64,000 nt of DNA from Protonemura montana (taxonomy: Eukaryota > Arthropoda > Insecta > Plecoptera > Nemouridae): positions 5,394,001-5,458,000 of the forward strand of contig CANOQG010000007.1 of the NCBI GenBank assembly GCA_947568835.1, read 5' to 3'. The position numbers and the translations under genes are program-made. This document shows, one piece after another, positions 1-64,000 of this stretch; the first letter of the stretch is position 1; each line of letters begins with the position of its first letter. Under the pieces are notes generated by a model. It made no database searches and was not told where the DNA came from. It was given only the letters and a program-made list of their open reading frames with translations.

Positions 1-1732
1 GTCCTGCCCCATGTCCTGTCCCATGTCCTGCCCCATGTCATGCCCCATGTCCTGCCCCATGTCCTGCCCCATGTCCCATGTCCTGCCTCATGTCCTGCCC
101 CTTGTCCTGTCCTATTTCCTGCCCCATGTCCTGCCCCATGTCCTGCCCCGTGTCCTGCCCCATGTCCTGCCCCATGTTCTGCCCCATGTCCTGCCCCATG
201 TCTTGCCCCATGTCCCATGTCCTGCTCCATGTCCTGCCCCATGTCCTGCCCCATGTCCTTCCCTATGTCCTGTCCCATGTCCTGCCCCATGTCCTGCCCC
301 ATGTCCTGCCCCATGTCCTGCTCCATGTCCTTCCCCTGTCCAGCCCCATGTCCCATGTCCTGCCCCATGTCCTGCCACATGTCCTGCCCCATGTCTTGCC
401 ATATGTCCTGTCCCATGTCCTGCCCCATGTCCTGCCCTATGTCCTGCCCCATGTCCTGCCCCATGTCCTGCTCCATGTCCTGCCCCATGTCTTGCCCCAT
501 GTCCCATGTCCTGCCTCATGTCCTGCCCCATGTCCTGCCCCATGTCCTGCCCCATGTCCTGCCCCATGTCCTGCCCCATGTCCTGCCCTATGTCCTGCCC
601 CATGTCCTGCCCCATGTCCTGCCCTATGTCCTGTCCCATGTCCTGTCCCATGTCCTGCCCTATGTCCTGTCCCATGTCCTGTCCCATGTCATGTCCCATG
701 TCCTGCTCCATGTCCTGCCCCATGTCCTGCCTCATGTCCTGCCCTATGTCCTGCCCCATGTCCTGCCCCATTTCCTGCTCCATGTCCTGCCCCATGTCCT
801 GCCCCATGTCCCATGTCATGCCCCAGGTCCTGCCCCATGTCCTGCCCCATGTCCTGCCCCATGTCCTGCCCCATGTCCTGCCCTATGTCCTGTCCCATGT
901 CCTGCCCCTTGTCCTGCCCCATGTCCTGCTACATGTCCTGCCCCATGTCCCATGTCCTGCCCCATTTCCTAACCCATGTCCTGCCCCATGTCCTGCCCCA
1001 TGTCCTGCCACATGTCCTGCCCCATGTCCTGCCCCATGTCCTGTCCCATGTCCTGCCCCATGTCCTGCCCCATGTCCTGCCCCTAGTCCTGCCCTATGTC
1101 CTGTCCCATGTCCTGCCCCATGTCCTGCCCCATGTCCTGTCCCATGTCCTGCCTCATGTCCTGCCCCATGTCCTGCCCTATGTTCTGCCCCATGTCCTGC
1201 CCCATGTCCTGTCCCATGTCCTGCCCCATGTCCTGCCCCATGTCCTGCCCCATGTCCTGCCCTATGTCCTGTCCTATGTCCTGCCCCATGTCCTGCCCCA
1301 TGTCCTGCCCTATGTCCTGTCCCATGTCCTGCCTCATGTCCTGCCCCATGTCCTGCCCTATGTCCTGCCCGATGTCCTGCCCCATGTCCTGCCCCATGTC
1401 CTGCCCTATGTCCTGCCCCATGTCCTGCCCTATGTCCTGTCCCATGTCCTGCTCCATGTCCTGCCCCATGTCCTGCCCCATGTCCCATGTCCTGTCCCAT
1501 GTCCTGTTCCATGTCCCATGTCCTGCCCCATGTCCTGCCCCTTATCCTGTCCCATTTCCTGCCCCATGTCCTACCCCATGTCCTGCCCCATGTCCTGCCC
1601 CATGTCCTGCCCCATGTCCTGCCTCATGTCCTGCCCCATGTCTTGCCCCATGTCCCATGTCCTGCCCCATGTCCTGCCCCATGTCCTGCCCCATGTCCTG
1701 CCCTATGTCCTGTCTTATGTCCTGCCCCATGT

Positions 1733-2055
1733 AATGCCCCATGTCCTGCTCCATGTCCTCCCCCTGTCCTGCCCTATGTCTTATGTCCTGCCCCATGTCC
1801 TGCCTCATGGCCTGCCCCATGTCCTGCCCTATGTCCTGTCCCATGTCCTGCCCCATTTCCTGCCCCATATCCTGCTCCATGTCCTGCCCCGTGTCCTGCC
1901 CCATGTCCCGCTCCATGTCCTCCCCCTGTCCTGCCTCATGTCCCATGTCCTGCCCCATGTCCCGCCCCATGTCCTGCCCCATGTCCTGTCCCATGTCCTG
2001 TCCCATGTCCTGCCCCATGTTTTGCCCCATGTCCTGTCCAATGTCCTGCCTCATG
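1733..2055 (-). repeat. Inverted B-type higher-order module in the left arm
   Basis: Read on the minus strand, this stretch has the ordered markers of a right-arm B module. It has an ATTGGACAGG unit, then GGGGCAAAACATGG, then GAGCGGGACAT beside GACAGGGGGAGG, then ATAAGACATAGGG, then GGCATTACATGG. The right-arm counterpart at about 6664-6984 has the same order and nearly the same length (about 320 bp). This shows the left arm is an inverted relative of the right arm and not an unrelated satellite. One difference is a GGCAGGCCATGAGG unit near 1800 in place of the usual GGACATGAGG. Confidence 0.8.
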
Positions 2056-2702
2056 TCCTGCCCCATGTCCTGCCCCATGTCCTGCCCCATGTCCTGCCCC
2101 ATGTCCTGTCCCATGTCCTGCCCCATGTCATGCCCCATGTCCTGCCCCATGTCCTGCCCCATGTCCCATGTCCTGCCCCATGTCCTGCCCTTTGTCCTGT
2201 CCCATTTCCTGCCCCATGTCCTGCCCCATGTCCTGCCCCATGTCCTGCCCCATGTCCTGCCCCATGTCCTTCCCTATGTCCTGTCCCATGTCCTGCCCCA
2301 TGTCCTGCCCATGTCCTGCTCCATGTCCTCCCCCTGTCCTGCCCCATGTCCCATGTCCTGCCCCATGTCCTGCCCCATGTCCTGCCCCATGTCCTGCCCT
2401 ATGTCTTGTCCCATGTCCTGCCCCATGTCCTGCCCCATGTCCTGCCCTATGTCCTGCCCCATGTCTTGCCCCATGTCCCATGTCCTGCCCCATGTCCTGC
2501 CCCATGTCCTGCCCCATGTCCTGCCCTTTGTCCTGCCCCATGTCCTGCCCCTTGTCCTTCCCCATGTCCTGCTCCATGTCCTGCCCCATGTCCCATGTCC
2601 TGCCCCATTTCCTGCCCCATGTCCTGCCCCATGTCCTGCCCCATGTCCTGCCATATGTCCTGTCCCATGTCCTGCCCCATGTCCTGCCCCATGTCCTGCC
2701 CC

Positions 2703-3490
2703 TAGTCCTGCCCTATGTCCTGTCCCATGTCCTGCCCCATTTCCTGCTCCATGTCCTGCCCCATGTCCTGCCCCATGTCCCATGTCATGCCCCAGGTCCT
2801 GCCCCATGTCCTGCCCCATGTCCTGCCCCTTGTCCTGCCCCATGTCCTGCTACATGTCCTGCCCCATGTCCCATGTCCTGCCCCATTTCCTAACCCATGT
2901 CCTGCCCCATGTCCTGCCCCATGTCCTGCCACATGTCCTGCCCCATGTCCTGCCCCATGTCCTGTCCCATGTCCTGCCCCATGTCCTGCCCCATGTCCTG
3001 CCCCTAGTCCTGCCCTATGTCCTGTCCCATGTCCTGCCCCATGTCCTGCCCCATGTCCTGTCCCATGTCCTGCCTCATGTCCTGCCCCATGTCCTGCCCT
3101 ATGTCCTGCCCCATGTCCTGCCCCATGTCCTGTCCCATGTCCTGCCCCATGTCCTGCCCCATGTCCTGCCCCATGTCCTGCCCTATGTCCTGTCCCATGT
3201 CCTGCCCCATGTCCTGCCCCATGTCCTGCCCTATGTCCTGCCCCATGTCTTGCCCCATGTCCCATGTCCTGCCCCATGTCCTGCCCCATGTCCTGCCCCA
3301 TGTCCTGCCCTATGTCCTGCCCCATGTCCTGCCCCATTTTCTGCTCCATGTCCCGCCCCATGTCCTGCCCCATGTCCCATGTCATGCCCCATGTCCTGCC
3401 CCATGTCCTGCCCCATGTCCTGTCCCATGTCCTGCTCCATGTCCTGCCCCATGACTTACCTCATGTCCCATGTCCTGCCTCATGTCCTGC
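2703..3490 (-). repeat. Left-arm higher-order repeat, copy 1 of a 966-bp period
   Basis: Rare units recur 966 bp downstream: TGCTACATG at 2851 and 3817, ATTTCCTAAC at 2885 and 3851, CCCCTAGTCC at about 3005 and 3971, and ATTTTCTGCTCC at 3336 and 4302. Upstream of about 2840 the offset falls to 918 bp (CAGGTCC 2793 and 3711, TAG 2703 and 3621), a difference of four 12-bp units gained or lost. Another relative begins near 824, at 2887 bp from the second copy. Copy 1 has GACTTACC near 3453 where copy 2 has GTCTTACC. Confidence 0.78.
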
Positions 3491-3620
3491 TCCATGTCCT
3501 GCCCCATGTCCCATGTCCTGCCCCATTTCCTGCCCCATGTCCTGCCCCATGTCCTGCCCCATGTCCTGCCATATGTCCTGTCCCATGTCCTGCCCCATGT
3601 CCTGCCCCATGTCCTGCCCC

Positions 3621-4456
3621 TAGTCCTGCCCTATGTCCTGTCCCATGTCCTGCCCCATTTCCTGCTCCATGTCCTGCCCCATGTCCTGCCCCATGTCCCA
3701 TGTCATGCCCCAGGTCCTGCCCCATGTCCTGCCCCATGTCCTGCCCCATGTCCTGCCCCATGTCCTGCCCTATGTCCTGTCCCATGTCCTGCCCCTTGTC
3801 CTGCCCCATGTCCTGCTACATGTCCTGCCCCATGTCCCATGTCCTGCCCCATTTCCTAACCCATGTCCTGCCCCATGTCCTGCCCCATGTCCTGCCACAT
3901 GTCCTGCCCCATGTCCTGCCCCATGTCCTGTCCCATGTCCTGCCCCATGTCCTGCCCCATGTCCTGCCCCTAGTCCTGCCCTATGTCCTGTCCCATGTCC
4001 TGCCCCATGTCCTGCCCCATGTCCTGTCCCATGTCCTGCCTCATGTCCTGCCCCATGTCCTGCCCTATGTCCTGCCCCATGTCCTGCCCCATGTCCTGTC
4101 CCATGTCCTGCCCCATGTCCTGCCCCATGTCCTGCCCCATGTCCTGCCCTATGTCCTGTCCCATGTCCTGCCCCATGTCCTGCCCCATGTCCTGCCCTAT
4201 GTCCTGCCCCATGTCTTGCCCCATGTCCCATGTCCTGCCCCATGTCCTGCCCCATGTCCTGCCCCATGTCCTGCCCTATGTCCTGCCCCATGTCCTGCCC
4301 CATTTTCTGCTCCATGTCCCGCCCCATGTCCTGCCCCATGTCCCATGTCATGCCCCATGTCCTGCCCCATGTCCTGCCCCATGTCCTGTCCCATGTCCTG
4401 CTCCATGTCCTGCCCCATGTCTTACCTCATGTCCCATGTCCTGCCTCATGTCCTGC
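3621..4456 (-). repeat. Left-arm higher-order repeat, copy 2 of a 966-bp period
   Basis: This is the partner of 2703-3490 at an offset of 966 bp (918 bp upstream of the four-unit indel). It carries the same TGCTACATG, TTCCTAACCC, CCCCTAGTCC and CATTTTCTGCTCC markers in the same order. After about 4456 the two copies diverge, and this one runs on into the junction-proximal stretch. Confidence 0.78.
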
Positions 4457-4728
4457 CCCATGTCCTGCCCCATATCCTGCCCCATGTCCTGCCCCATGTC
4501 CTGCCCCATGTCCTGTCCCATGTCCTGCCCAATGTCCTGCCCCATGTCCTGCTCCATGTCCTGCCCCATGTCCTGCCCCATGTCCTGCCCTATGTCCTGC
4601 CCCATGTCCTGCCCCATGTCCTGCCCCATGTCCTGCCCTATGTCCTGCCCCATGTCCTGCCCCATGTCCTGCCCTATGTCCTGTCCCATGTCCTGTCCCA
4701 TGTCATGTCCCATGTCCTGCTCCATGTT
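4300..4728 (-). repeat. Junction-proximal inverted C-type module
   Basis: On the minus strand, starting at the junction, the order is GAGCAGGACATGGGACATGAC, several standard units, ATTGGGCAGG, GGATATGGGG, GAGGTAAGACATGG, GGGGCATGACATGG and GAGCAGAAAATGG. Right-arm C modules, for example about 10290-10701, carry the same series at nearly the same spacing (about 411 against 426 bp). The base differences are few. This is direct evidence that the array was inverted within itself near 4729. Confidence 0.78.
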
Positions 4729-4742
4729 CACACACACACACA
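4729..4742. repeat. (CA)7 dinucleotide tract at the strand switch
   Basis: Seven CA dinucleotides follow CATGTT and run directly into TAGGGCAGGACAT. This is the only sequence in the window that does not derive from the 12-bp unit. It sits exactly where the array reverses orientation. The right-side flank matches a full right-arm unit series from its first base: CATAGGGCAGG at 4741 matches CATAGGGCAGG at 7539. It may be filler left by the break and joining event, or a microsatellite that predates the array. Confidence 0.95.
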
Positions 4743-7030
4743 TAGGGCAGGACATGGGGTAGGACATGGGGCAGGACATGGGGCAGGACATGGGACATGG
4801 GGCAAGACATGGGGCAGGACATGGGGCAGGACATGGGGCAGGACATGGGGCAGGACATGGGGCAGGACATGGGGCAGGAAATGGGGCAGGACATAGGGTA
4901 GGACATGAGGCAGGACATGGGACAGGACATGGGGCAGGACATGGGGCAGGACATGGGACAGGACATAGGGCAGGACATGGGGCAGGACATGGGGCAAAAC
5001 ATGGGGCAGGACATGGGACAGGACATGGGGCAGGACATTGGCCAGGCTATGGGGCAGGACATGGGGCAGGACATGAGGCAGGACATGGGACATGGGGAAA
5101 GACATGGGGCAGGACATGGGGCAGGACATGGGGCAGGACATGGGGCAGGACATGGGACAGGACATAGGGCAGGACATGGGGCAGGACATGGGGCAGGACA
5201 TGGGGCAGGACATGGGACAGGACATGGAGCAGGACATGGGGCAGGACATGGGGCAGGACATGGGACAGGACATAGGGAAGGACATGGGGCAGGACATGGG
5301 GCAGGACATGGGACAGGACATGGGACAGGACATAGGGCAGGACATGGGGCAGGACATGGGGCAGGACATAGGGCAGGACATGGGGCAGGACATGGGGCAG
5401 GACATGGGGCAGGACATGGGGCAGGACATAAGGCAGGACATTGGACAGGACATGGGGCAAAACATGGGGCAGGACATGGGACAGGACATGTTGCAGGACA
5501 TGGGGCAGGACATGGGGCAGGACATGGGGCAGGACATGGGACATGAGGCAGGACAGAGGGAGGACATGGAGCGGGACATGGGGCAGGACATGGGGCAGGA
5601 CATGGAGCAGGACATGGGGCAGGAAATGGGGCAGGACATGGGACAGGACATAGGGCAGGACATGGGGCAGGACATGAGGCAAGACATGGGGCAGGACATG
5701 GGACATAGGGCAGGACAGGGGAAGGACATGGAGCAGGACATGGGGCAGGACATGGGGCAGGACATAAGACAGGACATAGGGCAGGACATGGGGTAGGACA
5801 TGGGGCAGGACATGGGGCAGGACATGGGACATGGGGCAAGACATGGGGCAGGACATGGGGCAGGACATGGGGCAGGACATGGGGCAGGACATGGGGCAGG
5901 ACATGGGACATGGGGCAGGACATGGGGCAGGACATGGGGCAGGACATGGGGCAGGACATGGGGCAGGACATGGGGCAGGACATAGGGCAGGCCATGGGGC
6001 AGGACATGGGGCAGGACATGGAGCAGGACATGGGACATGACATGGGACAGGACATGGGGCAGGACATGGCGCAGGACATGGGGCAGGACATGGGGCAGGA
6101 CATGGGGCAGGACATAGGGCAGGACATGGGGTAGGACATGAGGCAGGACATGGGACAGGACATGGGGCAGGACATGGGGCAGGACATGGGACAGGACATA
6201 GGGCAGGACATGGGGCAGGACATGGGGCAAAACATGGGGCAGGACATGGGACAGGACATGGGGCAGGACATTGGCCAGGCTATGGGGCAGGACATGGGGC
6301 AGGACATGAGGCAGGACATGGGACATGGGGAAAGACATGGGGCAGGACATGGGGCAGGACATGGGGCAGGACATGGGGCAGGACATGGGACAGGACATAG
6401 GGCAGGACATGGGGCAGGACATGGGGCAGGACATGGGGCAGGACATGGGACAGGACATGGAGCAGGACATGGGGCAGGACATGGGGCAGGACATGGGACA
6501 GGACATAGGGAAGGACATGGGGCAGGACATGGGGCAGGACATGGGACAGGACATTGCACAGGACATAGGGCAGGACATGGGGCAGGACATGGGGCAGGAC
6601 ATAGGGCAGGACATGGGGCAGGACATGGGGCAGGACATGGGGCAGGACATGGGGCAGGACATGAGGCAGGACATTGGACAGGACATGGGGCAAAACATGG
6701 GGCAGGACATGGGACTGGACATGGGGCAGGACATGGGGCAGGACATGGGGCAGGACATGGGGCAGGACATGGGACATGAGGCAGGACAGGGGGAGGACAT
6801 GGAGCGGGACATGGGGCAGGACATGGGGCAGGACATGGAGCAGGACATGGGGCAGGAAATGGGGCAGGACATGAAACAGGACATAGGGCAGGACATGGGG
6901 CAGGACATGAGGCAGGACATGGGGCAGGACATAAGACATAGGGCAGGACAGGGGGAGGACATGGAGCAGGACATGGGGCATTACATGGGGCAGGACATAA
7001 GACAGGACATAGGGCAGGACATGGGGCAGG
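4741..7030 (+). repeat. A-B higher-order dimer, first copy (2798-bp pair)
   Basis: This begins exactly at the junction. A type A module starts at TTGGCC 5038 with GTTGC at 5490. A type B module starts at TTGGCC 6271 with TTGCAC at 6554. The two starts are 1,233 bp apart. The whole block recurs 2,798 bp downstream (5038 to 7836, 6271 to 9069, CATAGGGCAGG 4741 to 7539). One private base is GACAGAGGGAGG near 5553, where the other copy reads GACAGGGGGAGG. The copies part at about 7030. Confidence 0.82.
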
Positions 7031-7538
7031 ACATGGGGCAGGACATGGGGCAGGACATGGGACATGGGGCAAGACATGGGGCAGGACATGAGGCAGGACA
7101 TGGGGCAGGACATGGGGCAGGACATGGGGAAGGACATGGGGCAGGACATGGGGCAGGACATGGGACATGGGGCAGGACAGGGGGAGGACATGGAGCAGGA
7201 CATGGGGCAGGACATGGGGCAGGACATGGGGCAGGACATGGGGCAGGACATGGGGCAGGAAATGGGACAGGACAAAGGGCAGGACATGGGGCAGGACATG
7301 GGACATGGGGCAGGACATGGGGCAGGACATGGGGCATGACATGGGGCAGGACATGGGACAGGACATGGGGCAGGACATGGGGCAGGACATGGGGCAGGAC
7401 ATGGGGCAGGACATGAGGCAGGACATGGGACAGGACATGGGGCAGGACATGGGGCAGGACATGGGACATGGAGCAGGACATGGGGCAGGACATGGAGCAG
7501 GACATGGGGCAGGACATGGGGCAGGACATAAGACAGGA
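7031..7538 (+). repeat. C-derived spacer units between the two A-B dimers
   Basis: This stretch carries the tail of a C-type module: GGGGAAGGACAT, GACAGGGGGAGG, GGAAATGGGACAGGACAAAG, GGGGCATGACAT, then ATAAGACAGG before the next dimer. It lacks the GCAGAAAATGG marker, so the module is partial. The same tail follows C modules at about 10830-11250 and 30010-30430. Confidence 0.65.
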
Positions 7539-9828
7539 CATAGGGCAGGACATGGGGTAGGACATGGGGCAGGACATGGGGCAGGACATGGGACATGGGG
7601 CAAGACATGGGGCAGGACATGGGGCAGGACATGGGGCAGGACATGGGGCAGGACATGGGGCAGGACATGGGGCAGGAAATGGGGCAGGACATAGGGTAGG
7701 ACATGAGGCAGGACATGGGACAGGACATGGGGCAGGACATGGGGCAGGACATGGGACAGGACATAGGGCAGGACATGGGGCAGGACATGGGGCAAAACAT
7801 GGGGCAGGACATGGGACAGGACATGGGGCAGGACATTGGCCAGGCTATGGGGCAGGACATGGGGCAGGACATGAGGCAGGACATGGGACATGGGGAAAGA
7901 CATGGGGCAGGACATGGGGCAGGACATGGGGCAGGACATGGGGCAGGACATGGGACAGGACATAGGGCAGGACATGGGGCAGGACATGGGGCAGGACATG
8001 GGGCAGGACATGGGACAGGACATGGAGCAGGACATGGGGCAGGACATGGGGCAGGACATGGGACAGGACATAGGGAAGGACATGGGGCAGGACATGGGGC
8101 AGGACATGGGACAGGACATGGGACAGGACATAGGGCAGGACATGGGGCAGGACATGGGGCAGGACATAGGGCAGGACATGGGGCAGGACATGGGGCAGGA
8201 CATGGGGCAGGACATGGGGCAGGACATAAGGCAGGACATTGGACAGGACATGGGGCAAAACATGGGGCAGGACATGGGACAGGACATGTTGCAGGACATG
8301 GGGCAGGACATGGGGCAGGACATGGGGCAGGACATGGGACATGAGGCAGGACAGGGGGAGGACATGGAGCGGGACATGGGGCAGGACATGGGGCAGGACA
8401 TGGAGCAGGACATGGGGCAGGAAATGGGGCAGGACATGGGACAGGACATAGGGCAGGACATGGGGCAGGACATGAGGCAAGACATGGGGCAGGACATGGG
8501 ACATAGGGCAGGACAGGGGAAGGACATGGAGCAGGACATGGGGCAGGACATGGGGCAGGACATAAGACAGGACATAGGGCAGGACATGGGGTAGGACATG
8601 GGGCAGGACATGGGGCAGGACATGGGACATGGGGCAAGACATGGGGCAGGACATGGGGCAGGACATGGGGCAGGACATGGGGCAGGACATGGGGCAGGAC
8701 ATGGGACATGGGGCAGGACATGGGGCAGGACATGGGGCAGGACATGGGGCAGGACATGGGGCAGGACATGGGGCAGGACATAGGGCAGGCCATGGGGCAG
8801 GACATGGGGCAGGACATGGAGCAGGACATGGGACATGACATGGGACAGGACATGGGGCAGGACATGGCGCAGGACATGGGGCAGGACATGGGGCAGGACA
8901 TGGGGCAGGACATAGGGCAGGACATGGGGTAGGACATGAGGCAGGACATGGGACAGGACATGGGGCAGGACATGGGGCAGGACATGGGACAGGACATAGG
9001 GCAGGACATGGGGCAGGACATGGGGCAAAACATGGGGCAGGACATGGGACAGGACATGGGGCAGGACATTGGCCAGGCTATGGGGCAGGACATGGGGCAG
9101 GACATGAGGCAGGACATGGGACATGGGGAAAGACATGGGGCAGGACATGGGGCAGGACATGGGGCAGGACATGGGGCAGGACATGGGACAGGACATAGGG
9201 CAGGACATGGGGCAGGACATGGGGCAGGACATGGGGCAGGACATGGGACAGGACATGGAGCAGGACATGGGGCAGGACATGGGGCAGGACATGGGACAGG
9301 ACATAGGGAAGGACATGGGGCAGGACATGGGGCAGGACATGGGACAGGACATTGCACAGGACATAGGGCAGGACATGGGGCAGGACATGGGGCAGGACAT
9401 AGGGCAGGACATGGGGCAGGACATGGGGCAGGACATGGGGCAGGACATGGGGCAGGACATGAGGCAGGACATTGGACAGGACATGGGGCAAAACATGGGG
9501 CAGGACATGGGACTGGACATGGGGCAGGACATGGGGCAGGACATGGGGCAGGACATGGGGCAGGACATGGGACATGAGGCAGGACAGGGGGAGGACATGG
9601 AGCGGGACATGGGGCAGGACATGGGGCAGGACATGGAGCAGGACATGGGGCAGGAAATGGGGCAGGACATGAAACAGGACATAGGGCAGGACATGGGGCA
9701 GGACATGAGGCAGGACATGGGGCAGGACATAAGACATAGGGCAGGACAGGGGGAGGACATGGAGCAGGACATGGGGCATTACATGGGGCAGGACATAAGA
9801 CAGGACATAGGGCAGGACATGGGGCAGG
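7539..9828 (+). repeat. A-B higher-order dimer, second copy (2798-bp pair)
   Basis: This is the partner of 4741-7030. The A marker is at 7836 with GTTGC at 8288, and the B marker at 9069 with TTGCAC at 9352, again 1,233 bp apart. After about 9828 it departs from the first copy. A 174-bp local repeat follows, in which GGCATTACATGG occurs at about 9777 and again at 9951. Confidence 0.82.
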
Positions 9829-11960
9829 AAATGGGGCAGGACATGGGACAGGACATAGGGCAGGACATGGGGCAGAACATGAGGCAGGACATAGAGCAGG
9901 ACATAAGACATAGGGCAGGACAGGGGGAGGACATGGAGCAGGACATGGGGCATTACATGGGGCAGGACATAAGACAGGACATAGGGCAGGACATGGGGCA
10001 GGACATGGGGCAGGACATGGGGCAGGACATGGGACATGGGGCAAGACATGGGGCAGGACATGAGGCAGGACATGGGGCAGGACATGGGGCAGGACATGGG
10101 GCAGGACATGGGGTAGGACATGGGGCAGGAAATGGGACAGGACAAGGGGCAGGACATGGGGCAGGACATGGGACATGGGGCAGGACATGGGGCACTACAT
10201 GGGGCAGGACATGGGGCAGGACATGGGGCAGGACATGGGGCAGGACATGGGGCAGGACATAGGGCAGGACATGGGGCAGGACATGGGGCAGGACATGGAG
10301 CAGGACATGGGACATGACATGGGACAGGACATGGGGCAGGACATGGGGCAGGACATAGGGAAGGACATAGGGCAGGACATGGGGCAGGACATGGGGCAGG
10401 ACATGGGGCAGGACATAGGGCAGGACATGGGGCAGGACATGGGGCAGGACATGGAGCAGGACATGGGGCAGGACATTGGGCAGGACATGGGACCGGACAT
10501 GGGGCAGGACATGGGGCAGGACATGGGGCAGGATATGGGGCAGGACATGGGGCAGGACATGAGGCAGGACATGGGACATGAGGTAAGACATGGAGCAGGA
10601 CATGGAGCAGGACATGGGACAGGACATGGGGCAGGACATGGGGCAGGACATGGGGCATGACATGGGACATGGGGCAGGACATGGGGTGGAACATGGAGCA
10701 GAAAATGGGGCACGACATGGGGCAGGACATAGGGCAGGACATGGGGCAGGACATGGGGCAGGACATGGGGCAGGACATGGGACATGGGGCAAGACATGGG
10801 GCAGGACATAGGGCAGGACATGGGGCAGGACATGGGGAAGGACATGGGGCAGGACATGGGGCAGGACATGGGACATGGGGCAGGACAGGGGGAGGACATG
10901 GAGCAGGACATGGGGCAGGACATGGGGCAGGACATGGGGCAGGACATGGGGCAGGACATGGGGCAGGAAATGGGACAGGACAAAGGGCAGGACATGGGGC
11001 AGGACATGGGACATGGGGCAGGACATGGGGCAGGACATGGGGCATGACATGGGGCAGGACATGGGACAGGACATGGGGCAGGACATGGGGCAGGACATGG
11101 GGCAGGACATGGGGCAGGACATGAGGCAGGACATGGGACAGGACATGGGGCAGGACATGGGGCAGGACATGGGACATGGAGCAGGACATGGGGCAGGACA
11201 TGGAGCAGGACATGGGGCAGGACATGGGGCAGGACATAAGACAGGACATAGGGCAGGACATGGGGTAGGACATGGGGCAGGACATGGGGCAGGACATGGG
11301 ACATGGGGCAAGACATGGGGCAGGACATGGGGCAGGACATGGGGCAGGACATGGGGCAGGACATGGGGCAGGACATGGGGCAGGAAATGGGGCAGGACAT
11401 AGGGTAGGACATGAGGCAGGACATGGGACAGGACATGGGGCAGGACATGGGGCAGGACATGGGACAGGACATAGGGCAGGACATGGGGCAGGACATGGGG
11501 CAAAACATGGGGCAGGACATGGGACAGGACATGGGGCAGGACATTGGCCAGGCTATGGGGCAGGACATGGGGCAGGACATGAGGCAGGACATGGGACATG
11601 GGGAAAGACATGGGGCAGGACATGGGGCAGGACATGGGGCAGGACATGGGGCAGGACATGGGACAGGACATAGGGCAGGACATGGGGCAGGACATGGGGC
11701 AGGACATGGGGCAGGACATGGGACAGGACATGGAGCAGGACATGGGGCAGGACATGGGGCAGGACATGGGACAGGACATAGGGAAGGACATGGGGCAGGA
11801 CCTGGGGCAGGACATGGGACAGGACATGGGACAGGACATAGGGCAGGACATGGGGCAGGACATGGGGCAGGACATAGGGCAGGACATGGGGCAGGACATG
11901 GGGCAGGACATGGGGCAGGACATGGGGCAGGACATAAGGCAGGACATTGGACAGGACATG
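9829..11960 (+). repeat. C-type module followed by an A module
   Basis: A 174-bp local duplication (GGCATTACAT at 9777 and 9951) opens this stretch. A C module follows, with GCAGAAAATGG at about 10701, then an A marker at 11544, 843 bp later. The same 843-bp C-to-A spacing occurs at 29873-30716, 32383-33226, 37141-37984 and 39507-40350. The offset of 19,172 bp to the 29.6-31.2 kb copy holds for GCAGAAAATGG, TTGGCC and GTTGC. Private bases are GACCGG near 10495 and GGACCTGGGG near 11811. Confidence 0.72.
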
Positions 11961-12610
11961 GGGCAAAACATGGGGCAGGACATGGGACAGGACATGTTGC
12001 AGGACATGGGGCAGGACATGGGGCAGGACATGGGGCAGGACATGGGACATGAGGCAGGACAGGGGGAGGACATGGAGCGGGACATGGGGCAGGACATGGG
12101 GCAGGACATGGAGCAGGACATGGGGCAGGAAATGGGGCAGGACATGGGACAGGACATAGGGCAGGACATGGGGCAGGACATGAGGCAAGACATGGGGCAG
12201 GACATGGGACATAGGGCAGGACAGGGGAAGGACATGGAGCAGGACATGGGGCAGGACATGGGGCAGGACATAAGACAGGACATAGGGCAGGACATGGGGT
12301 AGGACATGGGGCAGGACATGGGGCAGGACATGGGACATGGGGCAAGACATGGGGCAGGACATGGGGCAGGACATGGGGCAGGACATGGGGCAGGACATGG
12401 GGCAGGACATGGGACATGGGGCAGGACATGGGGCAGGACATGGGGCAGGACATGGGGCAGGACATGGGGCAGGACATGGGGCAGGACATAGGGCAGGCCA
12501 TGGGGCAGGACATGGGGCAGGACATGGAGCAGGACATGGGACATGACATGGGACAGGACATGGGGCAGGACATGGCGCAGGACATGGGGCAGGACATGGG
12601 GCAGGACATG
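11960..12610 (+). repeat. 650-bp tandem duplication, copy 1
   Basis: The GTTGC unit at 11996 recurs at 12646, and GGCGCAGG near 12574 recurs near 13224, both exactly 650 bp apart. The second copy starts at GGGGCAAAACATGG near 12610, where ordinary units run abruptly into the interior of an A module. 650 is not a multiple of 12 because each copy includes 7-bp short units. Confidence 0.8.
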
Positions 12611-14735
12611 GGGCAAAACATGGGGCAGGACATGGGACAGGACATGTTGCAGGACATGGGGCAGGACATGGGGCAGGACATGGGGCAGGACATGGGACAT
12701 GAGGCAGGACAGGGGGAGGACATGGAGCGGGACATGGGGCAGGACATGGGGCAGGACATGGAGCAGGACATGGGGCAGGAAATGGGGCAGGACATGGGAC
12801 AGGACATAGGGCAGGACATGGGGCAGGACATGAGGCAAGACATGGGGCAGGACATGGGACATAGGGCAGGACAGGGGAAGGACATGGAGCAGGACATGGG
12901 GCAGGACATGGGGCAGGACATAAGACAGGACATAGGGCAGGACATGGGGTAGGACATGGGGCAGGACATGGGGCAGGACATGGGACATGGGGCAAGACAT
13001 GGGGCAGGACATGGGGCAGGACATGGGGCAGGACATGGGGCAGGACATGGGGCAGGACATGGGACATGGGGCAGGACATGGGGCAGGACATGGGGCAGGA
13101 CATGGGGCAGGACATGGGGCAGGACATGGGGCAGGACATAGGGCAGGCCATGGGGCAGGACATGGGGCAGGACATGGAGCAGGACATGGGACATGACATG
13201 GGACAGGACATGGGGCAGGACATGGCGCAGGACATGGGGCAGGACATGGGGCAGGACATGGGGCAGGACATAGGGCAGGACATGGGGTAGGACATGAGGC
13301 AGGACATGGGACAGGACATGGGGCAGGACATGGGGCAGGACATGGGACAGGACATAGGGCAGAACATGGGGCAGGACATGGGGCAAAACATGGGGCAGGA
13401 CATGGGACAGGACATGGGGCAGGACATTGGCCAGGCTATGGGGCAGGACATGGGGCAGGACATGAGGCAGGACATGGGACATGGGGAAAGACATGGGGCA
13501 GGACATGGGGCAGGACATGGGGCAGGACATGGGGCAGGACATGGGACAGGACATAGGGCAGGACATGGGGCAGGACATGGGGCAGGACATGGGGCAGGAC
13601 ATGGGACAGGACATGGAGCAGGACATGGGGCAGGACATGGGGCAGGACATGGGACAGGACATAGGGAAGGACATGGGGCAGGACATGGGGCAGGACATGG
13701 GACAGGACATTGCACAGGACATAGGGCAGGACATGGGGCAGGACATGGGGCAGGACATAGGGCAGGACATGGGGCAGGACATGGGGCAGGACATGGGGCA
13801 GGACATGGGGCAGGACATGAGGCAGGACATTGGACAGGACATGGGGCAAAACATGGGGCAGGACATGGGACTGGACATGGGGCAGGACATGGGGCAGGAC
13901 ATGGGGCAGGACATGGGGCAGGACATGGGACATGAGGCAGGACAGGGGGAGGACATGGAGCGGGACATGGGGCAGGACATGGGGCAGGACATGGAGCAGG
14001 ACATGGGGCAGGAAATGGGGCAGGACATGAAACAGGACATAGGGCAGGACATGGGGCAGGACATGAGGCAGGACATGGGGCAGGACATAAGACATAGGGC
14101 AGGACAGGGGGAGGACATGGAGCAGGACATGGGGCATTACATGGGGCAGGACATAAGACAGGACATAGGGCAGGACATGGGGCAGGACATGGGGCAGGAC
14201 ATGGGGCAGGACATGGGACATGGGGCAAGACATGGGGCAGGACATGAGGCAGGACATGGGGCAGGACATGGGGCAGGACATGGGGCAGGACATGGGGTAG
14301 GACATGGGGCAGGAAATGGGACAGGACAAGGGGCAGGACATGGGGCAGGACATGGGACATGGGGCAGGACATGGGGCAGGACATGGGGCAGGACATGGGG
14401 CAGGACATGGGGCAGGACATGGGGCAGGACATGGGGCAGGACATAGGGCAGGACATGGGGCAGGACATGGGGCAGGACATGGAGCAGGACATGGGACATG
14501 ACATGGGACAGGACATGGGGCAGGACATGGGGCAGGACATGGGGAAGGACATAGGGCAGGACATGGGGCAGGACATGGGGCAGGACATGGGGCAGGACAT
14601 AGGGCAGGACATGGGGCAGGACATGGGGCAGGACAGGGAGCAGGACATGGGGCAGGACATTGGGCAGGACATGGGACAGGACATGGGGCAGGACATGGGG
14701 CAGGACATGGGGCAGGATATGGGGCAGGACATGGG
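12610..14735 (+). repeat. B-module segment, copy 1 (7274 and about 29508-bp family)
   Basis: The segment includes TTGGCC at 13427 and TTGCAC at 13710. It recurs at 19884-22009 with an offset of 7,274 bp that holds for GTTGC, TTGGCC and two private variants: GCAGAACATGG near 13361 and 20635, and GACAGGGAGCAGG near 14632 and 21906. A third copy starts at about 42119 (29,507-29,509 bp). Two one-base losses in that copy explain the drift of its offset. Confidence 0.82.
12611..13260 (+). repeat. 650-bp tandem duplication, copy 2
   Basis: This is the partner of the preceding 650 bp. It carries GTTGC at 12646 and GGCGCAGG near 13224, then continues into a B module with its marker at 13427. This copy, not the first, is the one later carried to 19.9 kb at an offset of 7,274 bp (GTTGC 12646 to 19920). 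Confidence 0.8.
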
Positions 14736-16344
14736 GCATGACATGGGACATGGGGCAGGACATGGGGTGGAACATGGAGCAGAAAATGGGGCACGACATG
14801 GGGCAGGACATAGGGCAGGACATGGTGCAGGACATGGGGCAGGACATGGGGCAGGACATGGGACATGGGGCAAGACATGGGGCAGGACATAGGGCAGGAC
14901 ATGGGGCAGGACATGGGGCAGGACATGGGACAGGACATAGGGCAGGACATGGGGAAGGACATGGGGCAGGACATGGGGCAGGACATGGGACATGGGGCAG
15001 GACAGGGGGAGGACATGGAGCAGGACATGGGGCAGGACATGGGGCAGGACATGGGGCAGGACATGGGGCAGGACATGGGGTAGGAAATGGGACAGGACAA
15101 AGGGCAGGACATGGGACATGGGGCAGGACATGGGGCAGGACATGGGGTATGACATGGGGCAGGACATGGGACAGGACATGGGGCAGGACATGGGGCAGGA
15201 CATGGGGCAGGACATGGGGCAGGACATGAGGCAGGACATGGGACAGGACATGGGGCAGGACATGGGGCAGGACATGGGACATGGAGCAGGACATGGGGCA
15301 GGACATGGAGCAGGACATGGGGCAGGACATGGGGCAGGACATAAGACAGGACATAGGGCAGGACATGGGGTAGGACATGGGGCAGGACATGGGGCAGGAC
15401 ATGGGACATGGGGCAAGACATGGGGCAGGACATGGGGCAGGACATGGGGCAGGACATGGGGCAGGACATGGGGCAGGACATGGGGCAGGACATGGGGCAG
15501 GACATGGGACATGAGGCAGGACAGGGGGAGGACATGGAGCGGGACATGGGGCAGGACATGGGGCAGGACATGGAGCAGGACATGGGGCAGGAAATGGGGC
15601 AGGACATGGGGCATGACATGGGACATGGGGCAGGACATGGGGTGGAACATGGAGCAGAAAATGGGGCACGACATGGGGCAGGACATAGGGCAGGACATGG
15701 TGCAGGACATGGGGCAGGACATGGGGCAGGACATGGGACATGAGGTAAGACATGGGGCAGGACATGGAGCAGGACATGGGACAGGACATGGGGCAGGACA
15801 TGGGGCAGGACATGGGGCATGACATGGGACATGGGGCAGGACATGGGGTGGAACATGGAGCAGAAAATGGGGCACGACATGGGGCAGGACATAGGGCAGG
15901 ACATGGTGCAGGACATGGGGCAGGACATGGGGCAGGACATGGGACATGGGGCAAGACATGGGGCAGGACATAGGGCAGGACATGGGGCAGGACATGGGGC
16001 AGGACATGGGACAGGACATAGGGCAGGACATGGGGAAGGACATGGGGCAGGACATGGGGCAGGACATGGGACATGGGGCAGGACAGGGGGAGGACATGGA
16101 GCAGGACATGGGGCAGGACATGGGGCAGGACATGGGGCAGGACATGGGGCAGGACATGGGGTAGGAAATGGGACAGGACAAAGGGCAGGACATGGGACAT
16201 GGGGCAGGACATGGGGCAGGACATGGGGCATGACATGGGGCAGGACATGGGACAGGACATGGGGCAGGACATGGGGCAGGACATGGGGCAGGACATGGGG
16301 CAGGACATGAGGCAGGACATGGGACAGGACATGGGGCAGGACAT
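14736..16344 (+). repeat. Multiplied C-type modules
   Basis: Three GCAGAAAATGG markers lie close together at about 14782, 15657 and 15863. The first and third belong to a 1,081-bp repeat, because GTAGGAAATGGG also recurs from 15081 to 16162. The middle one is a partial insert 206 bp before the third. A private GGGGTATGACAT near 15148 replaces the usual GGGGCATGACAT. From about 15730 the sequence is the start of the 6,296-bp pair. Confidence 0.72.
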
Positions 16345-17993
16345 GGGGCAGGACATGGGACATGGAGCAGGACATGGGGCAGGACATGGAGCAGGACATG
16401 GGGCAGGACATGGGGCAGGACATAAGACAGGACATAGGGCAGGACATGGGGTAGGACATGGGGCAGGACATGGGGCAGGACATGGGACATGGGGCAAGAC
16501 ATGGGGCAGGACATGGGGCAGGACATGGGGCAGGACATGGGGCAGGACATGGGGCAGGACATGGGGCAGGACATGGGGCAGGACATGGGACATGAGGCAG
16601 GACAGGGGGAGGACATGGAGCGGGACATGGGGCAGGACATGGGGCAGGACATGGAGCAGGACATGGGGCAGGAAATGGGGCAGGACATGGGACAGGACAT
16701 AGGGCAGGACATGGGGCAGGACATGAGGCAAGACATGGGGCAGGACATGGGATATAGGGCAGGACAGGGGAAGGACATGGAGCAGGACATGGGGCAGGAC
16801 ATGGGGCAGGACATAAGACAGGACATAGGGCAGGACATGGGGTAGGACATGGGGCAGGACATGGGGCAGGACATGGGGCAGGACATGGGGCAGGACATAG
16901 GGCAGGACATGGGGCAGGACATGGGGCAGGACATGGGGCAGGACATGGGGCAGGACATAAGGCAGGACATTGGACAGGACATGGGGCAAAACATGGGGCA
17001 GGACATGGGACAGGACATGGGGCAGGACATGGGGCAGGACATGGGGCAGGACATGGGGCAGGACATGGGACATGAGGCAGGACAGGGGGAGGACATGGAG
17101 CGGGACATGGGGCAGGACATGGGGCAGGACATGGAGCAGGACATGGGGCAGGAAATGGGGCAGGACATGGGACAGGACATAGGGCAGGACATGGGGCAGG
17201 ACATGAGGCAAGACATGGGGCAGGACATGGGATATAGGGCAGGACAGGGGAAGGACATGGAGCAGGACATGGGGCAGGACATGGGGCAGGACATAAGACA
17301 GGACATAGGGCAGGACATGGGGTAGGACATGGGGCAGGACATGGGGCAGGACATGGGACATGGGGCAAGACATGGGGCAGGACATGGGGCAGGACATGGG
17401 GCAGGACATGGGGCAGGACATGGGGCAGGACATGGGACATGGGGCAGGACATGGGGCAGGACATGGGGCAGGACATGGGACAGGACATGGAGCAGGACAT
17501 GGGGCAGGACATGGGGCAGGACATGGGACAGGACATAGGGAAGGACATGGGGCAGGACATGGGGCAGGACATGGGACAGGACATGGGACAGGACATAGGG
17601 CAGGACATGGGGCAGGACATGGGGCAGGACATAGGGCAGGACATGGGGCAGGACATGGGGCAGGACATGGGGCAGGACATGGGGCAGGACATGAGGCAGG
17701 ACATTGGACAGGACATGGGGCAAAACATGGGGCAGGACATGGGACTGGACATGGGGCAGGACATGGGGCAGGACATGGGGCAGGACATGGGGCAGGACAT
17801 GGGACATGAGGCAGGACAGGGGGAGGACATGGAGCGGGACATGGGGCAGGACATGGGGCAGGACATGGAGCAGGACATGGGGCAGGAAATGGGGCAGGAG
17901 ATGGGACAGGACATAGGGCAGGACATGGGGCAGGACATGAGGCAGGACATAGGGCAGGACATAAGACATAGGGCAGGACAGGGGGAGGACATG
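15730..17993 (+). repeat. Segment copy 1 of a 6296-bp pair
   Basis: Markers match 22026-24289 at a constant offset of 6,296 bp: GCAGAAAATGG 15863 and 22159, GTAGGAAATGGG 16162 and 22458, GGGATATAGGG 16751 and 23047, and 17231 and 23527. Inside it is a 480-bp tandem repeat, exactly forty 12-bp units, marked by the two GGGATATAGGG units. The pair ends near 17993, where the second copy has GGACATGGGGC in place of GGACATGGAGC. Confidence 0.78.
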
Positions 17994-18866
17994 GAGCAGG
18001 ACATGGGGCATTACATGGGGCAGGACATAAGACAGGACATAGGGCAGGACATGGGGCAGGACATGGGGCAGGACATGGGGCAGGACATGGGACATGGGGC
18101 AAGACATGGGGCAGGACATGAGGCAGGACATGGGGCAGGACATGGGGCAGGACATGGGGCAGGACATGGGGTAGGACATGGGGCAGGAAATGGGACAGGA
18201 CAAGGGGCAGGACATGGGGCAGGACATGGGACATGGGGCAGGACATGGGGCAGGACATGGGGCAGGACATGGGGCAGGACATGGGGCAGGACATGGGGCA
18301 GGACATGGGGCAGGACATAGGGCAGGACATGGGGCAGGACATGGGGCAGGACATGGAGCAGGACATGGGACATGACATGGGACAGGACATGGGGCAGGAC
18401 ATGGAGCAGGACATGGGGCAGGACATTGGGCAGGACATGGGACAGGACATGGGGCAGGACATGGGGCAGGACATGGGGCAGGATATGGGGCAGGACATGG
18501 GGCAGGACATGAGGCAGGACATGGGACATGAGGTAAGACATGGAGCAGGACATGGAGCAGGACATGGGACAGGACATGGGGCAGGACATGGGGCAGGACA
18601 TGGGGCATGACATGGGACATGGGGCAGGACATGGGGTGGAACATGGAGCAGAAAATGGGGCACGACATGGGGCAGGACATAGGGCAGGACATGGGGCAGG
18701 ACATGGGGCAGGACATGGGGCAGGACATGGGACATGGGGCAAGACATGGGGCAGGACATAGGGCAGGACATGGGGCAGGACATGGGGAAGGACATGGGGC
18801 AGGACATGGGGCAGGACATGGGACATGGGGCAGGACAGGGGGAAGACATGGAGCAGGACATGGGGC
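16345..18866 (+). repeat. Segment copy 1 of an 8928-bp pair
   Basis: This matches 25273-27794 at 8,928 bp for GGGATATAGGG (16751 to 25679, 17231 to 26159) and GCAGAAAATGG (18651 to 27579). It overlaps the preceding segment, so the 16.3-18.0 kb sequence exists in three copies in this window. Divergence at about 18866 is where this copy has GGGGCATGACAT and the other continues with standard units. Confidence 0.77.
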
Positions 18867-19580
18867 ATGACATGGGGCAGGACATGGGACAGGACATGGG
18901 GCAGGACATGGGGCAGGACATGGGGCAGGACATGGGGCAGGACATGAGGCAGGACATGGGACAGGACATGGGGCAGGACATGGGGCAGGACATGGGACAT
19001 GGAGCAGGACATGGGGCAGGACATGGAGCAGGACATGGGGCAGGACATGGGGCAGGACATAAGACAGGACATAGGGCAGGACATGGGGTAGGACATGGGG
19101 CAGGACATGGGGCAGGACATGGGACATGGGGCAAGACATGGGGCAGGACATGGGGCAGGACATGGGGCAGGACATGGGGCAGGACATGGGGCAGGACATG
19201 GGGCAGGACATGGGGCAGGACATGGGACATGAGGCAGGACAGGGGGAGGACATGGAGCGGGACATGGGGCAGGACATGGGGCAGGACATGGAGCAGGACA
19301 TGGGGCAGGAAATGGGGCAGGACATGGGACAGGACATAGGGCAGGACATGGGGCAGGACATGAGGCAAGACATGGGGCAGGACATGGGATATAGGGCAGG
19401 ACAGGGGAAGGATATGGAGCAGGACATGGGGCAGGACATGGGGCAGGACATAAGACAGGACATAGGGCAGGACATGGGGTAGGACATGGGGCAGGACATG
19501 GGGCAGGACATGGGGCAGGACATGGGGCAGGACATAGGGCAGGACATGGGGCAGGACATGGGGCAGGACATGGGGCAGGA
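18088..19580 (+). repeat. Segment copy 1 of a 6327/6291-bp pair
   Basis: GCAGAAAATGG at 18651 and GGGGCATGACAT at about 18865 recur at 24978 and 25192 (6,327 bp). GGGATATAGGG at 19388 recurs at 25679 (6,291 bp). The 36-bp change equals three units missing from the second copy near 25260. The segment leads into a further A module with GTTGC at 19920. Confidence 0.75.
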
Positions 19581-19883
19581 CATGGGACAGGACATAGGGC
19601 AGGACATGGGGCAGGACATGGGGCAGGACATGGGGCAGGACATGGGACAGGACATGGAGCAGGACATGGGGCAGGACATGGGGCAGGACATGGGACAGGA
19701 CATAGGGAAGGACATGGGGCAGGACATGGGGCAGGACATGGGACAGGACATGGGACAGGACATAGGGCAGGACATGGGGCAGGACATGGGGCAGGACATA
19801 GGGCAGGACATGGGGCAGGACATGGGGCAGGACATGGGGCAGGACATGGGGCAGGACATAAGGCAGGACATTGGACAGGACAT

Positions 19884-22009
19884 GGGGCAAAACATGGGGC
19901 AGGACATGGGACAGGACATGTTGCAGGACATGGGGCAGGACATGGGGCAGGACATGGGGCAGGACATGGGACATGAGGCAGGACAGGGGGAGGACATGGA
20001 GCGGGACATGGGGCAGGACATGGGGCAGGACATGGAGCAGGACATGGGGCAGGAAATGGGGCAGGACATGGGACAGGACATAGGGCAGGACATGGGGCAG
20101 GACATGAGGCAAGACATGGGGCAGGACATGGGACATAGGGCAGGACAGGGGAAGGACATGGAGCAGGACATGGGGCAGGACATGGGGCAGGACATAAGAC
20201 AGGACATAGGGCAGGACATGGGGTAGGACATGGGGCAGGACATGGGGCAGGACATGGGACATGGGGCAAGACATGGGGCAGGACATGGGGCAGGACATGG
20301 GGCAGGACATGGGGCAGGACATGGGGCAGGACATGGGACATGGGGCAGGACATGGGGCAGGACATGGGGCAGGACATGGGGCAGGACATGGGGCAGGACA
20401 TGGGGCAGGACATAGGGCAGGCCATGGGGCAGGACATGGGGCAGGACATGGAGCAGGACATGGGACATGACATGGGACAGGACATGGGGCAGGACATGGC
20501 GCAGGACATGGGGCAGGACATGGGGCAGGACATGGGGCAGGACATAGGGCAGGACATGGGGTAGGACATGAGGCAGGACATGGGACAGGACATGGGGCAG
20601 GACATGGGGCAGGACATGGGACAGGACATAGGGCAGAACATGGGGCAGGACATGGGGCAAAACATGGGGCAGGACATGGGACAGGACATGGGGCAGGACA
20701 TTGGCCAGGCTATGGGGCAGGACATGGGGCAGGACATGAGGCAGGACATGGGACATGGGGAAAGACATGGGGCAGGACATGGGGCAGGACATGGGGCAGG
20801 ACATGGGGCAGGACATGGGACAGGACATAGGGCAGGACATGGGGCAGGACATGGGGCAGGACATGGGGCAGGACATGGGACAGGACATGGAGCAGGACAT
20901 GGGGCAGGACATGGGGCAGGACATGGGACAGGACATAGGGAAGGACATGGGGCAGGACATGGGGCAGGACATGGGACAGGACATTGCACAGGACATAGGG
21001 CAGGACATGGGGCAGGACATGGGGCAGGACATAGGGCAGGACATGGGGCAGGACATGGGGCAGGACATGGGGCAGGACATGGGGCAGGACATGAGGCAGG
21101 ACATTGGACAGGACATGGGGCAAAACATGGGGCAGGACATGGGACTGGACATGGGGCAGGACATGGGGCAGGACATGGGGCAGGACATGGGGCAGGACAT
21201 GGGACATGAGGCAGGACAGGGGGAGGACATGGAGCGGGACATGGGGCAGGACATGGGGCAGGACATGGAGCAGGACATGGGGCAGGAAATGGGGCAGGAC
21301 ATGAAACAGGACATAGGGCAGGACATGGGGCAGGACATGAGGCAGGACATGGGGCAGGACATAAGACATAGGGCAGGACAGGGGGAGGACATGGAGCAGG
21401 ACATGGGGCATTACATGGGGCAGGACATAAGACAGGACATAGGGCAGGACATGGGGCAGGACATGGGGCAGGACATGGGGCAGGACATGGGACATGGGGC
21501 AAGACATGGGGCAGGACATGAGGCAGGACATGGGGCAGGACATGGGGCAGGACATGGGGCAGGACATGGGGTAGGACATGGGGCAGGAAATGGGACAGGA
21601 CAAGGGGCAGGACATGGGGCAGGACATGGGACATGGGGCAGGACATGGGGCAGGACATGGGGCAGGACATGGGGCAGGACATGGGGCAGGACATGGGGCA
21701 GGACATGGGGCAGGACATAGGGCAGGACATGGGGCAGGACATGGGGCAGGACATGGAGCAGGACATGGGACATGACATGGGACAGGACATGGGGCAGGAC
21801 ATGGGGCAGGACATGGGGAAGGACATAGGGCAGGACATGGGGCAGGACATGGGGCAGGACATGGGGCAGGACATAGGGCAGGACATGGGGCAGGACATGG
21901 GGCAGGACAGGGAGCAGGACATGGGGCAGGACATTGGGCAGGACATGGGACAGGACATGGGGCAGGACATGGGGCAGGACATGGGGCAGGATATGGGGCA
22001 GGACATGGG
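19884..22009 (+). repeat. B-module segment, copy 2 (7274-bp pair)
   Basis: This is the partner of 12610-14735. It has GTTGC at 19920, GCAGAACATGG near 20635, TTGGCC at 20701, TTGCAC at 20984 and GACAGGGAGCAGG near 21906. Two shared private variants show descent from one copying event. After 22009 it goes on through GAGGTAAGACATGG, which the first copy lacks at this position. Confidence 0.82.
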
Positions 22010-22025
22010 GCAGGACATGAGGCAG

Positions 22026-24289
22026 GACATGGGACATGAGGTAAGACATGGGGCAGGACATGGAGCAGGACATGGGACAGGACATGGGGCAGGACATGGG
22101 GCAGGACATGGGGCATGACATGGGACATGGGGCAGGACATGGGGTGGAACATGGAGCAGAAAATGGGGCACGACATGGGGCAGGACATAGGGCAGGACAT
22201 GGTGCAGGACATGGGGCAGGACATGGGGCAGGACATGGGACATGGGGCAAGACATGGGGCAGGACATAGGGCAGGACATGGGGCAGGACATGGGGCAGGA
22301 CATGGGACAGGACATAGGGCAGGACATGGGGAAGGACATGGGGCAGGACATGGGGCAGGACATGGGACATGGGGCAGGACAGGGGGAGGACATGGAGCAG
22401 GACATGGGGCAGGACATGGGGCAGGACATGGGGCAGGACATGGGGCAGGACATGGGGTAGGAAATGGGACAGGACAAAGGGCAGGACATGGGACATGGGG
22501 CAGGACATGGGGCAGGACATGGGGCATGACATGGGGCAGGACATGGGACAGGACATGGGGCAGGACATGGGGCAGGACATGGGGCAGGACATGGGGCAGG
22601 ACATGAGGCAGGACATGGGACAGGACATGGGGCAGGACATGGGGCAGGACATGGGACATGGAGCAGGACATGGGGCAGGACATGGAGCAGGACATGGGGC
22701 AGGACATGGGGCAGGACATAAGACAGGACATAGGGCAGGACATGGGGTAGGACATGGGGCAGGACATGGGGCAGGACATGGGACATGGGGCAAGACATGG
22801 GAAAGGACATGGGGCAGGACATGGGGCAGGACATGGGGCAGGACATGGGGCAGGACATGGGGCAGGACATGGGGCAGGACATGGGACATGAGGCAGGACA
22901 GGGGGAGGACATGGAGCGGGACATGGGGCAGGACATGGGGCAGGACATGGAGCAGGACATGGGGCAGGAAATGGGGCAGGACATGGGACAGGACATAGGG
23001 CAGGACATGGGGCAGGACATGAGGCAAGACATGGGGCAGGACATGGGATATAGGGCAGGACAGGGGAAGGACATGGAGCAGGACATGGGGCAGGACATGG
23101 GGCAGGACATAAGACAGGACATAGGGCAGGACATGGGGTAGGACATGGGGCAGGACATGGGGCAGGACATGGGGCAGGACATGGGGCAGGACATAGGGCA
23201 GGACATGGGGCAGGACATGGGGCAGGACATGGGGCAGGACATGGGGCAGGACATAAGGCAGGACATTGGACAGGACATGGGGCAAAACATGGGGCAGGAC
23301 ATGGGACAGGACATGGGGCAGGACATGGGGCAGGACATGGGGCAGGACATGGGGCAGGACATGGGACATGAGGCAGGACAGGGGGAGGACATGGAGCGGG
23401 ACATGGGGCAGGACATGGGGCAGGACATGGAGCAGGACATGGGGCAGGAAATGGGGCAGGACATGGGACAGGACATAGGGCAGGACATGGGGCAGGACAT
23501 GAGGCAAGACATGGGGCAGGACATGGGATATAGGGCAGGACAGGGGAAGGACATGGAGCAGGACATGGGGCAGGACATGGGGCAGGACATAAGACAGGAC
23601 ATAGGGCAGGACATGGGGTAGGACATGGGGCAGGACATGGGGCAGGACATGGGACATGGGGCAAGACATGGGGCAGGACATGGGGCAGGACATGGGGCAG
23701 GACATGGGGCAGGACATGGGGCAGGACATGGGACATGGGGCAGGACATGGGGCAGGACATGGGGCAGGACATGGGACAGGACATGGAGCAGGACATGGGG
23801 CAGGACATGGGGCAGGACATGGGACAGGACATAGGGAAGGACATGGGGCAGGACATGGGGCAGGACATGGGACAGGACATGGGACAGGACATAGGGCTGG
23901 ACATGGGGCAGGACATGGGGCAGGACATAGGGCAGGACATGGGGCAGGACATGGGGCAGGACATGGGGCAGGACATGGGGCAGGACATGAGGCAGGACAT
24001 TGGACAGGACATGGGGCAAAACATGGGGCAGGACATGGGACTGGACATGGGGCAGGACATGTGGCAGGACATGGGGCAGGACATGGGGCAGGACATGGGA
24101 CATGAGGCAGGACAGGGGGAGGACATGGAGCGGGACATGGGGCAGGACATGGGGCAGGACATGGAGCAGGACATGGGGCAGGAAATGGGGCAGGAGATGG
24201 GACAGGACATAGGGCAGGACATGGGGCAGGACATGAGGCAGGACATAGGGCAGGACATAAGACATAGGGCAGGACAGGGGGAGGACATG
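22026..24289 (+). repeat. Segment copy 2 of the 6296-bp pair
   Basis: This is the partner of 15730-17993, including the 480-bp tandem repeat (GGGATATAGGG at 23047 and 23527). Private changes are GGGAAAGGACAT near 22800, GGGCTGGACAT near 23897 and CATGTGGCAGG near 24060. From 24289 to 24415 a short local duplication of about 103 bp repeats GGGACATGGGGCAAGAC at about 24313 and 24416. Confidence 0.78.
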
Positions 24290-24414
24290 GGGCAGGACAT
24301 GGGGCAGGACATGGGACATGGGGCAAGACATGGGGCAGGACATGAGGCAGGACATGGGGCAGGACATGGGGCAGGACATGGGGCAGGACATGGGGTAGGA
24401 CATGGGGCAGGAAA

Positions 24415-25871
24415 TGGGACATGGGGCAAGACATGGGGCAGGACATGAGGCAGGACATGGGGCAGGACATGGGGCAGGACATGGGGCAGGACATGGGGTA
24501 GGACATGGGGCAGGAAATGGGACAGGACAAGGGGCAGGACATGGGGCAGGACATGGGACATGGGGCAGGACATGGGGCAGGACATGGGGCAGGACATGGG
24601 GCAGGACATGGGGCAGGACATGGGGCAGGACATGGGGCAGGACATAGGGCAGGACATGGGGCAGGACATGGGGCAGGACATGGAGCAGGACATGGGACAT
24701 GACATGGGACAGGACATGGGGCAGGACATGGAGCAGGACATGGGGCAGGACATTGGGCAGGACATGGGACAGGACATGGGGCAGGACATGGGGCAGGACA
24801 TGGGGCAGGATATGGGGCAGGACATGGGGCAGGACATGAGGCAGGACATGGGACATGAGGTAAGACATGGAGCAGGACATGGAGCAGGACATGGGACAGG
24901 ACATGGGGCAGGACATGGGGCAGGACATGGGGCATGACATGGGACATGGGGCAGGACATGGGGTGGAACATGGAGCAGAAAATGGGGCACGACATGGGGC
25001 AGGACATAGGGCAGGACATGGGGCAGGACATGGGGCAGGACATGGGGCAGGACATGGGACATGGGGCAAGACATGGGGCAGGACATAGGGCAGGACATGG
25101 GGCAGGACATGGGGAAGGACATGGGACAGGACATGGGGCAGGACATGGGACATGGGGCAGGACAGGGGGAGGACATGGAGCAGGACATGGGGCATGACAT
25201 GGGGCAGGACATGGGACAGGACATGGGGCAGGACATGGGGCAGGACATGGGGCAGGACATGGGGCAGGACATGGGGCAGGACATGGGACATGGAGCAGGA
25301 CATGGGGCAGGACATGGAGCAGGACATGGGGCAGGACATGGGGCAGGACATAAGACAGGACATAGGGCAGGACATGGGGTAGGACATGGGGCAGGACATG
25401 GGGCAGGACATGGGACATGGGGCAAGACATGGGGCAGGACATGGGGCAGGACATGGGGCAGGACATGGGGCAGGACATGGGGCAGGACATGGGGCAGGAC
25501 ATGGGGCAGGACATGGGACATGAGGCAGGACAGGGGGAGGACATGGAGCGGGACATGGGGCAGGACATGGGGCAGGACATGGAGCAGGACATGGGGCAGG
25601 AAATGGGGCAGGACATGGGACAGGACATAGGGCAGGACATGGGGCAGGACATGAGGCAAGACATGGGGCAGGACATGGGATATAGGGCAGGACAGGGGAA
25701 GGACATGGAGCAGGACATGGGGCAGGACATGGGGCAGGACATAAGACAGGACATAGGGCAGGACATGGGGTAGGACATGGGGCAGGACATGGGGCAGGAC
25801 ATGGGGCAGGACATGGGGCAGGACATAGGGCAGGACATGGGGCAGGACATGGGGCAGGACATGGGGCAGGA
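24415..25871 (+). repeat. Segment copy 2 of the 6327/6291-bp pair
   Basis: This is the partner of 18088-19580, with GCAGAAAATGG at 24978 and GGGGCATGACAT at about 25192. It lacks three units near 25260, which changes the offset from 6,327 to 6,291. It ends where a GGACAAGGGGC unit appears near 25873. Confidence 0.75.
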
Positions 25872-27794
25872 CAAGGGGCAGGACATAAGGCAGGACATTG
25901 GACAGGACATGGGGCAAAACATGGGGCAGGACATGGGACAGGACATGGGGCAGGACATGGGGCAGGACATGGGGCAGGACATGGGGCAGGACATGGGACA
26001 TGAGGCAGGACAGGGGGAGGACATGGAGCGGGACATGGGGCAGGACATGGGGCAGGACATGGAGCAGGACATGGGGCAGGAAATGGGGCAGGACATGGGA
26101 CAGGACATAGGGCAGGACATGGGGCAGGACATGAGGCAAGACATGGGGCAGGACATGGGATATAGGGCAGGACAGGGGAAGGACATGGAGCAGGACATGG
26201 GGCAGGACATGGGGCAGGACATAAGACAGGACATAGGGCAGGACATGGGGTAGGACATGGGGCAGGACATGGGGCAGGACATGGGACATGGGGCAAGACA
26301 TGGGGCAGGACATGGGGCAGGACATGGGGCAGGACATGGGGCAGGACATGGGGCAGGACATGGGACATGGGGCAGGACATGGGGCAGGACATGGGGCAGG
26401 ACATGGGACAGGACATGGAGCAGGACATGGGGCAGGACATGGGGCAGGACATGGGACAGGACATAGGGAAGGACATGGGGCAGGACATGGGGCAGGACAT
26501 GCGACAGGACATGGGACAGGACATAGGGCAGGACATGGGGCAGGACATGGGGCAGGACATAGGGCAGGACATGGGGCAGGACATGGGGCAGGACATGGGG
26601 CAGGACATGGGGCAGGACATGAGGCAGGACATTGGACAGGACATGGGGCAAAACATGGGGCAGGACATGGGACTGGACATGGGGCAGGACATGGGGCAGG
26701 ACATGGGGCAGGACATGGGGCAGGACATGGGACATGAGGCAGGACAGGGGGAGGACATGGAGCGGGACATGGGGCAGGACATGGGGCAGGACATGGAGCA
26801 GGACATGGGGCAGGAAATGGGGCAGGAGATGGGACAGGACATAGGGCAGGACATGGGGCAGGACATGAGGCAGGACATAGGGCAGGACATAAGACATAGG
26901 GCAGGACAGGGGGAGGACATGGAGCAGGACATGGGGCATTACATGGGGCAGGACATAAGACAGGACATAGGGCAGGACATGGGGCAGGACATGGGGCAGG
27001 ACATGGGGCAGGACATGGGACATGGGGCAAGACATGGGGCAGGACATGAGGCAGGACATGGGGCAGGACATGGGGCAGGACATGGGGCAGGACATGGGGT
27101 AGGACATGGGGCAGGAAATGGGACAGGACAAGGGGCAGGACATGGGGCAGGACATGGGACATGGGGCAGGACATGGGGCAGGACATGGGGCAGGACATGG
27201 GGCAGGACATGGGGCAGGACATGGGGCAGGACATGGGGCAGGACATAGGGCAGGACATGGGGCAGGACATGGGGCAGGACATGGAGCAGGACATAGGACA
27301 TGACATGGGACAGGACATGGGGCAGGACATGGAGCAGGACATGGGGCAGGACATTGGGCAGGACATGGGACAGGACATGGGGCAGGACATGGGGCAGGAC
27401 ATGGGGCAGGATATGGGGCAGGACATGGGGCAGGACATGAGGCAGGACATGGGACATGAGGTAAGACATGGAGCAGGACATGGAGCAGGACATGGGACAG
27501 GACATGGGGCAGGACATGGGGCAGGACATGGGGCATGACATGGGACATGGGGCAGGACATGGGGTGGAACATGGAGCAGAAAATGGGGCACGACATGGGG
27601 CAGGACATAGGGCAGGACATGGGGCAGGACATGGGGCAGGACATGGGGCAGGACATGGGACATGGGGCAAGACATGGGGCAGGACATAGGGCAGGACATG
27701 GGGCAGGACATGGGGAAGGACATGGGGCAGGACATGGGGCAGGACATGGGACATGGGGCAGGACAGGGGGAGGACATGGAGCAGGACATGGGGC
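25273..27794 (+). repeat. Segment copy 2 of the 8928-bp pair
   Basis: This is the partner of 16345-18866, with GGGATATAGGG at 25679 and 26159 (480 bp apart) and GCAGAAAATGG at 27579. A private GCGACAGG unit near 26502 supplies one of the rare CpG sites. From about 26146 the same sequence is also copy 1 of the 9.6-kb pair. Confidence 0.77.
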
Positions 27795-30700
27795 AGGACA
27801 TGGGGCAGGACATGGGGCAGGACATGGGGCAGGACATGGGGCAGGAAATGGGACAGGACAAAGGGCAGGACATGGGGCAGGACATGGGACATGGGGCAGG
27901 ACATGGGGCAGGACATGGGACATGACATGGGGCAGGACATGGGACAGGACATGGGGCAGGACATGGGGCAGGACATGGGACATGGAGCAGGACATGGGGC
28001 AGGACATGGAGCAGGACATGGGGCAGGACATGGGGCAGGACATAAGACAGGACATAGGGCAGGACATGGGGTAGGACATGGGGCAGGACATGGGGCAGGA
28101 CATGGGACATGGGGCAAGACATGGGGCAGGACATGGGGCAGGACATGGGGCAGGACATGGGGCAGGACATGGGGCAGGACATGGGGCAGGAAATGGGGCA
28201 GGACATAGGGTAGGACATGAGGCAGGACATGGGACAGGACATGGGGCAGGACATGGGGCAGGACATGGGACAGGACATAGGGCAGGACATGGGGCAGGAC
28301 ATGGGGCAAAACATGGGGCAGGACATGGGACAGGACATGGGGCAGGACATTGGCCAGGCTATGGGGCAGGACATGGGGCAGGACATGAGGCAGGACATGG
28401 GACATGGGGAAAGACATGGGGCAGGACATGGGGCAGGACATGGGGCAGGACATGGGGCAGGACATGGGACAGGACATAGGGCAGGACATGGGGCAGGACA
28501 TGGGGCAGGACATGGGGCAGGACATGGGACAGGACATGGAGCAGGACATGGGGCAGGACATGGGGCAGGACATGGGACAGGACATAGGAAAGGACATGGG
28601 GCAGGACATGGGGCAGGACATGGGACAGGACATGGGACAGGACATAGGGCAGGACATGGGGCAGGACATGGGGCAGGACATAGGGCAGGACATGGGGCAG
28701 GACATGGGGCAGGACATGGGGCAGGACATGGGGCAGGACATAAGGCAGGACATTGGACAGGACATGGGGCAAAACATGGGGCAGGACATGGGACAGGACA
28801 TGTTGCAGGACATGGGGCAGGACATGGGGCAGGACATGGGGCAGGACATGGGACATGAGGCAGGACAGGGGGAGGACATGGAGCGGGACATGGGGCAGGA
28901 CATGGGGCAGGACATGGAGCAGGACATGGGGCAGGAAATGGGGCAGGACATGGGACAGGACATAGGGCAGGACATGGGGCAGGACATGAGGCAAGACATG
29001 GGGCAGGACATGGGACATAGGGCAGGACAGGGGAAGGACATGGAGCAGGACATGGGGCAGGACATGGGGCAGGACATAAGACAGGACATAGGGCAGGACA
29101 TGGGGTAGGACATGGGGCAGGACATGGGGCAGGACATGGGACATGGGGCAAGACATGGGGCAGGACATGGGGCAGGACATGGGGCAGGACATGGGGCAGG
29201 ACATGGGGCAGGACATGGGGCAGGACATAGGGCAGGCCATGGGGCAGGACATGGGGCAGGACATGGAGCAGGACATAGGACATGACATGGGACAGGACAT
29301 GGGGCAGGACATGGCGCAGGACATGGGGCAGGACATGGGGCAGGACATGGGGCAGGACATAGGGCAGGACATGGGGTAGGACATGAGGCAGGACATGGGA
29401 CAGGACATGGGGCAGGACATGGGGCAGGACATGGGACAGGACATAGGGCAGGACATGGGGCAGGACATGGGGCAAAACATGGGGCAGGACATGGAACAGG
29501 ACATGGGGCAGGACATTGGCCAGGCTATGGGGCAGGACATGGGGCAGGACATGAGGCAGGACATGGGGCAGGACATGGGGCAGGACATAGGGCAGGACAT
29601 GGGGCAGGACATGGGGCAGGACATGGAGCAGGACATGGGGCAGGACATTGGGCAGGACATGGGACAGGACATGGGGCAGGACATGGGGCAGGACATGGGG
29701 CAGGATATGGGGCAGGACATGGGGCAGGACATGAGGCAGGACATGGGACATGAGGTAAGACATGGAGCAGGACATGGAGCAGGACATGGGACAGGACATG
29801 GGGCAGGACATGGGGCAGGACATGGGGCATGACATGGGACATGGGGCAGGACATGGGGTGGAACATGGAGCAGAAAATGGGGCACGACATGGGGCAGGAC
29901 ATAGGGCAGGACATGGGGCAGGACATGGGGCAGGACATGGGGCAGGACATGGGACATGGGGCAAGACATGGGGCAGGACATAGGGCAGGACATGGGGCAG
30001 GACATGGGGAAGGACATGGGGCAGGACATGGGGCAGGACATGGGACATGGGGCAGGACAGGGGGAGGACATGGAGCAGGACATGGGGCAGGACATGGGGC
30101 AGGACATGGGGCAGGACATGGGGCAGGACATGGGGCAGGAAATGGGACAGGACAAAGGGCAGGACATGGGGCAGGACATGGGACATGGGGCAGGACATGG
30201 GGCAGGACATGGGGCATGACATGGGGCAGGACATGGGACAGGACATGGGGCAGGACATGGGGCAGGACATGGGGCAGGACATGGGGCAGGACATGAGGCA
30301 GGACATGGGACAGGACATGGGGCAGGACATGGGGCAGGACATGGGACATGGAGCAGGACATGGGGCAGGACATGGAGCAGGACATGGGGCAGGACATGGG
30401 GCAGGACATAAGACAGGACATAGGGCAGGACATGGGGTAGGACATGGGGCAGGACATGGGGCAGGACATGGGACATGGGGCAAGACATGGGGCAGGACAT
30501 GGGGCAGGACATGGGGCAGGACATGGGGCAGGACATGGGGCAGGACATGGGGCAGGAAATGGGGCAGGACATAGGGTAGGACATGAGGCAGGACATGGGA
30601 CAGGACATGGGGCAGGACATGGGGCAGGACATGGGACAGGACATAGGGCAGGACATGGGGCAGGACATGGGGCAAAACATGGGGCAGGACATGGGACAGG

Positions 30701-31409
30701 ACATGGGGCAGGACATTGGCCAGGCTATGGGGCAGGACATGGGGCAGGACATGAGGCAGGACATGGGACATGGGGAAAGACATGGGGCAGGACATGGGGC
30801 AGGACATGGGGCAGGACATGGGGCAGGACATGGGACAGGACATAGGGCAGGACATGGGGCAGGACATGGGGCAGGACAAGGGGCAGGACATGGGACAGGA
30901 CATGGAGCAGGACATGGGGCAGGACATGGGGCAGGACATGGGACAGGACATAGGGAAGGACATGGGGCAGGACATGGGGCAGGACATGGGACAGGACATG
31001 GGACAGGACATAGGGCAGGACATGGGGCAGGACATGGGGCAGGACATAGGGCAGGACATGGGGCAGGACATGGGGCAGGACATGGGGCAGGACATGGGGC
31101 AGGACATAAGGCAGGACATTGGACAGGACATGGGGCAAAACATGGGGCAGGACATGGGACAGGACATGTTGCAGGACATGGGGCAGGACATGGGGCAGGA
31201 CATGGGGCAGGACATGGGACATGAGGCAGGACAGGGGGAGGACATGGAGCGGGACATGGGGCAGGACATGGGGCAGGACATGGAGCAGGACATGGGGCAG
31301 GAAATGGGGCAGGACATGGGACAGGACATAGGGCAGGACATGGGGCAGGACATGAGGCAAGACATGGGGCAGGACATGGGACATAGGGCAGGACAGGGGA
31401 AGGACATGG
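26146..31409 (+). repeat. Segment copy 1 of the 9562-9634-bp pair
   Basis: Markers recur at 35720-41043: GGGATATAGGG 26159 to 35733 (9,574), GCAGAAAATGG 27579 to 37141 (9,562), and TTGGCC 28350, 29516 and 30716 to 37984, 39150 and 40350 (9,634 each). The 12- and 72-bp changes in offset are one and six units lost. A private GGAACAGG unit near 29493 is shared with 39127. The 29516 marker is followed by a C module and not by a normal A or B body, so it is a hybrid. Confidence 0.82.
29330..31409 (+). repeat. Segment copy 1 of a 2510-bp near-tandem pair
   Basis: GGAACAGG near 29493, TTGGCC at 29516 and 30716, GCAGAAAATGG at 29873 and a private GACAAGGGGC near 30877 all recur exactly 2,510 bp on, at about 32003, 32026, 33226, 32383 and 33387. 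The copies are separated by a 430-bp stretch. Confidence 0.82.
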
Positions 31410-31839
31410 GACAGGACATGGGGCAGGACATGGGGCAGGACATGGGGCAGGATATGGGGCAGGACATGGGGCAGGACATGAGGCAGGACATGGGACATGA
31501 GGTAAGACATGGAGCAGGACATGGAGCAGGACATGGGGAAAGACATGGGGCAGGACATGGGGCAGGACATGGGGCAGGACATGGGGCAGGACATGGGACA
31601 GGACATAGGGCAGGACATGGGGCAGGACATGGGGCAGGACAAGGGGCAGGACATGGGACAGGACATGGAGCAGGACATGGGGCAGGACATGGGGCAGGAC
31701 ATGGGACAGGACATAGGGAAGGACATGGGGCAGGACATGGGGCAGGACATGGGACAGGACATGGGACAGGACATAGGGCAGGACATGGGGCAGGACATGG
31801 GGCAGGACATAGGGCAGGACATGGGGCAGGACATGGGGC
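31410..31839 (+). repeat. Chimeric connector between the 2510-bp copies
   Basis: The first part carries C-type units (GGATATGGGG and GAGGTAAGACATGG near 31450-31505). It then jumps at about 31530 to a GGGGAAAGACAT unit and follows 30774 onward at an offset of 763 bp, including the private GACAAGGGGC (30877 to 31640). Two recombination joints are therefore readable within 430 bp. Confidence 0.72.
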
Positions 31840-34800
31840 AGGACATGGGGCAGGACATGGGGCAGGACATAGGGCAGGACATGGGGTAGGACATGAGGCA
31901 GGACATGGGACAGGACATGGGGCAGGACATGGGGCAGGACATGGGACAGGACATAGGGCAGGACATGGGGCAGGACATGGGGCAAAACATGGGGCAGGAC
32001 ATGGAACAGGACATGGGGCAGGACATTGGCCAGGCTATGGGGCAGGACATGGGGCAGGACATGAGGCAGGACATGGGGCAGGACATGGGGCAGGACATAG
32101 GGCAGGACATGGGGCAGGACATGGGGCAGGACATGGAGCAGGACATGGGGCAGGACATTGGGCAGGACATGGGACAGGACATGGGGCAGGACATGGGGCA
32201 GGACATGGGGCAGGATATGGGGCAGGACATGGGGCAGGACATGAGGCAGGACATGGGACATGAGGTAAGACATGGAGCAGGACATGGAGCAGGACATGGG
32301 ACAGGACATGGGGCAGGACATGGGGCAGGACATGGGGCATGACATGGGACATGGGGCAGGACATGGGGTGGAACATGGAGCAGAAAATGGGGCACGACAT
32401 GGGGCAGGACATAGGGCAGGACATGGGGCAGGACATGGGGCAGGACATGGGGCAGGACATGGGACATGGGGCAAGACATGGGGCAGGACATAGGGCAGGA
32501 CATGGGGCAGGACATGGGGAAGGACATGGGGCAGGACATGGGGCAGGACATGGGACATGGGGCAGGACAGGGGGAGGACATGGAGCAGGACATGGGGCAG
32601 GACATGGGGCAGGACATGGGGCAGGACATGGGGCAGGACATGGGGCAGGAAATGGGACAGGACAAAGGGCAGGACATGGGGCAGGACATGGGACATGGGG
32701 CAGGACATGGGGCAGGACATGGGGCATGACATGGGGCAGGACATGGGACAGGACATGGGGCAGGACATGGGGCAGGACATGGGGCAGGACATGGGGCAGG
32801 ACATGAGGCAGGACATGGGACAGGACATGGGGCAGGACATGGGGCAGGACATGGGACATGGAGCAGGACATGGGGCAGGACATGGAGCAGGACATGGGGC
32901 AGGACATGGGGCAGGACATAAGACAGGACATAGGGCAGGACATGGGGTAGGACATGGGGCAGGACATGGGGCAGGACATGGGACATGGGGCAAGACATGG
33001 GGCAGGACATGGGGCAGGACATGGGGCAGGACATGGGGCAGGACATGGGGCAGGACATGGGGCAGGAAATGGGGCAGGACATAGGGTAGGACATGAGGCA
33101 GGACATGGGACAGGACATGGGGCAGGACATGGGGCAGGACATGGGACAGGACATAGGGCAGGACATGGGGCAGGACATGGGGCAAAACATGGGGCAGGAC
33201 ATGGGACAGGACATGGGGCAGGACATTGGCCAGGCTATGGGGCAGGACATGGGGCAGGACATGAGGCAGGACATGGGACATGGGGAAAGACATGGGGCAG
33301 GACATGGGGCAGGACATGGGGCAGGACATGGGGCAGGACATGGGACAGGACATAGGGCAGGACATGGGGCAGGACATGGGGCAGGACAAGGGGCAGGACA
33401 TGGGACAGGACATGGAGCAGGACATGGGGCAGGACATGGGGCAGGACATGGGACAGGACATAGGGAAGGACATGGGGCAGGACATGGGGCAGGACATGGG
33501 ACAGGACATGGGACAGGACATAGGGCAGGACATGGGGCAGGACATGGGGCAGGACATAGGGCAGGACATGGGGCAGGACATGGGGCAGGACATGGGGCAG
33601 GACATGGGGCAGGACATAAGGCAGGACATTGGACAGGACATGGGGCAAAACATGGGGCAGGACATGGGACAGGACATGTTGCAGGACATGGGGCAGGACA
33701 TGGGGCAGGACATGGGGCAGGACATGGGACATGAGGCAGGACAGGGGGAGGACATGGAGCGGGACATGGGGCAGGACATGGGGCAGGACATGGAGCAGGA
33801 CATGGGGCAGGAAATGGGGCAGGACATGGGACAGGACATAGGGCAGGACATGGGGCAGGACATGAGGCAAGACATGGGGCAGGACATGGGACATAGGGCA
33901 GGACAGGGGAAGGACATGGAGCAGGACATGGGGCAGGACATGGGGCAGGACATAAGACAGGACATAGGGCAGGACATGGGGTAGGACATGGGGCAGGACA
34001 TGGGGCAGGACATGGGACATGGGGCAAGACATGGGGCAGGACATGGGGCAGGACATGGGGCAGGACATGGGGCAGGACATGGGGCAGGACATGGGACATG
34101 GGGCAGGACATGGGGCAGGACATGGGGCAGGACATGGGGCAGGACATGGGGCAGGACATGGGGCAGGACATAGGGCAGGCCATGGGGCAGGACATGGGGC
34201 AGGACATGGAGCAGGACATGGGACATGACATGGGACAGGACATGGGGCAGGACATGGCGCAGGACATGGGGCAGGACATGGGGCAGGACATGGGGCAGGA
34301 CATAGGGCAGGACATGGGGTAGGACATGAGGCAGGACATGGGACAGGACATGGGGCAGGACATGGGGCAGGACATGGGGCAGGACATGGGGCAGGACATG
34401 GGGCAGGACATGGGGCAGGAAATGGGGCAGGACATAGGGTAGGACATGAGGCAGGACATGGGACAGGACATGGGGCAGGACATGGGGCAGGACATGGGAC
34501 AGGACATAGGGCAGGACATGGGGCAGGACATGGGGCAAAACATGGGGCAGGACATGGGACAGGACATGGGGCAGGACATTGGCCAGGCTATGGGGCAGGA
34601 CATGGGGCAGGACATGAGGCAGGACATGGGACATGGGGAAAGACATGGGGCAGGACATGGGGCAGGACATGGGGCAGGACATGGGGCAGGACATGGGACA
34701 GGACATAGGGCAGGACATGGGGCAGGACATGGGGCAGGACATGGGGCAGGACATGGGACAGGACATGGAGCAGGACATGGGGCAGGACATGGGGCAGGAC

Positions 34801-35555
34801 ATGGGACAGGACATAGGGAAGGACATGGGGCAGGACATGGGGCAGGACATGGGACAGGACATGGGACAGGACATAGGGCAGGACATGGGGCAGGACATGG
34901 GGCAGGACATAGGGCAGGACATGGGGCAGGACATGGGGCAGGACATGGGGCAGGACATGGGGCAGGACATAAGGCAGGACATTGGACAGGACATGGGGCA
35001 AAACATGGGGCAGGACATGGGACAGGACATGTTGCAGGACATGGGGCAGGACATGGGGCAGGACATGGGGCAGGACATGGGACATGAGGCAGGACAGGGG
35101 GAGGACATGGAGCGGGACATGGGGCAGGACATGGGGCAGGACATGGAGCAGGACATGGGGCAGGAAATGGGGCAGGACATGGGACAGGACATAGGGCAGG
35201 ACATGGGGCAGGACATGAGGCAAGACATGGGGCAGGACATGGGACATAGGGCAGGACAGGGGAAGGACATGGAGCAGGACATGGGGCAGGACATGGGGCA
35301 GGACATAAGACAGGACATAGGGCAGGACATGGGGTAGGACATGGGGCAGGACATGGGGCAGGACATGGGACATGGGGCAAGACATGGGGCAGGACATGGG
35401 GCAGGACATGGGGCAGGACATGGGGCAGGACATGGGGCAGGACATGGGACATGGGGCAGGACATGGGGCAGGACATGGGGCAGGACATGGGGCAGGACAT
35501 GGGGCAGGACATGGGGCAGGACATAGGGCAGGCCATGGGGCAGGACATGGGGCAG
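31840..35555 (+). repeat. Segment copy 1 of a 7124-bp pair
   Basis: TTGGCC at 32026, 33226 and 34579 and GTTGC at 35031 recur at 39150, 40350, 41703 and 42155, each 7,124 bp away. The first 2.08 kb is also copy 2 of the 2,510-bp pair. Divergence at about 35555 follows a GGCAGGCCATGG unit and enters ATAAGACAGG. Confidence 0.8.
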
Positions 35556-35719
35556 GACATAAGACAGGACATAGGGCAGGACATGGGGTAGGACATGGGG
35601 CAGGACATGGGGCAGGACATGGGACATGGGGCAAGACATGGGGCAGGACATGGGGCAGGACATGGGGCAGGACATGGGGCAGGACATGGGGCAGGACATG
35701 GGACATGGGGCAGGACATG
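35556..35719 (+). repeat. Connector of generic units
   Basis: This is a short stretch of A-tail units (ATAAGACAGG, GGGGTAGG, the 7-bp short unit, GGGGCAAGACAT) joining two long duplicated blocks. It carries no private marker, so its origin cannot be assigned. Confidence 0.6.
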
Positions 35720-38700
35720 GGGCAGGACATGGGATATAGGGCAGGACAGGGGAAGGACATGGAGCAGGACATGGGGCAGGACATGGGGCAGGACATAAGA
35801 CAGGACATAGGGCAGGACATGGGGTAGGACATGGGGCAGGACATGGGGCAGGACATGGGACATGGGGCAAGACATGGGGCAGGACATGGGGCAGGACATG
35901 GGGCAGGACATGGGGCAGGACATGGGGCAGGACATGGGACATGGGGCAGGACATGGGGCAGGACATGGGGCAGGACATGGGACAGGACATGGAGCAGGAC
36001 ATGGGGCAGGACATGGGGCAGGACATGGGACAGGACATAGGGAAGGACATGGGGCAGGACATGGGGCAGGACATGGGACAGGACATGGGACAGGACATAG
36101 GGCAGGACATGGGGCAGGACATGGGGCAGGACATAGGGCAGGACATGGGGCAGGACATGGGGCAGGACATGGGGCAGGACATGGGGCAGGACATGAGGCA
36201 GGACATTGGACAGGACATGGGGCAAAACATGGGGCAGGACATGGGACTGGACATGGGGCAGGACATGGGGCAGGACATGGGGCAGGACATGGGACATGAG
36301 GCAGGACAGGGGGAGGACATGGAGCGGGACATGGGGCAGGACATGGGGCAGGACATGGAGCAGGACATGGGGCAGGAAATGGGGCAGGAGATGGGACAGG
36401 ACATAGGGCAGGACATGGGGCAGGACATGAGGCAGGACATAGGGCAGGACATAAGACATAGGGCAGGACAGGGGGAGGACATGGAGCAGGACATGGGGCA
36501 TTACATGGGGCAGGACATAAGACAGGACATAGGGCAGGACATGGGGCAGGACATGGGGCAGGACATGGGGCAGGACATGGGACATGGGGCAAGACATGGG
36601 GCAGGACATGAGGCAGGACATGGGGCAGGACATGGGGCAGGACATGGGGCAGGACATGGGGTAGGACATGGGGCAGGAAATGGGACAGGACAAGGGGCAG
36701 GACATGGGGCAGGACATGGGACATGGGGCAGGACATGGGGCAGGACATGGGGCAGGACATGGGGCAGGACATGGGGCAGGACATGGGGCAGGACATGGGG
36801 CAGGACATAGGGCAGGACATGGGGCAGGACATGGGGCAGGACATGGAGCAGGACATGGGACATGACATGGGACAGGACATGGGGCAGGACATGGAGCAGG
36901 ACATGGGGCAGGACATTGGGCAGGACATGGGACAGGACATGGGGCAGGACATGGGGCAGGACATGGGGCAGGATATGGGGCAGGACATGGGGCAGGACAT
37001 GAGGCAGGACATGGGACATGAGGTAAGACATGGAGCAGGACATGGAGCAGGACATGGGACAGGACATGGGGCAGGACATGGGGCAGGACATGGGGCATGA
37101 CATGGGACATGGGGCAGGACATGGGGTGGAACATGGAGCAGAAAATGGGGCACGACATGGGGCAGGACATAGGGCAGGACATGGGGCAGGACATGGGGCA
37201 GGACATGGGGCAGGACATGGGACATGGGGCAAGACATGGGGCAGGACATAGGGCAGGACATGGGGCAGGACATGGGGAAGGACATGGGGCAGGACATGGG
37301 GCAGGACATGGGACATGGGGCAGGACAGGGGGAGGACATGGAGCAGGACATGGGGCAGGACATGGGGCAGGACATGGGGCAGGACATGGGGCAGGACATG
37401 GGGCAGGAAATGGGACAGGACAAAGGGCAGGACATGGGGCAGGACATGGGACATGGGGCAGGACATGGGGCAGGACATGGGGCATGACATGGGGCAGGAC
37501 ATGGGACAGGACATGGGGCAGGACATGGGGCAGGACATGGGGCAGGACATGGGGCAGGACATGAGGCAGGACATGGGACAGGACATGGGGCAGGACATGG
37601 GGCAGGACATGGGACATGGAGCAGGACATGGGGCAGGACATGGAGCAGGACATGGGGCAGGACATGGGGCAGGACATAAGACAGGACATAGGGCAGGACA
37701 TGGGGTAGGACATGGGGCAGGACATGGGGCAGGACATGGGACATGGGGCAAGACATGGGGCAGGACATGGGGCAGGACATGGGGCAGGACATGGGGCAGG
37801 ACATGGGGCAGGACATGGGGCAGGAAATGGGGCAGGACATAGGGTAGGACATGAGGCAGGACATGGGACAGGACATGGGGCAGGACATGGGGCAGGACAT
37901 GGGACAGGACATAGGGCAGGACATGGGGCAGGACATGGGGCAAAACATGGGGCAGGACATGGGACAGGACATGGGGCAGGACATTGGCCAGGCTATGGGG
38001 CAGGACATGGGGCAGGACATGAGGCAGGACATGGGACATGGGGAAAGACATGGGGCAGGACATGGGGCAGGACATGGGGCAGGACATGGGGCAGGACATG
38101 GGACAGGACATAGGGCAGGACATGGGGCAGGACATGGGGCAGGACATGGGGCAGGACATGGGACAGGACATGGAGCAGGACATGGGGCAGGACATGGGGC
38201 AGGACATGGGACAGGACATAGGGAAGGACATGGGGCAGGACATGGGGCAGGACATGGGACAGGACATGGGACAGGACATAGGGCAGGACATGGGGCAGGA
38301 CATGGGGCAGGACATAGGGCAGGACATGGGGCAGGACATGGGGCAGGACATGGGGCAGGACATGGGGCAGGACATAAGGCAGGACATTGGACAGGACATG
38401 GGGCAAAACATGGGGCAGGACATGGGACAGGACATGTTGCAGGACATGGGGCAGGACATGGGGCAGGACATGGGGCAGGACATGGGACATGAGGCAGGAC
38501 AGGGGGAGGACATGGAGCGGGACATGGGGCAGGACATGGGGCAGGACATGGAGCAGGACATGGGGCAGGAAATGGGGCAGGACATGGGACAGGACATAGG
38601 GCAGGACATGGGGCAGGACATGAGGCAAGACATGGGGCAGGACATGGGACATAGGGCAGGACAGGGGAAGGACATGGAGCAGGACATGGGGCAGGACATG

Positions 38701-41043
38701 GGGCAGGACATAAGACAGGACATAGGGCAGGACATGGGGTAGGACATGGGGCAGGACATGGGGCAGGACATGGGACATGGGGCAAGACATGGGGCAGGAC
38801 ATGGGGCAGGACATGGGGCAGGACATGGGGCAGGACATGGGGCAGGACATGGGGCAGGACATAGGGCAGGCCATGGGGCAGGACATGGGGCAGGACATGG
38901 AGCAGGACATAGGACATGACATGGGACAGGACATGGGGCAGGACATGGCGCAGGACATGGGGCAGGACATGGGGCAGGACATGGGGCAGGACATAGGGCA
39001 GGACATGGGGTAGGACATGAGGCAGGACATGGGACAGGACATGGGGCAGGACATGGGGCAGGACATGGGACAGGACATAGGGCAGGACATGGGGCAGGAC
39101 ATGGGGCAAAACATGGGGCAGGACATGGAACAGGACATGGGGCAGGACATTGGCCAGGCTATGGGGCAGGACATGGGGCAGGACATGAGGCAGGACATGG
39201 GGCAGGACATGGGGCAGGACATAGGGCAGGACATGGGGCAGGACATGGGGCAGGACATGGAGCAGGACATGGGGCAGGACATTGGGCAGGACATGGGACA
39301 GGACATGGGGCAGGACATGGGGCAGGACATGGGGCAGGATATGGGGCAGGACATGGGGCAGGACATGAGGCAGGACATGGGACATGAGGTAAGACATGGA
39401 GCAGGACATGGAGCAGGACATGGGACAGGACATGGGGCAGGACATGGGGCAGGACATGGGGCATGACATGGGACATGGGGCAGGACATGGGGTGGAACAT
39501 GGAGCAGAAAATGGGGCACGACATGGGGCAGGACATAGGGCAGGACATGGGGCAGGACATGGGGCAGGACATGGGGCAGGACATGGGACATGGGGCAAGA
39601 CATGGGGCAGGACATAGGGCAGGACATGGGGCAGGACATGGGGAAGGACATGGGGCAGGACATGGGGCAGGACATGGGACATGGGGCAGGACAGGGGGAG
39701 GACATGGAGCAGGACATGGGGCAGGACATGGGGCAGGACATGGGGCAGGACATGGGGCAGGACATGGGGCAGGAAATGGGACAGGACAAAGGGCAGGACA
39801 TGGGGCAGGACATGGGACATGGGGCAGGACATGGGGCAGGACATGGGGCATGACATGGGGCAGGACATGGGACAGGACATGGGGCAGGACATGGGGCAGG
39901 ACATGGGGCAGGACATGGGGCAGGACATGAGGCAGGACATGGGACAGGACATGGGGCAGGACATGGGGCAGGACATGGGACATGGAGCAGGACATGGGGC
40001 AGGACATGGAGCAGGACATGGGGCAGGACATGGGGCAGGACATAAGACAGGACATAGGGCAGGACATGGGGTAGGACATGGGGCAGGACATGGGGCAGGA
40101 CATGGGACATGGGGCAAGACATGGGGCAGGACATGGGGCAGGACATGGGGCAGGACATGGGGCAGGACATGGGGCAGGACATGGGGCAGGAAATGGGGCA
40201 GGACATAGGGTAGGACATGAGGCAGGACATGGGACAGGACATGGGGCAGGACATGGGGCAGGACATGGGACAGGACATAGGGCAGGACATGGGGCAGGAC
40301 ATGGGGCAAAACATGGGGCAGGACATGGGACAGGACATGGGGCAGGACATTGGCCAGGCTATGGGGCAGGACATGGGGCAGGACATGAGGCAGGACATGG
40401 GACATGGGGAAAGACATGGGGCAGGACATGGGGCAGGACATGGGGCAGGACATGGGGCAGGACATGGGACAGGACATAGGGCAGGACATGGGGCAGGACA
40501 TGGGGCAGGACATGGGGCAGGACATGGGACAGGACATGGAGCAGGACATGGGGCAGGACATGGGGCAGGACATGGGACAGGACATAGGGAAGGACATGGG
40601 GCAGGACATGGGGCAGGACATGGGACAGGACATGGGACAGGACATAGGGCAGGACATGGGGCAGGACATGGGGCAGGACATAGGGCAGGACATGGGGCAG
40701 GACATGGGGCAGGACATGGGGCAGGACATGGGGCAGGACATAAGGCAGGACATTGGACAGGACATGGGGCAAAACATGGGGCAGGACATGGGACAGGACA
40801 TGTTGCAGGACATGGGGCAGGACATGGGGCAGGACATGGGGCAGGACATGGGACATGAGGCAGGACAGGGGGAGGACATGGAGCGGGACATGGGGCAGGA
40901 CATGGGGCAGGACATGGAGCAGGACATGGGGCAGGAAATGGGGCAGGACATGGGACAGGACATAGGGCAGGACATGGGGCAGGACATGAGGCAAGACATG
41001 GGGCAGGACATGGGACATAGGGCAGGACAGGGGAAGGACATGG
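35720..41043 (+). repeat. Segment copy 2 of the 9562-9634-bp pair
   Basis: This is the partner of 26146-31409, with GGGATATAGGG at 35733, GCAGAAAATGG at 37141 and 39507, and TTGGCC at 37984, 39150 and 40350. It lacks the GACAAGGGGC base of the first copy, so that change arose after the copying or belongs only to the 29-33 kb lineage. Confidence 0.8.
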
Positions 41044-42679
41044 AGCAGGACATGGGGCAGGACATGGGGCAGGACATAAGACAGGACATAGGGCAGGACA
41101 TGGGGTAGGACATGGGGCAGGACATGGGGCAGGACATGGGACATGGGGCAAGACATGGGGCAGGACATGGGGCAGGACATGGGGCAGGACATGGGGCAGG
41201 ACATGGGGCAGGACATGGGACATGGGGCAGGACATGGGGCAGGACATGGGGCAGGACATGGGGCAGGACATGGGGCAGGACATGGGGCAGGACATAGGGC
41301 AGGCCATGGGGCAGGACATGGGGCAGGACATGGAGCAGGACATGGGACATGACATGGGACAGGACATGGGGCAGGACATGGCGCAGGACATGGGGCAGGA
41401 CATGGGGCAGGACATGGGGCAGGACATAGGGCAGGACATGGGGTAGGACATGAGGCAGGACATGGGACAGGACATGGGGCAGGACATGGGGCAGGACATG
41501 GGGCAGGACATGGGGCAGGACATGGGGCAGGACATGGGGCAGGAAATGGGGCAGGACATAGGGTAGGACATGAGGCAGGACATGGGACAGGACATGGGGC
41601 AGGACATGGGGCAGGACATGGGACAGGACATAGGGCAGGACATGGGGCAGGACATGGGGCAAAACATGGGGCAGGACATGGGACAGGACATGGGGCAGGA
41701 CATTGGCCAGGCTATGGGGCAGGACATGGGGCAGGACATGAGGCAGGACATGGGACATGGGGAAAGACATGGGGCAGGACATGGGGCAGGACATGGGGCA
41801 GGACATGGGGCAGGACATGGGACAGGACATAGGGCAGGACATGGGGCAGGACATGGGGCAGGACATGGGGCAGGACATGGGACAGGACATGGAGCAGGAC
41901 ATGGGGCAGGACATGGGGCAGGACATGGGACAGGACATAGGGAAGGACATGGGGCAGGACATGGGGCAGGACATGGGACAGGACATGGGACAGGACATAG
42001 GGCAGGACATGGGGCAGGACATGGGGCAGGACATAGGGCAGGACATGGGGCAGGACATGGGGCAGGACATGGGGCAGGACATGGGGCAGGACATAAGGCA
42101 GGACATTGGACAGGACATGGGGCAAAACATGGGGCAGGACATGGGACAGGACATGTTGCAGGACATGGGGCAGGACATGGGGCAGGACATGGGGCAGGAC
42201 ATGGGACATGAGGCAGGACAGGGGGAGGACATGGAGCGGGACATGGGGCAGGACATGGGGCAGGACATGGAGCAGGACATGGGGCAGGAAATGGGGCAGG
42301 ACATGGGACAGGACATAGGGCAGGACATGGGGCAGGACATGAGGCAAGACATGGGGCAGGACATGGGACATAGGGCAGGACAGGGGAAGGACATGGAGCA
42401 GGACATGGGGCAGGACATGGGGCAGGACATAAGACAGGACATAGGGCAGGACATGGGGTAGGACATGGGGCAGGACATGGGGCAGGACATGGGACATGGG
42501 GCAAGACATGGGGCAGGACATGGGGCAGGACATGGGGCAGGACATGGGGCAGGACATGGGGCAGGACATGGGACATGGGGCAGGACATGGGGCAGGACAT
42601 GGGGCAGGACATGGGGCAGGACATGGGGCAGGACATGGGGCAGGACATAGGGCAGGCCATGGGGCAGGACATGGGGCAG
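38964..42679 (+). repeat. Segment copy 2 of the 7124-bp pair
   Basis: This is the partner of 31840-35555, with TTGGCC at 39150, 40350 and 41703 and GTTGC at 40802 and 42155. It overlaps the end of the 9.6-kb pair, so the 29.3-31.4 kb sequence has three copies here (29.3, 31.8 and 39.0 kb). Confidence 0.8.
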
Positions 42680-44242
42680 GACATGGAGCAGGACATGGGA
42701 CATGACATGGGACAGGACATGGGGCAGGACATGGCGCAGGACATGGGGCAGGACATGGGGCAGGACATGGGGCAGGACATAGGGCAGGACATGGGGTAGG
42801 ACATGAGGCAGGACATGGGACAGGACATGGGGCAGGACATGGGGCAGGACATGGGACAGGACATAGGGCAGGACATGGGGCAGGACATGGGCAAAACATG
42901 GGGCAGGACATGGGACAGGACATGGGGCAGGACATTGGCCAGGCTATGGGGCAGGACATGGGGCAGGACATGAGGCAGGACATGGGACATGGGGAAAGAC
43001 ATGGGGCAGGACATGGGGCAGGACATGGGGCAGGACATGGGGCAGGACATGGGACAGGACATAGGGCAGGACATGGGGCAGGACATGGGGCAGGACATGG
43101 GGCAGGACATGGGACAGGACATGGAGCAGGACATGGGGCAGGACATGGGGCAGGACATGGGACAGGACATAGGGAAGGACATGGGGCAGGACATGGGGCA
43201 GGACATGGGACAGGACATTGCACAGGACATAGGGCAGGACATGGGGTAGGACATGGGGCAGGACATAGGGCAGGACATGGGGCAGGACATGGGGCAGGAC
43301 ATGGGGCAGGACATGGGGCAGGACATGAGGCAGGACATTGGACAGGACATGGGGCAAAACATGGGGCAGGACATGGGACTGGACATGGGGCAGGACATGG
43401 GGCAGGACATGGGGCAGGACATGGGGCAGGACATGGGACATGAGGCAGGACAGGGGGAGGACATGGAGCGGGACATGGGGCAGGACATGGGGCAGGACAT
43501 GGAGCAGGACATGGGGCAGGAAATGGGGCAGGACATGAAACAGGACATAGGGCAGGACATGGGGCAGGACATGAGGCAGGACATGGGGCAGGACATAAGA
43601 CATAGGGCAGGACAGGGGGAGGACATGGAGCAGGACATGGGGCATTACATGGGGCAGGACATAAGACAGGACATAGGGCAGGACATGGGGCAGGACATGG
43701 GGCAGGACATGGGGCAGGACATGGGACATGGGGCAAGACATGGGGCAGGACATGAGGCAGGACATGGGGCAGGACATGGGGCAGGACATGGGGCAGGACA
43801 TGGGGTAGGACATGGGGCAGGAAATGGGACAGGACAAGGGGCAGGACATGGGGCAGGACATGGGACATGGGGCAGGACATGGGGCAGGACATGGGGCAGG
43901 ACATGGGGCAGGACATGGGGCAGGACATGGGGCAGGACATGGGGCAGGACATAGGGCAGGACATGGGGCAGGACATGGGGCAGGACATGGAGCAGGACAT
44001 GGGACATGACATGGGACAGGACATGGGGCAGGACATGGGGCAGGACATGGGGAAGGACATAGGGCAGGACATGGGGCAGGACATGGGGCAGGACATGGGC
44101 AGGACATAGGGCAGGACATGGGGCAGGACATGGGGCAGGACAGGGAGCAGGACATGGGGCAGGACATTGGGCAGGACATGGGACAGGACATGGGGCAGGA
44201 CATGGGGCAGGACATGGGGCAGGATATGGGGCAGGACATGGG
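42119..44242 (+). repeat. B-module segment, copy 3 (about 29508 bp from copy 1)
   Basis: This matches 12610-14735: GTTGC 42155, TTGGCC 42935, TTGCAC about 43218 and GACAGGGAGCAGG 44139. Single bases are missing at about 42890 (CATGGGCAAAAC) and 44098 (CATGGGCAGG). They shift the offset from 29,509 to 29,507, and each shifts the reading frame. A GGGGTAGG unit at about 43247 is also private. Confidence 0.78.
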
Positions 44243-44814
44243 GCAGGACATGAGGCAGGACATGGGACATGAGGTAAGACATGGGGCAGGACATGGAGCA
44301 GGACATGGGACAGGACATGGGGCAGGACATGGGGCAGGACATGGGGCATGACATGGGACATGGGGCAGGACATGGGGTGGAACATGGAGCAGAAAATGGG
44401 GCACGACATGGGGCAGGACATAGGGCAGGACATGGTGCAGGACATGGGGCAGGACATGGGGCAGGACATGGGACATGGGGCAAGACATGGGGCAGGACAT
44501 AGGGCAGGACATGGGGCAGGACATGGGGCAGGACATGGGACAGGACATAGGGCAGGACATGGGGAAGGACATGGGGCAGGACATGGGGCAGGACATGGGA
44601 CATGGGGCAAGACATGGGGCAGGACATAGGGCAGGACATGGGGCAGGACATGGGGCAGGACATGGGACAGGACATAGGGCAGGACATGGGGAAGGACATG
44701 GGGCAGGACATGGGGCAGGACATGGGACATGGGGCAGGACAGGGGGAGGACATGGAGCAGGACATGGGGCAGGACATGGGGCAGGACATGGGGCAGGACA
44801 TGGGGCAGGACATG
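44243..44814 (+). repeat. C-type module with a partial local duplication
   Basis: This contains GAGGTAAGACATGG, GGGGCATGACAT and GCAGAAAATGG at about 44392. The series GGGACATGGGGCAAGAC to GGGGAAGG then appears twice, at about 44470 and 44597 (127 bp apart), before GACAGGGGGAGG. Confidence 0.68.
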
Positions 44815-47314
44815 GGGTAGGAAATGGGACAGGACAAAGGGCAGGACATGGGACATGGGGCAGGACATGGGGCAGGACATGGGGCATGACATGGGGCAGG
44901 ACATGGGACAGGACATGGGGCAGGACATGGGGCAGGACATGGGGCAGGACATGGGGCAGGACATGGGGCAGGACATGGGGCATGACATGGGGCAGGACAT
45001 GGGACAGGACATGGGGCAGGACATGGGGCAGGACATGGGGCAGGACATGGGGCAGGACATGAGGCAGGACATGGGACAGGACATGGGGCAGGACATGGGG
45101 CAGGACATGGGACATGGAGCAGGACATGGGGCAGGACATGGAGCAGGACATGGGGCAGGACATGGGGCAGGACATAAGACAGGACATAGGGCAGGACATG
45201 GGGTAGGACATGGGGCAGGACATGGGGCAGGACATGGGACACGGGGCAAGACATGGGGCAGGACATGGGGCAGGACATGGGGCAGGACATGGGGCAGGAC
45301 ATGGGGCAGGACATGGGGCAGGAAATGGGGCAGGACATAGGGTAGGACATGAGGCAGGACATGGGACAGGACATGGGGCAGGACATGGGGCAGGACATGG
45401 GACAGGACATAGGGCAGGACATGGGGCAGGACATGGGGCAAAACATGGGGCAGGACATGGGACAGGACATGGGGCAGGACATTGGCCAGGCTATGGGGCA
45501 GGACATGGGGCAGGACATGAGGCAGGACATGGGACATGGGGAAAGACATGGGGCAGGACATGGGGCAGGACATGGGGCAGGACATGGGGCAGGACATGGG
45601 ACAGGACATAGGGCAGGACATGGGGCAGGACATGGGGCAGGACATGGGGCAGGACATGGGACAGGACATGGAGCAGGACATGGGGCAGGACATGGGGCAG
45701 GACATGGGACAGGACATAGGGAAGGACATGGGGCAGGACATGGGGCAGGACATGGGACAGGACATGGGACAGGACATAGGGCAGGACATGGGGCAGGACA
45801 TGGGGCAGGACATAGGGCAGGACATGGGGCAGGACATGGGGCAGGACATGGGGCAGGACATGGGGCAGGACATAAGGCAGGACATTGGACAGGACATGGG
45901 GCAAAACATGGGGCAGGACATGGGACAGGACATGTTGCAGGACATGGGGCAGGACATGGGGCAGGACATGGGGCAGGACATGGGACATGAGGCAGGACAG
46001 GGGGAGGACATGGAGCGGGACATGGGGCAGGACATGGGGCAGGACATGGAGCAGGACATGGGGCAGGAAATGGGGCAGGACATGGGACAGGACATAGGGC
46101 AGGACATGGGGCAGGACATGAGGCAAGACATGGGGCAGGACATGGGACATAGGGCAGGACAGGGGAAGGACATGGAGCAGGACATGGGGCAGGACATGGG
46201 GCAGGACATAAGACAGGACATAGGGCAGGACATGGGGTAGGACATGGGGCAGGACATGGGGCAGGACATGGGACATGGGGCAAGACATGGGGCAGGACAT
46301 GGGGCAGGACATGGGGCAGGACATGGGGCAGGACATGGGGCAGGACATGGGACATGGGGCAGGACATGGGGCAGGACATGGGGCAGGACATGGGGCAGGA
46401 CATGGGGCAGGACATGGGGCAGGACATAGGGCAGGCCATGGGGCAGGACATGGGGCAGGACATGGAGCAGGACATGGGACATGACATGGGACAGGACATG
46501 GGGCAGGACATGGCGCAGGACATGGGGCAGGACATGGGGCAGGACATGGGGCAGGACATAGGGCAGGACATGGGGTAGGACATGAGGCAGGACATGGGAC
46601 AGGACATGGGGCAGGACATGGGGCAGGACATGGGACAGGATATAGGGCAGGACATGGGGCAGGACATGGGGCAAAACATGGGGCAGGACATGGGACAGGA
46701 CATGGGGCAGGACATTGGCCAGGCTATGGGGCAGGACATGGGGCAGGACATGAGGCAGGACATGGGACATGGGGAAAGACATGGGGCAGGACATGGGGCA
46801 GGACATGGGGCAGGACATGGGGCAGGACATGGGACAGGACATAGGGCAGGACATGGGGCAGGACATGGGGCAGGACATGGGGCAGGACATGGGACAGGAC
46901 ATGGAGCAGGACATGGGGCAGGACATGGGGCAGGACATGGGACAGGACATAGGGAAGGACATGGGGCAGGACATGGGGCAGGACATGGGACAGGACATTG
47001 CACAGGACATAGGGCAGGACATGGGGCAGGACATGGGGCAGGACATAGGGCAGGACATGGGGCAGGACATGGGGCAGGACATGGGGCAGGACATGGGGCA
47101 GGACATGAGGCAGGACATTGGACAGGACATGGGGCAAAACATGGGGCAGGACATGGGACTGGACATGGGGCAGGACATGGGGCAGGACATGGGGCAGGAC
47201 ATGGGGCAGGACATGGGACATGAGGCAGGACAGGGGGAGGACATGGAGCGGGACATGGGGCAGGACATGGGGCAGGACATGGAGCAGGACATGGGGCAGG
47301 AAATGGGGCAGGAC
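44815..47314 (+). repeat. A-B dimer segment, copy 1 of a 3039-bp pair
   Basis: GTAGGAAATGGG 44818, GGGGCATGACAT 44884, TTGGCC 45482 (A) and 46715 (B) recur at 47857, 47923, 48521 and 49754, each 3,039 bp later. The A-B spacing is again 1,233 bp. A private GGGACACGGGGC near 45237 adds a CpG. GGATATAGGG near 46639 is private to this copy and its 12,303-bp partner. Confidence 0.8.
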
Positions 47315-50300
47315 ATGAAACAGGACATAGGGCAGGACATGGGGCAGGACATGAGGCAGGACATGGGGCAGGACATAAGACATAGGGCAGGACAGGGGGA
47401 GGACATGGAGCAGGACATGGGGCATTACATGGGGCAGGACATAAGACAGGACATAGGGCAGGACATGGGGCAGGACATGGGGCAGGACATGGGGCAGGAC
47501 ATGGGACATGGGGCAAGACTTGGGGCAGGACATGAGGCAGGACATGGGGCAGGACATGGGGCAGGACATGGGGCAGGACATGGGGTAGGACATGGGGCAG
47601 GAAATGGGACAGGACAAGGGGCAGGACATGGGGCAGGACATGGGACATGGGGCAGGACATGGGGCAGGACATGGGGCAGGACATGGGGCAGGACATGGGG
47701 CAGGACATGGGGCAGGACATGGGGCAGGACATAGGGCAGGACATGGGGCAGGACATGGGGCAGGACATGGAGCAGGACATGGGACATGACATGGGACAGG
47801 ACATGGGGCAGGACATGGGGCAGGACATGGGGAAGGACATAGGGCAGGACATGGGGTAGGAAATGGGACAGGACAAAGGGCAGGACATGGGACATGGGGC
47901 AGGACATGGGGCAGGACATGGGGCATGACATGGGGCAGGACATGGGACAGGACATGGGGCAGGACATGGGGCAGGACATGGGGCAGGACATGGGGCAGGA
48001 CATGGGGCAGGACATGGGGCATGACATGGGGCAGGACATGGGACAGGACATGGGGCAGGACATGGGGCAGGACATGGGGCAGGACATGGGGCAGGACATG
48101 AGGCAGGACATGGGACAGGACATGGGGCAGGACATGGGGCAGGACATGGGACATGGAGCAGGACATGGGGCAGGACATGGAGCAGGACATGGGGCAGGAC
48201 ATGGGGCAGGACATAAGACAGGACATAGGGCAGGACATGGGGTAGGACATGGGGCAGGACATGGGGCAGGACATGGGACATGGGGCAAGACATGGGGCAG
48301 GACATGGGGCAGGACATGGGGCAGGACATGGGGCAGGACATGGGGCAGGACATGGGGCAGGAAATGGGGCAGGACATAGGGTAGGACATGAGGCAGGACA
48401 TGGGACAGGACATGGGGCAGGACATGGGGCAGGACATGGGACAGGACATAGGGCAGGACATGGGGCAGGACATGGCGCAAAACATGGGGCAGGACATGGG
48501 ACAGGACATGGGGCAGGACATTGGCCAGGCTATGGGGCAGGACATGGGGCAGGACATGAGGCAGGACATGGGACATGGGGAAAGACATGGGGCAGGACAT
48601 GGGGCAGGACATGGGGCAGGACATGGGGCAGGACATGGGACAGGACATAGGGCAGGACATGGGGCAGGACATGGGGCAGGACATGGGGCAGGACATGGGA
48701 CAGGACATGGAGCAGGACATGGGGCAGGACATGGGGCAGGACATGGGACAGGACATTGGGAAGGACATGGGGCAGGACATGGGGCAGGACATGGGACAGG
48801 ACATGGGACAGGACATAGGGCAGGACATGGGGCAGGACATGGGGCAGGACATAGGGCAGGACATGGGGCAGGACATGGGGCAGGACATGGGGCAGGACAT
48901 GGGGCAGGACATAAGGCAGGACATTGGACAGGACATGGGGCAAAACATGGGGCAGGACATGGGACAGGACATGTTGCAGGACATGGGGCAGGACATGGGG
49001 CAGGACATGGGGCAGGACATGGGACATGAGGCAGGACAGGGGGAGGACATGGAGCGGGACATGGGGCAGGACATGGGGCAGGACATGGAGCAGGACATGG
49101 GGCAGGAAATGGGGCAGGACATGGGACAGGACATAGGGCAGGACATGGGGCAGGACATGAGGCAAGACATGGGGCAGGACATGGGACATAGGGCAGGACA
49201 GGGGAAGGACATGGAGCAGGACATGGGGCAGGACATGGGGCACGACATAAGACAGGACATAGGGCAGGACATGGGGTAGGACATGGGGCAGGACATGGGG
49301 CAGGACATGGGACATGGGGCAAGACATGGGGCAGGACATGGGGCAGGACATGGGGCAGGACATGGGGCAGGACATGGGGCAGGACATGGGACATGGGGCA
49401 GGACATGGGGCAGGACATGGGGCAGGACATGGGGCAGGACATGGGGCAGGACATGGGGCAGGACATAGGGCAGGCCATGGGGCAGGACATGGGGCAGGAC
49501 ATGGAGCAGGACATGGGACATGACATGGGACAGGACATGGGGCAGGACATGGCGCAGGACATGGGGCAGGACATGGGGCAGGACATGGGGCAGGACATAG
49601 GGCAGGACATGGGGTAGGACATGAGGCAGGACATGGGACAGGACATGGGGCAGGACATGGGGCAGGACATGGGACAGGACATAGGGCAGGACATGGGGCA
49701 GGACATGGGGCAAAACATGGGGCAGGACATGGGACAGGACATGGGGCAGGACATTGGCCAGGCTATGGGGCAGGACATGGGGCAGGACATGAGGCAGGAC
49801 ATGGGACATGGGGAAAGACATGGGGCAGGACATGGGGCAGGACATGGGGCAGGACATGGGGCAGGACATGGGACAGGACATAGGGCAGGACATGGGGCAG
49901 GACATGGGGCAGGACATGGGGCAGGACATGGGACAGGACATGGAGCAGGACATGGGGCAGGACATGGGGCAGGACATGGGACAGGACATAGGGAAGGACA
50001 TGGGGCAGGACATGGGGCAGGACATGGGACAGGACATTGCACAGGACATAGGGCAGGACATGGGGCAGGACATGGGGCAGGACATAGGGCAGGACATGGG
50101 GCAGGACATGGGGCAGGACATGGGGCAGGACATGGGGCAGGACATGAGGCAGGACATTGGACAGGACATGGGGCAAAACATGGGGCAGGACATGGGACTG
50201 GACATGGGGCAGGACATGGGGCAGGACATGGGGCAGGACATGGGGCAGGACATGGGACATGAGGCAGGACAGGGGGAGGACATGGAGCGGGACATGGGGC

Positions 50301-51005
50301 AGGACATGGGGCAGGACATGGAGCAGGACATGGGGCAGGAAATGGGGCAGGACATGGGACAGGACATAGGGCAGGACATGGGGCAGGACATGAGGCAAGA
50401 CATGGGGCAGGACATGGGACATAGGGCAGGACAGGGGAAGGACATGGAGCAGGACATGGGGCAGGACATGGGGCAGGACATAAGACAGGACATAGGGCAG
50501 GACATGGGGTAGGACATGGGGCAGGACATGGGGCAGGACATGGGACATGGGGCAAGACATGGGGCAGGACATGGGGCAGGACATGGGGCAGGACATGGGG
50601 CATGACATGGGGCAGGACATGGGACAGGACATGGGGCAGGACATGGGGCAGGACATGGGGCAGGACATGGGGCAGGACATGAGGCAGGACATGGGACAGG
50701 ACATGGGGCAGGACATGGGGCAGGACATGGGACATGGAGCAGGACATGGGGCAGGACATGGAGCAGGACATGGGGCAGGACATGGGGCAGGACATAAGAC
50801 AGGACATAGGGCAGGACATGGGGTAGGACATGGGGCAGGACATGGGGCAGGACATGGGACATGGGGCAAGACATGGGGCAGGACATGGGGCAGGACATGG
50901 GGCAGGACATGGGGCAGGACATGGGGCAGGACATGGGGCAGGAAATGGGGCAGGACATAGGGTAGGACATGAGGCAGGACATGGGACAGGACATGGGGCA
51001 GGACA
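46545..51005 (+). repeat. Segment copy 1 of a recent 12303-bp duplication
   Basis: TTGGCC at 46715, 48521 and 49754 recurs at 59018, 60824 and 62057, all exactly 12,303 bp away. The private GGATATAGGG (46639 and 58942) and GCAAGACTTGG (about 47519 and 59822) are shared at the same offset. Over about 4.46 kb I noticed only isolated base differences and no indel. Examples are GGCGCAAAAC near 48475, ATTGGGAAGG near 48757 and GGCACGACAT near 49241, in this copy only. Confidence 0.85.
47854..50353 (+). repeat. A-B dimer segment, copy 2 of the 3039-bp pair
   Basis: This is the partner of 44815-47314, with the A marker at 48521, GTTGC at 48973, the B marker at 49754 and TTGCAC at 50037. It ends near 50353, where this copy has GGGACAGG and copy 1 has GAAACAGG. 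Confidence 0.8.
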
Positions 51006-51703
51006 TGGGGCAGGACATGGGACAGGACATAGGGCAGGACATGGGGCAGGACATGGGGCAAAACATGGGGCAGGACATGGGACAGGACATAGGGCAGGAC
51101 ATGGGGCAGGACATCGGGCAGGACATAGGGCAGGACATGGGGCAGGACATGGGGCAGGACATGGGGCAGGACATGGGGCAGGACATAAGGCAGGACATTG
51201 GACAGGACATGGGGCAAAACATGGGGCAGGACATGGGACAGGACATGTTGCAGGACATGGGGCAGGACATGGGGCAGGACATGGGGCAGGACATGGGACA
51301 TGAGGCAGGACAGGGGGAGGACATGGAGCGGGACATGGGGCAGGACATGGGGCAGGACATGGAGCAGGACATGGGGCAGGAAATGGGGCAGGACATGGGA
51401 CAGGACATAGGGCAGGACATGGGGCAGGACATGAGGCAAGACATGGGGCAGGACATGGGACATAGGGCAGGACAGGGGAAGGACATGGAGCAGGACATGG
51501 GGCAGGACATGGGGCAGGACATAAGACAGGACATAGGGCAGGACATGGGGTAGGACATGGGGCAGGACATGGGGCAGGACATGGGACATGGGGCAAGACA
51601 TGGGGCAGGACATGGGGCAGGACATGGGGCAGGACATGGGGCAGGACATGGGGCAGGACATGGGACATGGGGCAGGACATGGGGCAGGACATGGGGCAGG
51701 ACA
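47980..51703 (+). repeat. Segment copy 1 of a 4867-bp pair
   Basis: TTGGCC 48521 and 49754 and GTTGC 51247 recur at 53388, 54621 and 56114, each 4,867 bp on. Near the start the offset is 4,855, one unit less, because the second copy has an extra standard unit near 52950. At 51070 an A module begins without its TTGGCC marker, so it is internally deleted. A private ATCGGGC unit lies near 51113. Confidence 0.8.
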
Positions 51704-52840
51704 TGGGGCAGGACATGGGGCAGGACATGGGGCAGGACATAGGGCAGGCCATGGGGCAGGACATGGGGCAGGACATGGAGCAGGACATGGGACATGACAT
51801 GGGACAGGACATGGGGCAGGACATGGCGCAGGACATGGGGCAGGACATGGGGCAGGACATGGGGCAGGACATAGGGCAGGACATGGGGTAGGACATGAGG
51901 CAGGACATGGGACAGGACATGGGGCAGGACATGGGGCAGGACATGGGACAGGACATAGGGCAGGACATGGGGCAGGACATGGGGCAAAACATGGGGCAGG
52001 ACATGGGACAGGACATGGGGCAGGACATTGGCCAGGCTATGGGGCAGGACATGGGGCAGGACATGAGGCAGGACATGGGACATGGGGAAAGACATGGGGC
52101 AGGACATGGGGCAGGACATGGGGCAGGACATGGGGCAGGACATGGGACAGGACATAGGGCAGGACATGGGGCAGGACATGGGGCAGGACATGGGGCAGGA
52201 CATGGGACAGGACATGGAGCAGGACATGGGGCAGGACATGGGGCAGGACATGGGACAGGACATAGGGAAGGACATGGGGCAGGACATGGGGCAGGACATG
52301 GGACAGGACATTGCACAGGACATAGGGCAGGACATGGGGCAGGACATGGGGCAGGACATAGGGCAGGACATGGGGCAGGACATGGGGCAGGACATGGGGC
52401 AGGACATGGGGCAGGACATGAGGCAGGACATTGGACAGGACATGGGGCAAAACATGGGGCAGGACATGGGACTGGACATGGGGCAGGACATGGGGCAGGA
52501 CATGGGGCAGGACATGGGGCAGGACATGGGACATGAGGCAGGACAGGGGGAGGACATGGAGATGGACATGGGGCAGGACATGGGGCAGGACATGGAGCAG
52601 GACATGGGGCAGGAAATGGGGCAGGACATGGGACAGGACATAGGGCAGGACATGGGGCAGGACATGAGGCAAGACATGGGGCAGGACATGGGACATAGGG
52701 CAGGACAGGGGAAGGACATGGAGCAGGACATGGGGCAGGACATGGGGCAGGACATAAGACAGGACATAGGGCAGGACATGGGGTAGGACATGGGGCAGGA
52801 CATGGGGCAGGACATGGGACATGGGGCAAGACATGGGGCA
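51704..52840 (+). repeat. A tail plus complete B module
   Basis: This carries GGCAGGCCATGG at about 51748, GGCGCAGG, the B marker TTGGCC at 52028, TTGCAC at 52311 and GGACTGGACAT near 52470. A private GGAGATGGACAT near 52558 replaces GGAGCGGGACAT and removes the CpG that the B module normally has. Confidence 0.72.
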
Positions 52841-55800
52841 GGACATGGGGCAGGACATGGGGCAGGACATGGGGCATGACATGGGGCAGGACATGGGACA
52901 GGACATGGGGCAGGACATGGGGCAGGACATGGGGCAGGACATGGGGCAGGACATGGGGCAGGACATGAGGCAGGACATGGGACAGGACATGGGGCAGGAC
53001 ATGGGGCAGGACATGGGACATGGAGCAGGACATGGGGCAGGACATGGAGCAGGACATGGGGCAGGACATGGGGCAGGACATAAGACAGGACATAGGGCAG
53101 GACATGGGGTAGGACATGGGGCAGGACATGGGGCAGGACATGGGACATGGGGCAAGACATGGGGCAGGACATGGGGCAGGACATGGGGCAGGACATGGGG
53201 CAGGACATGGGGCAGGACATGGGGCAGGAAATGGGGCAGGACATAGGGTAGGACATGAGGCAGGACATGGGACAGGACATGGGGCAGGACATGGGGCAGG
53301 ACATGGGACAGGACATAGGGCAGGACATGGGGCAGGACATGGGGCAAAACATGGGGCAGGACATGGGACAGGACATGGGGCAGGACATTGGCCAGGCTAT
53401 GGGGCAGGACATGGGGCAGGACATGAGGCAGGACATGGGACATGGGGAAAGACATGGGGCAGGACATGGGGCAGGACATGGGGCAGGACATGGGGCAGGA
53501 CATGGGACAGGACATAGGGCAGGACATGGGGCAGGACATGGGGCAGGACATGGGGCAGGACATGGGACAGGACATGGAGCAGGACATGGGGCAGGACATG
53601 GGGCAGGACATGGGACAGGACATAGGGAAGGACATGGGGCAGGACATGGGGCAGGACATGGGACAGGACATGGGACAGGACATAGGGCAGGACATGGGGC
53701 AGGACATGGGGCAGGACATAGGGCAGGACATGGGGCAGGACATGGGGCAGGACATGGGGCAGGACATGGGACAGGACATAAGGCAGGACATTGGACAGGA
53801 CATGGGGCAAAACATGGGGCAGGACATGGGACAGGACATGTTGCAGGACATGGGGCAGGACATGGGGCAGGACATGGGGCAGGACATGGGACATGAGGCA
53901 GGACAGGGGGAGGACATGGAGCGGGACATGGGGCAGGACATGGGGCAGGACATGGAGCAGGACATGGGGCAGGAAATGGGGCAGGACATGGGACAGGACA
54001 TAGGGCAGGACATGGGGCAGGACATGAGGCAAGACATGGGGCAGGACATGGGACATAGGGCAGGACAGGGGAAGGACATGGAGCAGGACATGGGGCAGGA
54101 CATGGGGCAGGACATAAGACAGGACATAGGGCAGGACATGGGGTAGGACATGGGGCAGGACATGGGGCAGGACATGGGACATGGGGCAAGACATGGGGCA
54201 GGACATGGGGCAGGACATGGGGCAGGACATGGGGCAGGACATGGGGCAGGACATGGGACATGGGGCAGGACATGGGGCAGGACATGGGGCAGGACATGGG
54301 GCAGGACATGGGGCAGGACATGGGGCAGGACATAGGGCAGGCCATGGGGCAGGACATGGGGCAGGACATGGAGCAGGACATGGGACATGACATGGGACAG
54401 GACATGGGGCAGGACATGGCGCAGGACATGGGGCAGGACATGGGGCAGGACATGGGGCAGGACATAGGGCAGGACATGGGGTAGGACATGAGGCAGGACA
54501 TGGGACAGGACATGGGGCAGGACATGGGGCAGGACATGGGACAGGACATAGGGCAGGACATGGGGCAGGACATGGGGCAAAACATGGGGCAGGACATGGG
54601 ACAGGACATGGGGCAGGACATTGGCCAGGCTATGGGGCAGGACATGGGGCAGGACATGAGGCAGGACATGGGACATGGGGAAAGACATGGGGCAGGACAT
54701 GGGGCAGGACATGGGGCAGGACATGGGGCAGGACATGGGACAGGACATAGGGCAGGACATGGGGCAGGACATGGGGCAGGACATGGGGCAGGACATGGGA
54801 CAGGACATGGAGCAGGACATGGGGCAGGACATGGGGCAGGACATGGGACAGGACATAGGGAAGGACATGGGGCAGGACATGGGGCAGGACATGGGACAGG
54901 ACATTGCACAGGACATAGGGCAGGACATGGGGCAGGACATGGGGCAGGACATAGGGCAGGACATGGGGCAGGACATGGGGCAGGACATGGGGCAGGACAT
55001 GGGGCAGGACATGAGGCAGGACATTGGACAGGACATGGGGCAAAACATGGGGCAGGACATGGGACTGGACATGGGGCAGGACATGGGGCAGGACATGGGG
55101 CAGGACATGGGGCAGGACATGGGACATGAGGCAGGACAGGGGGAGGACATGGAGCGGGACATGGGGCAGGACATGAGGCAGGACATGGAGCAGGACATGG
55201 GGCAGGAAATGGGGCAGGACATGGGACAGGACATAGGGCAGGACATGGGGCAGGACATGAGGCAAGACATGGGGCAGGACATGGGACATAGGGCAGGACA
55301 GGGGAAGGACATGGAGCAGGACATGGGGCAGGACATGGGGCAGGACATAAGACAGGACATAGGGCAGGACATGGGGTAGGACATGGGGCAGGACATGGGG
55401 CAGGACATGGGACATGGGGCAAGACATGGGGCAGGACATGGGGCAGGACATGGGGCAGGACATGGGGCATGACATGGGGCAGGACATGGGACAGGACATG
55501 GGGCAGGACATGGGGCAGGACATGGGGCAGGACATGGGGCAGGACATGAGGCAGGACATGGGACAGGACATGGGGCAGGACATGGGGCAGGACATGGGAC
55601 ATGGAGCAGGACATGGGGCAGGACATGGAGCAGGACATGGGGCAGGACATGGGGCAGGACATAAGACAGGACATAGGGCAGGACATGGGGTAGGACATGG
55701 GGCAGGACATGGGGCAGGACATGGGACATGGGGCAAGACATGGGGCAGGACATGGGGCAGGACATGGGGCAGGACATGGGGCAGGACATGGGGCAGGACA

Positions 55801-56570
55801 TGGGGCAGGAAATGGGGCAGGACATAGGGTAGGACATGAGGCAGGACATGGGACAGGACATGGGGCAGGACATGGGGCAGGACATGGGACAGGACATAGG
55901 GCAGGACATGGGGCAGGACATGGGGCAAAACATGGGGCAGGACATGGGACAGGACATAGGGCAGGACATGGGGCAGGACATGGGGCAGGACATAGGGCAG
56001 GACATGGGGCAGGACATGGGGCAGGACATGGGGCAGGACATGGGGCAGGACATAAGGCAGGACATTGGACAGGACATGGGGCAAAACATGGGGCAGGACA
56101 TGGGACAGGACATGTTGCAGGACATGGGGCAGGACATGGGGCAGGACATGGGGCAGGACATGGGACATGAGGCAGGACAGGGGGAGGACATGGAGCGGGA
56201 CATGGGGCAGGACATGGGGCAGGACATGGAGCAGGACATGGGGCAGGAAATGGGGCAGGACATGGGACAGGACATAGGGCAGGACATGGGGCAGGACATG
56301 AGGCAAGACATGGGGCAGGACATGGGACATAGGGCAGGACAGGGGAAGGACATGGAGCAGGACATGGGGCAGGACATGGGGCAGGACATAAGACAGGACA
56401 TAGGGCAGGACATGGGGTAGGACATGGGGCAGGACATGGGGCAGGACATGGGACATGGGGCAAGACATGGGGCAGGACATGGGGCAGGACATGGGGCAGG
56501 ACATGGGGCAGGACATGGGGCAGGACATGGGACATGGGGCAGGACATGGGGCAGGACATGGGGCAGGACA
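52840..56570 (+). repeat. Segment copy 2 of the 4867-bp pair
   Basis: This is the partner of 47980-51703, with TTGGCC at 53388 and 54621 (1,233 bp apart), GTTGC at 53840 and 56114 and TTGCAC at 54904. It carries the same marker-less A module near 55940. Private changes are GGGACAGGACATAAGG near 53770 and ATGAGGCAGG near 55173. Confidence 0.8.
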
Positions 56571-58847
56571 TGGAGCAGGACATGGGGCAGGACATGGGGC
56601 AGGACATAAGACAGGACATAGGGCAGGACATGGGGTAGGACATGGGGCAGGACATGGGGCAGGACATGGGACATGGGGCAAGACATGGGGCAGGACATGG
56701 GGCAGGACATGGGGCAGGACATGGGGCAGGACATGGGGCAGGACATGGGGCAGGAAATGGGGCAGGACATAGGGTAGGACATGAGGCAGGACATGGGACA
56801 GGACATGGGGCAGGACATGGGGCAGGACATGGGACAGGACATAGGGCAGGACATGGGGCAGGACATGGGGCAAAACATGGGGCAGGACATGGGACAGGAC
56901 ATGGGGCAGGACATTGGCCAGGCTATGGGGCAGGACATGGGGCAGGACATGAGGCAGGACATGGGACATGGGGAAAGACATGGGGCAGGACATGGGGCAG
57001 GACATGGGGCAGGACATGGGGCAGGACATGGGACAGGACATAGGGCAGGACATGGGGCAGGACATGGGGCAGGACATGGGGCAGGACATGGGACAGGACA
57101 TGGAGCAGGACATGGGGCAGGACATGGGGCAGGACATGGGACAGGACATAGGGAAGGACATGGGGCAGGACATGGGGCAGGACATGGGACAGGACATGGG
57201 ACAGGACATAGGGCAGGACATGGGGCAGGACATGGGGCAGGACATAGGGCAGGACATGGGGCAGGACATGGGGCAGGACATGGGGCAGGACATGGGGCAG
57301 GACATAAGGCAGGACATTGGACAGGACATGGGGCAAAACATGGGGCAGGACATGGGACAGGACATGGGGCAGGACATGGGGCAGGACATGGGGCAGGACA
57401 TAGGGCAGGCCATGGGGCAGGACATGGGGCAGGACATGGAGCAGGACATGGGACATGACATGGGACAGGACATGGGGCAGGACATGGCGCAGGACATGGG
57501 GCAGGACATGGGGCAGGACATGGGGCAGGACATAGGGCAGGACATGGGGTAGGACATGAGGCAGGACATGGGACAGGACATGGGGCAGGACATGGGGCAG
57601 GACATGGGACAGGACATAGGGCAGGACATGGGGCAGGACATGGGGCAAAACATGGGGCAGGACATGGGACAGGACATGGGGCAGGACATTGGCCAGGCTA
57701 TGGGGCAGGACATGGGGCAGGACATGAGGCAGGACATGGGACATGGGGAAAGACATGGGGCAGGACATGGGGCAGGACATGGGGCAGGACATGGGGCAGG
57801 ACATGGGACAGGACATAGGGCAGGACATGGGGCAGGACATGGGGCAGGACATGGGGCAGGACATGGGACAGGACATGGAGCAGGACATGGGGCAGGACAT
57901 GGGGCAGGACATGGGACAGGACATAGGGAAGGACATGGGGCAGGACATGGGGCAGGACATGGGACAGGACATTGCACAGGACATAGGGCAGGACATGGGG
58001 CAGGACATGGGGCAGGACATAGGGCAGGACATGGGGCAGGACATGGGGCAGGACATGGGGCAGGACATGGGGCAGGACATGAGGCAGGACATTGGACAGG
58101 ACATGGGGCAAAACATGGGGCAGGACATGGGACTGGACATGGGGCAGGACATGGGGCAGGACATGGGGCAGGACATGGGGCAGGACATGGGACATGAGGC
58201 AGGACAGGGGGAGGACATGGAGCGGGACATGGGGCAGGACATGGGGCAGGACAGGGAGCAGGACATGGGGCAGGAAATGGGGCAGGACATGAAACAGGAC
58301 ATAGGGCAGGACATGGGGCAGGACATGAGGCAGGACATGGGGCAGGACATAAGACATAGGGCAGGACAGGGGGAGGACATGGAGCAGGACATGGGGCATT
58401 ACATGGGGCAGGACATAAGACAGGACATAGGGCAGGACATGGGGCAGGACATGGGGCAGGACATGGGGCAGGACATGGGACATGGGGCAAGACATGGGGC
58501 AGGACATGAGGCAGGACATGGGGCAGGACATGGGGCAGGACATGGGGCAGGACATGGGGTAGGACATGGGGCAGGAAATGGGACAGGACAAGGGGCAGGA
58601 CATGGGGCAGGACATGGGACATGGGGCAGGACATGGGGCAGGACATGGGGCAGGACATGGGGCAGGACATGGGGCAGGACATGGGGCAGGACATGGGGCA
58701 GGACATAGGGCAGGACATGGGGCAGGACATGGGGCAGGACATGGAGCAGGACATGGGACATGACATGGGACAGGACATGGGGCAGGACATGGGGCAGGAC
58801 ATGGGGAAGGACATAGGGCAGGACATGGGGCAGGACATGGGGCAGGA
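56571..58847 (+). repeat. Truncated A module joined to a B module and tail
   Basis: The A marker at 56914 is followed only 775 bp later by the B marker at 57689, not 1,233 bp. About 458 bp including the GTTGC unit has been lost, with the joint near 57360-57400. TTGCAC is at about 57972. GACAGGGAGCAGG near 58251 arose in a different setting from the similar unit at 14632, so it looks like an independent change. Confidence 0.75.
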
Positions 58848-61800
58848 CATGGGGCAGGACATAGGGCAGGACATGGGGTAGGACATGAGGCAGGACATGG
58901 GACAGGACATGGGGCAGGACATGGGGCAGGACATGGGACAGGATATAGGGCAGGACATGGGGCAGGACATGGGGCAAAACATGGGGCAGGACATGGGACA
59001 GGACATGGGGCAGGACATTGGCCAGGCTATGGGGCAGGACATGGGGCAGGACATGAGGCAGGACATGGGACATGGGGAAAGACATGGGGCAGGACATGGG
59101 GCAGGACATGGGGCAGGACATGGGGCAGGACATGGGACAGGACATAGGGCAGGACATGGGGCAGGACATGGGGCAGGACATGGGGCAGGACATGGGACAG
59201 GACATGGAGCAGGACATGGGGCAGGACATGGGGCAGGACATGGGACAGGACATAGGGAAGGACATGGGGCAGGACATGGGGCAGGACATGGGACAGGACA
59301 TTGCACAGGACATAGGGCAGGACATGGGGCAGGACATGGGGCAGGACATAGGGCAGGACATGGGGCAGGACATGGGGCAGGACATGGGGCAGGACATGGG
59401 GCAGGACATGAGGCAGGACATTGGACAGGACATGGGGCAAAACATGGGGCAGGACATGGGACTGGACATGGGGCAGGACATGGGGCAGGACATGGGGCAG
59501 GACATGGGGCAGGACATGGGACATGAGGCAGGACAGGGGGAGGACATGGAGCGGGACATGGGGCAGGACATGGGGCAGGACATGGAGCAGGACATGGGGC
59601 AGGAAATGGGGCAGGACATGAAACAGGACATAGGGCAGGACATGGGGCAGGACATGAGGCAGGACATGGGGCAGGACATAAGACATAGGGCAGGACAGGG
59701 GGAGGACATGGAGCAGGACATGGGGCATTACATGGGGCAGGACATAAGACAGGACATAGGGCAGGACATGGGGCAGGACATGGGGCAGGACATGGGGCAG
59801 GACATGGGACATGGGGCAAGACTTGGGGCAGGACATGAGGCAGGACATGGGGCAGGACATGGGGCAGGACATGGGGCAGGACATGGGGTAGGACATGGGG
59901 CAGGAAATGGGACAGGACAAGGGGCAGGACATGGGGCAGGACATGGGACATGGGGCAGGACATGGGGCAGGACATGGGGCAGGACATGGGGCAGGACATG
60001 GGGCAGGACATGGGGCAGGACATGGGGCAGGACATAGGGCAGGACATGGGGCAGGACATGGGGCAGGACATGGAGCAGGACATGGGACATGACATGGGAC
60101 AGGACATGGGGCAGGACATGGGGCAGGACATGGGGAAGGACATAGGGCAGGACATGGGGTAGGAAATGGGACAGGACAAAGGGCAGGACATGGGACATGG
60201 GGCAGGACATGGGGCAGGACATGGGGCATGACATGGGGCAGGACATGGGACAGGACATGGGGCAGGACATGGGGCAGGACATGGGGCAGGACATGGGGCA
60301 GGACATGGGGCAGGACATGGGGCATGACATGGGGCAGGACATGGGACAGGACATGGGGCAGGACATGGGGCAGGACATGGGGCAGGACATGGGGCAGGAC
60401 ATGAGGCAGGACATGGGACAGGACATGGGGCAGGACATGGGGCAGGACATGGGACATGGAGCAGGACATGGGGCAGGACATGGAGCAGGACATGGGGCAG
60501 GACATGGGGCAGGACATATGACAGGACATAGGGCAGGACATGGGGTAGGACATGGGGCAGGACATGGGGCAGGACATGGGACATGGGGCAAGACATGGGG
60601 CAGGACATGGGGCAGGACATGGGGCAGGACATGGGGCAGGACATGGGGCAGGACATGGGGCAGGAAATGGGGCAGGACATAGGGTAGGACATGAGGCAGG
60701 ACATGGGACAGGACATGGGGCAGGACATGGGGCAGGACATGGGACAGGACATAGGGCAGGACATGGGGCAGGACATGGGGCAAAACATGGGGCAGGACAT
60801 GGGACAGGACATGGGGCAGGACATTGGCCAGGCTATGGGGCAGGACATGGGGCAGGACATGAGGCAGGACATGGGACATGGGGAAAGACATGGGGCAGGA
60901 CATGGGGCAGGACATGGGGCAGGACATGGGGCAGGACATGGGACAGGACATAGGGCAGGACATGGGGCAGGACATGGGGCAGGACATGGGGCAGGACATG
61001 GGACAGGACATGGAGCAGGACATGGGGCAGGACATGGGGCAGGACATGGGACAGGACATAGGGAAGGACATGGGGCAGGACATGGGGCAGGACATGGGAC
61101 AGGACATGGGACAGGACATAGGGCAGGACATGGGGCAGGACATGGGGCAGGACATAGGGCAGGACATGGGGCAGGACATGGGGCAGGACATGGGGCAGGA
61201 CATGGGGCAGGACATAAGGCAGGACATTGGACAGGACATGGGGCAAAACATGGGGCAGGACATGGGACAGGACATGTTGCAGGACATGGGGCAGGACATG
61301 GGGCAGGACATGGGGCAGGACATGAGACATGAGGCAGGACAGGGGGAGGACATGGAGCGGGACATGGGGCAGGACATGGGGCAGGACATGGAGCAGGACA
61401 TGGGGCAGGAAATGGGGCAGGACATGGGACAGGACATAGGGCAGGACATGGGGCAGGACATGAGGCAAGACATGGGGCAGGACATGGGACATAGGGCAGG
61501 ACAGGGGAAGGACATGGAGCAGGACATGGGGCAGGACATGGGGCAGGACATAAGACAGGACATAGGGCAGGACATGGGGTAGGACATGGGGCAGGACATG
61601 GGGCAGGACATGGGACATGGGGCAAGACATGGGGCAGGACATGGGGCAGGACATGGGGCAGGACATGGGGCAGGACATGGGGCAGGACATGGGACATGGG
61701 GCAGGACATGGGGCAGGACATGGGGCAGGACATGGGGCAGGACATGGGGCAGGACATGGGGCAGGACATAGGGCAGGCCATGGGGCAGGACATGGGGCAG

Positions 61801-63309
61801 GACATGGAGCAGGACATGGGACATGACATGGGACAGGACATGGGGCAGGACATGGCGCAGGACATGGGGCAGGACATGGGGCAGGACATGGGGCAGGACA
61901 TAGGGCAGGACATGGGGTAGGACATGAGGCAGGACATGGGACAGGACATGGGGCAGGACATGGGGCAGGACATGGGACAGGACATAGGGCAGGACATGGG
62001 GCAGGACATGGGGCAAAACATGGGGCAGGACATGGGACAGGACATGGGGCAGGACATTGGCCAGGCTATGGGGCAGGACATGGGGCAGGACATGAGGCAG
62101 GACATGGGACATGGGGAAAGACATGGGGCAGGACATGGGGCAGGACATGGGGCAGGACATGGGGCAGGACATGGGACAGGACATAGGGCAGGACATGGGG
62201 CAGGACATGGGGCAGGACATGGGGCAGGACATGGGACAGGACATGGAGCAGGACATGGGGCAGGACATGGGGCAGGACATGGGACAGGACATAGGGAAGG
62301 ACATGGGGCAGGACATGGGGCAGGACATGGGACAGGACATTGCACAGGACATAGGGCAGGACATGGGGCAGGACATGGGGCAGGACATAGGGCAGGACAT
62401 GGGGCAGGACATGGGGCAGGACATGGGGCAGGACATGGGGCAGGACATGAGGCAGGACATTGGACAGGACATGGGGCAAAACATGGGGCAGGACATGGGA
62501 CTGGACATGGGGCAGGACATGGGGCAGGACATGGGGCAGGACATGGGGCAGGACATGGGACATGAGGCAGGACAGGGGGAGGACATGGAGCGGGACATGG
62601 GGCAGGACATGGGGCAGGACATGGAGCAGGACATGGGGCAGGAAATGGGGCAGGACATGGGACAGGACATAGGGCAGGACATGGGGCAGGACATGAGGCA
62701 AGACATGGGGCAGGACATGGGACATAGGGCAGGACAGGGGAAGGACATGGAGCAGGACATGGGGCAGGACATGGGGCAGGACATAAGACAGGACATAGGG
62801 CAGGACATGGGGTAGGACATGGGGCAGGACATGGGGCAGGACATGGGACATGGGGCAAGACATGGGGCAGGACATGGGGCAGGACATGGGGCAGGACATG
62901 GGGCATGACATGGGGCAGGACATGGGACAGGACATGGGGCAGGACATGGGGCAGGACATGGGGCAGGACATGGGGCAGGACATGAGGCAGGACATGGGAC
63001 AGGACATGGGGCAGGACATGGGGCAGGACATGGGACATGGAGCAGGACATGGGGCAGGACATGGAGCAGGACATGGGGCAGGACATGGGGCAGGACATAA
63101 GACAGGACATAGGGCAGGACATGGGGTAGGACATGGGGCAGGACATGGGGCAGGACATGGGACATGGGGCAAGACATGGGGCAGGACATGGGGCAGGACA
63201 TGGGGCAGGACATGGGGCAGGACATGGGGCAGGACATGGGGCAGGAAATGGGGCAGGACATAGGGTAGGACATGAGGCAGGACATGGGACAGGACATGGG
63301 GCAGGACAT
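58848..63309 (+). repeat. Segment copy 2 of the recent 12303-bp duplication
   Basis: This is the partner of 46545-51005, with TTGGCC at 59018, 60824 and 62057, GTTGC at 61276, and GGATATAGGG and GCAAGACTTGG shared with the first copy. Private bases include GGACATATGACAGG near 60517 and CATGAGACATGAGG near 61324. It ends near 63309, where ATAAGACAGG replaces the standard units of the first copy. Confidence 0.85.
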
Positions 63310-64000
63310 AAGACAGGACATAGGGCAGGACATGGGGTAGGACATGGGGCAGGACATGGGGCAGGACATGGGACATGGGGCAAGACATGGGGCAGGACAT
63401 GGGGCAGGACATGGGGCAGGACATGGGGCATGACATGGGGCAGGACATGGGACAGGACATGGGGCAGGACATGGGGCAGGACATGGGGCAGGACATGGGG
63501 CAGGACATGAGGCAGGACATGGGACAGGACATGGGGCAGGACATGGGGCAGGACATGGGACATGGAGCAGGACATGGGGCAGGACATGGAGCAGGACATG
63601 GGGCAGGACATGGGGCAGGACATGGGACATGGGGCAAGACATGGGGCAGGACATGGGGCAGGACATGGGGCAGGACATGGGGCAGGACATGGGGCAGGAC
63701 ATGGGGCAGGACATGGGGCAGGACATGAGGCAGGACATGGGGCAGGACATAAGACATAGGGCAGGACAGGGGGAGGACATGGAGCAGGACATGGGGCATT
63801 ACATGGGGCAGGACATAAGACAGGACATAGGGCAGGACATGGGGCAGGACATGGGGCAGGACATGGGGCAGGACATGGGACATGGGGCAAGACATGGGGC
63901 AGGACATGGGGCAGGACATGGGGCAGGACATGGGGCATGACATGGGGCAGGACATGGGACAGGACATGGGGCAGGACATGGGGCAGGACATGGGGCAGGA
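63310..64000 (+). repeat. Array continues to the window edge
   Basis: This is a patchwork of ATAAGACAGG, GGGGTAGG, GGGGCATGACAT (about 63429 and 63936), GGAGCAGG, GACAGGGGGAGG and GGCATTACATGG (about 63797) units. None of the TTGGCC, GTTGC or TTGCAC markers occurs. The array is still running at base 64000. Confidence 0.8.

Follow-up and report, generated by a model that had tools for sequence, protein, structure and literature searches.

Large arrays of a short, G+C-rich unit of 11–12 bp are known from the dodeca satellite of Drosophila, and the monomer of alpha satellite has a length of ~171 bp. Inverted blocks in satellite arrays have already been described, and the surrounding repeats often make it difficult to pin down the join. 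Human and primate alpha-satellite arrays contain strand-inverted blocks that were checked with ultra-long reads (PMC11062924). The satellites of Tribolium madens show macro-dyad symmetries ranging from kilobases to tens of kilobases, with inversion sites conserved over thousands of copies (PMC13081366).

The array described here is found in the assembly of Protonemura montana (258 Mb in 34 contigs), on contig C18 (5,535,519 bp). The window, i.e. the whole stretch of 64,000 bp that was analyzed, corresponds to C18:5394001-5458000. The dodeca satellite is similar in unit length and G+C richness and is reported to have a different sequence. Megabase arrays, higher-order families and large reversed blocks are common to alpha satellite and the C18 array (PMC11062924). 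The alpha-satellite arrays of the same source are centromeric with read-checked inversions (PMC11062924), whereas the C18 array has a 12-bp unit and is described from the assembly. T. madens and C18 both represent arthropod arrays with repeated changes of orientation, and the near-identical recurring inversion sites of the former are comparable to a C18 junction present at 2.54, 3.31 and 3.48 Mb (PMC13081366). Unlike the sites given there, the junction in the window is unique and contains new CA sequence (PMC13081366). It is not a conserved inversion site of the Tribolium type, as it occurs once in the assembly; the other C18 junction is present in three copies.

The strand switch

The first-pass annotation of the window reported a flip of unit polarity across 14 bp of CA repeat. 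The flip is evident from the sequence itself. The unit reads ATGTCCTGCCCC up to position 4728 and GGGGCAGGACAT from 4743 on, separated by CACACACACACACA (Table 1). TRF divides the window into two arrays (1-4727 and 4740-64000), and the GC skew and the AT skew both reverse their sign at the switch.

Table 1. Features at and around the strand switch (positions refer to the window).
Feature	Position	Strand	Basis or remark
C-rich 12-bp satellite (ATGTCCTGCCCC)	1..4728	-	TRF, skew; right end of ~0.80-Mb C block (limits by sampling)
C flank	4301..4728	+	39 other listed copies, C18 and C12
(CA)7 at strand switch	4729..4742	.	sole strongly non-unit tract of the window
(AC)5, ten bases outside both unbroken flanks	4730..4739	.	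comparison with unbroken copies
G-rich 12-bp satellite (GGGGCAGGACAT), edge-type family	4740..64000	+	TRF, samples
G flank	4743..5556	+	814 bp identical to copies starting at 7541, 37689 and 40055

Non-unit sequence was sought with 24-mers taken every 2 bp across the window and scored by their edit distance to the 12-bp unit. Distances of at least 9 are confined to 24-mers starting at 4719-4729, and a distance of 8 is also found at 9893 and 9895. In substance, the tract is the only non-unit sequence in 64 kb, as the first reading of the window had it. Eighteen AC/CA runs of at least 4 bp are present in the window and a single one of these, the junction, is longer than 4 bp. Neither CACACA nor TGTGTG occurs in ~132.6 kb of other array loci (some of these overlap; L001 and L006 were excluded, as they carry the window's own junction). 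Even when as many as 3 mismatches are allowed, the 258-Mb assembly contains the junction sequence a single time, and the reversed control yielded no occurrence.

Flanks of the junction

Both flanks exist elsewhere in unbroken form. For the C flank, at least 39 other copies match at 100% (rounded) over 427-428 bp, including local copies at 5.3828, 5.3868 and 5.3933 Mb of C18. A copy at 1.7406 Mb of C18 (L045) crosses the break site unbroken. With the break site of this copy as query, 42 full-length places are listed at 91-100% identity; 40 reach at least 98%, and the window's own locus is absent among the 42. Because the break-spanning matches cover the whole query at ≥98%, the unbroken C copies have no space for a 10-bp insert. 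The unbroken C family reads CATGTTCTGCCCC where the window has CATGTTCACAC. On the other side, the first 100 bp of the G flank (4743-4842) have 45 other exact copies in the window, each of which is preceded by GACAGGACA. CACACA was sought within 70 bp upstream of these copies and found in none of the 45.

The match to the C family ends at 4729 (C of the C flank) and the match to the G family begins at 4740 (ACA, 4740-4742), which leaves (AC)5 in between. Thus, the tract has exactly the extent first given for it, but only ~10 of its 14 bp are foreign to the flanks. If the flank ends were joined directly, the product would already read CACA. For this reason, the tract is likely to be either filler from repair or a newly formed microsatellite, and thus a consequence of the switch rather than its cause. 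On each side of the junction there is one other copy with zero differences, over 814 bp on the G side and over 496 bp (428 + 68) on the C side, which points to a young event or to recent homogenization of the surroundings. The signal of youth could reflect such homogenization instead.

The flanks had also been described as not being reverse complements of each other, and this is right at the level of families, judged by shared 40-mers. Between 39 and 50% of the 40-mers of the reverse-complemented C flank are common to each of 12 G-side pieces, with the adjacent piece (44%) no higher. The first G piece has 71-98% of its 40-mers in common with the other 11 G pieces. Short adjacent stretches reach up to 92% ungapped identity over 150 bp via the common unit. 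A fold-back or hairpin was rejected, since the adjacent G side is no closer to the reverse complement of the C flank than the 11 distant pieces. Kinship with the junction at 2.54, 3.31 and 3.48 Mb had been hinted at by a shared CACATAGGG and by initial alignments. The junction is nevertheless not a degraded copy of it, because the two flanks belong to different families and each follows its family exactly as far as the break.

The array on C18

The extent of the array was determined from sampled pieces rather than from a full reading, with 79 C18 stretches besides the window. Array sequence makes up 61 of these (41.7 kb) and the remaining 18 are contig ends, array boundaries or parts of one internal island. 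The sampling suggests that ~5.47 Mb of C18 is 12-bp satellite array. It begins between 9.2 and 11.0 kb and ends at ~5,489.95 kb (~5,489,951), up to which the edge-type samples continue. The left contig end consists of a 35-bp repeat and the right one of a 30-bp-type repeat followed by a short non-repeat tail.

Comparison of the window with a phage collection gave no match. Published titles on this 12-bp repeat were not found in a search whose text did not include the unit sequence itself. More stretches of the same 12-bp families lie at C12:16.91-17.57 Mb, among them copies of the C flank that are nearly identical to that of the window. A longer complex repeat with few 12-bp units plus CAGGACATCCACCATATCCTGCCCAAAATCCCGTCG occupies C12:18.134-18.224 Mb and C17:1.02-1.16 Mb. 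An exact pattern of six telomere-type TTAGG units has 6912 forward and 6102 reverse matches in the genome, the listed ones including places deep inside C1; five TTTAGGG units give 2 overlapping matches at one place in the genome. One sampled locus (L027) contains an open reading frame that was read by the analyst as TIA-1-like. The mitochondrial contig (C34) has the gene order cox1-trnL2-cox2 (code 5). Together, these features speak against a plant host, and the proteins and gene order were read as those of a pancrustacean arthropod. Nuclear copies of cox1 are located at C4:5,760,925-5,777,755, and one of them scores equal to the mitochondrial contig; this copy is either a recent NUMT or an assembly join.

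Other strand switches

Nine strand switches were found on C18. Five are C-to-G, near 2.5374, 2.6766, 3.3125, 3.4834 and 5.3987 Mb, the last being that of the window. Three of the four G-to-C switches are direct (near 2.5560, 3.3200 and 4.5970 Mb), and the fourth passes through a 6.8-kb island, with the G array ending at ~3,020,096 and C units returning after ~3,026,862. The blocks then follow one another as C G C G (island) C G C G C G, which makes the alternation complete. Block sizes range from ~7.5 kb to 2.5 Mb. One unit is thus present on both strands in contiguous blocks, and higher-order families are common to blocks of opposite orientation. The search patterns demand exact motifs within 60 bp, and extra paired switches could escape them; the exact C-to-G pattern does not catch the window's own switch. 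Inspection of the other C18 junctions that were read showed no CA tract beyond CACA.

Switching recurs, as the nine alternating switches indicate. Over 241 bp, the 3.4834-Mb junction recurs without any difference at 3.3124 Mb, as its reverse complement, and with 97% identity at 2.5374 Mb. Because this junction has further copies in both orientations, at least one switch was duplicated.

The island (3,020,096-3,026,862; L107, L108, L117, L118 and L125) is composed of the 30-bp-type repeat, as on the right of the array. In the 97 bp upstream and 99 bp downstream that were available for comparison, its boundary with the G array does not differ from the one at the right end of the array near 5,489,954. 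The copy of the 30-bp-type repeat at the right end covers ~45 kb by sampling and the internal copy is compact. C18 thus resembles a tandem of two modules, both of which are terminated by a 30-bp-type flank. The edge-type family was found at 0.011-0.58 Mb in C orientation and at 2.85-3.02 and 5.40-5.49 Mb in G orientation, which is a mirror layout in the samples.

Outside C18, the stricter C-to-G and G-to-C patterns list no switch of this array. A broad C-to-G pattern gave 78 + 78 matches and most of those listed belong to the longer complex repeat of C12 and C17. Among the matches listed there is one switch of the 12-bp unit on C16, at 21.972 Mb. Here (C16:21,971,501-21,972,500, L126) the 12-bp unit forms a degenerate array, which changes from C to G across CCCCATG-AATTGACCGAAGTA-GGGGCAGGACAT. 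The spacer AATTGACCGAAGTA comprises 14 bp of non-unit sequence without CA, and therefore short non-unit filler of other kinds does occur. The same C16 array holds a short CCTAACCTAACCT stretch. It looks older than the C18 array and is possibly an old relative of it. A common cause of the C18 and C16 switches is possible.

Discussion

The junction in the window is probably the scar of an illegitimate end joining inside the ~5.47-Mb satellite array. Each parent family occurs many times in intact form, the two breakpoints can be placed to the base, and the flanks meet at ten unexplained bases in a junction that has no second occurrence in the assembly. The sequence is therefore best read as a rearrangement junction with short filler. 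From the assembly, we infer that the junction is present in the organism. One partner in the join would have been a C-oriented piece that belongs to one higher-order family and ends in ...CATGTTC, the other a G-oriented piece of the different, edge-type family starting with ACATAGGG. Blunt joining would yield CACA, which may then have gained ACs during end repair by iterated templated synthesis, or may have slipped up to (CA)7; either route would fit. Polymerase theta-type end joining is known for junctions with short templated or repetitive filler. The window junction is similar in its filler of ~10 bp, which may have been copied from the last 2-3 bases of one flank, and a pathway of this type is conceivable. 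No function would be needed, and the switch would mark turnover of the array.

Less firmly, the C-oriented block that ends at the junction may have arisen by inverted copying and not by a clean flip at its present site. Families preceding 4.597 Mb (sampled at 4.3 and 4.597 Mb) appear to recur inverted inside the block at 5.1-5.3 Mb, which favors the inverted copy. This comparison used sparse pieces, mostly of 200-1700 bp, and shared k-mers. The breakpoint had first been taken for that of an inversion with short filler. A rearrangement junction with filler and base-resolved flanks is retained from that reading, whereas the switch is not singular and a reciprocal junction was not found among the C18 junctions.

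A simple inversion in place of the ~0.80-Mb segment between 4.597 and 5.3987 Mb, with filler at its window end, is unlikely. The segment, block 9 of C18, is C-oriented at the sampled points and lies between G blocks, as such an inversion would have it. One of two family-level predictions also agrees, since the C side at 4.597 Mb belongs to the edge-type family like the G side of the window. The other does not: the G side at 4.597 Mb has 21% of its 60-mers in common with the C flank of the window, compared to 66% with the sample at 0.87 Mb. At the base level, the partner junction should have a C side starting with CCTGTCTTATG, but this sequence is absent from the join in all three direct G-to-C junctions. 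The predicted 16-mer is present ~220 and 425 bp from the start of the C side at 4.597 Mb, whereas the G-end 20-mer occurs in all three loci and is thus uninformative. These sequences thus give no support to a simple flip in place, although later deletions could have erased the reciprocal junction.

That two pieces of the array were wrongly joined at the switch, as an artefact of assembly or reads, is more doubtful still. The extreme repetitiveness of the array, whose G part in the window contains exact repeats as long as 2,289 bp, would invite such errors. However, the join holds ten bases absent from the rest of the array sequence examined and its flanks have no hairpin palindrome, both of which disfavor a mis-join in the assembly graph or a hairpin-read artefact. 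Furthermore, the flank families agree with their surroundings on either side of the junction, and similar switches recur, one of them in three copies. Long CA repeats adopt Z-DNA and are unstable, which would suit a CA microsatellite that came first and served as the fragile site where the array broke and flipped, but this order of events is highly improbable given that the examined unbroken copies of both flank families lack CA, that the ~132.6 kb of other array loci are free of CACACA and that the C16 switch and the other C18 switches read are without a CA tract.

Beyond the end-joining scar itself, the 5.5-Mb array may represent a giant dyad, in which switches are a regular outcome of array growth, with the window junction very recent and that of C16 ancient. 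This wider reading is tentative and unlikely. It derives from the mirrored edge family at both outer ends and from the two G arms, which end at the same boundary to the 30-bp-type repeat. The switches would be made, for example, by inverted template switching during break-induced replication, and the repair filler in the window would still be growing into a microsatellite. If this holds true, the mirror layout might act as a putative (peri)centromeric scaffold.

The case exemplifies a known phenomenon clearly and at base resolution; it differs from those of primates and the beetle in the 12-bp unit and in a unique junction with new sequence. Because dozens of intact copies of both parent families persist, the scar is legible base by base, and what was added can be told apart from the flanks. 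The junction is therefore a candidate for a microsatellite that originated where a rearrangement joined two sequences, and it provides a unique marker inside a multi-megabase satellite.
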